This document shows, piece after piece, positions 1 to 64,000 of a stretch of DNA of 64,000 nucleotides. Under the pieces are notes generated by a model that was given only the letters and a program-made list of their open reading frames with translations, did no database searches and had not been told where the DNA came from. Origin of the DNA: Mucilaginibacter sp. CSA2-8R. Lineage in GTDB: Bacteria > Bacteroidota > Bacteroidia > Sphingobacteriales > Sphingobacteriaceae. How positions within the stretch are numbered: position 1 is the stretch's first letter; each line of letters starts with the position of its first letter. The DNA lies in assembly GCF_038806765.1 (NCBI RefSeq), contig NZ_CP152389.1, forward strand, positions 4,898,001 to 4,962,000. Direction: 5' to 3'. The translations under genes were made by a program, and so were the position numbers.

Positions 1-1099
1 CACTCCGGTAAAACAGGTTTTGCTCCGGGTATGGGTCCGGGTAAAACTTGAAAGCCGTTCCGTCTAAGTTGCGCTGCAAAATTTCGCCAAAATCAGAACG
101 CTCATAGCCGGTAATAAACGCCGTGTTTTGGCCAAATTTCGAAGTTTTACCAATCATTTCTATGTTAAACATGGCCACTGTTTTATCAGGGTCAAGCTGT
201 TTTGAGAAATACTGCGAGCCAAAACCGCCAATTTCTTCGGCCGTAAAAGCTACAAAAATAAGGGTGCGCTCATTGTTATTCAGCTTTTTATAATACTTGG
301 CCAAGCTAATCACAGCCGTAGTACCCGAGGCATCATCATCAGCACCATTGGCAATGCTATCACCTTCCATTGAACGCAAAATACCCAAATGGTCATAATG
401 GCCCGAAAAAACCACATATTCATCAGGCTTGCTTTTACCCGGCAGCATCCCCACCACATTATAGATTGGAGGGTTATCCATCTTAGTTTTAAAAGTAACC
501 TCAAAGTTTTTAACCTCGCCAAAGTTACCCAGCACCATAACCACCTGCTGCGTATTGTTAGCAGCAATAGGTTCTTTCATGCTGATATTATCACCTGCAA
601 AACGGCTGTGCAACTGCTTAAATATAGGCTCAAATTGCGGATCAATCAGTATCAGCGTTTTTTTACCGCTGCGGATGTAGTTACGGTATTCGGTCTGAAA
701 GTTTTGCCCGGCCGCAATTTTTACAATCTGTACATCGGCATTGCTTTTCCAATTAAAATCAGCACCGCCGGCTATCGCAATATTATTCGCAGCAATGGAT
801 TGCCCGTCAATACTTACCTGCATTTGTGTAGGCGTAGTGCGGTAAACAGTAAAACTCTGGCGGTAGCCTGTATTACCTTTAAGCGGCTGCAAACCAATCT
901 TTTTAAATTCACCTTCAATAAAAGTGGCTGCTTTATCAATGCCCGGAGTGCCCGTTTTGCGGCCTTGCATATCGTCGGCACTCAACGTTTTAATTAAACG
1001 CTCCACGTCATTTTGCTGTATCAGCTTATTTACATCCTGCGCAAAGCTGCTCAAACCCGAGGCCATAAGTGCCAGGGCAATCGTATATTTCTTAATCAT
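1..1099 (-). CDS. M28 family zinc metallopeptidase (C-terminus cut by window edge)
   Basis: Reading the minus strand from the ATG at 1099 gives an uninterrupted frame to base 1. It opens with a signal peptide (MIKKYTIALALMASGLSSFA, then QD), so the enzyme is exported. M28 zinc-ligand motifs are visible: GHYDHLG around residue 234, then NGADDDASG, then TAEEIGGFGS, which should hold the general-base glutamate. A region before the first motif resembles the protease-associated insert common in exported M28 peptidases. The likely role is aminopeptidase activity on peptides in the periplasm. The start overlaps the stop of the upstream M61 gene by one base (TAATG), so the two are probably co-translated. 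The C-terminal part lies outside the window. Confidence 0.88.
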   Translation of the reverse strand, partial: MIKKYTIALALMASGLSSFAQDVNKLIQQNDVERLIKTLSADDMQGRKTGTPGIDKAATFIEGEFKKIGLQPLKGNTGYRQSFTVYRTTPTQMQVSIDGQSIAANNIAIAGGADFNWKSNADVQIVKIAAGQNFQTEYRNYIRSGKKTLILIDPQFEPIFKQLHSRFAGDNISMKEPIAANNTQQVVMVLGNFGEVKNFEVTFKTKMDNPPIYNVVGMLPGKSKPDEYVVFSGHYDHLGILRSMEGDSIANGADDDASGTTAVISLAKYYKKLNNNERTLIFVAFTAEEIGGFGSQYFSKQLDPDKTVAMFNIEMIGKTSKFGQNTAFITGYERSDFGEILQRNLDGTAFKFYPDPYPEQNLFYRS

Positions 1100-2928
1100 T
1101 ACTTTACTTTGGTTGATAACCATTTACTTCTAAATTCTTTTTGTGCGGCCGAAAGCTCTTTACCGGCTGTTTCGTAACTAACTACCTCGTACATCGGGTT
1201 TTCTTGCAAGGTTACATTAGTTTGGTGATTGCCGGCCCGGTCCTTATAAGTGTAAACTACCGGATCACCTATCTTCTTACCATCTAATGCCGCGGTGTAG
1301 GCCTGTAAATCTTTTACTTCTTTACCATCTACTGTCAGGATGGTAGCACCGGCATCAATGCCGGCTTTATAAACCGGCGTACCCATAACCGTATTACCTT
1401 GTACGTAAAGCCCGCCGTCTGCAGGGCTGGTACGTAACATTCCGGCCCAGGCTTTACCGGCCTGCGCTTTGCGCAATATTAAACCTGCTTTATCCAGTAA
1501 TTGCTGATAGTTGTTCTTTTCGGCCCCGTAAATATATCTTTTAAAAAAGTCGGCGGCAAAAGCGGGGTTCTTGGTTACCGAAGCCAGTACGGCCTGCAGG
1601 TCGGGGATAGTATATGGTTTTTCGGGTTTACCATGGGTTAGCCACATGGCACGCATATAGTCGTCTAATGTTAAATTAAATTCGCTGCGTAGCCTTAAAT
1701 CTAACGCCAGCGCCGTGGCGCCGCCGTAAGTGTAATAGCTGGTGAATATATTAGCATTGTTATTAGGGTCGATAGACACACCGGCATCAGCAAAAACAGC
1801 GTAACGGCTCATCTGCGCCGGCGAGTAGTTGGCAGCGGCGGGCGTATTTAAAACGGTATTTACTAAACCGGCTATGGTGCGTGTATAACCTTCCGGGTTA
1901 CGTAAACCGGTACGCACCAACAGCATTTCGCCATAGTATTGGGTAAAGCCTTCGGCAAACCAAAGCTCACTGCTCATGTTAGAATGCTCAAAATTAAACG
2001 GCTCTAACGATTTTGGACGTATGCGCTCCACATTCCAGCTGTGAAAATACTCGTGTGCAAAGGTTCCCAGCAAGCGGTTTTCGTTACCGGCAATTTGGGG
2101 TGTAGTTTGCACAATGCTGGTAGAGTTGCGGTGTTCCATACCGTCTCCGGCGTTGGTAGCTGCTACGTCATGTAAAAATACGTAGTTACCGTAATCATAA
2201 ACCGGCAGCTCGCCAAAAACGGCCTGCGCTTCCAGCGTAATCTTTTTTACCATTTGACCAAAGGCATCAACAGTGGCCTGGTCATCGCTGCTATGCGTAG
2301 TAAGGCGGATGGTTTGGCGCTTACCACCGGGATTGGCCACATCCCAACTTACGCTTTTATAATCAGCCAGCGAGGTTGGGCTGTCCATCATGTATTGCAT
2401 GTTGGGTGCCGAGTAAGAACCATCGTTTTCGGGCTTTAACTGCGTGGCTACCTTCCAGCCATATTTTTCGGTATTATTAAACTTAAAACGCACCGGGCGA
2501 TTTTCCATGCCCTTAACCCAGGCAAATGCTGCCGGCATATTAAAATGGGCGGTACTAGCATCTATACCTACATAGGTGCCGTCCATATAGTTACCAAACA
2601 AGGTATAGTTAATAATTACGTTACTGCCGTGCTGGGCTATTTCATAAACATCGCCTTCTACCTGCTTTATAGTTAGCGGTGTGTTTTTTTCGCCATAAGC
2701 TTTTACGTTATAAATATTTTTGCCAAACTCGTGGGTAGCATAACGCCCCGGCGACGAGCGGCTCATCCTGAAACGCATGACGCCAGCAGGCACCTGCGGA
2801 ACCAGCATACCAATTTCGGCCTCGTGGTGTACTGCATCAGGAAATGATACAGTATATACAATTTCATTTTGTGCAAATGCCCCGGCCGACATTAAAAGGG
2901 CCAGTGCTGATGAGTAAAGTTTTTTCAT
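1099..2928 (-). CDS. M61 family glycyl aminopeptidase-like metallopeptidase with PDZ domain
   Basis: A 609-residue exported protein. The signal peptide ends near AGAFAQ, followed by an N-terminal beta domain and the M61 catalytic motif HEYFHSWNVERIRP, whose zinc histidines are H292 and H296. The downstream segment SELWFAEGFTQYYGE supplies the third ligand glutamate. A PDZ-like domain occupies roughly residues 490-580 (GGLYVQGNTVMGTPVYKAGI, then an ILTVDGKEV stretch). M61 enzymes remove N-terminal glycine or alanine from peptides. The gene is followed with a one-base overlap by an M28 peptidase, suggesting a periplasmic peptide-degradation pair. Family assignment is firm and substrate preference is inferred. 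Confidence 0.92.
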   Translation of the reverse strand: MKKLYSSALALLMSAGAFAQNEIVYTVSFPDAVHHEAEIGMLVPQVPAGVMRFRMSRSSPGRYATHEFGKNIYNVKAYGEKNTPLTIKQVEGDVYEIAQHGSNVIINYTLFGNYMDGTYVGIDASTAHFNMPAAFAWVKGMENRPVRFKFNNTEKYGWKVATQLKPENDGSYSAPNMQYMMDSPTSLADYKSVSWDVANPGGKRQTIRLTTHSSDDQATVDAFGQMVKKITLEAQAVFGELPVYDYGNYVFLHDVAATNAGDGMEHRNSTSIVQTTPQIAGNENRLLGTFAHEYFHSWNVERIRPKSLEPFNFEHSNMSSELWFAEGFTQYYGEMLLVRTGLRNPEGYTRTIAGLVNTVLNTPAAANYSPAQMSRYAVFADAGVSIDPNNNANIFTSYYTYGGATALALDLRLRSEFNLTLDDYMRAMWLTHGKPEKPYTIPDLQAVLASVTKNPAFAADFFKRYIYGAEKNNYQQLLDKAGLILRKAQAGKAWAGMLRTSPADGGLYVQGNTVMGTPVYKAGIDAGATILTVDGKEVKDLQAYTAALDGKKIGDPVVYTYKDRAGNHQTNVTLQENPMYEVVSYETAGKELSAAQKEFRSKWLSTKVK

Positions 2929-3204
2929 ATATCTGCCGTTTGCAGCCCTGAAAGTAAAATAAAAATAGCAGATATATGCCCAAGAGAATCTAAAAGGCCA
3001 ATTAGCGCCAAATTTTTACAATTAAGGATACTTTAAAAACTAAACCTGCGTTCAACAGCCATATGTAAGGCGACTGGTAAAACAGTAATATTTTACTTTT
3101 GCTTACTTTTACCAAACTGATATTACAGCCAGTAAACTAACATATGCTTACATATATCTGGCTCGTACCATCAGGTTTTATACACCTTTATACATCCTAA
3201 ATTT

Positions 3205-4047
3205 ATGAAGATCATTATTCATGGGGGTTTTTTCAGCGAGTCGGGTACTAACCAGGAAGTTAAACTGGCTAAACAGGAATCATTAAAAACAATTGTGCAA
3301 CAGGGATATGATTACCTGCAAACCCATAGCGCTGCCGAAACTGTGGTTTACACCGTGGCTTTACTTGAAGATGATCCGCTGTTTAATGCCGGCACAGGTT
3401 CACAAATACAGAGCGATGGTCACATCCGGTTAAGTGCCTCACTCATGGATGGAAAAACGCTTAAGTTTTCGGGCGTAATCAACATTGAGGAAGTTAAAAA
3501 CCCTATTTATATTGCCCAGATGCTGCAAGGTGCCGAAGACCGGGTTTTAAGCGGCAACGGAGCACAACATTACGCCCGCGAAAACGGCTTTGATTATTAT
3601 AACCCCGAAATACCGCAACGCCGCCAAGAGTATGAGAAAAAACTGAATGATTCTATACGCTTAGGTACGGTAGGCTGTGTAGCGCTGGATGCCGAAGGCA
3701 ATTTGGCTGCCGCGACCTCTACCGGTGGCAAGGGCTTTGAAATATCGGGCCGGGTGAGCGATTCGGCTACACCTGCGGGCAACTATGCTAATGCTCAGGC
3801 AGCAGTATCATGTACCGGCGTTGGCGAAGACATTACCAGCGGTGGTTTGGCTACTAAAATTGTTACCCGCGTTACCGACGGCATGAGCTTACAGCAAGCC
3901 ACCGAAAAAACTTTAACTGAAATGAAACCTTTTGACGGCTTTGCAGGTATAATAGCGCTCACAGCAAAAGGCGATGTACATTACGCTGATACACACCCAT
4001 ATATGGTTTGGGCAGCGTTTGACAATGGCGTGAAAGTTTTTAATTAA
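3205..4047 (+). CDS. iaaA: Isoaspartyl peptidase / plant-type L-asparaginase (Ntn hydrolase)
   Basis: A 280-residue protein without a signal peptide that begins MKIIIHGGFFSES, the usual opening of the IaaA family. The autoprocessing site is RLGTVGCVALD with nucleophile Thr155, followed by the conserved ATSTGGK segment. These enzymes cleave themselves before the threonine into alpha and beta subunits, then hydrolyse isoaspartyl dipeptides and L-asparagine. It is somewhat shorter than the roughly 320-residue enterobacterial enzyme. A TACTTTTG -7-like box lies about 100 bases upstream (3094-3101) without a convincing -33 element. The gene stands alone between the divergent M61 gene and a secreted TPR-like protein. 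Confidence 0.9.
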   Translation: MKIIIHGGFFSESGTNQEVKLAKQESLKTIVQQGYDYLQTHSAAETVVYTVALLEDDPLFNAGTGSQIQSDGHIRLSASLMDGKTLKFSGVINIEEVKNPIYIAQMLQGAEDRVLSGNGAQHYARENGFDYYNPEIPQRRQEYEKKLNDSIRLGTVGCVALDAEGNLAAATSTGGKGFEISGRVSDSATPAGNYANAQAAVSCTGVGEDITSGGLATKIVTRVTDGMSLQQATEKTLTEMKPFDGFAGIIALTAKGDVHYADTHPYMVWAAFDNGVKVFN

Positions 4048-4127
4048 ATTACACTAACGTTTCCTGAACTTTATTAAAATAACTCTATTTTTAGATATTG
4101 ATTAATTTATTTTACCACAACTCAAAC

Positions 4128-4736
4128 ATGAGTTCTATGAAAGTATTCTTACCCGCACTGTTTTGTTTATTTGGTTTTTCGGCTTCGGCACAATGGCTCC
4201 CCTTTTTAAAGCACAAACGCTACCCAGCGTTGCCCGAAGTTTGCAGCGCACCTGTACAGGTTAAAGCGCAAGCTTTTAGCAAAGCAGTTTTAAAGCCCGG
4301 CGTTTTAGGCTTAACTTCTTACGGTCTGTCGATGAATGAGTATACCGTAATGAAAACAGCACAGCATCAAATGCGGTTTAGAGAGTACGAAAATGCCAGC
4401 TATAGCTTTAACGAATTAGCTAAGATATATGTACAGCTAAATAAAATGTCGGAAGCTAAATGGTTCTTTCTGCAAAGCAACAACTTATCGCGCCAGCAAA
4501 ATAATGACCGTTTAACTATTGCCAACCTCATTGAGCTGGCTTCGGTAAAATCGACCATTGGCGACTTTGAACTGGCCCAACAGGACTTAGAAGAGGCCCG
4601 CAGCCTGGCCACCGCCCACAACTGGCAGGATGACTTAGTTAATGTACAAAAAAGCGTAACCGGCTTGCAACGTAACAAACTTATTGCATTAAAATCCGAA
4701 GCCCGAATTGCTCAAACTGCTGAGCATAACTTGTAG
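4128..4736 (+). CDS. Secreted TPR-like hypothetical protein
   Basis: About 202 residues from the ATG at 4128 (a second ATG at 4137 is equally possible; the frame extends upstream to a TTG at 4098). It has a short signal peptide ending FGFSASAQ. The mature part contains helical pairs with TPR-like spacing: an alanine- and tyrosine-rich segment around YENASYSFNELAKIYVQL, then EAKWFFLQSNNLSRQQNN, then a LELASVKSTIGDFELAQQDL-like helix pair. No catalytic motif is visible. It probably acts as a periplasmic scaffold, but I do not recognise a named family. A strong terminator follows at about 4838. Confidence 0.7.
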   Translation: MSSMKVFLPALFCLFGFSASAQWLPFLKHKRYPALPEVCSAPVQVKAQAFSKAVLKPGVLGLTSYGLSMNEYTVMKTAQHQMRFREYENASYSFNELAKIYVQLNKMSEAKWFFLQSNNLSRQQNNDRLTIANLIELASVKSTIGDFELAQQDLEEARSLATAHNWQDDLVNVQKSVTGLQRNKLIALKSEARIAQTAEHNL

Positions 4737-4837
4737 TAAATCAGTTACGATGCATTTATGGCTAACCTTATTTTTATATTTACTTAAAATATAGATTAGC
4801 CTTAAAACATTGTTCACAAAAATATATTTGTATACAG

Positions 4838-4865
4838 GAGACAGCTAAATTGCTGTCTCTTTTTT
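4838..4865 (+). terminator. Rho-independent terminator after the TPR-like gene
   Basis: Stem GAGACAGC (4838-4845) pairs with GCTGTCTC (4852-4859) around a six-base loop and is followed directly by a run of six T. It lies about 100 bases after the TPR-like gene and insulates the protease gene downstream. Confidence 0.85.
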
Positions 4866-4946
4866 ATTTACTTTGGAAATTGTATAATATAGGCACCAAT
4901 ATTGATGTTTTGTAAAAAAGCTATAGACTTAAAAACCATAAAAGAA

Positions 4947-7100
4947 ATGTTCAAAAGATTATATATGTTCCTGGTGATGGGTACGGCCCTGGCCTGCCAG
5001 GCATCTACATCGGCACCAGGCAACGTAGACGGCTCCACTAATCTGCAGCCCGATCAGGTTCAAAGTCAGGTAGCTAAGGAGGTAGCCTCGTTAATTTCGA
5101 GCTATAATTACAAAAAAGTTCCGCTTAACGATTCGTTGTCAACAGTTGTATATAACCGTTATATCAAAGCACTTGACGAAAATCACAACTATTTATTAGC
5201 CTCAGATATTAAAGATTTTGACCGTTTTAAAACCGCGATTGATGACGATTTGAAAGCAGGTAACCTGAACGATGTGTTTTACATTTTTAACGTTTACCAA
5301 AAACGCTATTTGGAGCGCATTAATTACTCGCTGAGTCAGTTGGATAAAACTTACGATTATTCTAAAAACGAGAGCTTCACTTACGACCGCGAGAAAGAGC
5401 CATGGATGGGTAGCGAAGCAGATATGAACAAATTGTGGGCACAACGTGTAAAATACGATTTGCTTAACCTTAAACTGGCGAGCACTGATGCATCAAAGAA
5501 TAAAGAAACTTTAAAAAAGCGCTATCAAAATCTGATTGCTCAGGCCAAAAAGCTTTCTAATCAGGATGTATTCCAGTTATTTATGGATGCTTTTACCGAG
5601 TCGGTAGATCCGCATACCAATTACTTTAACCCGGCTAATGCAGCTAACTTTAATATTGAAATGTCGCGCTCGCTGGAGGGCATTGGTGCATCGCTGCAAT
5701 CAGAAAACGAATACATTACCATTAAAAGCATTGTAGCAGGTGGCCCTGCCGATAAAAGCCGTCAGATTAATATTGACGACCGCATTGTTGCCGTTGCCCA
5801 AGGCAAAACAGGCGAGTTTCAGGATATTGTAGGCTGGCGCATAGAAAATGCTATTGCTTTAATACGCGGCACCAAAGGTACAACCGTTCGTTTACGATTA
5901 CTACCTAAAGGTTCGGGCGCTAAACCACATATTGTGGAAATGATGCGCGAAAAAATCGTATTGAAAGATCAGTTAGCCAAAAAAGAAATTCGTACTTATA
6001 ATCAAAACGGCAAAACGGTAAAAATCGGTATTATTAATGTACCTGCATTTTATATCGACTTTAATGCTTACCGCGCTAAAGACCCGAATTATCAAAGCAC
6101 CACACGCGACGTTAAATTGATTCTAGATACTTTGAAACGTGAAAACGTAGATGGAGTGATTTTGGATTTACGCCAGAATGGTGGTGGTTCATTGATTGAG
6201 GCAATTGAACTTACCGGCTTGTTTATTAAAGATGGCCCGGTAGTTCAGGTTCGTGATACCCGCAACCGTGTTGAAGTTAATGAGGATGAAGATTCATCAG
6301 TTGCTTATGCCGGCCCGTTAGCAGTGATGACTGACCGTTTCAGCGCTTCAGCATCAGAAATTTTTGCCGGTGCCATACAAGATTATGGCCGCGGCTTAAT
6401 TATTGGTACTCAAACGTATGGTAAAGGTACCGTACAAAGCGCTATTGAGTTAGATAAAGTAATTAACCCGTCTATCAGAGACATGATTACTTCGATGACT
6501 AAGAAGGCAAACGGCACTGGTGCAGAATCAAGATTTGGACAGTTAAATTTAACCGTTGCTAAGTTTTACCGCATCAGCGGAAGCTCGACCCAGCACAAAG
6601 GTGTATTGCCGGATATCAGCTTTCCATCTGTAATTCCTTTAGATAAATACGGCGAGGATACTGAACCATCAGCTTTACCTTTTGATATGATTGCCAAAAG
6701 TAATTATACCAAGGTTGGTGATTTGAGCGGCGCTATACCGCAGTTAACTAAGGCACATGAGCAACGTATGGCTAACAATGCTAACTACAAGTATCTGTTA
6801 GAAGATATTGCTGATTACAAAAAACGCCAGAACGAAACCAGCGTTACTTTAAATGAGCAGCAGCTTAAACAACAGCGTGATGCCGACGAGCAAAAAGCGT
6901 TTGAGCGTAATAACCTGCGCCGCGCCGCGTTAGGTTTAAGTGCGCTGCAAAAAGGCCAGACCCGTCCTAAAAACGAAGACCTGGACTTCTTAAAGATGGA
7001 AGCCGGACAGATTTTAACAGACTTTATTAGCCTGGATAAGACCGCCCGATATACCAACAACTTAGGTGCTCCTGCGCAACAGCCGCAGCAACCCAAATAA
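4947..7100 (+). CDS. prc: Carboxy-terminal processing protease (S41A, Prc/Tsp-like)
   Basis: I place the start at ATG 4947 (MFKRLYMFLVMGTALACQAS), because this gives a proper signal sequence with a possible, imperfect lipobox at ALAC. The frame itself extends 15 codons further upstream. The product is 717 residues. It has an N-terminal helical domain, a PDZ domain (GIGASLQSENEYITIKSI onward), the S41 core, and the C-terminal Prc extension rich in charged residues. The catalytic dyad is Ser468 in FSASASEIFAGA and Lys493 in TYGKGTVQ. Their 25-residue spacing equals that of E. coli Prc (S452/K477). The role is periplasmic degradation or processing of proteins at exposed C-termini. A bidirectional terminator follows. 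Confidence 0.93.
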   Translation: MFKRLYMFLVMGTALACQASTSAPGNVDGSTNLQPDQVQSQVAKEVASLISSYNYKKVPLNDSLSTVVYNRYIKALDENHNYLLASDIKDFDRFKTAIDDDLKAGNLNDVFYIFNVYQKRYLERINYSLSQLDKTYDYSKNESFTYDREKEPWMGSEADMNKLWAQRVKYDLLNLKLASTDASKNKETLKKRYQNLIAQAKKLSNQDVFQLFMDAFTESVDPHTNYFNPANAANFNIEMSRSLEGIGASLQSENEYITIKSIVAGGPADKSRQINIDDRIVAVAQGKTGEFQDIVGWRIENAIALIRGTKGTTVRLRLLPKGSGAKPHIVEMMREKIVLKDQLAKKEIRTYNQNGKTVKIGIINVPAFYIDFNAYRAKDPNYQSTTRDVKLILDTLKRENVDGVILDLRQNGGGSLIEAIELTGLFIKDGPVVQVRDTRNRVEVNEDEDSSVAYAGPLAVMTDRFSASASEIFAGAIQDYGRGLIIGTQTYGKGTVQSAIELDKVINPSIRDMITSMTKKANGTGAESRFGQLNLTVAKFYRISGSSTQHKGVLPDISFPSVIPLDKYGEDTEPSALPFDMIAKSNYTKVGDLSGAIPQLTKAHEQRMANNANYKYLLEDIADYKKRQNETSVTLNEQQLKQQRDADEQKAFERNNLRRAALGLSALQKGQTRPKNEDLDFLKMEAGQILTDFISLDKTARYTNNLGAPAQQPQQPK

Positions 7101-7126
7101 GCAATTAGAGATAATTGTTATAAAAC

Positions 7127-7160
7127 GAACAAGGCCCGGCAAATCTGCCGGGCCTTGTTC
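7127..7160. terminator. Bidirectional terminator between prc and PL11 gene
   Basis: A perfect 15-bp stem, 7127-7141 with 7146-7160, around the four-base loop AATC. It lies between two convergent genes (prc on plus, PL11 lyase on minus), so one hairpin can end both transcripts. Confidence 0.85.
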
Positions 7161-7175
7161 ATTAAAAGGTATTTT

Positions 7176-9089
7176 TCATTTAGCTTTAATAAGCACAATA
7201 TTAGGTTTTGAAGGCACCTTCATTCCCTCACCTAAATAAAAGCCGGTGTGCGGCGGCTGATTATAGCTGGTGTTTTGCCAGGCAATACTTAAACGATATT
7301 GAGGATCATGCATTAAGGTTCTGAAACGGTAATGGGTTGGGATGGTAGTGGTATAGATGCGTAATTCTTTACTGTCCGGTGTACGCCAAATTACTTCTTC
7401 ACGCCAATCACCGTAAAGGTCAGCGCTCAAACATGGTGTGGCTTTAGTGCCGTTATTGGCTACGCAACCATTGGCGGTTAGTACATTTACGGTGGTTTCA
7501 TTTTTCCAGTCCCATTTGTCAATCCGGTTTTTGTCTAACAACTCCCGGGTGAGATCGCCATCCCACCAAACCAAGAAATTGGTTGACGATGGTACTCTAT
7601 CGGTTATGGTTTGGCCATGTACATCGCGTAAACCGCCGGGACCACCCCAGTTTTCAAAGCCAGGGTGGGTTGGATCAATGTCAGCAGCAACGCCCCTGCC
7701 TACGTCTACACCCGGTGCCATGCTAAATAATATTTTGCCGGTTGCTGCATCAAACATGGCTACACCTGGCGTATTAAGCGACTTGGTCTTTTCTTCGTTT
7801 TCATGAATGCCGAAAACCTCCAGGCCAGGATGCTCCGGATCAATATCAGAAAGATGGATGGCATCGCCATGGCGCAGGCCGGTAGTGTACAAGCCCTTAC
7901 CATCATGGTCAACCGTCATGGCACCGATGCAAATTTCGTCTTTGCCATCGCCATCAACATCTGCCACGCTCAGGTTATGATTGCCCATGCCAGAGTACGG
8001 GTTATTAGCATCCTTGCTGTCAAATACCCAGTGGGAGGTTAATTTGCCATTGCGCCAGTTCCATGCTGCTAATACCGACCGGCCATACCATCCCCGAACA
8101 AAAACCGCACTTGGATGCACGCCATCCAAATAGGCAACACAAGCCGTAAAACGGTCAGATCTCCCTCCGGTAGTATCATTACCTCCATTCCCCCCTATAC
8201 CGCCCCATCCATTTAATGGATAGCGGTTAGGCACATAATTAACAGTTGCCATGGCTGCACCTGTTTGTCCGTTAAATACGGTAAGATATTCCGGCCCTTT
8301 CACAACTTTTCCGTAAAACGGACTAACCGGCGGGCTAAGCGTGCGCCAGTCTTTTGTGCTGTCGCCAACAGGTTTGCCTAAGCCATCTATGGTGCCATCA
8401 GCAGTTTTACACATCATTTCAGCTTTGCCGTCGCCGTCAAAATCATATACCATAAATTGAGTGTAGGCAGCCCCGGCCCTGATATTTTTACCCAGGTTTA
8501 TACGCCACAATCGTTTGCCATTAAGTTTGTAAGCATCAATAATATCTGTACCGGTAATGCCAGTTTGGGGTGGGTTTCGGGCATTCCCCGGCTCCCATTT
8601 TAATATGATCTCGTACTCGCCGTCGCCGTCTAAATCGGCTGCGCTGGCATCATTTGCGCTATAGGTATATGCGGGGCCGCCTGTCTTTTCGGGAAGAGGC
8701 ACATCCAAAGGAATGCTGAGGTACTGCTGCACCGGATAATCTTTGGCAAGCACCGCTACCCCACTGCCAGTAGACAACTCCTTGCCATTAAGTACAGATT
8801 TTACCACATAAGTTTTCGTGTCGGCATCTGCTGCTACGGAATCAGTAAAGTTGGTTACCGATAATGGTTTACCGGAGTTTATACAGATGGATTTACCTCT
8901 AATTGTACGGTATAAATTATACTTGATCTGGTCCGGTTCCGTGCCCAACATACGCCAGCTCAAAAACACCCTACCGCTGCCCATATTAACCGCTACCAGT
9001 CCCCGGTTTAGATACTCCATCTGGCGCTGAGCAACAGCCTGACAGGTCATCAATGCAGTGATCCAAGCAAAAGCATATATTAATTTCAT
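7176..9089 (-). CDS. PL11 rhamnogalacturonan lyase (copy 1)
   Basis: About 637 residues from ATG 9089. The frame runs three codons further to a TTG, but the ATG gives the cleaner signal peptide MKLIYAFAWITALMTCQAVA. The mature protein starts QRQMEYLNRGLVAVN, the typical PL11 beginning, and contains repeated calcium-binding loops of the beta-propeller (DLDGDGEYE, DFDGDGKAE, DVDGDGKDE) plus the MCKTADGTIDG segment. PL11 enzymes cleave the GalA-Rha backbone of rhamnogalacturonan I by beta-elimination. It has the KWEPGNARN segment I associate with the YesW-like (endo) type. It lies 15 bases after a paralogue and probably shares its transcript. Confidence 0.93.
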   Translation of the reverse strand: MKLIYAFAWITALMTCQAVAQRQMEYLNRGLVAVNMGSGRVFLSWRMLGTEPDQIKYNLYRTIRGKSICINSGKPLSVTNFTDSVAADADTKTYVVKSVLNGKELSTGSGVAVLAKDYPVQQYLSIPLDVPLPEKTGGPAYTYSANDASAADLDGDGEYEIILKWEPGNARNPPQTGITGTDIIDAYKLNGKRLWRINLGKNIRAGAAYTQFMVYDFDGDGKAEMMCKTADGTIDGLGKPVGDSTKDWRTLSPPVSPFYGKVVKGPEYLTVFNGQTGAAMATVNYVPNRYPLNGWGGIGGNGGNDTTGGRSDRFTACVAYLDGVHPSAVFVRGWYGRSVLAAWNWRNGKLTSHWVFDSKDANNPYSGMGNHNLSVADVDGDGKDEICIGAMTVDHDGKGLYTTGLRHGDAIHLSDIDPEHPGLEVFGIHENEEKTKSLNTPGVAMFDAATGKILFSMAPGVDVGRGVAADIDPTHPGFENWGGPGGLRDVHGQTITDRVPSSTNFLVWWDGDLTRELLDKNRIDKWDWKNETTVNVLTANGCVANNGTKATPCLSADLYGDWREEVIWRTPDSKELRIYTTTIPTHYRFRTLMHDPQYRLSIAWQNTSYNQPPHTGFYLGEGMKVPSKPNIVLIKAK

Positions 9090-9104
9090 ATCAGGCAATT
9101 ATTA

Positions 9105-10970
9105 CTAATGAGCTTTTACTATCACAATGTTGGGCTTAGCCGGCGCTTTCATGCCGTCGCCCAAAAAGAAACTGGTGTAAGGCGGCTGATTATAACCCAC
9201 GTTTTGCCAGGCAATACTCAGCCTGTATTGCGGATCATGCATCAGGGTACGAAACCGGTAATTAGTTGGGATGGTAGTGGTATAAATGCGCAGGCTTTGG
9301 TTATCAGCGGCGCGCAATATGACCTCTTCGCGCCAGTCGCCAAACAAATCGGCGCTTAAGGTGGGGGTAGATTTGGTTCCGTTGTTAGACTGATAACCAG
9401 TTGCTACTAATAAATTACTGAGCGTGCTATTCTGATAGTCCCATTTCATTACGCGGTTCCCATCTAACAGTTCGCGCAATAAATCGCCGTCCCACCAAAT
9501 GCCAAAGTTAATAGTGCGCGGAGCTGCACCTATGCTTTCGCCTTTGGCCGAGCGCAAACCTTCAATATTACCCCAGTTTTCAACTCCCGGATAGCGCGGG
9601 TCAATATCAGCCGACATGCCACGGCCTACATCTTCGTCAGGAGCGCCTTTCCATAAAATTTCGCCGGTACGGGCATCAAAAAATGCGATACCCGGCCCCT
9701 TGGTATTATCTTCTATCTCGTGCACGCCAAAAGCTTCCAAACCCGGCCGCGAGGGGTCTAAATCGCTCACATGAACAGCATCACCATGGCGCAGGCCAGT
9801 GGTGTACAAGCCCTTACCATTATCGTCTACACACATAGAACCGTAAACAATTTCGTCTTTACCATCGGCATCCACATCTGCTACCGTTAAATTGTGGTTA
9901 CCCATGCCCGAGTATGTATTGGTTCCGTCTTTGGTGTCAAAAACCCATCTCGAAGAGAGCTTTCCACCACGCCAGTCCCAGGCAGCAAGCACTGTACGGC
10001 CGTAATACCCCCGGCACATCACAACACTCGGATGTACCCCATCCAGGTAAGCTACGCAAGCCAAAAAACGGTCTACCCGGTTACCTGTATTATCATTGCC
10101 GCCGTTGCCACCCCGGCCCCCCCATTCTCCTATATTACCGCGGCCTGGCAGGTAATTGGTAGTAGCCATGGCTGCGCCTGTACGACCGTTAAATATCGTA
10201 AAATATTCCGGCCCATCTAATATGCGACCTTGGGCATTGGCATAGCGCTTTGTTGAATCGCCAATAACTTTGCCTTTACCGTCTATAGTCCCGTCGGCTG
10301 TTTTGCAGGCAATTTCGGCTATACCGTCACCATCCAGGTCGTACACCATAAATTGTGTGTAGTGGGCTCCCTCGCGTATGTTATGACCTAAGTTTATTTC
10401 CCAGAGTAAAGTACCATCCAGCTTGTAAGCCTGCAGTATAGGCGGATCGGTTAACCCGGCCGAGGAGTTATCACGGCCGCGGCCGGTTTGATGAAGTATA
10501 ATTTCATACTGCCCATCGCCATCCAGGTCGCCCACACTGGCATCATTAGGGATGTATCCTTTAGGATTTTTAAGCGGTAACTGCCAGTACTGCTGTGCGG
10601 GTGAATGGGCCTGCAAGGCATAGCTCTTGCTGGCATCTCCTTCTTTGGTGTTAATTACCGCTTTTACAAACCAAGTATTAGTTACCGTACTGTCTACACG
10701 CTCTTCGGTATAACTGGTGGCCTCGGCTAAGGGCGCAGCATTTACTTTTACAGCAGGCTTATTTCCTGCCTTATGGTATAAATTATAAGCTATATTATCT
10801 GGTTCGGTGCCCAGCATACGCCAGCTTAAAAAAACCTTGCCGGCACCTTGATTTACTGCTACCAAGCCTCGGTCAAGGTATTCCATTTGCCGTTGGGCAA
10901 CAGCCGTTACTCCCAAACCTAAAAATGTAATAAGCGCTAAAGCACGCGCTTTAGGTAAAAGTTGATTCAT
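9105..10970 (-). CDS. PL11 rhamnogalacturonan lyase (copy 2)
   Basis: A 621-residue exported lyase (signal peptide ending GVTAVAQ, then RQMEYLDRGLVAVNQ). It has the same propeller with calcium loops DLDGDGQYE, DLDGDGIAE and DVDADGKDE, and the same C-terminus pattern (HDPQYRLSIAWQN) as copy 1. It differs in the segment after the first calcium loop, with HQTGRGRDNSSAG where copy 1 has KWEPGNARNPPQTG. This matches my memory of two PL11 subtypes, so the pair may split endo- and exo-type activity. That division is inferred. It is the first gene of the lyase pair, 193 bases after the SusCD operon and past its terminator. Confidence 0.93.
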   Translation of the reverse strand: MNQLLPKARALALITFLGLGVTAVAQRQMEYLDRGLVAVNQGAGKVFLSWRMLGTEPDNIAYNLYHKAGNKPAVKVNAAPLAEATSYTEERVDSTVTNTWFVKAVINTKEGDASKSYALQAHSPAQQYWQLPLKNPKGYIPNDASVGDLDGDGQYEIILHQTGRGRDNSSAGLTDPPILQAYKLDGTLLWEINLGHNIREGAHYTQFMVYDLDGDGIAEIACKTADGTIDGKGKVIGDSTKRYANAQGRILDGPEYFTIFNGRTGAAMATTNYLPGRGNIGEWGGRGGNGGNDNTGNRVDRFLACVAYLDGVHPSVVMCRGYYGRTVLAAWDWRGGKLSSRWVFDTKDGTNTYSGMGNHNLTVADVDADGKDEIVYGSMCVDDNGKGLYTTGLRHGDAVHVSDLDPSRPGLEAFGVHEIEDNTKGPGIAFFDARTGEILWKGAPDEDVGRGMSADIDPRYPGVENWGNIEGLRSAKGESIGAAPRTINFGIWWDGDLLRELLDGNRVMKWDYQNSTLSNLLVATGYQSNNGTKSTPTLSADLFGDWREEVILRAADNQSLRIYTTTIPTNYRFRTLMHDPQYRLSIAWQNVGYNQPPYTSFFLGDGMKAPAKPNIVIVKAH

Positions 10971-11100
10971 GAAACTGACGGAAATTTATTGATTTATAGC
11001 TATTAAAAGCTAATACAAAATAAGGATTGTACATGCGGCACAAGTGTCACAAAAGCCTTACATGGCACAGGTAATGAGATTTTTACAGGCCAACTTCCAT

Positions 11101-11143
11101 AAAAAATAAGCAGGCAGCTCTAACGAATCAGAACTGCCTGCTT
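11101..11143 (-). terminator. Terminator of the fasciclin/SusCD operon
   Basis: On the minus strand a 10-bp stem (11134-11143 with 11108-11117, core GCAGGCAG/CTGCCTGC) extends inward with three more pairs and is followed by a T run (A run at 11101-11106 on plus). It lies 20 bases beyond the SusD stop and separates the operon from the PL11 pair. Confidence 0.85.
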
Positions 11144-11163
11144 ACTAACTCTTGACTGCCCCC

Positions 11164-12954
11164 TTATAATTTAAATGGCAAGTATAAACCGTTTGAAGAT
11201 AGCAGTTTTGTACGTGCTGTTGATGCAGCAGGATTATTATCACTCAGTAATTTTTGATATACTTTTTCGGCTACGTAATTGGGATCATTACGGCGTAAGG
11301 CTACACGCAGTAAATCGCCCCAACGCTGACCCTCATATGCCAGTTCTAATGCATCTTCGTTGATGATGGCGTCTTCCATTCCGGTAATATCATTATTAGT
11401 ATAAAGGGTAGCCGGCAAAGCAACCAGGTTAGCACGGGTGCGCGTGCCTACCTGCCTGGACCACTGCCCGCGGTAATAAGGTGTTTCGCCCTGGCGTGCA
11501 TCGTAATTATATGGGTATGGCTGATCGGTTTGCTGTATGTTAGTTACATCAGCAGGAACCGAACTTGGCTGATACAAGGGCCTGATACCTACGTTAGTTA
11601 AAGCATAGGCCACCTTCACCTTTCCGTCGCGATTAGCAGCTTCGGCTAAATGCAGGTTAAGGGTACCAGCACGATATAATAACCAACGCCCTTGCTTTTG
11701 CAAAATGTTGATAGACATTAAAGAACCTTCGGTCAGGTAATTATACAGGTACTTCATAATAACCGGTTGTCCGTTTATGTTGCGTACAGTAACGCGCCCG
11801 CGCTGATCGAACGGGAAGCCATTGCTTTGCACCTGCGAATTCCAATTGCGCATGGCAAGCTTTGATGCGGTTAACAGGTAACGCCCACCCTGGTTAGAAA
11901 ACAAATCAATAAAAGGATTAGTCGGCTGGAAGTTCTTGTCGAAAGGTAAAGACCATATCCATTCGCCGCTGGCCGGGGTATCTTGTGTGGTACGGCCAAA
12001 AATAGAACGCCAGCCGGTACTATTTACATCACTAATGGAGGTAGAGTCGGAGTTACGGCCGCCATCATAACGAATAACTACGTCGTTATTATTACCATCA
12101 GCATAACAGGCTTTGTATTGCCAGTAATAAAGATTGTTGGCAAAATCAAAATTACGACCACCTTGCTCTGCCAAATACTTGTATTGCTCTGCGGCCTTAG
12201 TGTAGTTACCTCTCCATAAATATAAGTCGCCGAGCAGAGCGCGCTTGTTAATAAAAAACAAGTTGGTCGGATAGCCATCAACCGTTGTATTAAGCGATGT
12301 ACTGCTTGAGCCGGTAACCGCTGTGGTGGCTGTATACACATCCAGATAACCGTTAGCCATAGTGGCAATCAGTTTATCAAGCATATCATTAAATGACAGG
12401 CGTGGAAATTTACTCTCATCTTTCAATGCCTCAACAGTTTCTAAAGCATCGGTAACATAAGGTACCGAACCAAAATGCATACCTAACTGCAGGTATAGCC
12501 AGGCGCGCACAGCGCTAACATCTGCGTAAAGCTGGTTATATTCGTCGCGGCGCATTTTTGCCTGACCAATCATGATGTCGAAATTTTTCAAAGCATCATT
12601 ACAGTTCAGAATAATACGGTAAAATGGCTTTGGATCTGCCCATGGGTTATTGGCTGATACCGTATGCGTGCTTATTTCGCGCAGGTATTGATCGGCGTTA
12701 GCCGTTGGGCTCATCAAATCGCCACGCAACTCATTAAGTACAATAAAGCGATCGGCAATACCCATAATCTGCCCGTAAATGCCGATAACTGCAGCATTGG
12801 CATCCGAAACGTTTCGATAATTATTGCTAATATCTACCTGGTCTTGCGGTGGTACATCCAAAATTTTCTTGCACGAAAACGTCAGCATGAGGCAAGCCAG
12901 CAGTACTATTTTATTTATAAAGTTTAATGAAAGTTTTTTCATATTAATAATCAT
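11164..12954 (-). CDS. SusD/RagB family glycan-binding lipoprotein (pair B)
   Basis: 596 residues from ATG 12954; an internal ATG at 12942 (MKKLSLNFINK) may be the real start. The lipobox is LTFSC, giving a cysteine-anchored surface lipoprotein. The SusD fold shows as N-terminal TPR-like helices (DVSAVRAWLYLQLGMHFGSV) and the C-terminal signature ELAYEGQRWGDLLRVALRRN. SusD proteins cap the SusC transporter and bind oligosaccharides at the cell surface. It begins 11 bases after the SusC-B stop and is the last gene of the operon. Confidence 0.94.
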   Translation of the reverse strand: MIINMKKLSLNFINKIVLLACLMLTFSCKKILDVPPQDQVDISNNYRNVSDANAAVIGIYGQIMGIADRFIVLNELRGDLMSPTANADQYLREISTHTVSANNPWADPKPFYRIILNCNDALKNFDIMIGQAKMRRDEYNQLYADVSAVRAWLYLQLGMHFGSVPYVTDALETVEALKDESKFPRLSFNDMLDKLIATMANGYLDVYTATTAVTGSSSTSLNTTVDGYPTNLFFINKRALLGDLYLWRGNYTKAAEQYKYLAEQGGRNFDFANNLYYWQYKACYADGNNNDVVIRYDGGRNSDSTSISDVNSTGWRSIFGRTTQDTPASGEWIWSLPFDKNFQPTNPFIDLFSNQGGRYLLTASKLAMRNWNSQVQSNGFPFDQRGRVTVRNINGQPVIMKYLYNYLTEGSLMSINILQKQGRWLLYRAGTLNLHLAEAANRDGKVKVAYALTNVGIRPLYQPSSVPADVTNIQQTDQPYPYNYDARQGETPYYRGQWSRQVGTRTRANLVALPATLYTNNDITGMEDAIINEDALELAYEGQRWGDLLRVALRRNDPNYVAEKVYQKLLSDNNPAASTARTKLLSSNGLYLPFKL

Positions 12955-12965
12955 CAGCTTATGAA

Positions 12966-15900
12966 TTATATACCTATGCGAACGCCTAACTGTACAGTTT
13001 TAAACTGAGGTTCGAGGGTAGTATCAATACCATTAGTTAGCAAATTGGTTGTAGCCGCAAACTCCGGATCATACCCCAGGTATTTAGTGAAGGTGAGCAG
13101 ATTGTTGCCCGTTGCATAGATTTTAAAATACTTAAATGCTTTATACTTAAATGGCACATCGTAAGTAACAGATACGGTACGCAAACGCATATACGAACCA
13201 TTTTCAATCCAGCGGTCTGAGAATGATGAGTTACCCGACGGATCACCGTATGAAGCTCTTGGTATACTGGTTACCTGTCCGTCAGCACGCCAGCGGTTAA
13301 TGATAGCCAACGACTGGTTTTGCGGTCCGCTTGCCGATTCGAGTTGACGACGGGTGTAATTGTACAGGCTGTTTCCTTTAGTAAAAGTAACCAAGGCATT
13401 TAAGCTAAGGCGTTTGTAAGTAAAGCCGGTAGTAATACCGCCTGTAAAATCAGGGTTAGGGTTGCCAATTACCTGTTTATCATTATCATCTATAATTTTG
13501 TCGCCGTTCACATCAATAAACCTTACATCACCACCTTGCTGTGCTACTAAGTTACCCGCTGCGTTACGGTAAGACATACCGGCAGCAGCCGCTTCGGCGT
13601 TAGAGGTATAAACCCCATTTGTTTTATAGCCGTAAAACACACCAGCAGGCATACCTACCTGGGTTAATATGGTAGCACCGGCATAGCTGGTTTGCATGCT
13701 GTTGCCAGGCAGTTTAATTATTTTATTGCGGTAAGTGGCAATGTTGAAACCTAAGTCCCACTTAAAATCGGCATTGTTAATGATGCGGCCATTTACCGAT
13801 AGCTCTACACCGCTGGTTTGCATTCCACCGTTATTGGTAACTGCATATACTAAGCCTCCGGCACTGGATGTAGGCTCTTGGGTAATCATTTTGGTGGTGG
13901 TGTTTTTGAAATAATCGGCAGTAATACTTAAGCGCTCTTGTAAAAACGAGGCATCAAAGCCAAAATCGAGCTTTTTGTTAACCTCCCATTGTAACTGAGG
14001 ATTGCCAAAGTTTGCCCTTACCAAACCTTGAAGGCCCAACAAATTTTGTGATATATAATACTGACGTGCAGCATAGTTACCAATGTCGTCGTTACCCACC
14101 CAACCATAGCTTGCTCTAAGTTTTAACAACTCAAAGAAGTTAAGATCAGACATGAATTTTTCTGACGATACGATCCATCCTGCAGACACTGATGGCAACA
14201 AAGCCATTTTTACGCCACCCAGCGAAACACCGTCTGCGGCTTGATTGCCAAAACGCGAAGAGGCATCGAGTGCAACGTTTAAACCTATAATATACTTATT
14301 GTATAACTGGTAGTTTGCATTTAAATAGTTGTTAAACCAACGATACTTACCAATATCACCACCGGTACGGCGCAAAGCCGGGTCGCCGGTACCTACTGAT
14401 ATCAGCTGGTCTATTGCCGAATTATAGCCGAAATTGAAGTTATCATTGGTATTATATTGTGCAAACCTTGTCCCTAAGCTTACATTAAGCGCATGTATAC
14501 GGTTAAAGATTCGGTTGTAGTTTACCCGCGTGTCATTATACAAATTAAACAAGCGCTGTACGCGGCTGCCTAAACGGCTATCAATAATAGCGGTAGCAGT
14601 AGTATCGTTAGCCACGCCTACTCGCGGTATAAAATAGCTTTCGCGCACCTTATCAGCAGTTACACCGATAAGTGTTTGTGCCGAGAAGTATCTGGAAAAC
14701 TGGTACCTGAAATTAAAGTTACCGAAGAACCGATAATTCCGGTTCATTTCCTGTGAGTTCAGGGTCAGTGCCTCTGGGTTGCTAAAACCAAAGATATCTA
14801 CATCAGCTAAGTTGGGCGACTCTACACCCTGGCTGTTTACCTGACGCACTCTGAGCAAAGGTGATTTGATCAGGCTGGTATAGAGCGGACTTGTTTTAGG
14901 ACTTAAGCCCTGGTCGCGCAGTTTTTGCTCGTTGTAATTAAACGACAGGTTAGCGGTTACCGTAAACTTCGGACTGATTTTTAAATCAGCGTTAAACCTG
15001 GTATTAAACCGGGCTACGTCTGTTAAACGGGTGATGCCTTTATTGTCGCCGTAACCCAGCGATAACACATATCGTGCAATATCGTCACCGCCCGATACCC
15101 GCAGGTTATAATTTTGATTAAAACCATTTTTGAAAGCCTGCTTTTGCCAGTCGGTATCATTATGATAAGTATTGTAATCTGCATTAGACGGGCTATCGTT
15201 AAAATAAGGCATTGCAGCAATCTGGCTGGCGTTTAACCCGCTGGTGCGCATTACGTCTGACAAGTAGGTACGGTAATCGCCGGCACGCATTAAAGGCAAA
15301 AGTGAGCCCGAGTTGATGTAATTGTAACCGCTGTAAATACCTAAGTCTATCTTAGTTGCCAAATCGGGGTTACTGTTAGTAGTTAATAAAATTACACCGT
15401 TACCACCTTTGGTTCCGTAAGCTGCGGCAGCTGCATCTTTAAGTATAGTAATGTTTTGCACATCGTGTAAGTCAATGTTACTGTACGGGTTGTGCACGTG
15501 GCCACCAATGATAGAGTTACCGAAGTTATTGGTGTCGTAAATCATCCCATCAACCACTAATAGTGGCGCGTTGCTACCGTTTAAAGAGTTAAATCCCCGT
15601 AAAAACAAACTGGCACCGGCATTAGGTGTGCCCGACCGGCGTATCACATTTAAACCAGCAACTTTACCCTGTAAATAAGTATCAGGCAGTTCCAGGCTGG
15701 TTGGTTCCCAGGCGCCTAAAGTATTTACGCTGTTTACGGCGTTTGTTGTTTGATTTAATGGCGTTGGCTTAAACGGAGTATTAGCCACATCATATACCGA
15801 ATTATAATTATCTTCAAATAGTAATACGTCCGGTATTTTAGTACGGCCTTTTAAAGCTACTTCTTTAGGTTGATAGCCTTGCCCGCCAACAATTAAAAGC

Positions 15901-16193
15901 ACATCGTAGTTAGGAACGTTAATTGTAAAGGCACCCTTTTCGTCGGTAATGGCAGCACTGTATTGCGGAACGCTTACGTTAACACCAGATACCGGTTTGC
16001 CGGTAGCAGCATCTTTAATGATACCACTTATTTTGCTACCCTTAGCCCGGTTAAGTGAGTCGGTTTTATAACGGGCAATACTATCGGCCATTTGCCTGGC
16101 CGTTAGGGTATCCGTTTCCTGCGCTTTGGCTTTGATACCACACAACAGGCAAAAAAACAAGATTAAACCAATTGATTTAGTAAAAATTTGCAT
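12966..16193 (-). CDS. SusC/RagA TonB-linked outer-membrane transporter (pair B)
   Basis: 1075 residues with signal peptide MQIFTKSIGLILFFCLLCG. The order is a carboxypeptidase-regulatory-like beta domain (SGIIKDAATGKPVSGVNVSV, residues about 55-125), the TonB plug (SLFLRGFNSLNG and LLVVDGMIYD, about 150-270), then a large beta-barrel ending in QFKTVQLGVRIGI. Between signal peptide and beta domain it has an extra short segment (TLTARQMADSIARYKTDS). It forms a transport complex with the adjacent SusD for glycan fragments. It follows a fasciclin gene by 18 bases. Family assignment is very secure; the ligand is inferred from the nearby PL11 lyases. Confidence 0.95.
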   Translation of the reverse strand: MQIFTKSIGLILFFCLLCGIKAKAQETDTLTARQMADSIARYKTDSLNRAKGSKISGIIKDAATGKPVSGVNVSVPQYSAAITDEKGAFTINVPNYDVLLIVGGQGYQPKEVALKGRTKIPDVLLFEDNYNSVYDVANTPFKPTPLNQTTNAVNSVNTLGAWEPTSLELPDTYLQGKVAGLNVIRRSGTPNAGASLFLRGFNSLNGSNAPLLVVDGMIYDTNNFGNSIIGGHVHNPYSNIDLHDVQNITILKDAAAAAYGTKGGNGVILLTTNSNPDLATKIDLGIYSGYNYINSGSLLPLMRAGDYRTYLSDVMRTSGLNASQIAAMPYFNDSPSNADYNTYHNDTDWQKQAFKNGFNQNYNLRVSGGDDIARYVLSLGYGDNKGITRLTDVARFNTRFNADLKISPKFTVTANLSFNYNEQKLRDQGLSPKTSPLYTSLIKSPLLRVRQVNSQGVESPNLADVDIFGFSNPEALTLNSQEMNRNYRFFGNFNFRYQFSRYFSAQTLIGVTADKVRESYFIPRVGVANDTTATAIIDSRLGSRVQRLFNLYNDTRVNYNRIFNRIHALNVSLGTRFAQYNTNDNFNFGYNSAIDQLISVGTGDPALRRTGGDIGKYRWFNNYLNANYQLYNKYIIGLNVALDASSRFGNQAADGVSLGGVKMALLPSVSAGWIVSSEKFMSDLNFFELLKLRASYGWVGNDDIGNYAARQYYISQNLLGLQGLVRANFGNPQLQWEVNKKLDFGFDASFLQERLSITADYFKNTTTKMITQEPTSSAGGLVYAVTNNGGMQTSGVELSVNGRIINNADFKWDLGFNIATYRNKIIKLPGNSMQTSYAGATILTQVGMPAGVFYGYKTNGVYTSNAEAAAAGMSYRNAAGNLVAQQGGDVRFIDVNGDKIIDDNDKQVIGNPNPDFTGGITTGFTYKRLSLNALVTFTKGNSLYNYTRRQLESASGPQNQSLAIINRWRADGQVTSIPRASYGDPSGNSSFSDRWIENGSYMRLRTVSVTYDVPFKYKAFKYFKIYATGNNLLTFTKYLGYDPEFAATTNLLTNGIDTTLEPQFKTVQLGVRIGI

Positions 16194-16211
16194 AGTAAGG
16201 TTGTCTGGTTG

Positions 16212-17756
16212 TTATAGTATGGGTATCAGTTTTACGTAATCCAGTGTAAGTGCATTCAGGTTGGTAGTACTAACATTAGCTCCCTGCAAATACATATTAA
16301 CCGAACCATATTTGGCTACCGTTAAAGTGCCGCCTGTTGAATTGATGTTGGTATTACTACCCGTTGCGCCGGTTAATGTTACTTCTGAGTAATTAACAGG
16401 CAGCGTTGCCGAGCTGGTAGTAGTATAGGGGAAGGTAACTGTAAACGGCAAGCTCACTGTGCCGGCACTAACTATTGGAGTTATTGGTCCGAACGCCAGA
16501 CGTTGCTGCACTGTTGGCCGCGGGTCTGAGTAAGCAATATCATTAATAGCGCGCCATACCACCCGGTACTGGCAGGTGTTTAGATTGCTTAATTTATAAG
16601 CTACGAAGTAAGAGGCCGGCAGGTTTGCACCCGATACCAGCAAGTCTGAAAACGGCACACCAACGTTATCCACTTTGGTGCGGAAAGCGATATTACCCCG
16701 CGTATCTGTACGCTGAAAAAACGAGGGCTTTTCGCCTTGGATAGTGATGGTCGGAATTTTATCAGCTAAGGCAAAGTTTACACTGTTCATCACGTAAACA
16801 ATACCGTTACTGGCCTGATAGGTTTGTACAATAGCGCTTTTATTAATAGGCACTCTCACGCCGTTTACCGAGGTTAAAAATGCCGGCAAATCAGCTGGTT
16901 GCACTACTCCTCTTACCGCTACATCCTTAAGCACATTAAATGCAGAAAGGATATTCATGGTGGTATCGGTTGAGTTAGTAACTGTAGCAAAAAAGCGGCT
17001 TACTTTATTACGCTCAGCATTATAAGCATCATCAGTTAATACAATATAAGTATACAAACTATCTTCGTGAGCCAGATTAGCTACCCGGTTAAAATATTTG
17101 TTTTGCGAAACTACACCTGTACCAGCTACCAATATAGGCCTACCCGTTGCCGGATCAATGCTTGACACGGTAGCTTTAGAGGTATCTACAAAAGTTGTAT
17201 CCTGGCGCTGCAGGTAAGCCTTTTGCAGTGTACCTACTGTAGTAAGGCTTTTTACAAAATCCCAAATAGTTAATTTAGGGGTAAGCGGCTTATTAATAAC
17301 GTGTAAAACCCCGTTGGCCACATATTGGTTAGCGGCTGTAATACTGGCATCTTCTACCGTAGTAGGTGTAAATGTTACGTTTTTGCCATTAAGGGTGCGT
17401 ATCCGTGCCGAGGTATTAATAGAAGATGTTAAGTATGTTTGGTTTGCAATATGGTTAGCTACAAATAAACGCAGTTTAGCGGTGTCGGCTACGGTTGCGG
17501 CGTCAATGCCCTGCAGCGCCTGGTTATCAGGTGCCCAAACAGTATAGGTTTTAGACGCTGCTAAAATTTTATCATATCCTATTTTAGTTAAGTAACCGGC
17601 AAAAGTGCTTAGGTTACTGTTCTGCTGTATTTGCTGCATCAGGTTCTTATCCAATTGCTGGTCGGCTATGGCAGTACGGTCATCCCATTGCTTTTTGCAG
17701 GCCGATAACGCCACTGTGAAAAGCAGCAACACCAACAAGGGTCTTTTAATATTCAT
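16212..17756 (-). CDS. Fasciclin (FAS1) domain lipoprotein with C-terminal beta-sandwich, third of operon
   Basis: A 514-residue lipoprotein with lipobox LSAC and a charged start to the mature protein (CKKQWDD) of the kind seen in surface-exported Bacteroidota lipoproteins. The first FAS1 domain spans about residues 37-165 (TYTVWAPDNQALQGID, VANGVLHVINKPL). A second, degenerate FAS1 domain spans about 170-330 and ends ASNGIVYVMNSVNFALADK. From about 365 to the end the sequence is beta-rich and finishes LNALTLDYVKLIPIL, reminiscent of the last strand of CBM6-type domains. It is placed directly before SusC-B, so a role in surface glycan capture is plausible. That role is inferred, not known. 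Confidence 0.85.
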   Translation of the reverse strand: MNIKRPLLVLLLFTVALSACKKQWDDRTAIADQQLDKNLMQQIQQNSNLSTFAGYLTKIGYDKILAASKTYTVWAPDNQALQGIDAATVADTAKLRLFVANHIANQTYLTSSINTSARIRTLNGKNVTFTPTTVEDASITAANQYVANGVLHVINKPLTPKLTIWDFVKSLTTVGTLQKAYLQRQDTTFVDTSKATVSSIDPATGRPILVAGTGVVSQNKYFNRVANLAHEDSLYTYIVLTDDAYNAERNKVSRFFATVTNSTDTTMNILSAFNVLKDVAVRGVVQPADLPAFLTSVNGVRVPINKSAIVQTYQASNGIVYVMNSVNFALADKIPTITIQGEKPSFFQRTDTRGNIAFRTKVDNVGVPFSDLLVSGANLPASYFVAYKLSNLNTCQYRVVWRAINDIAYSDPRPTVQQRLAFGPITPIVSAGTVSLPFTVTFPYTTTSSATLPVNYSEVTLTGATGSNTNINSTGGTLTVAKYGSVNMYLQGANVSTTNLNALTLDYVKLIPIL

Positions 17757-17799
17757 TATAGAGCAATCAGTTTAAGTTTATAAATATGTTTAGTGTTGC

Positions 17800-19524
17800 T
17801 TAATATACCAGCGAACCGTCTTTAGCAAACTTTGGAAATATCTGGCTGGCCATGTCAATTGGTCTAAACTCAATCAGGTCCAAATTGAGCACATGATTGG
17901 CACTGCTTGGCGCAGTAGCAATAAAGCGTATGGTATGCCTGTCGGTAGTTGGTATGTTTATTACGCCTAATAACCTGCCCACGTGGCCATTATTAGGGCC
18001 GCCAGTAGCCGTTTGTGCGGTATAGCGTTTAAAGCCTTTAGCCTCCAACTGCGCATCTGTTTCGGTATCGGTTACAGTATTGTTTTGATTAAATGTATTG
18101 GAGAATATGGCCTGCCCGTCAAAGGTTACCCCTACAGTACCACCGTTACTTTGCTTATAATCAACCCATACTTTATAACGGCCTTTAACCAGCAACGGCG
18201 TTCTGAATTCTATAAAAGCTACGCCTGCTGAAACCCTGAACCGACCACCACACAGCAAGAAATCGTTTCCGAAATATTGTGAATTATCAGATAAAGGCGG
18301 TACGGTATAAGTAATTACGTTACCAGATAAATTAGTGGTTACCGGAAAATCTACATCAATCAACTGATCTGGTGTGAAAGGGGCAGTTTTACCTGGTACA
18401 CGGTACAGGCCTGGCGTACGTCTGATTTCGGGTTGATCGGCTACATCAAAATAAACCGGTGTAGGCTTGCGAACTTTAATGGCATAATTTGCTTTTACTG
18501 AATGCAAAACGCCATTAGAGGCCGAGTTATCGCTCAATGTACGATCAAGCACAACACCAGGCTCCAGCACACCATTAAAGGTTATATTATTTAGTAAAAC
18601 ATCCTGTCCGCTTAACTCACTGGTGGTTACCTCTAAAGGCGCTAAGGTGGTGTGCGACGAAGAAGCTACAATATCAGACAAATAAGATAACTCCGGAAAA
18701 ACGCGGTAAGCAACGTAAAGATACAAGCTATCCTGAGGGTTTTTAGGATTGCCGGTGGTGGAGTACCTCCTTTTTAATGCATCAAAATTAGCAAAGCCTG
18801 CCGCGTTGAATACAGCGTTGGTTTGCGCAATAAGCGTTAAATATTTGCGGCTTGTATTAGTTTGGGCTGATGCCGCTACGTTGAGCGAATCATAAAAACC
18901 AGTAGCTTTTAAAGCTTCGGTAAATATAGAATACTTAGTATCCTGCTCTACCATTTGCGCCAGTGTTAAAGGCGCCGGACTTAATACGTTATCAATTACA
19001 TGAATAATACCATTACCTACACGTGTGTTACTTTTTACCAGGTTTGCCTGTTTGTTAATAACAATGTTGGTTACCCCATTATTATTAGCAGCCCCTGTTA
19101 TTAAAAACTGCCCGTTTGTAGTAGGCGAGCGCATTTTACCATCTGTAAACAGCTGCGAGCTGATGGTATCGGCAATCAGGCTGATACTGACAATTTTTTT
19201 AGCTGTGGCTTCATCAATGGCATCAACACTGGCTTTGTTATTTGCTTTTAAATAAGCATTTACACCGGCATTGTTGGCTGCAAAAAGGGTGTAAGCACCG
19301 TAGGTATTTAAAAAGCTGGCATAACCTGCCTTATCTACAATTTGCTTAAACAGCGAAAACTGATCGGCATTTTGATCAAGATAGCTGTAAATATTTACGG
19401 TACTGGTGGTTGAGTAGTTGATGTTTTGCCTGCGGCAGCTACTCATTGTTACTGCTAAAACGCCTAAGGCTATCACCATAGCCGGCATAATCCTATTCAT
19501 TATATTTTTCATCGCTTTCACCAT
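17800..19524 (-). CDS. Fasciclin (FAS1) domain lipoprotein with CBM6-like C-terminus, second of operon
   Basis: A 574-residue lipoprotein (lipobox MSSC after a hydrophobic stretch; several in-frame ATGs exist near the start, and the first, 19524, is used). FAS1 domain 1 covers about residues 35-165 (GAYTLFAANNAGVNAYL, NGIIHVIDNVLSP) and domain 2 about 170-355 (NGVLHSVKANYAIKV). The C-terminal 150 residues contain GRYKVWVDYKQSNGG, VTFDGQ, HTIRFIATAP and LNLDLIEFRPI. This order of strands resembles carbohydrate-binding modules of the CBM6/35 type. It starts 11 bases after SusD-A and precedes a second fasciclin gene by 43 bases. The carbohydrate-binding reading is my inference. Confidence 0.85.
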   Translation of the reverse strand: MVKAMKNIMNRIMPAMVIALGVLAVTMSSCRRQNINYSTTSTVNIYSYLDQNADQFSLFKQIVDKAGYASFLNTYGAYTLFAANNAGVNAYLKANNKASVDAIDEATAKKIVSISLIADTISSQLFTDGKMRSPTTNGQFLITGAANNNGVTNIVINKQANLVKSNTRVGNGIIHVIDNVLSPAPLTLAQMVEQDTKYSIFTEALKATGFYDSLNVAASAQTNTSRKYLTLIAQTNAVFNAAGFANFDALKRRYSTTGNPKNPQDSLYLYVAYRVFPELSYLSDIVASSSHTTLAPLEVTTSELSGQDVLLNNITFNGVLEPGVVLDRTLSDNSASNGVLHSVKANYAIKVRKPTPVYFDVADQPEIRRTPGLYRVPGKTAPFTPDQLIDVDFPVTTNLSGNVITYTVPPLSDNSQYFGNDFLLCGGRFRVSAGVAFIEFRTPLLVKGRYKVWVDYKQSNGGTVGVTFDGQAIFSNTFNQNNTVTDTETDAQLEAKGFKRYTAQTATGGPNNGHVGRLLGVINIPTTDRHTIRFIATAPSSANHVLNLDLIEFRPIDMASQIFPKFAKDGSLVY

Positions 19525-19535
19525 TAAGATTTTTA

Positions 19536-21050
19536 CTATTTATAGAATGGATTTTGTATGAGGTTAGGATCGGTTTGGATCTCGTACTGGTAGATGGGGA
19601 AATACAAACTATTAGGGTCTTTAAGTTTATTTAGTGCCGATTGCTGCACAGCCGACGGTACAACACGCACCGCTGCCGAATTTAAAATATCCAGCCTGGC
19701 AAAATTGTTGCGTTTGGCGTTACGGAGTAAATCATACCAGCGCTTACCTTCGTAAGCCAGTTCGCGTGCGCGTTCGGCCAATACGTAATCAGTTAATCCG
19801 CTAACATTTTCGGGGCCTGGAGTTTGCGCAGACGCCGGTAAAGCATTAGCCCGGGTACGGATCGTATTAATGATGTTTAATGTTTCAGTACCACGGCCGG
19901 AGTTTGCACACGCTTCTGCCTTCATCAGCAAAACATCAGCATAACGGTAAACAATCCAATGCGCGTAAGAAACATCGGGCGAGCGCACGGTGGTACTGTT
20001 GATGCCTACGTATTTATAAATGGTCTGATCGCTGGTTCTAACGGCAGCGTCAATCCCCCTGATGTCTTTGTTGTTATCATCAATTGGGTCAACAGTAAAA
20101 AACTCGTCAATCACGATGGGGTTAGCCATGTACCTTTTGTTTACCACACCAAACATGGAGTAAAAGGGATTCAATAGTTGGGGGTCATACTGTAACTCAA
20201 AAATCCCCTCGTTAGAGTTACCCGTTACAAACAATGCATTAAACCAAGCATTGGCATTATTACCGGCCACCAATCCATACCGGCCCGAGCCGATAATTTT
20301 ATCGCAGGCGGCTATGCAATCGGCATAATTGTCCATCCATAAATACACATCGGCTTGAAGAGCATTTACGGTAAACTTGGTAATGCGGCCTTTATTTGAA
20401 GCATTGTCGCCATAGCTTGCGGTAGCATAGCTTTCGGCCAGTTTTAAATCGGCAACAATTTGCTTTAATAAATCTGCCTGTGGTGTTTTTGCCAACTGTA
20501 CCAATTCATTATCTGAAGAGGTAGATTTTAACTTAAGCGGCGCGTCACCAAAGCTGCGTACCAAATAAAAATACATTAATGAACGTAAGGTTAGGGCCTC
20601 GCCCAAATAAGCGTTTAATTGCTCCTGCGTTAAAGTATTGTCCACATCCCTTACTCCCGGACCAAAATCAAGCACTGTATTACACAGGTTAATTACACGG
20701 TAGATGTTACGCCAGTCGGCCACTGTATTTGACGGCAGTATATTTGCGTTTATCACGTTCAATTCATCCGGAGTTGCGCCAATACCCGGCATAACCATAT
20801 CACCCCGTATCTCTCCCCAGATAAAAAAAGATTCGGCAGGTGCAGGCCTGTTATTTGGAACCGCTCCGAACGGAATCAGCATCGAATTGTAGCAGCCAAT
20901 CACGGCCGCCTGCAATTGCTCTTTAGTTTTCCAAAACTTGTCACGCGTTACACCGTCCTGAGGACTAAGCTCCAGGTACTTTTTACAAGAAGTAACCGAA
21001 AGGGTTAAAACAGTAAATAGTAGGGTTTTTAAAAGTCTATGTTTAAACAT
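19536..21050 (-). CDS. SusD/RagB family glycan-binding lipoprotein (pair A)
   Basis: 504 residues with lipobox VTSC and the typical start of the mature protein, CKKYLELSPQDGVTRDKFWK. Helical TPR-like segments (EALTLRSLMYFYLVRSFGDA) and the C-terminal ARELAYEGKRWYDLLRNAKR signature identify the SusD fold. It is shorter than the pair B SusD (596), so the two pairs are unlikely to be simple recent duplicates. It is encoded 17 bases after SusC-A and should cap that transporter at the outer-membrane surface. Confidence 0.94.
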   Translation of the reverse strand: MFKHRLLKTLLFTVLTLSVTSCKKYLELSPQDGVTRDKFWKTKEQLQAAVIGCYNSMLIPFGAVPNNRPAPAESFFIWGEIRGDMVMPGIGATPDELNVINANILPSNTVADWRNIYRVINLCNTVLDFGPGVRDVDNTLTQEQLNAYLGEALTLRSLMYFYLVRSFGDAPLKLKSTSSDNELVQLAKTPQADLLKQIVADLKLAESYATASYGDNASNKGRITKFTVNALQADVYLWMDNYADCIAACDKIIGSGRYGLVAGNNANAWFNALFVTGNSNEGIFELQYDPQLLNPFYSMFGVVNKRYMANPIVIDEFFTVDPIDDNNKDIRGIDAAVRTSDQTIYKYVGINSTTVRSPDVSYAHWIVYRYADVLLMKAEACANSGRGTETLNIINTIRTRANALPASAQTPGPENVSGLTDYVLAERARELAYEGKRWYDLLRNAKRNNFARLDILNSAAVRVVPSAVQQSALNKLKDPNSLYFPIYQYEIQTDPNLIQNPFYK

Positions 21051-21067
21051 AACAATATGTTTTAATA

Positions 21068-24000
21068 TTAAAATGATGCGGTTAAACCTAAAGTAACTTG
21101 CTTAAGCGGCGGGGTGGTAGATACGTCACGGGCGCTCTGGAAGATCCCCTCGCCTCTTGTTGCTACCTCCGGATCCTGACCGGTATATTTAGTTAATGTG
21201 AGCAGGTTTTCGGCAGTTACATATAAGCTCAGGTTTTTAGTTTTTAAGCGGCGAGCCAGTGCTTTATCAAAAGTGTAACGGGCAGTAATAGAACGGAAAC
21301 GCAAAAACGTGCCGCTTTCAACATACCGGTCTGAGGCTAACCAGTTATAACCTGTTCTGTATAAAGCGCGTGGTATGTCGGTTTCGTCGCCAGGAGCGCG
21401 CCATCTTCTTAACACCGCGGTACTTTGATTGTTAAAGCTATACATAGATGTGGTGTTCATTTTAGTGTCGTTAATAATCTGGCCACCTGTACGGAAGTTG
21501 AAGTAAGCCTGGATTTTGAAATTACCCTTAATAGTGAACGTTGGGCCAAAACCGCCTACAAATTTGGGGTTACCATTACCTAAATAAACTACGTCCTGAT
21601 AGTTGATGTTACCATCGTGGTTAATATCCTCATAAACAGCATCGCCTGGCTGGAAAAGATAATCGGTAGCAGGATAGTTAAAGCGCATTTGAACCGGCGA
21701 ACCATTAGGGCTCAAAATTTTGTTACCATTAGCATCACGCGCTATAGTAGCATCAGCATCTTTATAAACGCCTTTGAACTTATAGCCGTAAAAAGAACCT
21801 AAGGGGTTATTGATTTGTAACAATGACAGATACTGACCGTTTTGAGTAACATTTCCGCTTGAGGTTGGGTAGTAAGGCGAAACCGAACGTAATGAGTTGT
21901 AATTACTCGAAATGTTAAAGTTAAAGTCGAAAATGAAATCTTTTGATTTGTAAGGCGTACTAAACACACTGAACTCAAAACCCTGGTTATCTAAAGTGCC
22001 TACGTTTAACAGCACCGAGCTGTAACCATTAAATGATGAAATTGCCAGGTTAGGGGTAAGCAAATCTTTGGTACGGTTACGGTAAACACCAAAATCAATA
22101 TTTAAACGGTTATTAAACATAATAATGTTTACACCGGCATCCACACCCTGCAACGTTTCCCACTTAAGGTTATCTAACTGTATGTTGTTAGAATATAAAC
22201 CTGACAAGCCTAAGTAATTACTGGATGTAGGCGTGTAAGTATTATAAAAAATATACGGATAACCAGCTGTGTTAGAACCCGGTGTACCACCACTTACACC
22301 ATAACCACCACGTAAGCTTAACTCATCAAGCCATTTAGTGGTTTTTTTCATGAACGGTTCGCCCGAAACACGCCAGCGGCCTGATACTGACGGAAACAAG
22401 CCGTAACGATTGTTACTGCCAAAAATGGAATTTCCGTCGCCACGTAAGGCCACATTCAGGATGTAACGGTCTAAGTATTTGTACTGACCGTTAATTAAAC
22501 CTGCCAGAGTGCGTACCTGATCCATGGGCGATGTAATACTGCCTATATTTACACGGCCCGCAACAGAGGCATCCTGTAACTCATCAGATGCAGTATTAGT
22601 AATTACCTGCCCTTGGGTAAACGACTTAACATCGCTGGTTTGTAATGATACTAAACCGGTGAAAGAATGCTTTTCATTAAGACGCGGGGTGTATACAAAA
22701 TTGGTTTTACTGGTAACCGCATAAGTGTCATAATCGGCATTGTACGCCCGGTTAACTGTACTTTCGGTAAATGGCCTGCCTGTAGCAACTTGTGGTAAAA
22801 AGCGTGTTTGGCGGCTGTTGTTTATATCAAACTGTACATCAGTGGTAGCACTCAGTACGCTCGGGATAATATTATACTGAATGTAAAAGTGAGGGATGAT
22901 ACGATCACTAACCAAATTATTTTGGGCAGCATTAGCCATAGCCACCGGATTGTAAACCTGCCCCCCTAAAGTGTACTGGCCTTGTATATTTGATGCCGGC
23001 GAGAAATAATTAGGAGTTAATACTCCATACTCATTATACTCGTAAATACTGGTGTTAGGCGCTCTTAAAGCAGCAACCGACCGAACGCCGTCTGCCCCTG
23101 TACCATTACTGGAATTAGCGAAATTGTAATCGGTATTACTATGCGCGTATGATACGAACGTGGTAAAACGTATTTTATCAGATACGATATAATCGAGGTT
23201 TAATCGTGTATTTAAACGATTTAGACCGGTACCAATGGTAGTACCTACCTGTGAGTTATAACCTACCGAAGCAAAGTAGCGGGCTTTATCACCACCACCT
23301 GATATGGATAGGTTATTATCAACGATGTTACCAGTACGCGATATGGCTTTTACCCAATCGGTATTTTGGCTGTAGTTTTTGTAGTAATAATAGTTTAACG
23401 GATCATATTCAAACTCCTTGGTGGTAAAGGTATTTAAAGGTGCACCGTTTACATTCATCACCATTTCCGGAATTAATGTAGAATACTGATCTCCTGATAA
23501 AAGCGGGATGCCGGTTGGCTGCTCGGTGACTGTACCTTTAAAGGTGTACGAAATAGTCGGTGCACCTCTCGATCCGCGTTTGGTGTTGATAATTAACACT
23601 CCGTTAGCTGCGCGTGCACCCCAAACGGCCGTAGCTGCTGCATCTTTCAAAATGGAGATATCACGGATATCAGATGGTGCGATACTTAACAAATCCGCAT
23701 ATTGCGTATTATCAGCCGTAGAAAAGTTGAAACCTGCCGGAACGGTAGTTTCGAAAGGCACGCCGTCAACTACAATCAGAGGATTGGTGGCACCATTAAT
23801 AGAACTGGTACCCCTGATTTTGATGGACATACCTGCACCCGGATCGCCCGAATTGGAAATAATGTCTACCCCTGGTAAACGACCTTGAATAGCCTGGTCA
23901 ATAGTGGTAGCCTGCAACTCTTCAACATCCTTTGCGTTTAAAGTTACTGTCGACGTGGTTTGGTCGCGTTTATCAATAAACAAACCGCTGCCATTGTTTA

Positions 24001-24373
24001 CTTGCTGCCGGCCGGTTACGGTTACCGCAGTAAGTTCGTTACGGTTAGATTCTAACGTGGTATTGAATACGCGGCGGGTGCCAATGTCAAGCGTTTTAGG
24101 TTTATAACCAATAATCGAAATAACTATTTTGTTATTAACATCACTAACCTTGATGGCAAAATTACCATCTATATCGGTAGCGGCACCGGTAATGGTACGC
24201 TTGTCTTTGTCTTGCTCTACAACAGTGGCCCCAATTACAGGGAGCTTATCTTTAGAATCAATGACACGCCCTTTGATCAGGATTTTTTCGCCCGTTTGTG
24301 CCTGTGCATTGATTGCCCAACAGGACAGCACAAACACAACTGTGAAAGTAATTAGGTTAAAAGTTCTTCTCAT
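21068..24373 (-). CDS. SusC/RagA TonB-linked outer-membrane transporter (pair A)
   Basis: 1101 residues with a signal peptide ending INAQAQ. A carboxypeptidase-regulatory-like domain (IKGRVIDSKDKLPVIGATVV) is followed by an ELTAVTVTGRQQ segment that may act as TonB box, the plug (SIKIRGTSSINGATNPLIVV) and the 22-strand-type barrel ending KQVTLGLTASF. It is the second gene of the operon, 15 bases after the four-repeat fasciclin gene, and pairs with the next gene (SusD-A). Its plug and barrel sequences are clearly different from SusC-B, which suggests that the two complexes take up different oligosaccharides. Confidence 0.95.
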   Translation of the reverse strand: MRRTFNLITFTVVFVLSCWAINAQAQTGEKILIKGRVIDSKDKLPVIGATVVEQDKDKRTITGAATDIDGNFAIKVSDVNNKIVISIIGYKPKTLDIGTRRVFNTTLESNRNELTAVTVTGRQQVNNGSGLFIDKRDQTTSTVTLNAKDVEELQATTIDQAIQGRLPGVDIISNSGDPGAGMSIKIRGTSSINGATNPLIVVDGVPFETTVPAGFNFSTADNTQYADLLSIAPSDIRDISILKDAAATAVWGARAANGVLIINTKRGSRGAPTISYTFKGTVTEQPTGIPLLSGDQYSTLIPEMVMNVNGAPLNTFTTKEFEYDPLNYYYYKNYSQNTDWVKAISRTGNIVDNNLSISGGGDKARYFASVGYNSQVGTTIGTGLNRLNTRLNLDYIVSDKIRFTTFVSYAHSNTDYNFANSSNGTGADGVRSVAALRAPNTSIYEYNEYGVLTPNYFSPASNIQGQYTLGGQVYNPVAMANAAQNNLVSDRIIPHFYIQYNIIPSVLSATTDVQFDINNSRQTRFLPQVATGRPFTESTVNRAYNADYDTYAVTSKTNFVYTPRLNEKHSFTGLVSLQTSDVKSFTQGQVITNTASDELQDASVAGRVNIGSITSPMDQVRTLAGLINGQYKYLDRYILNVALRGDGNSIFGSNNRYGLFPSVSGRWRVSGEPFMKKTTKWLDELSLRGGYGVSGGTPGSNTAGYPYIFYNTYTPTSSNYLGLSGLYSNNIQLDNLKWETLQGVDAGVNIIMFNNRLNIDFGVYRNRTKDLLTPNLAISSFNGYSSVLLNVGTLDNQGFEFSVFSTPYKSKDFIFDFNFNISSNYNSLRSVSPYYPTSSGNVTQNGQYLSLLQINNPLGSFYGYKFKGVYKDADATIARDANGNKILSPNGSPVQMRFNYPATDYLFQPGDAVYEDINHDGNINYQDVVYLGNGNPKFVGGFGPTFTIKGNFKIQAYFNFRTGGQIINDTKMNTTSMYSFNNQSTAVLRRWRAPGDETDIPRALYRTGYNWLASDRYVESGTFLRFRSITARYTFDKALARRLKTKNLSLYVTAENLLTLTKYTGQDPEVATRGEGIFQSARDVSTTPPLKQVTLGLTASF

Positions 24374-24388
24374 GTTAAGCCCTAATCT

Positions 24389-26614
24389 TTAAAAATTGTA
24401 TCTTAAGTAGTTATCAATTTGGTGAAACAGCGCCCGGGTACCCAAGTAGTTGCTGTTTGCGGCTATAGTAGTGGCCGAACGTCCGAGATAATCGCGCACG
24501 GTAATGCTGCCAGGCTGGTTGGTGATGGACAGGTTAACATCATCGCCATTAGCATTTTTCAATAAAGTTGGGAACGAACTGCCATTAGGGCTTTTTTTGC
24601 CGTCGGTGGCTATGGCAATGCCATTCAAAATATGCGTTAGAATAAAGCGGGCAACCTTTGCTTTATCGTCTATAGAAGACGGATTGTAATTGGGCACACC
24701 CGTACTTACTGTACCTGGTAAAATACCATCCTTAACAGCCTGTTGTATGGCCGCTTTTGTAGGAATGAAAATGGTATAATTTGCGCCTAACTGTAAACCT
24801 ATAATTTCCAGGTTGGTAGGGTTATAAACAGTAGAATTTATTAAGTATTGATAAAAATCATAATAAGGCGATGTGGCTGTAGTCGCGTTTTTACCAATTT
24901 GCGAAGCCAGTGTGCCTACCGGGTAATCTAAGGCACCACTGCCTAAAAAGTAAACCTTACCATTGCTATAGTTGCGCGAGCCGGTTACACTAACAACCTG
25001 ATTTTTCTCGACGTTACCACCAGCAAAAACCGTATTGTTATTATAACGCACATATTCGCCGCCGTAAGACTCAACAACACCTTGTCCGGTTAAGCTGTTT
25101 AATTCATTGTCAGGGGTTTGTACTACATGCAGATTTACAATACGTTGTAGTAGGTCGCGCGGGTTAGCACCGGAACTGGTTGAACCATTTACAGTAAGTG
25201 TAAATTGTGCAGTGTTGGTATTGTAATCATAACCTAAAGCCCTGAAAGTAGCATCGGGCACCATAAACACTGTAAATTTCAGATTCGGGTTAGCCACTAC
25301 TGTTTTGAGGTTTAAATCCAGTATGCGGGTCATGATAGAATAGGCAGGATCGAGATAAGCACGGGCATAAACGGTGCTGAACACGTTAGCTGCCTGTACC
25401 TGGTTAGTACCGTAAAACACGCCGTTACTACAAAACTTTTTGTCGACCACGTTGCTATTGACGTTAAACCTTGCAGGCTCACCCAAAGTGTTTGACGCCG
25501 AAGAAAACTTTGTTGGCCACACCGTTGAAGGGAACATGTGGGCATTTAAAAAATCGGCAACAATGTTGTTGGGTAGCTTATCAACAGAGCCGTAAAATTC
25601 CAAAAGCACATTGTTCAGGTATTGCGTTAATGCAGTATTATTAGGCGCAAATAACGAGTAACCATCAGACTGACCGTCATTATCTTCTACTTTCCTAAAA
25701 TTTTCATTCCCTAAAGCGTAAGCTAACAAGCTAGAATACTGCTTAATATAAACCTTGTTATTTTTACCTGTTATAATGCTGTATCTGCTCTGGGCATCAC
25801 TGTTTTGCAGGTAAGTGACCATGAATTTTTCGAACAGGTCTCTAAACTGGCTGTACTGGCTGTTACTGGCTAACTGCTGCTCAATGTTGGGTAACGGCAG
25901 TACTACACGGTCAATTTCGTGTATAACACCATTTTCGGCAACAATGTCTTTGTTTACCACGGAGGCATCAACCACGTTAAAGCCGCTGTAAGTGCTCGAC
26001 GGAAAGAAAAAGTTGTAATCTGTAGCCGACAAACTTTTAGTCGACATATAAGGAGCGAAAAAATAAGGGATGTACTTATTGTTGTTGTCGCCAAATATAA
26101 AGCTGGTTCCGTTGTTAGATGCATTACGGTTTGATGAAAGCAATACGGTAGATGCTCCATCAGGGCCGTTACCCGTATAAAAGCCGTCATAATAAGCCGT
26201 ACGGCGTTTGTAAGCATTATTAGTTATCCAGCCTTGAGGCGACTGGTAATCGGCCAGGTGATTAGTTTGAAAAGCATTGAAAACCAGACAATAAGTAACA
26301 ATCTTGCGCGCTGTTACAGAATCCAGATTAGCTAAACTTACATTATTTTCAGAAAAATACTTTTGAAACGCAGCATCATTAGGCGCAAAAAACGTCCAGT
26401 AACCGGCTGCACTCAAAGTGCCTTTATAACCAGACTTATCAATAACTGCCAGTAAACTGGTAAAGTTCCCCTTCGATTGCAGCACCTGGTAAATAGGTGG
26501 CTGTAAGTTATCAGGGCGGCCGTAATATTCATCAAAAGCTTGCTTGCGGCAACTGCTCAAGAAAATTAAGGCACTAAAAAGTACACATAAATTTTTTAGT
26601 AATTTATACATCAT
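24389..26614 (-). CDS. Large fasciclin (FAS1) repeat lipoprotein, first gene of operon
   Basis: A 741-residue lipoprotein with lipobox LSSC (CRKQAFDEYYG). I count four FAS1-like repeats. One starts near IYQVLQSKGNFTSLLAVIDK with GYWTFFAPNDAAFQKYF; a second near IEQQLASNSQYSQFRDLFEK with GYSLFAPNNTALTQYL; a third near IMTRILDLNLKTVV with FTVFMVPDATFRALGY; a fourth near FYQYLINSTVYNPTNL with YTIFIPTKAAIQQAV. Unlike the other two fasciclin genes of the operon it has no obvious C-terminal beta-sandwich. It leads the operon, preceded by an 812-base divergent intergenic region. A function as surface adhesin or glycan-binding subunit is inferred. Confidence 0.85.
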   Translation of the reverse strand: MMYKLLKNLCVLFSALIFLSSCRKQAFDEYYGRPDNLQPPIYQVLQSKGNFTSLLAVIDKSGYKGTLSAAGYWTFFAPNDAAFQKYFSENNVSLANLDSVTARKIVTYCLVFNAFQTNHLADYQSPQGWITNNAYKRRTAYYDGFYTGNGPDGASTVLLSSNRNASNNGTSFIFGDNNNKYIPYFFAPYMSTKSLSATDYNFFFPSSTYSGFNVVDASVVNKDIVAENGVIHEIDRVVLPLPNIEQQLASNSQYSQFRDLFEKFMVTYLQNSDAQSRYSIITGKNNKVYIKQYSSLLAYALGNENFRKVEDNDGQSDGYSLFAPNNTALTQYLNNVLLEFYGSVDKLPNNIVADFLNAHMFPSTVWPTKFSSASNTLGEPARFNVNSNVVDKKFCSNGVFYGTNQVQAANVFSTVYARAYLDPAYSIMTRILDLNLKTVVANPNLKFTVFMVPDATFRALGYDYNTNTAQFTLTVNGSTSSGANPRDLLQRIVNLHVVQTPDNELNSLTGQGVVESYGGEYVRYNNNTVFAGGNVEKNQVVSVTGSRNYSNGKVYFLGSGALDYPVGTLASQIGKNATTATSPYYDFYQYLINSTVYNPTNLEIIGLQLGANYTIFIPTKAAIQQAVKDGILPGTVSTGVPNYNPSSIDDKAKVARFILTHILNGIAIATDGKKSPNGSSFPTLLKNANGDDVNLSITNQPGSITVRDYLGRSATTIAANSNYLGTRALFHQIDNYLRYNF

Positions 26615-26650
26615 AAGAAATCTGATACGTTATATCAAAAAAGAAATTCG

Positions 26651-26672
26651 AAAGCGGCAGAACAGCCGCTTT
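26651..26672 (-). promoter_or_regulatory. Hairpin in the leader of the fasciclin/SusCD operon
   Basis: An 8-bp perfect stem around a six-base loop, 36 bases before the first start codon of the operon. There is no T run on the minus side, so it is not a simple terminator. It may affect mRNA stability or translation. Functional role unknown. Confidence 0.35.
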
Positions 26673-27319
26673 TGCTGTAGCTATTTACAGAGAATAAATG
26701 TCTGTCTGACACATTTTAAATCAGGCAACAAAACAGCCGAAGAAGTACTGAGTAAATTTTTTTCCATATGTCGGTTTTAAATAATTGGCTTAACTGGTAA
26801 TAAGTGTATGATATTGGCAGAGAGCTATATCTTATTATCAGAACCTAAAATTATCTACTTGGCTATGTTAAACCATCCTGCACTGTCCTATACTTATTAA
26901 TTTTTTTAATACTTTCTTACTAAAAGCTTTAAGCATTAATAATATTTTAAAATACAGCTAAGTATTTTAAAATAAAGGCAATGCTGATCATTTAAATACC
27001 ACATAAACTGTAACTTACCTGTGACCATCCGGCTCATAGCTTTCTAATTTTATTCTAATCTACCCGAAGTTTAACCTATAAATATTAATATGTTTAAACA
27101 CACAAACAATATTTCAAAGGCATTCATCAAAACCTTTACTTATTATAGAAAAGTTATGCTGTTAATAAACGCTAATTGAGACGGTAATGAGCAGTCAGAT
27201 TTGCCACTCATCTGTCAGCGTTACACTACTGTATAAATCATCTCGTTAAATAGTCCGAGCCATAGCCAATTGTAAAAGCACCTTTTACATAATTTAAAGA
27301 TGTCGTAATGATTAAATAT

Positions 27320-27327
27320 TACTTTTG
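27320..27327 (+). promoter_or_regulatory. Candidate -7 box for the DUF4450 gene
   Basis: TACTTTTG matches TAnnTTTG, about 100 bases before the start codon. No TTG was found at the expected -33 distance, so support is limited. Confidence 0.3.
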
Positions 27328-27426
27328 ATACCGCCCAAGGCTAATTTATATTAACCTTGCGAACCCTGATTAATACTCCTGCTCGACCAATTTTGAGCTA
27401 ACCTCTTTATTCTGACTACCTGTTTT

Positions 27427-30400
27427 ATGCACCGGATAAAAACTATACTTTTTACACTATTACTCCTATTAAATTTTGGCTGGGCATTTAGTGCTTACAG
27501 CCAATCAACGCCGGGGTTATGGCATGGCATTGAGCGTACCGTACGTTACAAGCCTGATGGCACTGATTTTATAATCAGCAACGGTACACGTCGCTTTAAC
27601 CGGGCTGTCTACGGCACTAACACCGCTTTCCGGATCGAGGCTGGCGATTTACCTGAATTTGCGCTTTACCTGCCGGGCATGGGCGGCAACTTAAGGTTAG
27701 GATTAATTAAAGGTAAAAACAGCAAATGGCTGATTAACGCTCAACATATTGAAGCCCGCTACCGGCCGGGCAGTATGCTATACATTATACAAGATTCTTT
27801 ATTAGGCCAAGGGACTTTGAGATTGCAATTGCTTGCTGCCGCAGGCAGTGAACACTTGATTTTAAAAGCTGACTTAACCGGAGTTGATGCTGACTTTAAA
27901 TTAATGTGGGTATATGGTGGCGCTACCGGAAAAAAATTCTCGCGCGATGGTGATATCGGCGCTGATCCCGAATCTTCATTTTACTTAAAACCAGAGTATT
28001 GCGAAAACAATGTTTATCAAGTATCAGGCAATACCTTCCGGCTCGGTTTTAAAGGCAAATCCACTACCGAAGCTACCCGTTACGAAAACGAACAAAGCCC
28101 CGCTAAACAAAATCAAACCATTATATCAAAAAACACCATCTCAGGTATATTCCCCAACTCAAGCATAATAAAACAGGCAGATGCTGCGCAACAAAGTTCG
28201 CCGTTAACTTTACTTAACTCATCGGCAGGCAGCCAGCCTGTAGTTTGCGGAGTTATTACTTATTTTCAGCAATCGTTATATTGGATGATTGGCCCTGGCC
28301 GAGCCGAAAATACCTATGCACAGATTGCCGGCCTGATACAGCAAGCTGAAGGCGCCCGGGTTAAATTAACTTTGCGCGTGCAGTTAAAAACCCCCGATCC
28401 TTACATTAACACCTTAGGCGGCGCACTTGCTATTGCAGCTGATGCCATTTGGGAAACACCATCTTACCTGCACGGTGCGGTGGCTTGGCGCATGCGGCTG
28501 CCTGCCTGGCGTGGTGCTTACGCGGCCGATGTACTAGGCTGGCATGACCGCGCCTTACAACATTTTAGCAGTTATGCCCAATCACAAATCCTTACGCCCG
28601 AAACAGGACCAATAGTTGCTGACACCGCCTTGCACTTAGCCCGGCAGCAGGAAAAACTGGGCAACGCTATGTTTAGTAGCGGTTACATCAGCCGCAACCC
28701 TGGCGGCGATATCCGCCCGCATCATTACGACATGAACCTGGTATTTATTGATCAGCTAATCAACCACTTTTACTGGACCGGCGACCTTAACCAGATAAAA
28801 AAGTTTTGGCCCACTATTAAACGACATTTAGATTGGGAAAAGCGAAACTTTGACCGTGATGGCGACGGCCTCTACGATGCTTATTGCTGCATTTGGGCCA
28901 GTGATGCGCTGCAATACAGCGGAGGCGGCGTAACTCACTCATCGGCTTATAATTACCGGGCAAACCTAATAGCTGCCCAACTGGCCCGCATTGCCGGCGA
29001 CGACCCGGCTCCGTATGCGCAAGAAGCTCAACATATTAAAAATGCCGTTGCCCAAAATTTGTGGATACCTAACACCGGAACTTACGCCGAGTTTAAAGAT
29101 CTTTTAGGCAACCGCCTCCTGCACACCTCGCCCGGCCTGTGGACCATTTACCACGCTATTGACGAAGGCCTGCCCAATGCCATGCAAGCTTACCAAAGCT
29201 TGCGCTACATAGACACTCAAATACCGCACATACCTGTTGTAGCCAAAGGGCTGACCGGCAATTATTATTTGCCTGCTACCACCAACTGGCTGCCCTACAC
29301 CTGGTCGTTAAACAACGTTGCCATGGCCGAAACCATGAATACCGCTTTGGCTTACTGGCAGGGCGGCCGTGCGGCCGACGCATTTACCCTGTGGAAAAGT
29401 GCATTGATAGAAAGCATGTACCTGGGCGCCAGTCCGGGCAACTTTCAGCAATTGTCTTTTTACGATGCCCAACGCGGCGAACTGTACCGCGACTTTGCCG
29501 ATCCTATAGGTGTTACCGCGCGTACCGTGGTTGAGGGGTTATTTGGCATCAAGCCCGATATGCTTCATCAGCAGCTTACTATTAAACCCGGCTTCCCCGC
29601 AGCCTGGAATTACGCCTCTTTGAAAACGCCCGACATTAACATTAACTTTTCGCGTACAGGTTTGATTGACAGCTATACCATCACATCAGCTTTACCTAAA
29701 CCGGCTGCACTAAATTTAGAATTAAACGCCCGATCGGTAAATATTGATCAGGTATTGGTAAACGGGCATCCGGTTAACTGGAACTGTATCACATCGGCAG
29801 TTGGTCAGCCTGCCATACGTATCGAAGCGGGGCGACAGCCGCAGTATAAGATTACGATTAAATGGAGTAATGAATATCCGGAAGCGGTAAGGCTATCAAC
29901 TAACTATGTGGCTAACCAAACATACCAGCAAACATTTGGCAAAGCATCTGTTGTTGCGGTAAATGACCCTCAGGCTATTTTGCAGGAAAGCAAAATGGTT
30001 AACAATTATATTAACTTTAAACTTAAGCCTAACCAGCGAGAACATACCTTTTTTGTGCAACTGAAACAGGGAGCGATGGTTTGGTGGCAACCTGTTAATT
30101 TTAAATCTTATATGCACCCGTTAGCTATTCAGTTTGCGGCACAACAAGAACCCAATCGTTTAAAATTCAATATCCATAATCTTGCATTTAACGGCACAGT
30201 TAGCGTTCAGGTTAATCCGGAAATCAGCACAAAATTTGAACAAACTGTCAGCTTAAACGGTAAGCCTAAGGACACACCGTTTAATATCGACGCTAAACAC
30301 TTAATTGCAGGCAGTAATCACCTCCGTATCACCTATCAGAAACTAACGATAGATACGACTATCATTAACTGGAACATCAGCGCCTCAAAACCTGGAAATA

Positions 30401-31122
30401 TGCGTACGGTTGATATAGGAGCCCATTTCAACGACGACATTAAACACCTATTTATCAACCAGTATTTGTTGCCAAGGCCGCAGAGCGTTACCCTGCAACT
30501 GCCCACTCAAGGTATAGGTAACTGGTGCTACCCGCTCACTACCGCTAATATTGACGACAGTGGCTTACGCAAAGCTGCCGGGATGCAAAACCGTTTCGAA
30601 ACATCACAGCATATTGTTTTTGCTACACCCGGCAACACCGGTAAAAATATAGCTTTTACCTCTCAATGGGATAATTACCCACGTAGCGTTCAAGTACAGT
30701 TAAGCGGCTCGGCGTCTCATGCTTACTTGTTAATGGCCGGCTCCACTAACCCGATGCAAAGCCGCTTAATTAACGCTCAAATTACAGTAACGTATGCAGA
30801 TGGCGATAAAGAAGTACTACAACTTAAAAACCCTGAAAACTGGTGCCCTATTGAGCAGGATTATGATGATGACGGCTTTGCCTTTAACCCCGGCATAACC
30901 AAACCATTGAGGGTTTATTTAAAAACAGGAATTACTTCGGTAAACAGCAAAGAATATACGACCATAAAAGGTTATACCAACAAAGCAATTGATGGTGGTG
31001 CTGCCACTGTATTAGATGTCGTCCTCAATCCAGACAAAAAGCTAAAAAGTCTTGAACTTAACACCGTAGCTAATGATGTGGTAGTTGGCTTGATGGGTAT
31101 CACACTTGTTAATGGTCAGTAA
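27427..31122 (+). CDS. Large exported DUF4450 protein with six-hairpin glycosidase-like core
   Basis: A 1231-residue protein with signal peptide ending FSAYSQS. Residues about 30-330 (LWHGIERTVRYKPDGTDFII, ISNGTRRFNRAVYGTNTAF) match my memory of DUF4450, a beta-sandwich found at the start of Bacteroidota glycosidase-like proteins. Residues about 335-735 look like an (alpha/alpha)6 barrel, with ADAIWETPSYLHGAVAWRMR, DRDGDGLYDAYCCIWASDAL and SSAYNYRANLIAAQLA. The last 490 residues are beta-rich accessory domains. It is divergent from the fasciclin/SusCD operon and close to PL11 genes, so it may remove side chains from rhamnogalacturonan. Catalytic residues and substrate are not assigned. Confidence 0.75.
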   Translation: MHRIKTILFTLLLLLNFGWAFSAYSQSTPGLWHGIERTVRYKPDGTDFIISNGTRRFNRAVYGTNTAFRIEAGDLPEFALYLPGMGGNLRLGLIKGKNSKWLINAQHIEARYRPGSMLYIIQDSLLGQGTLRLQLLAAAGSEHLILKADLTGVDADFKLMWVYGGATGKKFSRDGDIGADPESSFYLKPEYCENNVYQVSGNTFRLGFKGKSTTEATRYENEQSPAKQNQTIISKNTISGIFPNSSIIKQADAAQQSSPLTLLNSSAGSQPVVCGVITYFQQSLYWMIGPGRAENTYAQIAGLIQQAEGARVKLTLRVQLKTPDPYINTLGGALAIAADAIWETPSYLHGAVAWRMRLPAWRGAYAADVLGWHDRALQHFSSYAQSQILTPETGPIVADTALHLARQQEKLGNAMFSSGYISRNPGGDIRPHHYDMNLVFIDQLINHFYWTGDLNQIKKFWPTIKRHLDWEKRNFDRDGDGLYDAYCCIWASDALQYSGGGVTHSSAYNYRANLIAAQLARIAGDDPAPYAQEAQHIKNAVAQNLWIPNTGTYAEFKDLLGNRLLHTSPGLWTIYHAIDEGLPNAMQAYQSLRYIDTQIPHIPVVAKGLTGNYYLPATTNWLPYTWSLNNVAMAETMNTALAYWQGGRAADAFTLWKSALIESMYLGASPGNFQQLSFYDAQRGELYRDFADPIGVTARTVVEGLFGIKPDMLHQQLTIKPGFPAAWNYASLKTPDININFSRTGLIDSYTITSALPKPAALNLELNARSVNIDQVLVNGHPVNWNCITSAVGQPAIRIEAGRQPQYKITIKWSNEYPEAVRLSTNYVANQTYQQTFGKASVVAVNDPQAILQESKMVNNYINFKLKPNQREHTFFVQLKQGAMVWWQPVNFKSYMHPLAIQFAAQQEPNRLKFNIHNLAFNGTVSVQVNPEISTKFEQTVSLNGKPKDTPFNIDAKHLIAGSNHLRITYQKLTIDTTIINWNISASKPGNMRTVDIGAHFNDDIKHLFINQYLLPRPQSVTLQLPTQGIGNWCYPLTTANIDDSGLRKAAGMQNRFETSQHIVFATPGNTGKNIAFTSQWDNYPRSVQVQLSGSASHAYLLMAGSTNPMQSRLINAQITVTYADGDKEVLQLKNPENWCPIEQDYDDDGFAFNPGITKPLRVYLKTGITSVNSKEYTTIKGYTNKAIDGGAATVLDVVLNPDKKLKSLELNTVANDVVVGLMGITLVNGQ

Positions 31123-31512
31123 GATATTGAAAGTTCTGCTTTGCAAATTATTCACGCTGATAACAACTCACAAAAAGACGATTTTGAAGGGTTGATATAC
31201 AATGCTCTTTAACAACCAAATTTTAATTTTTGATCAGTATTGCAATAAAACATGACGTTTTTAACCACTGACACCTATAAGGAGCAATGTTTAATTTAAG
31301 CGTGTAAGGTCAGTGTAAATTACCTTCTTTAATAAAACGATAAATTTAATGGTAGTAAACAGTGCTATTTTAACTATTTGTTTAGTATACACTTATGCAT
31401 TTAAGAAATTTACAAATCTTCAATGAGTATAAATTTTTTATTTGTAAATTATATTTTTTGCCTAAATTGCATAAAAAAAGAGGTTTACTTAACACTTTAA
31501 TAATCTACCACT
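31123..31512. other. 390-base intergenic region with an 11-bp inverted repeat
   Basis: Very AT-rich stretch between the DUF4450 gene and a 49-residue ORF. I see no coding sequence in it. Its only clear structure is the inverted repeat at 31407-31450, described separately. No hairpin with T run is seen directly after the DUF4450 gene. Confidence 0.5.
31407..31450. repeat. 11-bp perfect inverted repeat upstream of small membrane ORF
   Basis: AATTTACAAAT (31407-31417) and its exact reverse complement ATTTGTAAATT (31440-31450), separated by 22 bases and ending 62 bases before the start codon of the 49-residue ORF. The arms lie where an operator would be expected. Confidence 0.5.
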
Positions 31513-31662
31513 ATGAAGGCCCTATCAAACGAACTTAGCTCACAAAACCTGCAACCAAAAGGCCAACAAAATAATTACTATTTGTGGGCTATGCTGCTTT
31601 TAACTGTGTTGCTGGCAGGCGTTGCTTACTACGACAAATTTGTCACTGGTTTAATTAACTAA
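31513..31662 (+). CDS. 49-residue single-pass membrane peptide
   Basis: ATG at 31513 to TAA at 31660-31662. The first 23 residues are polar and glutamine/asparagine-rich (MKALSNELSSQNLQPKGQQ, then NNYY). One hydrophobic helix follows (LWAMLLLTVLLAGVAYY), then a short DKFVTGLIN tail. Signs that it is real are a helix of membrane length, a candidate operator upstream, and a good terminator 24 bases after the stop. I do not recognise the family. A role as a small membrane regulator or stress peptide would be a guess. Confidence 0.6.
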   Translation: MKALSNELSSQNLQPKGQQNNYYLWAMLLLTVLLAGVAYYDKFVTGLIN

Positions 31663-31685
31663 GCCCTACATTAACTCATCATATT

Positions 31686-31730
31686 AACCCATAAATCGGA
31701 TGTTCATTATTCCGGTTTTGGGTTATTTTT
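31686..31730 (+). terminator. Terminator after the 49-residue membrane peptide
   Basis: Stem 31686-31700 with 31711-31724 (AACCCA outer arm, CGGA/TCCG inner arm, one bulged T and one wobble pair), then ATTTTTG. It isolates the small ORF as its own transcription unit. Confidence 0.7.
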
Positions 31731-31856
31731 GTTTATAGCAGTTTGTAATCGCATACGTTGATTAACTCCTTAACTGCGATCTTTTTCCTATCAAAGCGTC
31801 TGCGCTACTTGCAATTACCATAAAATTTTACTTACTTTGAAACAAAAAGTACTTTT

Positions 31857-32513
31857 GTGGAAGAAAGTAAATTACACGAAGATTTAGCCTCTATACGCAA
31901 TATGATGGAGCGCTCGTCCAGGTTTTTATCCCTGAGCGGTTTATCGGGCGTTATGTGCGGTATTTATGCACTCATTGGGGCAGCTTTGGCCTACGCCGTT
32001 ATTTATCAACCCTTTAGCTTATCCGGCTACCGTGATTATAGCCAAGGCGACCATTACACCATGGCGGATACTTCGGTTATTTTATTCACACCTATTGTAG
32101 CTCAATTGCTGTTTATAGCATTCAGCGTTTTAACAGCATCATTAGTTACCGTATACATGTTAACCCGACGCAAAGCTAAAAAGCAAGGCCAGGTTTTGTG
32201 GGGCAAATCCAGCAAAACATTTGTTTTTCAAATATGCGTTCCGCTGCTTACGGGTGGCATGTTTATATTAATTATGCTTACCCGTGGTTATATCGGCATT
32301 GTTTCGCCGGCTTGCCTGGCATTTTACGGCTTAGCCTTGGTAGCAGCCAGTGCATACACCTATACCGATATTAGGAACCTCGGCCTTTGCGAAATTGCAC
32401 TTGGTATTGTTGCAGCAATTTTTCCGGGTTACGGCCTGTTATTTTGGGCACTCGGTTTTGGAGCATTACATATTATTTATGGCACTTTATTGTATTCTAA
32501 GTACGACGGGTGA
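31857..32513 (+). CDS. Four- to six-pass inner-membrane protein paired with a winged-helix regulator
   Basis: 218 residues from a GTG at 31857. The amphipathic N-terminus (EESKLHEDLASIRNMMERSS) is followed by hydrophobic segments: GLSGVMCGIYALIGAALAYA, then a LFIAFSVLTASLVTVYML segment, then ICVPLLTGGMFILIMLT, a SPACLAFYGLALVAASAY segment, and a C-terminal ALGIVAAIFPGYGLLFWALG stretch. A TACTTTTG sequence ends on the first base of the GTG, so it is probably not the promoter. The stop overlaps the next start (GTGA), and the membrane protein may therefore control or sense for the DNA-binding partner. Family not named. Confidence 0.75.
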   Translation: MEESKLHEDLASIRNMMERSSRFLSLSGLSGVMCGIYALIGAALAYAVIYQPFSLSGYRDYSQGDHYTMADTSVILFTPIVAQLLFIAFSVLTASLVTVYMLTRRKAKKQGQVLWGKSSKTFVFQICVPLLTGGMFILIMLTRGYIGIVSPACLAFYGLALVAASAYTYTDIRNLGLCEIALGIVAAIFPGYGLLFWALGFGALHIIYGTLLYSKYDG

Positions 32514-32812
32514 AAGTTGATTTTAACAAACTGGATAAAGCCTTTGAGAACCGGGTAAGGCTGCAAATTATGAGTGTGCTCATGGTAAATGACAACTACG
32601 ACTTTACCTCGCTCAAAGAACTGCTGGAAGTAACCGACGGCAACTTAGCATCAAACCTTAAAGCACTTGAAAAGGAAGAATATATTAATATTCAAAAAAG
32701 CTTTATCGGCCGTAAACCAAATACCAACTATCAGGCATCAGATAAAGGGCGTAAGGCCTTCCAAGAACATTTAGCAGCATTAGAGCAACTCATTCAACAA
32801 CAGAAGAAGTAA
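32510..32812 (+). CDS. Winged-helix transcriptional regulator (MarR/ArsR-like, 100 aa)
   Basis: A 100-residue protein from a GTG that overlaps the preceding stop by four bases. It has a single winged-helix domain: RVRLQIMSVLMVNDNYDF (helix 1), TSLKELLEVTDGNLASNLKA (helix-turn-helix), LEKEEYINIQKSFIGRKP (beta wing), and a C-terminal dimerisation helix. This is the compact repressor type often encoded with a membrane protein in Bacteroidota. Targets are unknown, but a palindrome lies 53 bases downstream of its stop. Confidence 0.85.
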   Translation: MKVDFNKLDKAFENRVRLQIMSVLMVNDNYDFTSLKELLEVTDGNLASNLKALEKEEYINIQKSFIGRKPNTNYQASDKGRKAFQEHLAALEQLIQQQKK

Positions 32813-32864
32813 TTTATCAATGCGGTTACCACAAATGTTATCAACATATTAAATTTAAAAATAT

Positions 32865-32918
32865 CCGGTATACCGATTTGGTTTTTGGTATAAATAGTAA
32901 CTATATTTGTTTATACCG
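32865..32918. repeat. GGTATA repeats around a promoter
   Basis: CGGTATACCG (32866-32875) is a perfect 10-base palindrome. A further GGTATA lies at 32887-32892 and TATACCG at 32912-32918. The copies cover the -33 and -7 elements of the promoter at 32877-32909, so a repressor binding here would block it. Confidence 0.5.
32877..32909 (+). promoter_or_regulatory. Bacteroidota-type promoter for the 61-aa ORF
   Basis: TTTG (32877-32880), 21-base spacer, TATATTTG (32902-32909). This fits the TTG-N17-23-TAnnTTTG consensus of Bacteroidota primary sigma factor and is the best full promoter I found in the window. The start codon follows 24 bases after the -7 box. Confidence 0.65.
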
Positions 32919-32933
32919 CTAAACAGTAATCCT

Positions 32934-33119
32934 ATGAGCCGCGAAATAATTGAATTTTCAGACTTGATTGATGAGCAATTCGAGCCTGTTGCTGCCAGCA
33001 CTGCTGATTTTTGGCCTGCTGTAATGCATTGGTTTGCCAACCCTGCTCCTAAAGCAAATGCTTCAGATCACCTTTCTGAAACGGTGATAGACCAATTAGG
33101 GGAGATCAAAATTGCCTGA
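32934..33119 (+). CDS. 61-residue hypothetical acidic protein
   Basis: Start at ATG 32934 (MSREIIEFSDLIDEQFEPVA); the frame extends upstream, but the promoter -7 box at 32902-32909 falls inside that extension, so the later start is right. It is a short soluble protein with no transmembrane segment and no known motif. The middle is tryptophan-containing (DFWPAVMHWFANP). Its own promoter with palindromic overlap suggests regulated expression. Function unknown. Confidence 0.55.
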   Translation: MSREIIEFSDLIDEQFEPVAASTADFWPAVMHWFANPAPKANASDHLSETVIDQLGEIKIA

Positions 33120-33174
33120 CTGCTTTTACAAGGCTAAATTTAATATGCCTTAAGGTATACAACAGGCTATTGCT

Positions 33175-33182
33175 TAACTTTG
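33175..33182 (+). promoter_or_regulatory. -7 box very close to the rlmD start
   Basis: TAACTTTG ends only seven bases before the rlmD ATG, which would make the transcript leaderless or nearly so. No TTG at -33 distance. Confidence 0.35.
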
Positions 33183-33189
33183 CAGCCTG

Positions 33190-34662
33190 ATGAGAAAAGG
33201 TGCTCCCAACAAGCAGTTCGAAAACGTAACTGTAATTGATATAGCCGAAGAAGGCAAAGGTGTAGGCAAAGCCGAAGATTTTGTGCTGTTTATTGAAAAA
33301 GCTGTACCCGGCGATGTGGTAGACGTAGAGGTTTACCGTAAAAAGAAAAACTTTGGCGAAGCAAAAATCATAGGTCTCAAGCAGCCTTCCGAACATCGCA
33401 CCGAACCTTTTTGTGAGCACTTTGGCACCTGCGGCGGCTGCAAATGGCAGCACATGACTTATGAGGCGCAACTGCAATTTAAACAGAAAGCAGTTACCGA
33501 TGCCTTAAGCCGCCTGGCTAAAGTTGATATTTCGCATACACTGCCAATCGTACCCTCTCCGGCCGACCGTTACTACCGCAACAAACTCGAATATACTTTC
33601 AGCAACAAACGCTGGTTAAACGATGGCGAAAACCGGACCGATGATCCTATTGAGATGAGCGCGCTGGGTTTCCATATTCCGGGCCGGTTTGATAAAATAT
33701 TGGATATAAACCATTGTTACCTGCAGGCAGATCCATCTAACAATATCCGTTTAAAAATCCGCGATTATGCCCGCCAGCTTCAGATGAGCTTTTATGACAT
33801 TAAGGCCCATACCGGCGCCTTACGTAATTTAATTATTCGCACATCATCTACTGGCGAGTTGATGGTGATAGTGGTGTTTGCTTATGCTACCGAAGACGAG
33901 GTAAGTAGTTTGATGGGATACGTAGAGCGAGAGTTTCCGCAAATTACTTCGTTACTGTATATCCTTAATCAAAAAAAGAACGATACCATTTTTGACCAGG
34001 AGGTCGTGGCCTGGAAAGGCCCCGAATATATTCATGAGCGCATGAATGATATTCAGTTTAGGATAGGGCCTAAATCATTTTATCAAACTAATGCCATACA
34101 GGCACAACGGCTATACGAAATTGCCCGCGATTTTGCCGGCTTTAAAGGCACTGAGTTGGTGTACGATTTATATACCGGGGCTGGCACCATTGCCAACTTT
34201 GTGGCCGGCCATGTGCGCGAGGTAATTGGCGTTGAGTACGTACCGCAGGCTATTGAAGATGCCAAGGTAAACTCAACCATCAATAACATCGGCAACACAA
34301 AATTTTATGCTGGAGATATGAAAGACGTGCTGAACGCCGACTTTGTAAGCCAGCATGGCAAGCCTGACGTTATTATTACCGACCCGCCGCGTGCCGGCAT
34401 GCACGCCGATGTAGTGGAGCGCTTAATGGAGATTGAGGCCCCCAAAATTGTGTACGTAAGTTGCAATGCGTCTACACAAGCCCGCGACCTGATCGTGTTA
34501 AAAAACAAGTATAATGTTACCCAGATACAGCCGGTAGATATGTTTCCGCATACGCAACATGTAGAAAACGTGGTACTGCTTGAATTAAAAGACCTATCGG
34601 AGTTTACGCTGCCGCTAACAGAACAACAACCCGAGGCTAACACCGAACAATTAGCTAATTAA
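33190..34662 (+). CDS. rlmD: 23S rRNA (uracil-C5)-methyltransferase, RlmD/RumA type
   Basis: 490 residues. The order is a TRAM RNA-binding domain (residues about 10-70), an iron-sulphur motif CEHFGTCGGCKWQ (C-x5-C-x2-C) with a fourth cysteine likely in DINHCYLQ, and a SAM-dependent methyltransferase domain. The last shows a VYDLYTGAGTIANF SAM site, the DPPRAGMH motif and the catalytic cysteine in YVSCNASTQARDL. It makes 5-methyluridine in 23S rRNA (or a related position; Bacteroidota often encode several paralogues). A six-base gap to the next gene suggests co-transcription. Confidence 0.93.
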   Translation: MRKGAPNKQFENVTVIDIAEEGKGVGKAEDFVLFIEKAVPGDVVDVEVYRKKKNFGEAKIIGLKQPSEHRTEPFCEHFGTCGGCKWQHMTYEAQLQFKQKAVTDALSRLAKVDISHTLPIVPSPADRYYRNKLEYTFSNKRWLNDGENRTDDPIEMSALGFHIPGRFDKILDINHCYLQADPSNNIRLKIRDYARQLQMSFYDIKAHTGALRNLIIRTSSTGELMVIVVFAYATEDEVSSLMGYVEREFPQITSLLYILNQKKNDTIFDQEVVAWKGPEYIHERMNDIQFRIGPKSFYQTNAIQAQRLYEIARDFAGFKGTELVYDLYTGAGTIANFVAGHVREVIGVEYVPQAIEDAKVNSTINNIGNTKFYAGDMKDVLNADFVSQHGKPDVIITDPPRAGMHADVVERLMEIEAPKIVYVSCNASTQARDLIVLKNKYNVTQIQPVDMFPHTQHVENVVLLELKDLSEFTLPLTEQQPEANTEQLAN

Positions 34663-34668
34663 AGCAAC

Positions 34669-35058
34669 ATGAATCCAGAAGAATTATTAAACGATAATAA
34701 CAATCAAAAAAAAGACAGCCCGCTAAGGAGTTTGGAGATTGACCTGCGTTTATACAGCGAGTCAATACGCGAAATAGCGGTTGAAATTATGGTTGAGGGC
34801 TTATCAGGCTATCCTATTTTTGTTGCTCACCAGCACGAGGTAAAACTTGGCGAAATGATACTGGATAAAGAAGAACTGAATACCGATTGGAACATCCATG
34901 CTTCGACGCTGGAGGAATTTGTGGAGAAAGGTATTATTAAACAAGAGTTGAAGCAGCGCTTTATAGATAACTACAAAAACCCTCACGAGTTTATGTGTGT
35001 GTTTACCATTGTTCCGGAAGGTGCTAACTTTGTATTTTTTCCGTACGGCAGAGAATAA
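34669..35058 (+). CDS. Conserved hypothetical cytoplasmic protein (129 aa)
   Basis: 129 residues, six bases after rlmD, so in one operon. No signal peptide or membrane segment. It is acidic, with an alpha/beta pattern: SLEIDLRLYSESIREIAVEI, then YPIFVAHQHEVKLGEMI, and a C-terminal MCVFTIVPEGANFVFFPYGR strand pair. It looks like a protein conserved in Bacteroidota of unknown role; I know no function for it. Confidence 0.75.
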   Translation: MNPEELLNDNNNQKKDSPLRSLEIDLRLYSESIREIAVEIMVEGLSGYPIFVAHQHEVKLGEMILDKEELNTDWNIHASTLEEFVEKGIIKQELKQRFIDNYKNPHEFMCVFTIVPEGANFVFFPYGRE

Positions 35059-35061
35059 TTA

Positions 35062-35069
35062 TATCTTTG
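35062..35069 (+). promoter_or_regulatory. Candidate -7 box upstream of PRTase gene
   Basis: TATCTTTG matches TAnnTTTG four bases after the preceding stop codon and 73 bases before the PRTase start. No -33 TTG at correct spacing. Confidence 0.4.
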
Positions 35070-35142
35070 ACCGAAGTATTATTTATAGCTAATAGATTAA
35101 CTATTTAACTTATACATACTACCTGTTAAAACCTGATTTGCC

Positions 35143-35649
35143 ATGCCCGATAAGCTTTTAATTCTGAACCATCAGCAAATACAACAAAAACTTGATCGTA
35201 TTGCTTACCAGATACTGGAAGATAATTTAGAGGAGCAGGAAATTGTACTGGCAGGTATCATTCCGCAGGGCAGCGTTATTGCCCGGCGCTTAAAGCAAAT
35301 ACTGGATAATATTGCACCGTTTAAAAGTACGCTGCTCAATATCGAGATTGATAAAAATAGCAGTACGTTGCAATTCAAAACCGACACTGATCTCAGCACC
35401 TGTAGCAATAAGGTGGTTATTTTAGTTGATGATGTTTTAAACAGCGGCAAAACATTGGCCTATGGCTTCGGGGTATTTATAGATGTGCCGCTCAAAAAAC
35501 TACGCACCGTGGTATTGGTTGATCGCAATCATAAAAATTTCCCGGTAAGTACCGATTTTTCAGGCATCGCGTTATCTACTGTACTTAAAGATCACGTATA
35601 TGTTTCGCTTGATGAAAAGGGTAAAGAAGACGCCGTATTTTTAGGATAA
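35143..35649 (+). CDS. Phosphoribosyltransferase-family protein (PyrR-like)
   Basis: 168 residues with the type I PRTase PRPP-binding loop VVILVDDVLNSGKTL at about residues 89-103 and an upstream AGIIPQGSVIARRL loop that would bind pyrophosphate. Length and order fit PyrR or a small uracil/purine PRTase. PyrR regulates pyrimidine genes and has weak uracil PRTase activity, but no pyr genes are nearby, so the specific role is uncertain. A terminator hairpin follows at 35671. Confidence 0.85.
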   Translation: MPDKLLILNHQQIQQKLDRIAYQILEDNLEEQEIVLAGIIPQGSVIARRLKQILDNIAPFKSTLLNIEIDKNSSTLQFKTDTDLSTCSNKVVILVDDVLNSGKTLAYGFGVFIDVPLKKLRTVVLVDRNHKNFPVSTDFSGIALSTVLKDHVYVSLDEKGKEDAVFLG

Positions 35650-35670
35650 CAAACCACAAATATTTTAAAT

Positions 35671-35706
35671 AAAACAGCCTGTCGCTTGAAAACGGCAGGC
35701 TGTTTT
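35671..35706. terminator. Bidirectional terminator between PRTase and DUF5686 genes
   Basis: Stem AAAACAGCCTG-CG (35671-35684) with CG-CAGGCTGTTTT (35693-35706) with one mismatch and an eight-base loop. The outer A/T pairs supply a T run on both strands, and the flanking genes converge. Confidence 0.8.
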
Positions 35707-35722
35707 CATGAGGTATCCCTTC

Positions 35723-38236
35723 TTATCTTAAACCGTAAAATATCCTGATTCCTTGAGTGACCTTGCGATTACCGTCGAAGGCAAAACCATAGTCAACCCT
35801 GAATATAAAACGCTGAACGCCCAGGTAAAACTCAGAATAGCTGCCTTTTACCTGTTGAATGTTAGTATTGTTACCCACGCCCGAATAAGAGTTGTGCGGT
35901 TGCTGGGTAAGGTAGTTTACACCAACAACCTCCTCTAATTTAAGCTTACGTATAAAAGGAACTTTGCTGAGGAAGTTTCCTGCAAAATTATGCTCATAGT
36001 GCGCCTCAATAAATGCACGATCGGTGCTGTAGGCATAAAATGGCAAAAAGTGAAAGTTACCAATAGTTGGATTGAACACGGTACCCTGGTTACCAAAAAA
36101 GTGGTTATAATCCATAAAGTACAGGCTGCGATGATTCAGGAATGTTCCGGCAGTAATTTTAAATGCCGAAAATCCGATCAGGCCCACTTTCAAATGGTCA
36201 TCAAATACATCAAGTGATGCAAAATCGTAATTAACATCCGAGCCTAACACGCCACTCACACCTTTACGGTAATTTAAACGTATCTGAGGGTACTTGGATG
36301 GCTCGTAATATTTACCATCGGGCCTGATGACATACTGCTGCCTGATAGTATAAGTTAATGATGCTTTTATGGTAAGTGCTTGGTTGGTCGGAAAAAGCTG
36401 TGACTCTACCTCGGGCGGCATGGCTAAAGGGTTGTTGGCTGTATAGCTCTTATCCGGTACATCCTTAATATGGTTAAAAGATACGTTGTACATTTGCCTG
36501 CGGTCGGCGTACGAAGCCTGGGCATTAAACAATAACCCGTTGGCTAACTCGCGCTGCCAGGCTACTGCACCAAACTTGGTACGATACAGCTTTACATAGT
36601 TGTTTTCGTACAGTAACGTACTCAAAGTATTAAAGAATAATGAGCGTGTGCCTGCGTTATTCAAATCCAATACATCAGTTCCAAAACTGGCCGACCATGT
36701 AGCTTTGTACTCCGGATCATAGTTGTAGGTTAAACCCAAATTAGCACTAAACAGCTTGGCTGCAAAACCATACCTAAGGTTAGGCGTAACCGTAAACGAC
36801 TGCCCGTTATCAAACCCTTTAATATAATGCACTTTGGCACTTATACCCCAACCTTCAACCGTGTTATAAAACACCGTTTGGTAAGGCGGGTAAACATATA
36901 ACGATTGCCTGGTTTTACGGTCGTAATACTGATACCCAAAAATGATATTACTAAACCAGCTGATCTGGTTATCTGCCCGGTTAACAGAGTCGAGATACCG
37001 GGGCTGACTTTGTATATAAGCAATACTATCTTTCCGCTTGTAATCTAACGCTTCCAAATCAGTAAGAGGTACTGGTCTGTTGCCAGCCCAATAACGAGCA
37101 GTCTTGGCGTTAGCCTGCGTATCAATCCGCATCACCTCACCGTTAAAAAAACCTTTCGGAAATTTAGGAGTGAGGTTATAATTATTATAGATAGCCAGGT
37201 AATAACCTTTAAATTTAAAGCCCAGCACATCCCCTTTAAAATCAAACAAAGTCGAAATAGGCATCCAAACACTGTCTCGTACGGGGATATATTGCTGGCT
37301 AATATTCAAGGTATCTACAAAATTGATGTTTGCGTCTTTCTTAGTCAAAAACAGATCAACCCCATAAATACGCCAATCGCCATCTACAATATAAACGTTA
37401 CCCTGATAAACGGCTTCGTTGTGGCGTTTAGGAATTACCTGTATTTTATAAATACGACGCCCGCTTTTTACCGAGGTGCCTAATAATTTGTAATCATAAA
37501 ACGATAAGGCATTATCAGCAAAAGGCGATACAAAAGCACGCGCACTCAGGCCCTGAATATCAAAACTATTCTGGTAAAAATCAATCTGCAAATCAGAAGC
37601 TTTATTGTAGCTGAAAGCGGTATTCTGACCTGCCGTTTTAGATGCGATCATCTTTTCGCGTATCCAATCCGGGTTTTTAAAATTGTACTGCGAAATAGAT
37701 TCTGATTGGTAAATAATACCTTTTTTGTTAGTATCAATTTGTAAAGCGCGGGATACATCGCGGGTAAACAATTTTTTTGGCGCGCTTACCAAACGCTGCA
37801 CGCCTTTTACAAATACCCTGCACGAATACTCATCTACCTGTTTCAAATAATATTCGCGTTTCTCTATCACTTTACGCATCAGGCCAACGCCTGGGTCACG
37901 CTCATTGCCTGTACCGGCTTCGGCTTGCAGGGCAAATGGTTCATTAGCTAAAGTAACGTTCAGTTCCTGGTTCTGGTTGGTAATAGTCACCTTTTCAACC
38001 CGCTCCAGGTTACCCACAAACCTAAAAACCACCTGGTAAGTGCCGGGGCTTAATATAAATTCGTAATCGCCGCTCTCGTTGGCAGTACTACCATATGTAG
38101 AATTACGAATATACACCGAAGCAAAAGAAACCGGGTTCTTTTGCTCGTCGGTAATACGGCCAAATAAACGATAGGTCTGTGCAGAAACCTGCAAAGTAAC
38201 GGCTATAAAAAAAACAATAAATAAATATGTTTTCAT
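35723..38236 (-). CDS. DUF5686 outer-membrane beta-barrel with carboxypeptidase-regulatory domain
   Basis: 837 residues, signal peptide ending TLQVSAQ. Residues about 22-100 form the carboxypeptidase-regulatory-like domain (RLFGRITDEQKNPVSFASVY). Then comes the DUF5686 segment (GLMRKVIEKREYYLKQVDEY, FVKGVQRL), and a beta-barrel rich in aromatic residues that ends QGIRIFYGLR. The family is common in Bacteroidota outer membranes; function is unknown. Expressed alone, convergent with the PRTase gene and divergent from kbl. Confidence 0.88.
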   Translation of the reverse strand: MKTYLFIVFFIAVTLQVSAQTYRLFGRITDEQKNPVSFASVYIRNSTYGSTANESGDYEFILSPGTYQVVFRFVGNLERVEKVTITNQNQELNVTLANEPFALQAEAGTGNERDPGVGLMRKVIEKREYYLKQVDEYSCRVFVKGVQRLVSAPKKLFTRDVSRALQIDTNKKGIIYQSESISQYNFKNPDWIREKMIASKTAGQNTAFSYNKASDLQIDFYQNSFDIQGLSARAFVSPFADNALSFYDYKLLGTSVKSGRRIYKIQVIPKRHNEAVYQGNVYIVDGDWRIYGVDLFLTKKDANINFVDTLNISQQYIPVRDSVWMPISTLFDFKGDVLGFKFKGYYLAIYNNYNLTPKFPKGFFNGEVMRIDTQANAKTARYWAGNRPVPLTDLEALDYKRKDSIAYIQSQPRYLDSVNRADNQISWFSNIIFGYQYYDRKTRQSLYVYPPYQTVFYNTVEGWGISAKVHYIKGFDNGQSFTVTPNLRYGFAAKLFSANLGLTYNYDPEYKATWSASFGTDVLDLNNAGTRSLFFNTLSTLLYENNYVKLYRTKFGAVAWQRELANGLLFNAQASYADRRQMYNVSFNHIKDVPDKSYTANNPLAMPPEVESQLFPTNQALTIKASLTYTIRQQYVIRPDGKYYEPSKYPQIRLNYRKGVSGVLGSDVNYDFASLDVFDDHLKVGLIGFSAFKITAGTFLNHRSLYFMDYNHFFGNQGTVFNPTIGNFHFLPFYAYSTDRAFIEAHYEHNFAGNFLSKVPFIRKLKLEEVVGVNYLTQQPHNSYSGVGNNTNIQQVKGSYSEFYLGVQRFIFRVDYGFAFDGNRKVTQGIRIFYGLR

Positions 38237-38343
38237 AAATGAACTTAATACGTATATATACCGTTTGCCTGTAAAATGTTTGTTTTACTGCTTAAATAAT
38301 TTACCGGTGGTAGTAAACAGCATTCTAAATAACTGATATTGCT

Positions 38344-38351
38344 TACCTTTG
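38344..38351 (+). promoter_or_regulatory. -7 box for kbl
   Basis: TACCTTTG matches TAnnTTTG, 18 bases before the kbl ATG, which leaves a very short leader. No TTG at -33 distance. Confidence 0.4.
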
Positions 38352-38369
38352 TAATAAACACATACCGCC

Positions 38370-39560
38370 ATGTATAACACTTTAAAACCGGTTTTGCAGC
38401 AAGAGTTAGCAGACATTGAAAAAGCCGGACTATATAAAAGAGAACGCATCATTACATCGCCGCAGGGGGCAGACATTGAGGTGTTGGGAGGACAGGAAGT
38501 AATAAACTTTTGTGCCAACAATTACCTTGGGCTTTCATCACACCCTAAAGTAATTGAAGCTGCTAAAAAAGCTATTGACGACCATGGCTATGGCCTATCT
38601 TCGGTACGCTTTATTTGCGGTACGCAGGATGTGCACAAAGAGCTGGAAAAAAAGCTTTCGGAGTTTTTAGGCACCGAGGATACGATTTTGTATGCGGCTG
38701 CCTTTGATGCCAATGGTGGCGTTTTCGAACCTTTGTTTAACGAGCAGGATGCTATCATCTCTGACGAATTAAACCATGCGTCGATTATTGACGGCATACG
38801 TTTATGCAAGGCCCAGCGCCAGCGCTACAAACATGACGACATGGCCGATTTGGAAGAAAAGCTGAAAGCAACCCAAAACCTTCGCCACCGTATCATCGTA
38901 ACCGACGGCGCTTTTTCTATGGATGGTACCATTGCGCAACTGGATAAAATCTGTGACCTGGCCGACCAGTATAAGGCTTTAGTAATGATTGACGAATGCC
39001 ACTGTTCAGGTTTCTTGGGTAAAACCGGTCGCGGCACTCATGAGCATCACAACGTAATGGGTCGTGTGGATATCATTACCGGCACCTTAGGCAAAGCTTT
39101 GGGCGGAGCCTCGGGTGGTTTCACCTCGGGCCGTAAAGAAATTATTGATATACTGCGTCAGCGTTCACGCCCTTACTTGTTTTCAAACACCCTGGCACCA
39201 TCTATTGCCGGCGCATCAATCACGGTGTTAGACATGCTGAGTGAAACCACCGAGCTACGCGACAAATTGCACAGCAATACGCAGTATTTTCGTCAGAAAA
39301 TGACGGAAGCCGGTTTTGACATCAAGCCCGGGGTACACCCTATTGTACCCGTAATGCTGCATGATGCCAAGCTATCACAACAATTTGCCGCCCGTATGCT
39401 CGAAGAGGGTATTTACGTAATTGGTTTTTATTACCCGGTTGTACCGCAAGGCAAAGCACGCATTCGCGTACAAATATCTGCTGCCCACAATCAGGAACAT
39501 TTAGATAAGGCTATTACGGCCTTTACCAAAGTAGGCAAGGAGTTGGGTGTGATTAAGTAG
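38370..39560 (+). CDS. kbl: Glycine C-acetyltransferase (2-amino-3-ketobutyrate CoA ligase)
   Basis: 396 residues, the same as the usual length (E. coli Kbl 398). It is an alpha-oxoamine synthase fold with PLP lysine K242 in [13 protein letters not shown], the upstream [11 protein letters not shown] aspartate segment that contacts the pyridine ring, and the [13 protein letters not shown] motif. It splits 2-amino-3-ketobutyrate with CoA into glycine and acetyl-CoA, the second step of threonine degradation. The first-step enzyme, an epimerase-type threonine dehydrogenase, is 6 kb away at 44563-45519. Kbl is preferred over BioF or serine palmitoyltransferase because of the threonine dehydrogenase nearby and the close match to Kbl at start and active site. 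Confidence 0.93.
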
Positions 39561-39574
39561 GCTTTAAAATTGCT

Positions 39575-39582
39575 TATATTTG
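39575..39582 (+). promoter_or_regulatory. -7 box for the antitoxin-toxin-pheS unit
   Basis: TATATTTG, a perfect TAnnTTTG, 20 bases before the antitoxin ATG. No correctly spaced TTG. It lies right after the kbl stop and may drive the whole unit. Confidence 0.45.
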
Positions 39583-39602
39583 TGTAAGAAGTAAATGTAA
39601 TT

Positions 39603-39914
39603 ATGGCAAAGCTGGTGTTGGATATTGAGCCTGCAATAATTGATGGTATTACAAAAGTAGCTGAAAGAAAAAAGGTAAGCGTATCTGCTGTAGTTGAAGA
39701 TTTATTTAAGCAAGCAACTCAACACGAGTTATTGGCTGATGAAGCTTCAAGCGCTGAAAAGCAAAAAGTAGAAGACGAAGCTTTTTTGAAGAAGATAAAA
39801 GACATTCCTGTCTCTGAAAGTATCAAAAAGATTACCGGAATACTAAAAGGCTGTACAGATGCAGAGATTGCAGATGCTAAATATTTGTATCTGAAAGAAA
39901 AATATGGGTTATAA
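39603..39914 (+). CDS. Type II antitoxin, DUF6364-like ribbon-helix-helix
   Basis: A 103-residue, lysine- and glutamate-rich protein. The N-terminus (AKLVLDIEPAIIDGITKVAE, then RKKVSVSAVVEDLFKQ) has the beta-strand plus two helices of ribbon-helix-helix DNA-binding antitoxins. The C-terminal half is charged and probably unfolded until bound to toxin. It overlaps the PIN toxin by 11 bases, the normal order (antitoxin first). It should both neutralise the toxin and repress the promoter. Confidence 0.82.
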   Translation: MAKLVLDIEPAIIDGITKVAERKKVSVSAVVEDLFKQATQHELLADEASSAEKQKVEDEAFLKKIKDIPVSESIKKITGILKGCTDAEIADAKYLYLKEKYGL

Positions 39915-40320
39915 AAAAGCTTTTATTGATAGCGACGTATTGCTTGACTTGCTTTTAGAGCGGGAGCCTTTTGTACACTACACCAGTGTATTACTGGATA
40001 TCTCCACAGACAAAATTACGCTTTGTACCTCGACATTGATTATTGCTAATATTTATTACATCGCTGCTAAAAGCATTAATAAAAGCTTTGCTCAGCAATC
40101 CATACAACAGCTCACTAAACTACTTCCGTTACTGTCGTTTGAAGCGAGACACGTCATGTCGGCTATTAATAAAGACAGTACCGATTTTGAAGACGCCATA
40201 CAGTATTACATTGCCAACCAGAATAATTGCGACGTAATTATCAGCAGCAATCTCAGACATTATAAAAACTTTGATATTCCTGTTTTAACGGCTGAGCAAT
40301 TTTTAAAAGAAACATTATAA
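39904..40320 (+). CDS. Type II toxin, PIN-domain ribonuclease
   Basis: 138 residues. The PIN start is FIDSDVLLDLLLEREP (first catalytic aspartate D9). The central acid motif is DFEDAIQYYIA, and the end motif is CDVIISSNLRHYKNFDIPV, where the asparagine replaces the usual threonine-arginine-asparagine pattern only partly. It is expected to be a magnesium-dependent endoribonuclease acting on RNA such as tRNA or mRNA. The stop is followed after one base by the ATG of pheS. Confidence 0.85.
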   Translation: MGYKKAFIDSDVLLDLLLEREPFVHYTSVLLDISTDKITLCTSTLIIANIYYIAAKSINKSFAQQSIQQLTKLLPLLSFEARHVMSAINKDSTDFEDAIQYYIANQNNCDVIISSNLRHYKNFDIPVLTAEQFLKETL

Positions 40321-40321
40321 A

Positions 40322-41356
40322 ATGCAAGATTTAATCAATCAATATACCACCGAAGTGGAAGCTTTTAACCCGGCAAATGCCGACGATTTAGAAGCGTTCC
40401 GTATCAAATATTTAGGTACCAAAGGACTCATCAAAGACTTATTTGAACAGTTTAAAAATACCACACCTGAAGAGAAACGTACTTTAGGTAAAGTACTTAA
40501 CCAGTTTAAACAGCTAACCGAAGGTAAGTACCAGTTATTAAAAGAACAGTTTGAGTCTGAAACAGGCAGCGTAAAATCAGAAATAGATTTAACCTTACCT
40601 GGCGAAGGCTTCACAGTAGGATCGCGCCATCCGTTGTCGCTGGTTCGTAATGAGATTATCGACATTTTTAAGCGCCTGGGTTTTGTGGTAGCCGAGGGGC
40701 CGGAAATTGAGGACGATTGGCACAACTTCTCTGCACTTAACTTTCCGGAAGAACACCCGGCCCGTGATATGCAGGACACCTTCTTTATCACGAAAGATGG
40801 CAGCAAAGACAGCATTGCTCTGCGCACGCATACCTCATCGGTGCAGGTACGCATGATGGAGAGTGGTAAACCGCCTTTCCGCGCTATTATGCCTGGCCGG
40901 GTTTACCGCAATGAGGCTATTTCTGCCCGTGCACATTGCTTTTTTCACCAGGTAGAGGGTTTGTACGTAGACGAAAATGTATCTTTTGCCGATTTGAAGC
41001 AAACCTTGTTTCACTTTGTGCAGGAGTTATATGGCGAAGGAACCAAAGTACGTTTCCGCCCGTCATACTTTCCGTTTACCGAACCCTCGGCCGAGATGGA
41101 TATTTCCTGTACTATTTGTAAAGGCGCAGGTTGTAATATGTGCAAATATTCTGGCTGGGTAGAAATTTTAGGCTGCGGCATGGTTGACCCTAATGTACTT
41201 GAAAACTGTGGCATTGACAGTCAGAAATTTACCGGCTTTGCCTTCGGCATGGGTATTGAGCGAATTACTAACCTTAAATATGTAATACGCGACCTGCGCT
41301 TATTTTCAGAGAACGACGTTCGCTTTTTAAAGCAGTTTAAAACAGATATTGTATAA
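40322..41356 (+). CDS. pheS: Phenylalanyl-tRNA synthetase alpha subunit
   Basis: 344 residues. An N-terminal coiled-coil (residues about 1-85) is followed by the class II catalytic core: RTHTSSVQVRMM and MPGRVYRNEAISARAHCFFH (motif 2), and GFAFGMGIERITNLKYVIRD (motif 3). A four-cysteine segment (CTICKGAGCNMCKYSGW, plus GCGMVDP) is seen, as in other Bacteroidota PheS. It charges tRNA-Phe with phenylalanine in complex with PheT, which is not in the window. It starts one base after the toxin stop, and a lipoprotein gene overlaps its stop. Confidence 0.96.
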   Translation: MQDLINQYTTEVEAFNPANADDLEAFRIKYLGTKGLIKDLFEQFKNTTPEEKRTLGKVLNQFKQLTEGKYQLLKEQFESETGSVKSEIDLTLPGEGFTVGSRHPLSLVRNEIIDIFKRLGFVVAEGPEIEDDWHNFSALNFPEEHPARDMQDTFFITKDGSKDSIALRTHTSSVQVRMMESGKPPFRAIMPGRVYRNEAISARAHCFFHQVEGLYVDENVSFADLKQTLFHFVQELYGEGTKVRFRPSYFPFTEPSAEMDISCTICKGAGCNMCKYSGWVEILGCGMVDPNVLENCGIDSQKFTGFAFGMGIERITNLKYVIRDLRLFSENDVRFLKQFKTDIV

Positions 41357-41772
41357 TGAAAAAACTGGTGTACCTGCTATTGGTGTTGATTGGATTTGCA
41401 GGATGTGGTAAAGACGACCAAAGCTATGTACCCAGCGTGGCAGTTAATTTTCAGGCTCCATTAACCGATCCCCGCTTAACCAAACTAAACAGTGCCGGCG
41501 GTGCTGTACTCGTTAACGGGTATGGTGTAGCCGGCCTGCTGATTTACCGTACACCCGGTGGTAGCTACGTGGCATTTGATCGTTGCAGCAGCTATCTGCC
41601 CGAAAAAAAATGTGCAGTTACGCTTGACGATACAGGCCTTACCGCAACCGATCCCTGCAGCGGGTCTAAGTTTTTATTAAGCGATGGCTCACCGGTAAAA
41701 GCCCCTGCAACACGATCGTTACGTGCGTATAGCGTATCCGTCAATAATTTTAACATATTTGTATCTAATTGA
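41356..41772 (+). CDS. Small lipoprotein with degenerate Rieske-like fold
   Basis: 138 residues with signal peptide and lipobox (IGFAGCGKDD). The C-terminal part has Rieske spacing: first box FDRCSSYLPEKKC (Cys77, where the second-position His is Ser79) and second box DPCSGSKFLL (Cys101; the iron-ligand Cys and His are Asp99 and Ser102). At least three of the four iron ligands are absent, so the cluster is unlikely, and Cys77, Cys86 and Cys101 may form a disulphide instead. ATG overlaps the pheS TAA by one base. Function unknown; similar small lipoproteins occur widely in Bacteroidota. Confidence 0.75.
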   Translation: MKKLVYLLLVLIGFAGCGKDDQSYVPSVAVNFQAPLTDPRLTKLNSAGGAVLVNGYGVAGLLIYRTPGGSYVAFDRCSSYLPEKKCAVTLDDTGLTATDPCSGSKFLLSDGSPVKAPATRSLRAYSVSVNNFNIFVSN

Positions 41773-41775
41773 TAC

Positions 41776-42360
41776 ATGGAAGCCGACAAAATCAAAGAAA
41801 GTATTAAGCGTTCATCGCAAGAGCTGTTTCGTAAGTTCGGCTATCATAAAACCAGCGTTAACGAAATTGCGAAAAAGACCAAAATTGCAAAGGCTACCAT
41901 CTACAAATATTTTGATAGTAAAGAAGCCATTTTGCATTCGCTGCTGATGGATTACATACAGGTAAGTGTTGATGAACTGATTCATACCGATACACCCGAA
42001 CTGGACGAAGAGACGCACCTTACCAACCTGATTATGAAAACCTGCCGGCTATCCTATACCGTTTGTAATGAATTCATCGGTTGGGATTTTATACGCGAAT
42101 CTACCAACTCACAAGAGTTTCTGCGCAACCTATCTAATGAGCTTGAAGATTTACTGGTAAGCTCTTTTATGCACCTAACGGGCATGCGCAAGCACGATAG
42201 CTACCAGCAACGCATCCGGTTTTTAATTAAATGCAGTAAAAACATTGTTTTTAGTTTTGCCTTTACCTCAGTAAGTGATAGCGATGTGCGCAAAAACTTC
42301 GTTTCTTTCCAAAAAGACATCCTCCCCTATTTAGTTAAGGCAGCCATTACCATTAACTAA
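41776..42360 (+). CDS. TetR/AcrR family transcriptional regulator
   Basis: 194 residues. The N-terminal helix-turn-helix lies at about residues 10-55 (RSSQELFRKFGYHKTSVNEI, then AKKTKIAKATIYKYFDSKEA), the canonical TetR motif with the KYF element. The remaining helices form the ligand and dimer domain, which I cannot assign to a ligand. It lies three bases after the Rieske-like lipoprotein stop, and so is probably in the same operon as pheS. Confidence 0.9.
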   Translation: MEADKIKESIKRSSQELFRKFGYHKTSVNEIAKKTKIAKATIYKYFDSKEAILHSLLMDYIQVSVDELIHTDTPELDEETHLTNLIMKTCRLSYTVCNEFIGWDFIRESTNSQEFLRNLSNELEDLLVSSFMHLTGMRKHDSYQQRIRFLIKCSKNIVFSFAFTSVSDSDVRKNFVSFQKDILPYLVKAAITIN

Positions 42361-42412
42361 ACAGAAGCAACATAAACTAAATTTCACTTAGCTGTAAAGC
42401 AGAATTTTTCGG

Positions 42413-43618
42413 TTATTCTTCATTAGTTGGATTACGCTTTACCATGTTAGGGTTAAAGCGAGGTTTGTAAACTGGTTTAGCCGGAGCGTCGTTGGTTGCT
42501 TCCGGTTTCTCCATTTCTGCTACCCCTTTATCAGCCTCCTTATTTACACCGGCTTCTTGTTCGGCCGACGTTTGTTCTGAATTATTTTCCGCAGGTTTCG
42601 TAGTGGTTACTCCAGCTTTAAAACGAGGTTTAAAACCCGGCTTGGGTGGAGGTACTGGTTCGGCTGGGCTTTCAGGTTGTTTATCTGATGGCGCTTCATT
42701 TTGTACTACCAAAGGTTGCGCTGGTTGTTCAATGCTTTCAGCTGGTTTGACGGCGGTTATTCCAGCTTTAAAGCGTGGCTTAAAGCCTAATTTAGGAGCG
42801 TCAGGTGCTTGCGGAACATCTTCTTCAATGGTTGACGCTGAGTTTTCAGAAACCTCTTTTTCAGAACTTGGCGCAGTGCTTTCGTCCAATGGCTTTACAG
42901 CACTTACCCCTGCTTTAAAACGTGGCTTAAAGCCAAGCTTAGCCGGTGGTACTGCATCAGCGCTTGTCGACTGTTCCGCATCAGCATATCTTTCGACTTC
43001 TTTATTAACTTCCGGCTGGTCTTCTTTAGTCTCAACCGGTTTATTGGTGGTTACACCTGCCTTAAACCGCGGCTTGAAGCCTATTTTAGCCGGGGCCTCA
43101 GGCTGCTCACCTACCGGCGCATTTGGCAATGCTGTGGCATTCTCATCGGGCTCATCATTCCCGATATTATCAGCAGGTTTTGCCGGGATATTTTTAGCCT
43201 GAAATCTGGGCTTGTAGGCCGCCGGTTTATCCACACCCTCTTTAGGCGGCTTATCAGCAGCCGCAGGTTCTGCTTTCGGCGTTTCGGTTACCGGCGGCAT
43301 TGGTGGCGCAGCCTGCGTTTTAAATTTAGGGGTAAAGCCTAATTTAGGGGCTTGAGTCTGCGGCGAAGGTTCAGTAAGCGTGTCTGCTACCGTTTGCTCG
43401 GCAATCTGGTTTTCGGACCGTAACTTTTCAGCTTTTATCTCGGGTGGTAATGGATATTGATGCCTTAGCTTGTTAAACCAGAATTTTTTGGTGTGGTCGA
43501 AACTCTTTTCGCCCATCTGCTCGTAGTGTAATTTAAATTCCGAAAATAAGCCCGGATCACCTTGTTGCAAGGCATCCAGACTTATCTTCTTCTTCTTAAA
43601 AAACTCTTCGAATAGCAT
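42413..43618 (-). CDS. Proline-rich repeat protein with GFKPRFKAG motifs
   Basis: 401 residues, no signal peptide. The N-terminal 60 residues form a folded domain (LFEEFFKKKKISLDALQQGD, EQMGEKSFDHTKKFWFNKLR) that I recall as conserved in Sphingobacteriaceae. The rest is disordered, acidic and proline-rich. It has four nearly identical copies of [KP]-[LIP]-GFKPRFKAG[VI] at residues 178, 228, 277 and 327 (period 49-50), plus divergent copies at about 92 (KLGFTPKFK), 135 (YKPRFQ) and 384 (YKPRFN). The spacing suggests a linear-motif array that binds several copies of a partner. Function unknown. Confidence 0.75.
   Translation of the reverse strand: MLFEEFFKKKKISLDALQQGDPGLFSEFKLHYEQMGEKSFDHTKKFWFNKLRHQYPLPPEIKAEKLRSENQIAEQTVADTLTEPSPQTQAPKLGFTPKFKTQAAPPMPPVTETPKAEPAAADKPPKEGVDKPAAYKPRFQAKNIPAKPADNIGNDEPDENATALPNAPVGEQPEAPAKIGFKPRFKAGVTTNKPVETKEDQPEVNKEVERYADAEQSTSADAVPPAKLGFKPRFKAGVSAVKPLDESTAPSSEKEVSENSASTIEEDVPQAPDAPKLGFKPRFKAGITAVKPAESIEQPAQPLVVQNEAPSDKQPESPAEPVPPPKPGFKPRFKAGVTTTKPAENNSEQTSAEQEAGVNKEADKGVAEMEKPEATNDAPAKPVYKPRFNPNMVKRNPTNEE
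42602..43087 (-). repeat. Four-copy tandem coding repeat (period about 149 bases)
   Basis: DNA copies of the GFKPRFKAG motif at 43049-43087, 42899-42937, 42752-42790 and 42602-42640 within the proline-rich gene. The core of each repeat is conserved, while the linkers differ in sequence and slightly in length. Confidence 0.8.
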
Positions 43619-43695
43619 TATTTAAATTTTATCCATAAACCTAAATCCTGTTTTTCAAAACTTGGTTCCTGGCTCTTGTTTCCTGGCTCTAACCT

Positions 43696-44421
43696 CTATT
43701 CCGCCATGTTATGATAAACGGCCTGCACATCGTCGTCTTCTTCCAGCTTATCAATCAACTTTAGTACGTCGGCGGCATCTTCTTCGCTAATTTCGGTAGT
43801 CGACAAAGCGATACGCTCCAATTTGGCCGACTTAAGCTCAAAGCCCATGCCTTCCAGCGTTTTCTGCATTTTGCCAAAATCTTCATAAGCAGCATGAATA
43901 ACAGCAACGTCTTTGCCTTCCTCATCTGTCTCTACAAATAACTCTTCCAAACCGGCATCAATCAATTCAAATTCCAGTTCTTCCAAATCACGCTCTCCCG
44001 GATCAAAACGAAATACTGATTTGCGGCTAAAAACAAAGTCTAAAGAACCGGTTTTGCCTAAAGTGCCACCTACCTTTGTAAAATAGCTGCGTACATTGGC
44101 TACGGTGCGGTTAGTGTTATCGGTAGCAGTTTCTACCAAAACGGCCACGCCATGCGGTGCATAACCTTCATATACTAACTCTTCGTAATCTTTTTCGTCT
44201 TTGCTCGAGGCACGTTTAATGGCTGCCTCAACGCGGTCTTTAGGCATGTTAACCGCCTTGGCGTTTTGCATAGCTGTACGCAACCTCGAGTTACTCTCGG
44301 GGCTGGGACCGCCATCTTTAACAGCCATTACAATCTCTTTACCCAAGCGCGTAAATTGTATGGCCATCTTGGCCCAGCGCTTAAATTTTCTTTCTTTACG
44401 GAACTCAAATGCTCTTCCCAT
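43696..44421 (-). CDS. yebC: YebC/PmpR family protein
   Basis: 241 residues with the typical start MGRAFEFRKERKFKRWAKMA and family motifs KEIVMAVKDGGPSPESNSRL, NMPKDRVEAAIKRASSK and YEGYAPHGVAVLVETATDN. YebC-family proteins were annotated as DNA-binding regulators; recent work links them to relief of ribosome stalling at proline-rich stretches. Length matches the family. It lies 141 bases downstream of the tdh stop on the same strand and upstream of a proline-rich repeat protein, which is intriguing given that translation role. Confidence 0.93.
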   Translation of the reverse strand: MGRAFEFRKERKFKRWAKMAIQFTRLGKEIVMAVKDGGPSPESNSRLRTAMQNAKAVNMPKDRVEAAIKRASSKDEKDYEELVYEGYAPHGVAVLVETATDNTNRTVANVRSYFTKVGGTLGKTGSLDFVFSRKSVFRFDPGERDLEELEFELIDAGLEELFVETDEEGKDVAVIHAAYEDFGKMQKTLEGMGFELKSAKLERIALSTTEISEEDAADVLKLIDKLEEDDDVQAVYHNMAE

Positions 44422-44562
44422 AATATATTTTAACCCTTTGGATTTTTATGATTTTAATTCAATTCCACCGATGAGCTACATTAAATCAGATATTGTCTAT
44501 TCAAAGAGATTTCTTTAAAAATCAATTTAATCTTTTTAAAATCAGTGAAATCAATGTATGAA

Positions 44563-45519
44563 CTACAAATTTAAGGTATTCTTTAAGTTTTTCAGCATTT
44601 CGGCAGTCATGCGCGGCAAATCGTATTCCAGTTGCCATTGCCAGTCCTGCTCGGCTTGACTATCATCTACCGATTGCGGCCAACTGTCGGCAATGGCCTG
44701 ACGGGGATCGTGCTCGGCATAGCTAATGGTAAATTCCGGAATATGCTGTTTAATTTCGGTAGCGAGCTCTTCGGGCGTAAAGCTGATTCCACCCAGATTA
44801 TAGCTCGACCGGATGCTGATGCGTTCGGCCGGTGCTTCCATCAATTGCAAAGTTGCCCTAATGGCGTCTTCCATATACATCATCGGCAACTTGGTGCCAG
44901 CCGACAAAAAGCTTTGATAGGTGCCCGTTTTTAAGGCTTCATAAAATATATGAATAGCATAATCGGTAGTGCCGCCGCCCGGAGCCGCTTTCCAGCTAAT
45001 GAGTCCGGGGTAGCGAATGCTGCGTACGTCCAACCCATATTTAGTGTGGTAATATTCGCACCAGCGCTCTCCCGCCAATTTACTGAACCCATAAACCGTA
45101 TTGGGATCCATCACACAATACTGCGGCGTATCTTGCTTAGGCGAACGTGGGCCAAACACGGCAATGGAGCTTGGCCAAAAAACTTTGGCTGTTTTAAATT
45201 CAACTGCAAGGTCGAGCACATTAATCAGGCCATTCATGTTTAAATCCCAGGCCAGCTTAGGTTTTTGCTCACCAACTGCCGACAGGATAGCTGCTAACAA
45301 GTAAACTTGTGTAGGCTGATGTTTTTGAAACAAACCTCGTAGTGTTTCTTTATCCAGAACATTGGCAAACTCAAACGGGCCGCTATCTTTAATAGCATCA
45401 ACCGGGTTATTAATATCTGAGGCTATTACCTGTTGACCACTATGTTGTTTACGCAGGGCTATCACCAATTCGGTACCAATCTGGCCGTTAGCGCCAATTA
45501 CTAAAATTTTTTCGCTCAT
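44563..45519 (-). CDS. tdh: L-threonine 3-dehydrogenase, short-chain epimerase type
   Basis: 318 residues from ATG 45519 (MSEKILVIGANGQIGTEL); the frame extends upstream 33 codons, but those do not look like protein and contain the -7 box. It has the Rossmann fold with GANGQIG NAD site, a Ser in PSSIAVFGPRSPKQ, the catalytic pair YGFSK (Tyr/Lys), and the YPGLISWKAAPGGGTTDYA substrate segment characteristic of epimerase-type threonine dehydrogenases. It oxidises L-threonine to 2-amino-3-ketobutyrate, the substrate of Kbl. It is divergent from asd. Confidence 0.9.
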   Translation of the reverse strand: MSEKILVIGANGQIGTELVIALRKQHSGQQVIASDINNPVDAIKDSGPFEFANVLDKETLRGLFQKHQPTQVYLLAAILSAVGEQKPKLAWDLNMNGLINVLDLAVEFKTAKVFWPSSIAVFGPRSPKQDTPQYCVMDPNTVYGFSKLAGERWCEYYHTKYGLDVRSIRYPGLISWKAAPGGGTTDYAIHIFYEALKTGTYQSFLSAGTKLPMMYMEDAIRATLQLMEAPAERISIRSSYNLGGISFTPEELATEIKQHIPEFTISYAEHDPRQAIADSWPQSVDDSQAEQDWQWQLEYDLPRMTAEMLKNLKNTLNL

Positions 45520-45539
45520 GCAGTAGCTTTTAAAACGCG

Positions 45540-45547
45540 CAAAGGTA
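45540..45547 (-). promoter_or_regulatory. -7 box for tdh
   Basis: CAAAGGTA on plus, that is TACCTTTG on minus, matching TAnnTTTG, 20 bases before the tdh ATG. No good -33 element. Confidence 0.45.
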
Positions 45548-45655
45548 AAAATTTGCCGATAATCCGACCCGTTGTAATTGGAGTAAAAGCATGGTCTATT
45601 TGCTATAAAATCCACCAATTTGATATAGATTTCAACCTAATGATCAAATTTTGTT

Positions 45656-45663
45656 TACATTTG
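45656..45663 (+). promoter_or_regulatory. -7 box for asd
   Basis: TACATTTG matches TAnnTTTG, 41 bases upstream of the asd ATG. It faces away from the tdh box. The TTTG at 45619-45622 is too far away for a normal -33. Confidence 0.4.
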
Positions 45664-45704
45664 AGAATTAACGTTTTTTAATTACTAAAAGTTTAAACAA
45701 GACA

Positions 45705-46712
45705 ATGAAAGTCGCAGTTGTAGGCGCCACCGGCTTGGTAGGCACTAAAATGTTGCAGGTTCTCGAAGAACGCAACTTTCCGGTTACAGAATTAATCCCC
45801 GTGGCATCCGAAAAAAGTGTAGGTAAAGAAGTTACCTTTAAGGGTAAGCCATATAAGGTGGTTACTGCCGGCGATGCGATAAAGCAAAAGCCTGATATTG
45901 CGTTGTTTTCGGCCGGTGGCAGCACCTCGTTAGAGCAAGCCCCATTATTTGCTGAGGCTGGCATTACCGTAATTGACAACTCATCGGCCTGGCGCATGGA
46001 TCCTACCAAAAAACTGGTAGTGCCCGAGGTAAATGCCGACGTATTAACTGCCGAAGATAAGATTATTGCTAACCCAAACTGCTCTACCATACAAATGGTG
46101 GTAGCTTTAAAACCGCTGCACGATAAATATAAAATTAAACGCGTAGTGGTATCTACCTACCAATCTGTAACTGGTACAGGCGTTAAGGCGGTTGACCAGT
46201 TATTTAATGAGCGCAAAGGTATTGATGGCCCTAAGGTTTACCCATACCAGATTGACCTGAACGTATTGCCGCATATTGATGTTTTTCAGGATAACGGCTA
46301 TACCAAGGAGGAAATGAAGATGATACTGGAAACCAAAAAAATTATGGGCGATGACAGTATCCGCGTAACAGCTACTACAGTACGTATACCGGTAATTGGC
46401 GGTCACTCAGAATCGGTAAACATCGAGTTTGAAAATGATTTTGACCTTACCGAGCTTCGCGAGTTATTAAGCAACTCGCCTGGCATTATCGTGGTAGATG
46501 ATGTAGCTAACCTGAAATACCCGATGCCCCTGGACGCTCACGAAAAAGACGAGGTATTTGTTGGCCGTCTCCGCAGAGATGAAACGCAGCCTAACACTTT
46601 AAATGCTTGGATTGTATCAGACAACCTGCGTAAAGGTGCTGCTACCAATGCTGTGCAAATAGCCGAATACCTGGTAGCCAAAAAATTAGTAGGCGACGCT
46701 GTTGAAGCTTAA
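45705..46712 (+). CDS. asd: Aspartate-semialdehyde dehydrogenase
   Basis: 335 residues. GATGLVGTKML binds NADP. The catalytic cysteine is Cys126 in NPNCSTIQM, and His234 in IGGHSESV acts as acid/base. The EKDEVFVGRLRRD C-terminal segment is also conserved. It reduces aspartyl phosphate to aspartate semialdehyde, the branch point for lysine (and diaminopimelate), methionine and threonine. It is divergent from tdh and followed by a 17-bp hairpin. Confidence 0.96.
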   Translation: MKVAVVGATGLVGTKMLQVLEERNFPVTELIPVASEKSVGKEVTFKGKPYKVVTAGDAIKQKPDIALFSAGGSTSLEQAPLFAEAGITVIDNSSAWRMDPTKKLVVPEVNADVLTAEDKIIANPNCSTIQMVVALKPLHDKYKIKRVVVSTYQSVTGTGVKAVDQLFNERKGIDGPKVYPYQIDLNVLPHIDVFQDNGYTKEEMKMILETKKIMGDDSIRVTATTVRIPVIGGHSESVNIEFENDFDLTELRELLSNSPGIIVVDDVANLKYPMPLDAHEKDEVFVGRLRRDETQPNTLNAWIVSDNLRKGAATNAVQIAEYLVAKKLVGDAVEA

Positions 46713-46728
46713 TCGGCAATTATCAACT

Positions 46729-46768
46729 AAACAAAAATGGGGAAGTGTAAGCTTCCCCATTTTTGTTT
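46729..46768. terminator. Bidirectional terminator between asd and rocD
   Basis: A 17-bp perfect stem (46729-46745 with 46752-46768) around a six-base loop. The outer arms are A-rich and T-rich, so each strand ends with TTTTTGTTT. The flanking genes converge. Confidence 0.9.
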
Positions 46769-46808
46769 AACCGCATATTTACATCTGCATAAGCTTTACA
46801 TTCTTGCT

Positions 46809-48047
46809 CTAACTAACCATTTCGGTAACCGTTTTTTCGATGATGTCACAACAGGTATCCATTTGCTGGGCGGTAATTACCAGCGGCGGCGAAAAGCGGA
46901 TAGTATGCCCATGAGTAGGCTTGGCCAGCAAACCGTTATCTTTTAATTTCATACATACATCCCAAGCCGTAAAATTTAGCCCGCCTGCAATATCGATAGC
47001 ATTTAGCAAGCCCCTGCCGCGTACAGCGGTTATTATTCGCGGGTAACTGTTTTGCAACTGCTGCATACGTTCCCTAAAAGTCAAACCCAATTCAAAAGCA
47101 TTTTCAGGCAGTTCTTCATCAGCAATAACTTTTAAAGCGGTAACTGACACGGCAGCAGCCAATGGGTTACCCCCAAAAGTAGAACCATGTTCGCCCGGAC
47201 GAATGCACAGCATCACATCATCATTAGCCAGCACAGCTGATACCGGCAGCACGCCGCCGGCCATCGCTTTACCAATAATCAACACATCGGCTTGCACATC
47301 ATCATAATAACTGGCTAATAGTTTACCTGTACGGCCAATGCCGGTTTGTATTTCGTCGGCTAATAACAGCACGTTATATTGTTTACACAGGTTGTGCACC
47401 GCCGCCAGGTACCCTTCCTGCGGCACAATTACACCAGCTTCGCCTTGTATGGGTTCTACTAAAAATGCACAAATATCAGGATTGCTTTTCAGCTGAGCCT
47501 CCAAAGCTTCTAAATCGTTATAAGGTACGATAGTAAACCCGGGCAGGTAAGGGCCAAACTGATCTTTAGATTCAGGACTGTCTGAAAAAGAAACAATGCC
47601 TGTAGTGCGCCCATGAAAGTTACCCCCGGCCACTAAAATGTGGGCCCGGTTATCAGCAATACCTTTATGCTGGTAAGCCCATTTCCGGGCCAGCTTAATA
47701 GCTGTTTCAACCGCTTCAGCGCCCGAGTTCATAAACAGGGCCTTATTATAACCAAATAGCTGGCAAACATACTCTTCGGCTTTGCCTAACTGATCGTTAT
47801 AAAACGCGCGGGACGTTAACGTAAGCTGTTGTGCCTGCGTAACCAGTGCATTAATAATGCGCGGATGGCAATGCCCCTGGTTTACGGCACTATAAGCCGA
47901 TAAAAAATCGAAGTACTGCTTTCCTTCTACATCCCATAAGTAAACACCCTCGCCCTTAGATAATACTACCGGCAACGGGTGATAATTGTGTGCACCGTAG
48001 CGCTCCTCGGTATCTATAAAATCTTGAGTGTGAGATAAAGTAAGCAT
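46809..48047 (-). CDS. rocD: Ornithine--oxo-acid aminotransferase
   Basis: 412 residues of class III aminotransferase fold. The PLP lysine is K260 in LIIGKAMAGGVLPVSAV. Also seen are ALFMNSGAEAVETAIKLARK (phosphate loop), the LLADEIQTGIGRTGK aspartate motif and GEHGSTFGGNPLAAAVS. N-terminal YGAHNYHPLPVVLSKGEGVY is characteristic of ornithine aminotransferase and separates it from ArgD. It converts ornithine and 2-oxoglutarate to glutamate semialdehyde and glutamate in arginine catabolism and proline supply. It is divergent from the DPP-IV gene. Confidence 0.94.
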   Translation of the reverse strand: MLTLSHTQDFIDTEERYGAHNYHPLPVVLSKGEGVYLWDVEGKQYFDFLSAYSAVNQGHCHPRIINALVTQAQQLTLTSRAFYNDQLGKAEEYVCQLFGYNKALFMNSGAEAVETAIKLARKWAYQHKGIADNRAHILVAGGNFHGRTTGIVSFSDSPESKDQFGPYLPGFTIVPYNDLEALEAQLKSNPDICAFLVEPIQGEAGVIVPQEGYLAAVHNLCKQYNVLLLADEIQTGIGRTGKLLASYYDDVQADVLIIGKAMAGGVLPVSAVLANDDVMLCIRPGEHGSTFGGNPLAAAVSVTALKVIADEELPENAFELGLTFRERMQQLQNSYPRIITAVRGRGLLNAIDIAGGLNFTAWDVCMKLKDNGLLAKPTHGHTIRFSPPLVITAQQMDTCCDIIEKTVTEMVS

Positions 48048-48220
48048 AAACGTAATTAAGTTAGCATTATAATAATAACGCTTTGCGCCGACTGATATTG
48101 GGCTAAAGCGGCCCTTAAGGTAACAAATATGTAGCTGATAACCTGCCAGGGAGTTAAAAATCGTATTTTAAGTATATTGCGTGGTAAAAACTAATTAACA
48201 AAACTGGCTTTATCTTTAAG

Positions 48221-50563
48221 ATGAATAAATTTTTACTTCCTGCATTGGCTATGGCATTTACAGCTACGGCTTATGCACAAACCCCTGCCCTAACCGTAAA
48301 AGATTACGAGCATGCCGAAAGTATGATGGGCTACAATACAGCACCCTACGTTGATGGTGCCAACATACGCCCAAACTGGCTGCCTGGCGATAGGCTTTGG
48401 TACCGGGTATTAACCGCTAAGGGCGCCGAATTTGTAATGGTTGATCCGGCTAAAGGAACACGCAGCCCGGCATTTGATCATCAAAAAATGGCTGCGGCAC
48501 TATCAACAGCAACCGGAACCCAATACAGTGCCGATAAACTGCCTATTCAGGCTATTATGCCATCTGATGATGGCAAGTCGGTATCGTTATATGCTAACGG
48601 CAAGGCTTGGAAAGCAGATTTGCAAAACTATACGTTAAGCGAAGACGCGGGACAGCGTATGCCACGGCCCATGGCCATGGGCCGAAGAGGTGGCGGGTTT
48701 AACGAAGCAGCATCGCCGGATGGCAAAAAGACTGCTTTTATTAAAGATTACAACTTATGGGTACGCGACCTTGCCTCGGGCAAAGAAACCCAGTTAACTA
48801 CCGATGGTGTAAAAGATTTTGGCTACGCTACCGATAATGCCGGATGGAAACATAGCGACCGGGCAATACTGCAATGGTCGCCCGACTCCAGGAAAATTGC
48901 CACTTTTAAACAAGACCAGCGTAAGGTGGGCAACATGTACCTGGTTACGACTAACGTGGGTACACCCAAACTGAGCAGCTGGAAATATCCTTTGCCGGGT
49001 GACAAAGAAATTGCCATGATTTACCGCTGTATTATTGAGGTAGACCAGCCTAAAGTAATCATGCTTAAGGTGCAGCCGGACCCACACCGCGCCACGTTGA
49101 GCGATGATATAGCGAGCAGCGGTACTTTTGATGATGTAAACTGGACGCCCGATGGCAGCCAGCTGGCATTTGTATCTACCTCGCGCGACCATAAGCAGGA
49201 AAAAGTGCGCATTGCCAACGCTGCCACCGGCGATGTGCGCGAGGTTTTTGAAGAGGTAGTGCCTACACAGTTTGAATCGGGCTGGGATGCCATTAACTGG
49301 CGCTACCTGCCCAAAAGCAATGAGATCATCTGGTTTTCGGAACGCGACAACTGGGGCCATTTGTATTTATACAATGCCCAAACCGGCAAAGTAAAAAACC
49401 TGATCACTCAAGGTGATTTTGTGGTAAAGCAATTGCTTAAGGTTGATGAAAAAAACCGGCAGCTCTACTTTTTAGGGGGCGGCCGCGAAGCTGGCAATCC
49501 TTATTTCAGTTACCTATACCGCGTTAATTTCGACGGTAAAAAGCTCACTTTACTAACGCCTGAAAACGGCAATCACCAAATTACGTTTTCGCCTACCGAA
49601 AACTATTTTTTAGATATCTATTCAAAGCCGGATGTACCAGGTGCAATGGTAATGTGCAGTCTGAACGGCAAACTGGTGGCTACTTTAGAAAAAACGGACA
49701 TATCACGGCTAACAGCTACCGGCTGGAAAGCGCCTACAGCTATTACTGTAAAGGCGGCCGATGGCAAAACCGACTTGTACGGACTGATGTTTACGCCAAC
49801 CCGGCTCGACCCTGCAAAAAAGTACCCGATTATCAATTATATCTACCCCGGACCACAAGGTGGCAGCGTAGGCAGCTGGTCATTCTCGGCGGCGCGGGGC
49901 GACCACCAGGCACTGGCTGAACTGGGTTTTGTAGTAGTACTGATAGAAGGCACCAGCAATCCTTTACGCTCCAAAAGCTATCATGACATGAACTACGGGC
50001 ATATGTCTGAAAACACTTTACCCGACCAGGTGAGCGGCATGCAGCAACTGGCACAAAAATATCCGTATATAGATATTAACCGTGCTGGTATATGGGGGCA
50101 TTCGGGTGGTGGTTATGCTACAGCGGCAGCCATGTTTCGCTACCCTGATTTTTTTAAAGTAGGTATCTCAGAATCGGGTAACCACGAAAATCGTAACTAC
50201 GAGGATGATTGGGGCGAGCGTTATATTGGTTTAGAAACTAAAGATGCCAGTGGTAAGTCTAATTACGAAGATCAGGCCAACCAAAACTTTGCCAAAAACC
50301 TGAAAGGCAAGCTGATGCTTGCGCATGGCATGATGGATGACAACGTGCCACCTTACAATACTTTACTGGTTGTAGAAGCGCTTGAAAAAGCTAATAAGGA
50401 TTATGACCTGGTTATTTTTCCGAACAGTGCACATGGTTATGGCCCATACAGCCCCTACATGATGCGCCGCCGCTGGGATTACTTTGTGCGTAACTTATTG
50501 GGCGCCGAAACACCTAAAGAGTATCAGTTAAAAACAAAATTTGATCCGCGTAACGGGCAGTAA
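48221..50563 (+). CDS. S9 family serine peptidase, dipeptidyl peptidase IV-like
   Basis: 780 residues with signal peptide ending TATAYAQ. An N-terminal eight-bladed propeller (WSPDSRKIATFKQD and WTPDGSQLAFVSTSRD blades) is followed by the alpha/beta hydrolase with nucleophile Ser628 (WGHSGGGYATA), Asp706/707 (GMMDDNVPP) and His738 (NSAHGYGPYSPYMMRRR). It should remove X-Pro or X-Ala dipeptides from exported peptides in the periplasm. The propeller also carries a conserved WFSERDNWGHLYLYN strand. The next gene starts 15 bases later. Confidence 0.92.
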   Translation: MNKFLLPALAMAFTATAYAQTPALTVKDYEHAESMMGYNTAPYVDGANIRPNWLPGDRLWYRVLTAKGAEFVMVDPAKGTRSPAFDHQKMAAALSTATGTQYSADKLPIQAIMPSDDGKSVSLYANGKAWKADLQNYTLSEDAGQRMPRPMAMGRRGGGFNEAASPDGKKTAFIKDYNLWVRDLASGKETQLTTDGVKDFGYATDNAGWKHSDRAILQWSPDSRKIATFKQDQRKVGNMYLVTTNVGTPKLSSWKYPLPGDKEIAMIYRCIIEVDQPKVIMLKVQPDPHRATLSDDIASSGTFDDVNWTPDGSQLAFVSTSRDHKQEKVRIANAATGDVREVFEEVVPTQFESGWDAINWRYLPKSNEIIWFSERDNWGHLYLYNAQTGKVKNLITQGDFVVKQLLKVDEKNRQLYFLGGGREAGNPYFSYLYRVNFDGKKLTLLTPENGNHQITFSPTENYFLDIYSKPDVPGAMVMCSLNGKLVATLEKTDISRLTATGWKAPTAITVKAADGKTDLYGLMFTPTRLDPAKKYPIINYIYPGPQGGSVGSWSFSAARGDHQALAELGFVVVLIEGTSNPLRSKSYHDMNYGHMSENTLPDQVSGMQQLAQKYPYIDINRAGIWGHSGGGYATAAAMFRYPDFFKVGISESGNHENRNYEDDWGERYIGLETKDASGKSNYEDQANQNFAKNLKGKLMLAHGMMDDNVPPYNTLLVVEALEKANKDYDLVIFPNSAHGYGPYSPYMMRRRWDYFVRNLLGAETPKEYQLKTKFDPRNGQ

Positions 50564-50578
50564 TTTACCGCAAAAACA

Positions 50579-51409
50579 ATGGGTGCTTACACTATAGTTA
50601 ACAATAATTTCTTAGCGGCAGACCAAGCTTCGGTATTGATAACCGACCTGGCCATACAGCGGGGCTATGGCATTTTTGATTTCTTTAAAACCATAAACGG
50701 CAACCCCGTTTTTTTTGAAGACCACTTAGACCGCTTTTATCGTTCGGCTAGTGAAATGCATCTTACCGTTATGCAAAACCGCGATGAGTTGAAAGCACTC
50801 TTGTTTGAGTTAATGAATCGGAATAATCTGCCAAATTCGGGCATCCGCATTACACTTACCGGAGGTTACTCACCCGATGGTTACGAGTTGGTGAGCCCCA
50901 ACCTTATCATTACCCAGCAACCGCTAAAAATAAACACAGAGATTAACCAGCAAGGCATTAAACTGATTACCTACCCGCACCAGCGACAAATGCCACAGGT
51001 TAAAACTGTAGATTACCTCATGGCGATCTGGCTGCAACCATTAGTTAAAGAGCGCAAAGTTGATGATTTATTATACCATGACAACGGTTTGTTACGCGAA
51101 TGTCCACGGTCTAACTTCTTTTTAATTAACAAGCGCAACGAGATATTGACCAGCGATATTCAGGTTTTAAAAGGTATCATTCGTAAACAATTGCTTAGTT
51201 TAAACGGGCAAGGCTTCACGGTATACGAAAAGCCAATTACGCTGACCGATTTAGAAACCTGCAAAGAAGCCTTTATTACCAGCACAACTAAAAACATTTT
51301 ACCGGTTACTGAAATTGACGGACAACTTATCGGCGACGGTCGGGCAGGCGAAACAACAATAGCCTTATACCAGGCCCTTCAAAAATTGATTGTTGCCAAC
51401 AGGAACTGA
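50579..51409 (+). CDS. Class IV aminotransferase (BCAT/DAAT/aminodeoxychorismate lyase fold)
   Basis: 276 residues without signal peptide. The PLP lysine is in QVKTVDYLMAIW, and the glutamate in LLRECPRSNFFLINK follows at usual spacing; the RGYGIFDFFKTINGNPVFFE start is standard. Branched-chain amino acid, D-amino acid, or aminodeoxychorismate activity cannot be separated by eye. Its short length and lone position favour the DAAT/ADC-lyase type. It lies 15 bases after the S9 peptidase, an unusual pairing of a periplasmic and a cytoplasmic enzyme. Confidence 0.88.
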   Translation: MGAYTIVNNNFLAADQASVLITDLAIQRGYGIFDFFKTINGNPVFFEDHLDRFYRSASEMHLTVMQNRDELKALLFELMNRNNLPNSGIRITLTGGYSPDGYELVSPNLIITQQPLKINTEINQQGIKLITYPHQRQMPQVKTVDYLMAIWLQPLVKERKVDDLLYHDNGLLRECPRSNFFLINKRNEILTSDIQVLKGIIRKQLLSLNGQGFTVYEKPITLTDLETCKEAFITSTTKNILPVTEIDGQLIGDGRAGETTIALYQALQKLIVANRN

Positions 51410-51425
51410 CCATATTTACACCAAA

Positions 51426-51460
51426 CAAAAAAAGCAGCCCTCAAAAGAGCTGCTTTTTTG
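51426..51460. terminator. Bidirectional terminator after class IV aminotransferase
   Basis: A seven-A run plus GCAG (51427-51437) pairs with CTGC plus T run (51450-51459); the interior CTC/GAG around AAAA extends the stem past a bulge. The T run favours the plus direction; the flanking genes converge. Confidence 0.8.
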
Positions 51461-51482
51461 TTATCGCTTGAAATTTTATTTA

Positions 51483-52337
51483 TTACTTTTTGTCGGGAGC
51501 CTTGTTAATCAAATCCATAAACTGATCAAGTTTAGGCGTAATGATAATTTGGGTACGGCGGTTCTTAATTTTACCGGCCTCAGTATCGTTATTAGCTATC
51601 GGATTAAATTCGCCACGGCCGCCTGCAGTTAAACGCTTAGGATCAACATTGTAGTTATTTTGCAGTGCCTGCACTACCGATGATGCTCTTAAAGCACTTA
51701 AATCCCAATTGTTGCGGATGTTAGGTTTCGCGATCGGCACATTATCAGTGTTACCTTCTACTAACACATCATAATCTTTATAGTCTGTTATAATTTTAGC
51801 AATCTTGCTTAACGTTTCACCGGCTTTGTCGGATATTTCGTAGCTGCCCGATTTGTACAGCATATTGTCTGATAGCGAAATATACACTACTCCTTTTAAT
51901 ACCTGCACGTCAACATCTTTCATTTCCTCGCGGCTTAGCGAGCGGGTCAGGTTATTAGTTAATACCATGTTAAGCGAGTCGCTTTTATTCTTACTGGCAA
52001 TTAGTTGCTGTATGTATTTGTTAGAAGAGTTAATCTCGTCAACCAGTTTAGATATATTGGTATTGCCTTGATTGGACGAGGTTAAACATTTATCTAACGC
52101 CGCCTGTAAAGCCCGCATATTTGACCTTTCGCCGGCTATCTGGTCTTCCAGGCTTTTTGCGCGGGTATTTGCATTGGCTAAGTCCTGCTGGCTGTTTAAA
52201 AAACGTATATTTAAGTCTTTGTGTTTAGCCTGTAAACTATCGTAATTGGTTTGCAAAGCCGTATACTTTTTGGTGCTTACACAACTTGATGCTAAAACAA
52301 TGGCTAATAGTGCCACAGGCAATCTTAAAATTTTCAT
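51483..52337 (-). CDS. OmpA-family peptidoglycan-binding lipoprotein with coiled coil
   Basis: 284 residues with lipobox ASSC (mature CVSTKKYTALQTNYD). A coiled-coil stretches over about residues 25-130 (SLQAKHKDLNIRFLNSQQDL onward). The OmpA/MotB domain follows from about 145: LVEGNTDNVPI, NWDLSALRASSVVQAL, LTAGGRGEFNPIAN and GKIKNRRTQIIITP, which hold the Asp and Arg residues that bind meso-diaminopimelate. It anchors the outer membrane to peptidoglycan. Monocistronic. Confidence 0.92.
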   Translation of the reverse strand: MKILRLPVALLAIVLASSCVSTKKYTALQTNYDSLQAKHKDLNIRFLNSQQDLANANTRAKSLEDQIAGERSNMRALQAALDKCLTSSNQGNTNISKLVDEINSSNKYIQQLIASKNKSDSLNMVLTNNLTRSLSREEMKDVDVQVLKGVVYISLSDNMLYKSGSYEISDKAGETLSKIAKIITDYKDYDVLVEGNTDNVPIAKPNIRNNWDLSALRASSVVQALQNNYNVDPKRLTAGGRGEFNPIANNDTEAGKIKNRRTQIIITPKLDQFMDLINKAPDKK

Positions 52338-52587
52338 AGTATCTGATTTTTAATTTAAACAATGAACGTTAGGGTGACAAACTACCTTACATAATGTAAC
52401 GGCCACCAGTAACTTTTAACGGTAAATCAATTTTGTTTAACAAAAAATCAGCCAAGTGGTTTATCGAACCAAACTCGACCCGCTAACATTGCTTGTTAGT
52501 GAAACAATTAAACCAAGATCAAAAGTTAATTTTACAACACTATTATACGGGCTAAATTTATTAGGGTAGCCATGGCACTTTTATTGT

Positions 52588-52595
52588 TAGCTTTG
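52588..52595 (+). promoter_or_regulatory. -7 box very close to the CrtW-like start
   Basis: TAGCTTTG ends seven bases before the ATG, so a transcript from it would be leaderless or nearly so. No matching -33 TTG. Confidence 0.35.
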
Positions 52596-52602
52596 TATTG
52601 CT

Positions 52603-53274
52603 ATGCATAAAACGGTATCCAATAAAGGCATCATTGTCTCGCTTTTAGTTATTTCCGGCTGGATAGTTTCTACCGTGTTGCTAATGCAGTGGCACGTAAA
52701 GTTCAGTAATCCATTACTTTATTTGTTTATTTTATTGCAGGTGCATTTATATACCGGCTTGTTCATCACCGCACACGATGCCATGCATGGTACAGTATCA
52801 TCAAAAAAGGCTGTTAATAATTCGATAGGTTATTTAACCACGTTTTTATATGCGGCTTTTTGGTACCCCCAGTTATATACCAAACATCATAAGCACCACA
52901 GTCATGTACACACGGATGAAGACCCAGACTACCATCATGGCAGCTTTTGGGCTTGGTACATACGGTTTATCCGCAATTATTTATCTATATGGCAGGTGGT
53001 ATTTATGGCAGCCCTGTTCAACATCCTCAAAATATGGATCCCGCAGGCTAACCTGATTTTGTTTTGGGTAGTACCGTCATTGCTGAGCACATTGCAATTG
53101 TTTTACTTTGGCACCTACCAGCCACATAAAGGTGAGCATGACAACCCATATCACTCACGTTCACAAAAAAAGAATCACGTATTTGCCTTTTTGGCCTGTT
53201 ACTTTTTTGGTTACCATACCGAGCACCATGCTTCGCCGGGCACACCCTGGTGGATGCTGTGGAAAACCCGGTAG
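52603..53274 (+). CDS. crtW: Beta-carotene ketolase (CrtW)-like membrane di-iron enzyme
   Basis: 223 residues of the fatty acid desaturase superfamily, with four hydrophobic segments and histidine boxes GLFITAHDAMHGT, LYTKHHKHHSHVH and FGYHTEHHASPGTPWW. The segment LFYFGTYQPHKGEHDN resembles the FGTYLPH motif of CrtW ketolases, and the length is near the usual 240 residues. CrtW introduces keto groups at C4 of beta-ionone rings, giving canthaxanthin or astaxanthin. Other carotenoid genes are absent from the window. An alternative is a beta-carotene hydroxylase or another desaturase. Confidence 0.65.
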   Translation: MHKTVSNKGIIVSLLVISGWIVSTVLLMQWHVKFSNPLLYLFILLQVHLYTGLFITAHDAMHGTVSSKKAVNNSIGYLTTFLYAAFWYPQLYTKHHKHHSHVHTDEDPDYHHGSFWAWYIRFIRNYLSIWQVVFMAALFNILKIWIPQANLILFWVVPSLLSTLQLFYFGTYQPHKGEHDNPYHSRSQKKNHVFAFLACYFFGYHTEHHASPGTPWWMLWKTR

Positions 53275-53415
53275 CTTATTATAAATACATCATTATCTCC
53301 GGGTTATTTACGTTGTCCCCTGATTTTGGGAACGTTTATGAGTTTACACTCGATTGACAAAGAAATTCAGATATTTGCGGCCTGATAGGCATCCCCTTAG
53401 GAGCCTGGTGGATTA

Positions 53416-54429
53416 ATGAAAAAAGGAGTTTTATTAGTTAATTTAGGTACGCCCGATAGTCCGGAAACCCGCGACGTTCGGCGCTATCTCGACGAATTTT
53501 TAATGGATGAACGGGTAATTGACATTAACGCCATTAGCCGTACCCTGCTGATTAAAGGGATCATCGTTCCTTTTCGCGGCCCTAAATCTGCTAAATCATA
53601 CAAAGAGATTTGGACACAAGAAGGCTCGCCGTTAATGATTTACACAGTTAGAGTTACCGAAGCCTTAAAGCAACGTTTAGGCGACGATTACCATGTGGAA
53701 ATGGCCATGCGCTACCAAAACCCATCTATACAATCGGCGTTAGACAAGTTGCGTGCCGCACAGGTAACATCTATACAGGTTATACCTCTGTTTCCACAGT
53801 ATGCCTCTGCCTCAACAGGTTCCGTTCATCAAAAAGTAATGGAAATTGTAAGCAAATGGCAGGCTATTCCAAGTATTAGCTTCATCAACTCTTTTTACGA
53901 TAATGAACTGGTAATTGAGGGCTTTGCCCAAAATGGCGCTAAACACAACCCTGCCTCTTACGACCATGTACTGTTCAGTTTCCATGGCCTACCGCAACGC
54001 CATATGCTTAAAGCGGATGAAACCAAGCAACATTGCCTCAAAGCTGCTAATTGCTGCGATACCATTACCGGCGCTAACCGCTTTTGTTACAGTGCACAAT
54101 GCCACGCTACGGCCCGCTTAATTGCCGAAAAGCTAAATATTCCGAAAGAAAAATATACGCTTACCTTTCAGTCGCGACTGGGCCGTGATCCCTGGATGCA
54201 ACCTTATACCAGCGAAGTAGTAGCCGAAATGGCAAAAAAAGGCATTAAGCGTATGCTCGTATTTTGCCCTGCATTCGTGGCCGACTGCCTGGAAACCATT
54301 TTCGAGGTATCGGTAGAATATGATGAAGAGTTTAAAGCCTTAGGCGGTGAGCATATCCAACTGGTAGAAAGCCTAAACGATTCACCTATCTGGGTAGACG
54401 CTTTGGAGCAAATGGTTAGAGAAGGCTAA
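53416..54429 (+). CDS. hemH: Ferrochelatase with internal cysteine cluster
   Basis: 337 residues. Starts MKKGVLLVNLGTPDSPETRD and carries the active-site FSFHGLPQRHM (His190) and the LVFCPAFVADCLETIFEVSV C-terminal motif with the conserved Glu. The chelatase loop contains five cysteines: C207, C213, C214, C224 and C229. Such internal cysteine groups hold a [2Fe-2S] cluster in some bacterial ferrochelatases, but I cannot confirm that here. It inserts iron into protoporphyrin IX to make heme. It follows the CrtW-like gene by 141 bases on the same strand. Confidence 0.95.
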   Translation: MKKGVLLVNLGTPDSPETRDVRRYLDEFLMDERVIDINAISRTLLIKGIIVPFRGPKSAKSYKEIWTQEGSPLMIYTVRVTEALKQRLGDDYHVEMAMRYQNPSIQSALDKLRAAQVTSIQVIPLFPQYASASTGSVHQKVMEIVSKWQAIPSISFINSFYDNELVIEGFAQNGAKHNPASYDHVLFSFHGLPQRHMLKADETKQHCLKAANCCDTITGANRFCYSAQCHATARLIAEKLNIPKEKYTLTFQSRLGRDPWMQPYTSEVVAEMAKKGIKRMLVFCPAFVADCLETIFEVSVEYDEEFKALGGEHIQLVESLNDSPIWVDALEQMVREG

Positions 54430-54441
54430 TAATACTGCTAC

Positions 54442-54463
54442 CAAAATCAACTACTTGATTTTG
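54442..54463. terminator. Hairpin at the hemH/waaA junction
   Basis: CAAAATCAA (54442-54450) pairs with TTGATTTTG (54455-54463), loop CTAC. The convergent genes are only 21 bases apart and the hairpin covers the waaA stop codon. It is AT-rich and lacks a strong T run, so termination efficiency is uncertain. Confidence 0.45.
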
Positions 54464-55674
54464 ATGTTTTGCATGATGATGTTTGTAGCCCCCTGGCTTT
54501 GGGCTACAAAAGTACGTGCAGCATTTTCAGACATCTCACGAACCTTTTCGTCGTTAATTAACCGATCAACTACCTGATCCAGCTGCTCTTGCGTACTAAT
54601 GCTGAAACCGGCATGCAGGCTAATTAAATCAATAGCTTCTTTAAAGCGCGCATAATTAGGGCCGAATATTACCGGCAAACCAAAGGCAGCCGCCTCTAAG
54701 GTATTGTGTATACCAACTCCAAAGCCGCCCCCTATATAGGCAACATCTGCATACTGATATAAAGCAGACAGCATACCGATATTATCAATGATTAAACATT
54801 GGTAATTATTAATTGAGGTACTACTTGCCTCTATTTGCGAGTAGCGGATAGTTTTGCCAACAGGGAGAGTTTGTAACAGTTTACTGATCTTATCTTCACT
54901 AATCTCATGCGGTGCAAATATAAACTTCCACCCAGGATATCGTTTTACCACTGATGCCAGCAAATTTTCGTCGGCCGGCCAGGTGCTGCCTGCAATAAAA
55001 ACAGGTGCAGCAACTTTGAAGCCCTTTATAACCGGCAATGCTTTAGGGTGTGCGGCGTTAGCCCATACGCGGTCAAAACGGGTGTCGCCGCTTAACAGTA
55101 CATTTTTAATACCCAGTTTATCAAGTGATTGTACCGAAGCGGCATCCTGCACAAAAAAGCAGGTTACTTTACGCAGCATTGCACGGTGCAAACCACCATA
55201 CCATTTAAAAAAAGCCTGCTGCGGTCTGAATATTGCTGATATGACATACAATGGAATTTGCACGCGGTGCAGCTCATTAAAGTAATGATACCAGTACTCG
55301 TACTTGGTAAAGATGGCAACTACCGGTTTAATGGTATCAATAAACGTACGGGCATTTTCCGGCGTATCAATGGGCAGGTAATACACTGCATCAGCTAAAG
55401 CTGTGTTTTTGCGTATCTGATAACCTGAAGGCGAAAAAAAGGTAATCACTATCGGGTAAGTAGGATATTTTTCCTTTACGGCTTCAAGAACCGGGCGCCC
55501 CTGCTCAAACTCGCCTAATGACGCAAAATGAAACCATATACTTTGCTTAACGGGCATTACCCGCTGTTGCCTGCGACCGTTGACCCATGCTTTTGCCTTT
55601 TTGCTGAACAAAGCAGTGCAAACTGCCAGCATGTAATACAGCTTTATACCAAGATTATATAAAATAAGCATCAT
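54451..55674 (-). CDS. waaA: 3-deoxy-D-manno-octulosonic acid (Kdo) transferase
   Basis: 407 residues from ATG 55674 (a second ATG directly follows at 55671; the frame extends upstream but an N-terminal membrane anchor begins here: MMLILYNLGIKLYYMLAVCT). Family motifs are FHFASLGEFEQGRPVLEAVK, VAIFTKYEYWYHYFNEL, FIAGSTWPADENLL, FAPHEISEDK and the donor-binding end AYIGGGFGVGIHNTLEAAAF. It transfers Kdo from CMP-Kdo to lipid A in LPS synthesis on the inner membrane. Divergent from galE. Confidence 0.93.
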   Translation of the reverse strand: MMLILYNLGIKLYYMLAVCTALFSKKAKAWVNGRRQQRVMPVKQSIWFHFASLGEFEQGRPVLEAVKEKYPTYPIVITFFSPSGYQIRKNTALADAVYYLPIDTPENARTFIDTIKPVVAIFTKYEYWYHYFNELHRVQIPLYVISAIFRPQQAFFKWYGGLHRAMLRKVTCFFVQDAASVQSLDKLGIKNVLLSGDTRFDRVWANAAHPKALPVIKGFKVAAPVFIAGSTWPADENLLASVVKRYPGWKFIFAPHEISEDKISKLLQTLPVGKTIRYSQIEASSTSINNYQCLIIDNIGMLSALYQYADVAYIGGGFGVGIHNTLEAAAFGLPVIFGPNYARFKEAIDLISLHAGFSISTQEQLDQVVDRLINDEKVREMSENAARTFVAQSQGATNIIMQNIKIK

Positions 55675-55793
55675 GAGTAAAACTCTTCTCTCAAAAAGCC
55701 GTAAAAGTAGGCAAATAGCACAAAAATTGGGTAATAAGCATTTCTGCAATTCAACTTTAAATACCTATTATTGCCTAAAAAACACATTTTGTT

Positions 55794-56816
55794 ATGAAGA
55801 AAATATTAGTAACCGGGGGCTTAGGCTTTATTGGTTCGCACACGGTGGTCGAACTGGTACAGTCCGGTTATGAGCCTATCATCATTGACGATTTATCCAA
55901 TTCACACATCAGCATATTAGACCAGCTTACTACTATTTTGGGTTTCAAACCTAAATTTCATCAAATAGATTTGTGTGATGAAGCAGCGGTGCTCAACTTA
56001 GCCACTTCCGAGCCTGACGTAGATGGCATCATTCACTTTGCAGCATTTAAAGCCGTTGGCGAGTCGGTACAATTGCCGTTGAAATATTACCGTAACAACT
56101 TTTACTCTCTTTTAAACTTGCTGAACGCTTATTACGGCAAGCCACTCAATTTTGTATTTTCTTCAAGCTGTACCGTTTATGGCCAGCCCGACCATTTGCC
56201 TGTAAACGAAGATGCGCCTGTAAAGGCAGCTCAATCTCCGTACGGCAACACTAAGCAAATTGCCGAAGAGATCTTGAAAGATATGATTGCCTCGGGCAGC
56301 AATTATAAAGTAGTGTCCTTACGTTATTTTAACCCGGTGGGTGCCCACGAGTCGGCCCTGATTGGCGAGTTACCTATTGGCGTACCTCAAAACCTGGTTC
56401 CGTTTATTACTCAAACAGCCATTGGCAAACGCGAAAAAGTGACCGTATTTGGAGATGACTATAATACACCTGACGGCAGCTGTATCCGCGATTACATTCA
56501 CGTAGTAGATTTAGCCAAAGCTCACGTAGCGGCCTTAAAACTGATGGAAGAAGAAAGCTTCAAAGGGTATGACGTGTTTAACATTGGTACAGGTAAAGGC
56601 ACCAGCGTGTTAGAGGTGATACATGCCTTTGAACGGGCAACCGGCGTTAAATTACCTTATACTATTGGCCCACGGCGCGGCGGCGACGTAGAGCAGGTTT
56701 GGGGCGACGTTACTAAATCAGAAGAAGTGCTTAAATGGCGTGCCGAGCTTGACGTAGATACCATGATGGCATCAGCCTGGAAATGGGAAAAAGCCATTGC
56801 CGAAAAATCATTGTAA
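55794..56816 (+). CDS. galE: UDP-glucose 4-epimerase
   Basis: 340 residues, extended SDR. NAD site TGGLGFIGSHTVVEL; FAAFKAVGESV motif; catalytic Ser in FVFSSSCTVYG and Tyr/Lys in SPYGNTKQIAEEIL; the C-terminal GPRRGGDVEQVWGDVTKS segment binds the nucleotide. It interconverts UDP-glucose and UDP-galactose. It lies 11 bases upstream of rfbB, so both sugar-nucleotide genes share a transcript. Confidence 0.95.
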   Translation: MKKILVTGGLGFIGSHTVVELVQSGYEPIIIDDLSNSHISILDQLTTILGFKPKFHQIDLCDEAAVLNLATSEPDVDGIIHFAAFKAVGESVQLPLKYYRNNFYSLLNLLNAYYGKPLNFVFSSSCTVYGQPDHLPVNEDAPVKAAQSPYGNTKQIAEEILKDMIASGSNYKVVSLRYFNPVGAHESALIGELPIGVPQNLVPFITQTAIGKREKVTVFGDDYNTPDGSCIRDYIHVVDLAKAHVAALKLMEEESFKGYDVFNIGTGKGTSVLEVIHAFERATGVKLPYTIGPRRGGDVEQVWGDVTKSEEVLKWRAELDVDTMMASAWKWEKAIAEKSL

Positions 56817-56827
56817 TTAAATACATA

Positions 56828-57880
56828 ATGAAAAAAATTATCATTACCGGTGGCGCGGGCTTTATTGGCTCACATGTAGTACGCCGGTTTGTAAAGTTCC
56901 ATCCGGAATACCAGATTATCAATTTAGATAAACTGACCTACGCCGGTAACCTGGCTAACCTGAAAGACATTGAGCATGAGCCTAACTACAAATTTGTAAA
57001 AGGCGACATTGTGGATGCCAACTTTATTAACGAGCTTTTTGATATTGAGCAGCCGGATGCAGTAATACACCTGGCGGCCGAATCGCACGTTGACCGCTCT
57101 ATTAGTAACCCGCTGGAATTTGTGATGACCAATGTGGTAGGTACCGTAAACTTGCTGAACGCTGCCCGCTACCACTGGAAGGGCCGTTACCCAGAAACCC
57201 GTTTTTACCATGTATCTACCGACGAGGTGTATGGTACTTTAGGCGAGGATGGTATGTTTACCGAGGAAACGGCTTATGATCCGCATTCTCCATATTCGGC
57301 TTCTAAAGCCAGCTCAGACCATATGGTGCGCGCTTACCAGGATACCTATGGTATGGATGCCGTAATTTCTAACTGCTCTAACAACTACGGTTCTTACCAT
57401 TTCCCCGAAAAGTTGATACCGCTTTCTATCCATAACATTAAGCAAAACAAGCCTATTCCTATCTATGGTAAAGGCGAAAACGTGCGCGACTGGTTATGGG
57501 TTGAAGACCATGCCCGTGCGATTGATGTGATTTTCCATAATGCAAAATCTGGCGAAACCTACAACATCGGCGGCCATAACGAGTGGAAAAACATTGACCT
57601 GATTAAGCTTTTGTGCGAAATTATGGACAAGAAATTAGGTCGCGAGCCTGGCACCTCTGCACAGCTAATTACTTATGTAACCGACCGTGCCGGCCATGAT
57701 TTACGCTACGCTATTGATGCTACCAAACTTAAAAATGAGTTAGGCTGGACACCAAGCATCACGTTTGAAGAAGGTTTGGAAAAAACCGTTGAATGGTACT
57801 TAGCTAATGATGAATGGCTGAATGACGTTACCTCGGGCCATTACCAGCAATATTACGAAGACCAGTATACTAGCCGCTAA
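56828..57880 (+). CDS. rfbB: dTDP-glucose 4,6-dehydratase
   Basis: 350 residues from ATG 56828 (MKKIIITGGAGFIGSHVVRR). The frame could start at 56783 inside galE, but the NAD-binding strand begins at 56828. The active site shows HVSTDEVYGTLGEDGMFTEE with the Asp-Glu pair of RfbB, and YSASKASSDHMVRAY with the Tyr and Lys. It converts dTDP-glucose to the 4-keto-6-deoxy sugar used for rhamnose and other deoxysugars. The rfbACD partners are not in the window. A terminator follows. Confidence 0.95.
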   Translation: MKKIIITGGAGFIGSHVVRRFVKFHPEYQIINLDKLTYAGNLANLKDIEHEPNYKFVKGDIVDANFINELFDIEQPDAVIHLAAESHVDRSISNPLEFVMTNVVGTVNLLNAARYHWKGRYPETRFYHVSTDEVYGTLGEDGMFTEETAYDPHSPYSASKASSDHMVRAYQDTYGMDAVISNCSNNYGSYHFPEKLIPLSIHNIKQNKPIPIYGKGENVRDWLWVEDHARAIDVIFHNAKSGETYNIGGHNEWKNIDLIKLLCEIMDKKLGREPGTSAQLITYVTDRAGHDLRYAIDATKLKNELGWTPSITFEEGLEKTVEWYLANDEWLNDVTSGHYQQYYEDQYTSR

Positions 57881-57905
57881 TTTAAGCTGCATATAGTTTA
57901 CACAT

Positions 57906-57940
57906 AAAGCAGGCGTTTTTAAAACGACCTGCTTTTTTTG
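57906..57940 (+). terminator. Terminator of the galE-rfbB operon
   Basis: AAAGCAGG (57906-57913) pairs with CCTGCTTT (57928-57935); the CGTTTT/AAAACG interior extends the stem, leaving one bulged A. A T run of seven follows. Confidence 0.85.
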
Positions 57941-58022
57941 CATTATGTGTACTTACAATACGTGGCAATAGCTTAAAAATCACTCCTGATTTTGTTTATT
58001 TGTATTCACTCACAGATATATC

Positions 58023-59690
58023 ATGTTTATCATTAATAAGCGCTTTTTAACCGTTGCTTTAATTACTATATGCAGTTTTACTGCTACTGCCCAGTTGATG
58101 CAGAAAAAGCAGGAATTTACAAAGGCTGATACATTAAGAGGGATGCTTACCCCCTTGCGTACCTGTTATGATATCAATTATTATCATTTGGATACCCGGT
58201 TCGACATTGATAAAAAGTATATCAGCGGCAGCAACTTGTTTAAATTTACCGCCACGCAAAACTTTAATAAACTGCAGTTTGATTTATATAGCAACCTTAA
58301 AGTAGAAAAAGTAGTTTACAAAGGCCAGAACGTACCTTTTACGCGTGAGTACAACGCCGTGTTTGTGACCTTTCCAAAAACGATCATAAAAGGTAGCCAT
58401 GATGAGTTTACAGTGTATTACTCGGGCAACCCTACCATTGCCAAACGGGCGCCCTGGGATGGCGGCGTAGAGTTTAATACCGACTCGTTAGGCAAGCCTT
58501 GGGTGGCAACGGCTTGCCAGGGTGCTGGCGCCAGTATGTGGTGGCCAACCAAAGACCACCAGGCCGACGAGGTAGATAGCATACTCATCAGTATAAGCGT
58601 ACCTACAGGATTAAAAGACATATCAAACGGGCGATTACGCAAGACTGTTACCCTACCTGATGGTTACACCCGTTTTGATTGGTTTGTAGCCAATCCTATC
58701 AATAACTATGATGTAGCAGCAAACATAGGCGATTACGTACATTTTGATGATACTTACGACGGTGAAAAAGGCAAACTTACTTTAGATTACTGGGTATTGC
58801 CTTACCACGAACAACTGGCCAAAAAGCAGTTTGAGGCTAACGTTAAACCCATGCTTAAAGCTTTTGAACATTGGTTTGGCCCCTACCCATGGTATAAGGA
58901 TGGCTACAAACTGGTAGAAACACATCATTTAGGGATGGAGCATCAAAGTGCAGTGGCTTATGGTAACAAATATCGCAACGGCTATTTAGGACGTGACCTG
59001 TCGGGCACCGGCCGTGGTTTAAACTGGGACTTTATTATTGTACACGAAAGCGGGCACGAATGGTTTGGTAATAATATTACTTCAAAAGATTTGGCAGATA
59101 TGTGGATCCATGAAAGCTTCACCAACTATTCTGAATCGCTTTTTATTGAAACTTATTATGGCAAACAGGCCGGTTTAGAATACGTGCAGGGCACCCGCAA
59201 AAACGTGCGGAACGACGAGCCGATCATAGGCCCTTATAACGTTAACAAAGAAGGCTCGGGCGATATGTATTACAAGGGTGGCAACATGTTGGCTACCGTT
59301 AGGGCTATTATTAACGATGATGCAAAATGGCGTAAAATATTGCGAGGCCTCAATGGTACGTTCTATCACCAAACGGTTACAACACCGCAAATTGTTAATT
59401 ACATTAATCAGCAGTCGGGGCTAAATCTTACACCGGTGTTTGACCAGTACCTGCGCTACACCAATATTCCAACACTTAATTTAAAGTTTGAAAATGGCAA
59501 GGTTTACGCCAAGTGGACCGCCGATGTTAAAAACTTTAACATGCCCATTAAAGTACGCACCAAAGGCGGCGAATACCAGTTTATTAAACCTACTACAACC
59601 TATACACCAGTTAACATACCAGGCGCTACTAAAGACAACCTGGAAGTAGACACACTGGAGTTTTATGTCAAAGTGGACAAAGGAGCTTAA
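58023..59690 (+). CDS. M1 family metallo-aminopeptidase
   Basis: 555 residues with signal peptide ending SFTATAQ. The N-terminal beta-sandwich (about residues 40-240) is followed by the thermolysin-like domain with the exopeptidase motif LGMEHQSAVAYG (GxMEN-like, with His in the Asn position) and zinc motif HESGHEWFGN (H341, E342, H345) plus the third ligand E364 in WIHESFTNYSE. It lacks the long C-terminal helical domain and is therefore shorter than typical M1 enzymes. It removes N-terminal residues from peptides in the periplasm. Confidence 0.93.
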   Translation: MFIINKRFLTVALITICSFTATAQLMQKKQEFTKADTLRGMLTPLRTCYDINYYHLDTRFDIDKKYISGSNLFKFTATQNFNKLQFDLYSNLKVEKVVYKGQNVPFTREYNAVFVTFPKTIIKGSHDEFTVYYSGNPTIAKRAPWDGGVEFNTDSLGKPWVATACQGAGASMWWPTKDHQADEVDSILISISVPTGLKDISNGRLRKTVTLPDGYTRFDWFVANPINNYDVAANIGDYVHFDDTYDGEKGKLTLDYWVLPYHEQLAKKQFEANVKPMLKAFEHWFGPYPWYKDGYKLVETHHLGMEHQSAVAYGNKYRNGYLGRDLSGTGRGLNWDFIIVHESGHEWFGNNITSKDLADMWIHESFTNYSESLFIETYYGKQAGLEYVQGTRKNVRNDEPIIGPYNVNKEGSGDMYYKGGNMLATVRAIINDDAKWRKILRGLNGTFYHQTVTTPQIVNYINQQSGLNLTPVFDQYLRYTNIPTLNLKFENGKVYAKWTADVKNFNMPIKVRTKGGEYQFIKPTTTYTPVNIPGATKDNLEVDTLEFYVKVDKGA

Positions 59691-59766
59691 TAGGCTTTTA
59701 AAATTCAGCCAGCATTAAACAAAAAACAAACAGGTATTAAATTTTCACAAGCCAATTCTGAGCAAA

Positions 59767-59800
59767 GAGGCCCTGATTGAAATTGTTCAATCAGGGCCTC
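59767..59800. terminator. Bidirectional terminator between M1 and GH31 genes
   Basis: A 15-bp perfect stem (59767-59781 with 59786-59800) around ATTG. It separates convergent genes and lies 77 bases after the M1 stop. Confidence 0.85.
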
Positions 59801-59942
59801 CTTTATTCAAAAGCAACTTTTTGAGTATGTTTTGCTTGCCTTAAAACTGGCGTAGCAGTATCAATTTGCAATTACCGATCAGGCAACATTGACGGCGCAT
59901 TTGCTTGTCAACTTCCTGATTGCTGCATAAGCTTATATCCCA

Positions 59943-62276
59943 TTAAAGTGGAACAGACAATTGTTTACCGTTGTATGTTACCGTTTTAATAGCACTGTTA
60001 GCTGCCATACCTGTGTTAACACCGGTTTTAACTATACAAACCTTAAACTTACGCGAAGCCAACATGCCCGGAAACTGACCTTTGCGTGCAGCAATGGTTA
60101 GCTGCTTGCTTGCATCGTTCCAGCGGAACTCAATGGTACTGTAGGCTCCTTTTTCGTAATTATAACTATCTTTTTCGTCCTCGTACAGCGTAAAACTACC
60201 ATTGGCACCAGGATAGATGCGCATTTCCAAATTATCCCAGCTTTTTTCGCCGGAGTACTGCACGCTTGGGCCCCACGGCAACACAGAGCCGGCCTTTACG
60301 TATAGCGGAAGAATATCTTTAGGCACTTCCCTATCAATGGTTTGTCCGCCTTTATGCTTTTGGCCGGTCCAAAAATCCCACCAGTCGGCTCCTTTGGGTA
60401 AGTAAACAGGCCATGTTTTAACATCGGGCTTGGTTACCGGCGTTACCATAATAGAGTGGCCAAACATATACTGGGTTCCCAAATCGTGCGTTTTTGCATC
60501 AGCGATGAAATCCATAATCAATGGGCGCATAAAGGTGCCATCGTTATGCGACACATCCCACGAGGTGCTGTAATTGTAAGGTAGCATGCGGTAGCGGAGG
60601 TTGATCATCTTTTCCTGACCATCAAAACACCAATCGCCGCGGTTGCCAAAGTTAAATATCTCGCGCGGCACTTCGGTACCATGTGAGCGCATCATGGGAC
60701 AAAACGTGCCAAATTGCATCCAACGTAAATACAACTCCTGAAATTCCGGATTTTTTGCGCCGCCGCCTTTGTTCCATCTGCCTGCAAAAAAGCCGCCAAT
60801 GTCACTGTTCCAGTTGGGTATGCCCATCAGGGTATAATTAAGCGCTGCAGGTATTTGCTTTTGTAGCATTTCCCAGGTAGAGCCAACGTCGCCGCTCCAG
60901 GTATTTGAGCCATAACGCTGCTGCCCAACAAAGCCTGAGCGAGTCAACAAAACCACCCTCTTATTTTGATTGGTTGCTTTTTGATGAGTTGCAATACCAC
61001 TGTTATGCATTATAGAAAAAGCATTTTTTACACTGCGGTAAGAGCCTAAATGCGTTGGTAAATCAAAATCGGAGTCTTTCACATTAATGTGATCCGGCTC
61101 GGTAGAGTCGAGCCACCATCCATCATTATTAATGAAACTGAATATCCTTTGATTTAAATACTTCCAGTAAATATTTAAGGCTTCGGGGTTGAATACATCA
61201 TAAGGTCTAGCACCGCTTTTGGGCGGCCAGGTATCAAAATTAATGATCATTTTTTTTGAGTCCAGCTCTTTGCGTTGGTCTGTTTTAGGGCCAAAGCCAG
61301 GCCAGGTAACAATCATCAGCTTGGCGTTAAGCTTGTGGATTTCGTCAACCCATTTTTGCGGCTGCGGGAACCGTTCCGGGTCAAAACGCTGCGAGTTCCA
61401 GGCACTATCTGAGCCGTTATACTCCGGCCAGTACCGCCAGTCTTGTATTATTACGTCGATAGGCACTTTTATCTCGCGGTACTTTTTAAGCACATTCAGG
61501 CTTTCGTCCTGATCTTTATACCGCTCTTTGCTCTGAAAAAAGCCGTAAGCCCATAATGGCAGCATCGGCGCTTTGCCGGTTAGGCTGCGCACTTCTTTAA
61601 TTACCCCATCAGGATTTTTACCATACATAAAGTAATAATCGGCACAATGCCCCAGGCTTTCGAAAGACAAATCGCCTGGCTTGTCGGCAAAATCAGATAT
61701 CGAGTAATTATCCCAGTAAACGCCATATCCCTTGGCCGACATAAAATATGGAGAAGACGTAAACGTGTTTTCGTTTTTTAAATGATAGGTGCCGTTACGT
61801 CGGTTAAATTTGTTGTCCATAATTTGGCCAACACCATAAATGGGCTCGGTTTTATCCAGCACAAATGATCCTTTAACAGTATAGGATGGTGTACCCGCAT
61901 CATCTTTGGCAGTAAAGGTAGTAGTACTGTCTTTCAGTAACTCCTGGCCGGCCTTGTTGTAAAATACAATGCTGCCATTAGTTTGATTTACGGTAACTTT
62001 TAAATCGGCCGATTGCAGGATGAGCTGTTGCCCGCTTTTACTTTGAGCAACATTAACACCTTCCGGAGATTTAATAACTACCAGACTCTTCTTTTGATAA
62101 GGTTTGTTTAAAGGCGTTTTATAAACCCGTACAATTGACGAAGAATAAAACTGAACTTCAACATCGGCATTGCTCAACCTGACTTTTGCAACCGGATTAT
62201 ATTTTGAACCCTGCGCCATAGCGGTTGAAACGGCAAGTAATAATGCTACTGCACCTAACCATTTCTTTTTTGTCAT
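59943..62276 (-). CDS. GH31 glycoside hydrolase (alpha-xylosidase/alpha-glucosidase type)
   Basis: 777 residues from ATG 62276 (MTKKKWLGAVALLLAVSTAM, AQG); the frame runs 13 codons further upstream. GH31 motifs are YGFFQSKERYKDQ, the nucleophile region WWLDSTEPDHINV, and the acid/base region WSGDVGSTWEML. The DVIIQDWRYWPE strand and the insert-containing central region resemble the alpha-xylosidases of xyloglucan loci, but alpha-glucosidase is also possible. The C-terminus is beta-rich. It lies 91 bases downstream of the AraC regulator stop and has its own -7 box. Confidence 0.93.
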   Translation of the reverse strand: MTKKKWLGAVALLLAVSTAMAQGSKYNPVAKVRLSNADVEVQFYSSSIVRVYKTPLNKPYQKKSLVVIKSPEGVNVAQSKSGQQLILQSADLKVTVNQTNGSIVFYNKAGQELLKDSTTTFTAKDDAGTPSYTVKGSFVLDKTEPIYGVGQIMDNKFNRRNGTYHLKNENTFTSSPYFMSAKGYGVYWDNYSISDFADKPGDLSFESLGHCADYYFMYGKNPDGVIKEVRSLTGKAPMLPLWAYGFFQSKERYKDQDESLNVLKKYREIKVPIDVIIQDWRYWPEYNGSDSAWNSQRFDPERFPQPQKWVDEIHKLNAKLMIVTWPGFGPKTDQRKELDSKKMIINFDTWPPKSGARPYDVFNPEALNIYWKYLNQRIFSFINNDGWWLDSTEPDHINVKDSDFDLPTHLGSYRSVKNAFSIMHNSGIATHQKATNQNKRVVLLTRSGFVGQQRYGSNTWSGDVGSTWEMLQKQIPAALNYTLMGIPNWNSDIGGFFAGRWNKGGGAKNPEFQELYLRWMQFGTFCPMMRSHGTEVPREIFNFGNRGDWCFDGQEKMINLRYRMLPYNYSTSWDVSHNDGTFMRPLIMDFIADAKTHDLGTQYMFGHSIMVTPVTKPDVKTWPVYLPKGADWWDFWTGQKHKGGQTIDREVPKDILPLYVKAGSVLPWGPSVQYSGEKSWDNLEMRIYPGANGSFTLYEDEKDSYNYEKGAYSTIEFRWNDASKQLTIAARKGQFPGMLASRKFKVCIVKTGVNTGMAANSAIKTVTYNGKQLSVPL

Positions 62277-62297
62277 AAATACGTTTATTTGGTAGCG

Positions 62298-62332
62298 CAA
62301 ATGTATATCCGGCAATTAAAAACAGGTAGCAA
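62298..62332 (-). promoter_or_regulatory. Promoter for the GH31 gene
   Basis: On minus: TTG (62332-62330), 24-base spacer, TACATTTG (62305-62298). The spacer is one base longer than the usual 17-23. The -7 box lies 21 bases upstream of the GH31 ATG, so the gene can be expressed separately from the regulator. Confidence 0.5.
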
Positions 62333-62366
62333 TGAGGTTGAAACTTTTAACACAATTGTTGAAATA

Positions 62367-64000
62367 TCAGTTAGTAGTGGCATTTTTTGGTTGTTTCAAC
62401 GATGCAATATACTGTGAAGGCGTCATCCCAAATTCTTCCTGAAAACATTTGGTCAAATAACTGGAAGTATTAAAGCCCACCTGATCGGCAACCTCGGCAA
62501 CGGTAAGCCCATCTTCTAAAAGCTGGCTTGCGCGTTTTAGCCTAACAGACCTTATAAAAGTAGTAGGTGTTTTACCAATAATGTGAACCAGCTTTCGGTA
62601 TAAACCGGTACGGTCCATTCCCATATCCCTGCTCAACAACTCCACGGTATAAGCCGGGTTGTTGATGTTATTTTGCACATAGGTTAATGCCCGCTGCAAA
62701 AGCTTTTCGTCAGCTGCTGTTAACAGGCTATCTGTATCTGTTACTTTAGTTACCTTTTCTTCCTGGTGCTGTTTACGCTCCTCCTGTATAGTTAATAACC
62801 GGCGCATGTTAAGCAATAGCACGTCCATATTTAACTCATTCTCGGCAGCCTCTACCGGCGAAAAAACATCCTTAGATAACTGGCTAACTAAATCCTGCAG
62901 ATCAAGGGCATTATTCTGAATTTCTTTAAGCTGCAGTTTCAGCCGGCCTTCATCCGTATGTTTCAAAATTTTATTTAACGGATTGATAATCTGCGTTAAA
63001 GGTTCTTTAATTTCGGCATTTACATTCATAAAAAACGCAGCCTTCATGTGGTCGAGCTTTTCTTTTTGCTCGCGTATGAGCTTAGTACGCTTCTTATTTA
63101 TATAATACCTGATGCTTACAACAATTGCACCAACGGTAAAAACAACATAGATGAGGTAAGCCCACCCAGTTTGCCATAATGGCGCCTTTACTATTATTTT
63201 TATTTCGGTATAATTATTCTGCCAGTTGCTGTTATTATCGGCCGACCGCACTTTAAAGTAGTAAGTGCCCGGCCCAACATTAGTATAGCTAAAGCGGCCA
63301 TTACCATTTGCTGACTTTAGTTCCTGCTCTTTCTCGTCAACACCGATGAGTTGGTAACGATAATAGGTTTGCGTAGGGTTAACATAATTTAAGGCAGAAA
63401 ACTCCAAGCTAAAAAAATTTTGGTCGTGTTTAAGCGTAATATTACGGGTGTGCAAAAGCACATCCTTAAGAATTACATTACCGTTATATCGCACTCCGCT
63501 TTTCACTTCTTTATTAAAAAGCAAGAAATCAACAAACAATGGTGGTGCTTGCGGCTTAGGTATTAAGCCGTTACTTACCGGCAAAACATTAAAGCCATCG
63601 GTACCGCCCCAATAAAGGCTGCCATTGGGCGCCTTATAAGCCGCCCGAGCCCAAAACTCGTTGGCAATAACGCCATCAAAACGGTTAAAGCCCGAAAACG
63701 AGTAGGTAATTTTACCGTTGGCCTCTTTTCCTAACTGAATACGCGTAAGCCCTCCGGAGGTAGATACCCAAATAGCACCGTCGGGCGTTTGCAGTATTGA
63801 CTGAATAAAATTATTGACTAATCCATCTGTAGTATAAAATGACCTGATCTTTCTCATTTTAACGTCCCACAACTGCAAGCCATCCTGCGAACCCAGCCAA
63901 ATTTGCTTATTGCGATTTATCCATATCGCATTGTAATCTTTGTTATCGGGCTTAAACTCAATTTTTCGGGTTTGCGTATTATAAATAAAAAAGCCACCGG
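62367..64000 (-). CDS. Membrane-spanning propeller/Y_Y_Y/AraC regulator lacking kinase and receiver domains (N-terminus cut by window edge)
   Basis: The frame is open from the stop at 62367 to base 64000, with further N-terminal sequence outside. Visible order: beta-propeller repeats (QIWLGSQDGLQLW, TPDGAIWVSTSGGLTR), Y_Y_Y domain ending NNYTEIKIIV, one transmembrane helix (TGWAYLIYVVFTVGAIVVS), a coiled dimerisation helix, and a C-terminal AraC helix-turn-helix (LSRDMGMDRTGLYRKL, VAEVADQVGFNTSSYLTKCF). Hybrid two-component regulators normally have HisKA, HATPase, receiver and AraC parts. Here the H-box reads FFMNVNAEIKEPL, with Ala instead of the phospho-acceptor His (codon 63015-63017). About 50 residues then lead straight to the DNA-binding domain. 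It probably regulates the downstream GH31 gene. Confidence 0.88.
   Translation of the reverse strand, partial: GGFFIYNTQTRKIEFKPDNKDYNAIWINRNKQIWLGSQDGLQLWDVKMRKIRSFYTTDGLVNNFIQSILQTPDGAIWVSTSGGLTRIQLGKEANGKITYSFSGFNRFDGVIANEFWARAAYKAPNGSLYWGGTDGFNVLPVSNGLIPKPQAPPLFVDFLLFNKEVKSGVRYNGNVILKDVLLHTRNITLKHDQNFFSLEFSALNYVNPTQTYYRYQLIGVDEKEQELKSANGNGRFSYTNVGPGTYYFKVRSADNNSNWQNNYTEIKIIVKAPLWQTGWAYLIYVVFTVGAIVVSIRYYINKKRTKLIREQKEKLDHMKAAFFMNVNAEIKEPLTQIINPLNKILKHTDEGRLKLQLKEIQNNALDLQDLVSQLSKDVFSPVEAAENELNMDVLLLNMRRLLTIQEERKQHQEEKVTKVTDTDSLLTAADEKLLQRALTYVQNNINNPAYTVELLSRDMGMDRTGLYRKLVHIIGKTPTTFIRSVRLKRASQLLEDGLTVAEVADQVGFNTSSYLTKCFQEEFGMTPSQYIASLKQPKNATTN

Follow-up and report, generated by a model that had tools for sequence, protein, structure and literature searches.

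In the SusCD complexes known so far, one SusC and one SusD form the unit and the complexes are organized as homodimers. FAS1 domains are known for their role in adhesion and, to our knowledge, none is present in SusE or SusF. The closest described systems are the Bacteroides thetaiotaomicron utilisomes for levan and dextran, in which, according to PMC7618045, a single SusCD pair, present as a homodimer, works with surface lipoproteins and a surface glycoside hydrolase, and in which the levan surface glycan-binding protein (SGBP) consists of two Ig-like spacer domains followed by the levan-binding domain. The starch Sus system (SusCDEF; see also PMC7618045) likewise has one SusCD pair, accompanied by two extra binding lipoproteins. 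As regards FAS1, a gene of this type is labelled in a 2016 figure legend for a cellulose/hemicellulose-like polysaccharide utilization locus (PUL) of Gramella portivictoriae, but in the section concerned (section 19 of PMC4891872) it is not discussed and a seven-gene twin arrangement is not described.

Here, we report on a locus of Mucilaginibacter sp. CSA2-8R that resembles these systems in combining SusCD with surface lipoproteins, among them, as in the starch system, two extra putative binding lipoproteins beside SusCD, but that differs from them in having two distinct SusCD pairs, FAS1 domains at the predicted spacer positions and three FAS1 proteins, while none of its seven genes encodes an enzyme. 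The window, i.e., the whole stretch of DNA that was analysed, is 64,000 nucleotides long; in it, seven open reading frames on the minus strand, from 26614 to 11164, follow one another in the order FAS1-SusC-SusD-FAS1-FAS1-SusC-SusD (FA-CA-DA-FB-FC-CB-DB). The features considered are the following.

24389..26614, minus strand: FA, FAS1 lipoprotein and first gene, 741 aa (Pfam Fasciclin 1.9e-33, five stretches)
21068..24373, minus strand: CA, first SusC, 1101 aa (Pfam and TIGR04056)
24011..24034, minus strand: residues 114-121 of CA, a segment resembling a TonB box and lying between CarbopepD_reg and plug (alignment and pattern)
19536..21050, minus strand: DA, first SusD, 504 aa (SusD_RagB, 116.8 bits)
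17800..19524, minus strand: FB, lipoprotein with a FAS1 pair and a predicted C-terminal CBM35-like module, 574 aa (model mean pLDDT 90.6)
17857..18468, minus strand: residues 353-556 of FB, its predicted CBM35-like C-terminal module (fold comparison of the model, 7ehg_C)
16212..17756, minus strand: FC, lipoprotein with a FAS1 pair and a predicted C-terminal CBM6-like module, 514 aa (model mean pLDDT 90.6)
16218..16751, minus strand: predicted CBM6-like C-terminal module of FC, residues about 336-513 (fold comparison of the model, 2cdp_C)
12966..16193, minus strand: CB, second SusC, 1075 aa (Pfam and TIGR04056)
15771..15818, minus strand: residues 126-141 of CB, corresponding in position to the TonB box of other SusC proteins (alignment and pattern)
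11164..12954, minus strand: DB, second SusD, 596 aa, with a weak family-profile match (SusD_RagB, 30.9 bits, cut-off 23.1)
11105..11146, minus strand: terminator-like hairpin after DB, 19 pairs and a T tail (terminator-like site scan)
9105..10970, minus strand: PL11 rhamnogalacturonan lyase, 193 nt after DB (Pfam)
7176..9098, minus strand: second PL11 rhamnogalacturonan lyase (Pfam)
27427..31122, plus strand: DUF4450/six-hairpin glycosidase-like protein, divergent from FA (Pfam)

The gaps between the seven genes measure, in order, 15, 17, 11, 43, 18 and 11 nt, in agreement with the tight spacing of 11-43 bases read from the sequence beforehand. From this spacing, we infer that FA to DB may be transcribed as a single unit. 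A Bacteroidota-type promoter 5' of FA had been considered and was discarded, no TAnnTTTG site being present upstream of FA on its strand; promoter-like sites in the region are at chance level (39 vs. 42.4 in shuffled sequences) and terminator-like sites are not in excess (16 vs. 19.1 in shuffles).

The arrangement is not peculiar to this genome. Loci were fetched by FB or by FA, so that all counts of gene order are conditional on those genes. The order FA-CA-DA-FB-FC-CB-DB, proposed by the sequence-only reading and borne out here by open reading frames, Pfam and NCBIfam, is complete in 74 of 81 loci, namely the window and 80 loci fetched by FB, selected as the best 80 out of 238 confirmed relatives; L052 and L054, both among the 74, are one sequence counted twice, and contig ends have shortened some of the end genes in L056, L058 and L087. 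Six of the remaining seven loci lie at a contig end and in one CA is split in two open reading frames. Because 74 of 81 loci keep it, the gene order is conserved far beyond chance. It also recurs in 18 of the 20 loci that FA retrieved from another order, and 20 hand-picked FAS1 loci contained seven divergent seven-gene sets and four six-gene sets. The seven-gene set thus recurs as a unit over several orders of the phylum, and the suggestion that it represents a distinct kind of set is sustained. Distance correlations among the seven genes (0.79-0.93) were set aside as proof of co-function, since linked genes correlate anyway. A second twin-SusCD type, guessed from protein sizes in L200, L201, L204 and L206, proved to be wrong: the Pfam check, which covered L200, revealed two TonB-receptor-type barrel proteins with DUF4397, TIG and FAS1 proteins and no SusD. 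FAS1 proteins standing alone were seen in L195, L196, L202 and L207, and unrelated extra SusCD pairs adjoin several cassettes.

Both SusC proteins match TIGR04056 (NCBIfam) with 699 and 644 bits against a cut-off of 368, and in Pfam both contain the SusC-type plug and the CarbopepD_reg domain, the barrel being matched in one of the two only. DA and DB both exceed the SusD_RagB cut-off, and a lipobox-like motif, searched with a loose pattern, occurs in all 74 DA and all 74 DB. When the 151 genomes of the window's family were searched with CA and CB, scoring five candidates per genome, each of the 33 canonical CA had a CB downstream and 33 of 34 CB had a CA upstream, the lone exception sitting at a contig end. 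Among the divergent CA of these genomes, 5 of 17 are unpaired: two are contig fragments, and those of G016, G045 and G093 have no partner among the matches listed, G016 having a second SusC (L197). Of six CB-like matches at 640-690 bits, the three that are unpaired were taken as ordinary SusC. In phylogenetic trees, CA and CB each form a single clade, and the order of branching over the subfamilies sampled is the same in both. The SusD trees, unlike those of SusC, are not mirror images: DA branches in another sequence, its canonical clade has a support of 0.37, and the six-gene form has a second SusD that groups apart from DB. CA and CB represent two old, separate SusC lineages that have been kept paired.

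The two lineages differ in the TonB box. With the looser of two patterns, a box was found at the usual site in 71 of 74 CA and in 25 of 29 divergent forms, as well as in 12 of 12 other SusC proteins of the flanks and in 15 of the 19 nearest non-cassette relatives (20 were fetched and L245, retrieved incompletely, was left out). In CB, the same site gave 3 of 74, with about 2.4 expected from shuffled sequences, and 1 of 29 among the divergent forms. This pattern had been relaxed with the alignment already in view; its stricter predecessor recovered 25 of 74 CA, 0 of 74 CB and 11 of 12 other SusC. In the four relatives that escaped the looser pattern, the segment resembles a box on visual inspection. 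Box-like strings occur near the N-terminus of 25 of 74 CB (vs. 4.7 in shuffles), and about a third of CB proteins could possibly have a relocated TonB box there. The C-terminal residue of CB, leucine in 68 of 74, was tried as a further mark and abandoned, the nearest relatives having phenylalanine in 10 and leucine in 9 of 19. The sequence-only reading mentions neither the pairing of two old SusC lineages nor the fact that CB has no box at its usual position.

That reading had also stated that all extra lipoproteins carry FAS1 domains and that SusE/SusF-like proteins are missing. Indeed, Pfam Fasciclin is matched in all three (115.7, 61.8 and 72.1 bits, cut-off 22) and none of the seven genes encodes a SusE/F-like protein without FAS1. 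The lipid-type Cys22 of FA is invariant across 49 sequences, Cys30 of FB is invariant and Cys20 of FC is kept in at least 90% of the aligned sequences. The closest solved relatives of the FAS1 domains are the adhesion proteins TGFBIp and periostin, both matched by FA in a PDB profile search; they have tandem FAS1 domains as the cassette proteins do, but the latter are bacterial lipoproteins tied to SusCD, two out of three with a predicted CBM-like end. FA, by its Pfam and PDB profile matches, looks like a protein of FAS1 domains only.

In the models of FB and FC, instead, the FAS1 pair is followed by a C-terminal sandwich, CBM35-like in FB and CBM6-like in FC. The FB module superposes on 7ehg_C (Z 13.8, rmsd 2.3, 131 aligned of 134) and, at Z of about 10, on CBM35s including 2w47, solved with delta-4,5-anhydrogalacturonic acid; that of FC superposes on the CBM6 2cdp_C (Z 12.4, rmsd 2.6, 125 aligned of 127) and on BT0996-C, 7zvo (Z 10.6). 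The latter is a pectin-binding module reported to bind polygalacturonate (PMC9843283); with the xanthan-lyase and MiXBM modules, it belongs to the CBM35/CBM6 modules, whose fold the C-terminal parts of FB and FC share by model comparison. Neither FB nor FC has a CBM match in Pfam, and a profile built on the C-terminal sequence of FB retrieved no CBM from the PDB, so that the likeness resides in the predicted fold, which by itself does not demonstrate glycan binding. Conservation is higher in the FAS1 domains than in the C-terminal modules (0.50 and 0.52 vs. 0.35 in FB; 0.47 and 0.39 vs. 0.34 in FC), by a small margin only in the second FAS1 domain of FC. An independent SusCD locus (L205) encodes a single lipoprotein with both FAS1 and CBM96. 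Like the utilisome SGBP of PMC7618045, FB and FC are, by model, lipoproteins with two N-terminal spacers and a C-terminal CBM-like domain, but Pfam and the models place FAS1 where that protein has Ig-like domains. Since a CBM-like module follows the FAS1 pair in the models, FAS1 seems to replace the spacer domains and not the binding end, and FB and FC are probably glycan-binding proteins. The earlier opposition between FAS1 adhesion and glycan capture, which we too had entertained as a pair of alternatives, was accordingly dropped once these predicted modules had appeared.

The neighbouring enzymes give an indication of the substrate. CAZymes lie beside SusCD, as in a PUL: two PL11 lyases and the DUF4450 protein in the window, the latter arranged in the same way in L039. 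In 21 loci, in which proteins were clustered and one member per cluster was scanned, the context included GDSL esterases (12), GH28 (10), GH106 (9), PL11 (8) and GH88/105 (7); PL22 was also found beside relatives of the cassette. Among the 151 genomes, in a comparison uncorrected for kinship, PL11 is present in 23 of 24 with the cassette (G121 being the exception) and in 10 of 127 others, three of these ten holding the divergent form; it lies within 50 kb of the cassette in 14 of 24. Divergent cassettes adjoin other enzymes, i.e., GH30, GH67, sialidase-like, sulfatase and pectinesterase. For the canonical form, this gene neighbourhood suggests rhamnogalacturonan I (RG-I) as the substrate.

On balance, we consider it fairly likely that the products of the seven genes make up a single apparatus of the outer membrane for taking up acidic plant glycans, in which two non-identical SusCD pairs, CA-DA and CB-DB, would be kept together with FAS1-CBM glycan-binding lipoproteins, the canonical subfamily importing RG-I or its oligosaccharides. 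The FAS1 pairs of FB and FC would lie close to the membrane as spacers or docking parts, while the distal CBM35-like and CBM6-like domains would grip the glycan; FA is probably a scaffold or docking part, and CA may perform most of the TonB-driven import. Surface exposure, glycan binding and physical assembly are here inferred. The same proteins could instead form two ordinary, independent SusCD homodimers for two RG-I fragments, e.g., one for the backbone and one for the side chains, and share the FAS1-CBM proteins as binding proteins. We regard this as rather unlikely though of real weight: it is common for a locus to hold more than one SusCD pair, unrelated pairs adjoin several cassettes, and CB retains the plug, the CarbopepD_reg domain and the SusC family score, but transporters linked by substrate alone should sometimes occur singly, which the pairing of 33/33 CA and 33/34 CB (five candidates scored per genome) speaks against, as do the FAS1 genes staying between CA and CB and the loss of the usual-site TonB box in CB only.

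FAS1 may also be a mere common spacer of Bacteroidota surface lipoproteins, the set being an ordinary pectin locus with no new mechanism. The FAS1 lipoproteins beside other TonB receptors without SusD in L200 and the solitary ones of the four loci listed above fit such a view, which nevertheless leaves the strict twin arrangement and the TonB-box difference unexplained, and about one chance in four is what we would allow it. That the FAS1 proteins are adhesins for the plant cell wall or neighbour cells, merely co-expressed with SusCD, is improbable, notwithstanding the adhesive role of FAS1, the kinship with TGFBIp and periostin and a FAS1 gene that is strongly transcribed in a Bacteroidota symbiont and is interpreted as adhesion in PMC10199937: the FAS1 genes are inside the SusCD set, fixed in order and number, and two of the three proteins have predicted CBM-like modules. 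A bolder reading, rather unlikely though tenable, would be an obligate mixed two-barrel importer of single origin, later turned to several glycans, in which CA would be the TonB-driven gate and CB, having given up the usual box, a partner barrel that functions with CA alone, be it as platform, second entry or regulator. The FAS1 proteins would then join the two SusCD pairs in one assembly that stands in for the SusC homodimer.

A set fixed in several orders, which holds together two SusC lineages, one of them lacking the usual TonB box, would be a natural case for understanding why SusC dimerizes and in what way it is driven by TonB. Many proteins currently named only fasciclin domain-containing would also gain a function, and the cassette would mark a candidate pectin uptake system.

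The cassette of the window was delimited from open reading frames and Pfam matches and consists of three FAS1 lipoprotein genes and two SusC-SusD pairs.

Seven-gene cassette of the window, 26614 down to 11164, minus strand
Gene 1: FA, FAS1 protein, 741 aa
Gene 2: CA, SusC
Gene 3: DA, SusD
Gene 4: FB, FAS1 protein, 574 aa
Gene 5: FC, FAS1 protein, 514 aa
Gene 6: CB, SusC
Gene 7: DB, SusD

The intergenic gaps are 11-43 nt, and a 19-pair hairpin with a T tail lies directly 3' of DB. By Pfam, two PL11 rhamnogalacturonan lyases are encoded downstream in the same orientation, and a DUF4450 glycosidase-like gene diverges from the cassette; another locus, L039, has PL11 and DUF4450 genes at matching positions. 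Pfam Fasciclin matches in this genome fall in the cassette and two further places. An 8-pair hairpin (5 G-C pairs; 26651-26672, minus strand) occupies the presumed leader immediately upstream of FA.

The seven-gene cassette is a conserved unit. When genome contigs were searched with FB, 238 relatives were confirmed; among the best 80 of these plus the window (81 loci) the complete order, with all seven genes on one strand, was found in 74; six of the others lie at a contig end and in the seventh, L044, CA is split into two ORFs. Median gaps across cassette loci are 9-34 nt. Named hosts among these best 80 of 238 relatives include Mucilaginibacter, Pedobacter, Chitinophaga, Pontibacter, Rufibacter, Flavobacterium, Leeuwenhoekiella and a Prolixibacteraceae MAG. 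Twenty hand-picked loci with weaker FAS1 matches showed the seven-gene order in 7 cases, a six-gene order without FC in 4 and neither in 9. In the order to which genome G344 belongs, FA matches occurred in 14 of 149 genomes, and 18 of 20 stretches, taken from 31 match rows, had the seven-gene order, one other being cut and one, L223, deviating. In a class-wide draw of 395 genomes, with three candidates scored per genome, 7 had an FB match above 500 bits over almost the full model, so the cassette is widespread yet not common.

Some loci show peculiarities. L223 is one FAS1 gene short, and two FA-type genes there are separated by a hybrid two-component sensor gene. An extra FB-type gene (G121:C3:489057-490712) lies about 10 kb from the cassette FB on the same contig. 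Genomes G631 and G634, from another order, have 7 and 6 FA matches, which suggests cassette expansion for several glycans. L052 and L054 are equal-score copies in overlapping contig stretches on opposite strands of one record, either an inverted duplication or an assembly effect, and the cassette L050, in a MAG that carries the actinobacterial name Williamsia, is probably from a mislabelled bin.

The two SusC proteins form separate lineages. Among 151 genomes of the window's family, 33 canonical (window-type) CA, defined by a score above 1300 bits, and 34 CB were found; CB lies 4.7-5.2 kb downstream of CA in all 33 cases, and the single CB of the 34 that lacks a CA partner sits, together with an FB fragment, where its contig begins. 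CA and CB each form one clade (support 1.0 and 0.987) in a tree of 80 SusC proteins, with the same branching in both: the six-gene form, then L191-L194, then L188-L190 together with the canonical form. The SusD trees match this branching incompletely. We take the cassette to be one ancient set with two SusC genes, as opposed to the product of a recent duplication.

The TonB box was scored in the segment linking the CarbopepD_reg domain to the plug, with a pattern loosened after the alignment had been inspected. A box-like pattern was present in 71 of 74 CA, in all 12 other SusC of the flanks and in 15 of the 19 nearest non-cassette relatives of CB, whereas in CB it was found in 3 of 74, against 2.4 expected from shuffled segments. 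In the divergent forms, remoter relatives of the cassette, this loosened pattern was present in 25/29 CA and 1/29 CB. The stricter initial pattern gave the same contrast between CA and CB. Simple loss of the box in CB may nonetheless be too plain a reading: 25 of 74 CB carry a box-like string near the start of the mature protein, where shuffles give 4.7, which counts against it and indicates that in some CB the box may have relocated.

Models of FB and FC, built from 61 sequences each (mean pLDDT 90.6), consist of a FAS1 pair followed by a beta sandwich. The best fold match of the FB sandwich (353-556) is 7ehg, titled MiXBM (Z 13.8, rmsd 2.3, 131 aligned); CBM35 entries follow near Z 10, including 2w47 (Z 9.7), whose structure was determined with delta-4,5-anhydrogalacturonic acid. 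For the FC sandwich (336-513) the best match is the CBM6 2cdp (Z 12.4, rmsd 2.6, 125 aligned); also listed is BT0996-C (7zvo; Z 10.6, rmsd 2.7), a CBM reported to bind polygalacturonate (PMC9843283). Neither Pfam, for FB and FC, nor a PDB profile search, for the FB end, supported the CBM relation from sequence. The profile matches of FA are four-FAS1 proteins. Compared with the window protein, identity averages 0.50 and 0.52 in the FAS1 domains of FB against 0.35 in its C-terminal end, 0.47 and 0.39 against 0.34 in FC, and 0.55 in the first part of FA; the higher identity of FAS1 is consistent with docking by these domains, the end being the variable, predicted binding part. Locus L205, in which SusC and SusD are followed by a single protein with FAS1 and CBM96, shows what its domains predict to be the same design, seen separately. 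Runs of up to three FAS1 lipoproteins also occur in L200, L201, L204 and L206; in L200, which has no SusD, they are flanked by two TonB-receptor-type barrel genes and lie beside DUF4397 and TIG-repeat lipoproteins and genes of sigma-factor/anti-sigma size.

The flanks, up to 20 kb per side, of 20 canonical loci and the window were clustered, with a single member scanned for each main cluster.

Genes in the flanks of 21 loci (number of loci)
GDSL esterase, 12
GH2, 12
GH28, 10
GH106, 9
PL11, 8
Hybrid two-component sensor, 8
GH88/105, 7
GH115, 7
FecR, 6
Sigma factor, 5
FGGY kinase, 5
GH43, 5
Aldolase-dehydrogenase, 4
LutB-type, 4
DUF4450, 4
PL22, 3
GH95, 3

The FGGY kinase and aldolase genes fit rhamnose use. 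PL11 was found in 23 of 24 cassette genomes versus 10 of the remaining 127 (Fisher p 2e-18, a value that ignores kinship), and within 50 kb of the cassette in 14 of the 24.

No description of the seven-gene set was found in the literature searched, mainly open-licence papers. The nearest precedents there are a Gramella PUL with a FAS1 gene named in a figure legend (PMC4891872) and a symbiont study in which an expressed FAS1 gene was read as adhesion (PMC10199937). We file the set as a variant within SusCD systems, apparently undescribed. The closest working model is the levan utilisome, whose SGBP combines two Ig-like domains with a binding end (PMC7618045). The cassette as a whole probably works in this way: the far ends of FB and FC would capture glycan, their FAS1 pairs would keep them close to the barrels and FA would connect the parts; DA and DB would be the lids, CA would import via TonB, and CB would assist or import through an altered TonB contact. 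Divergent cassettes adjoin GH30 and GH67, sialidase-like and sulfatase genes, pectinesterase, GH5-CBM6 and others, and this variety of enzymes indicates that the design is not tied to one glycan.
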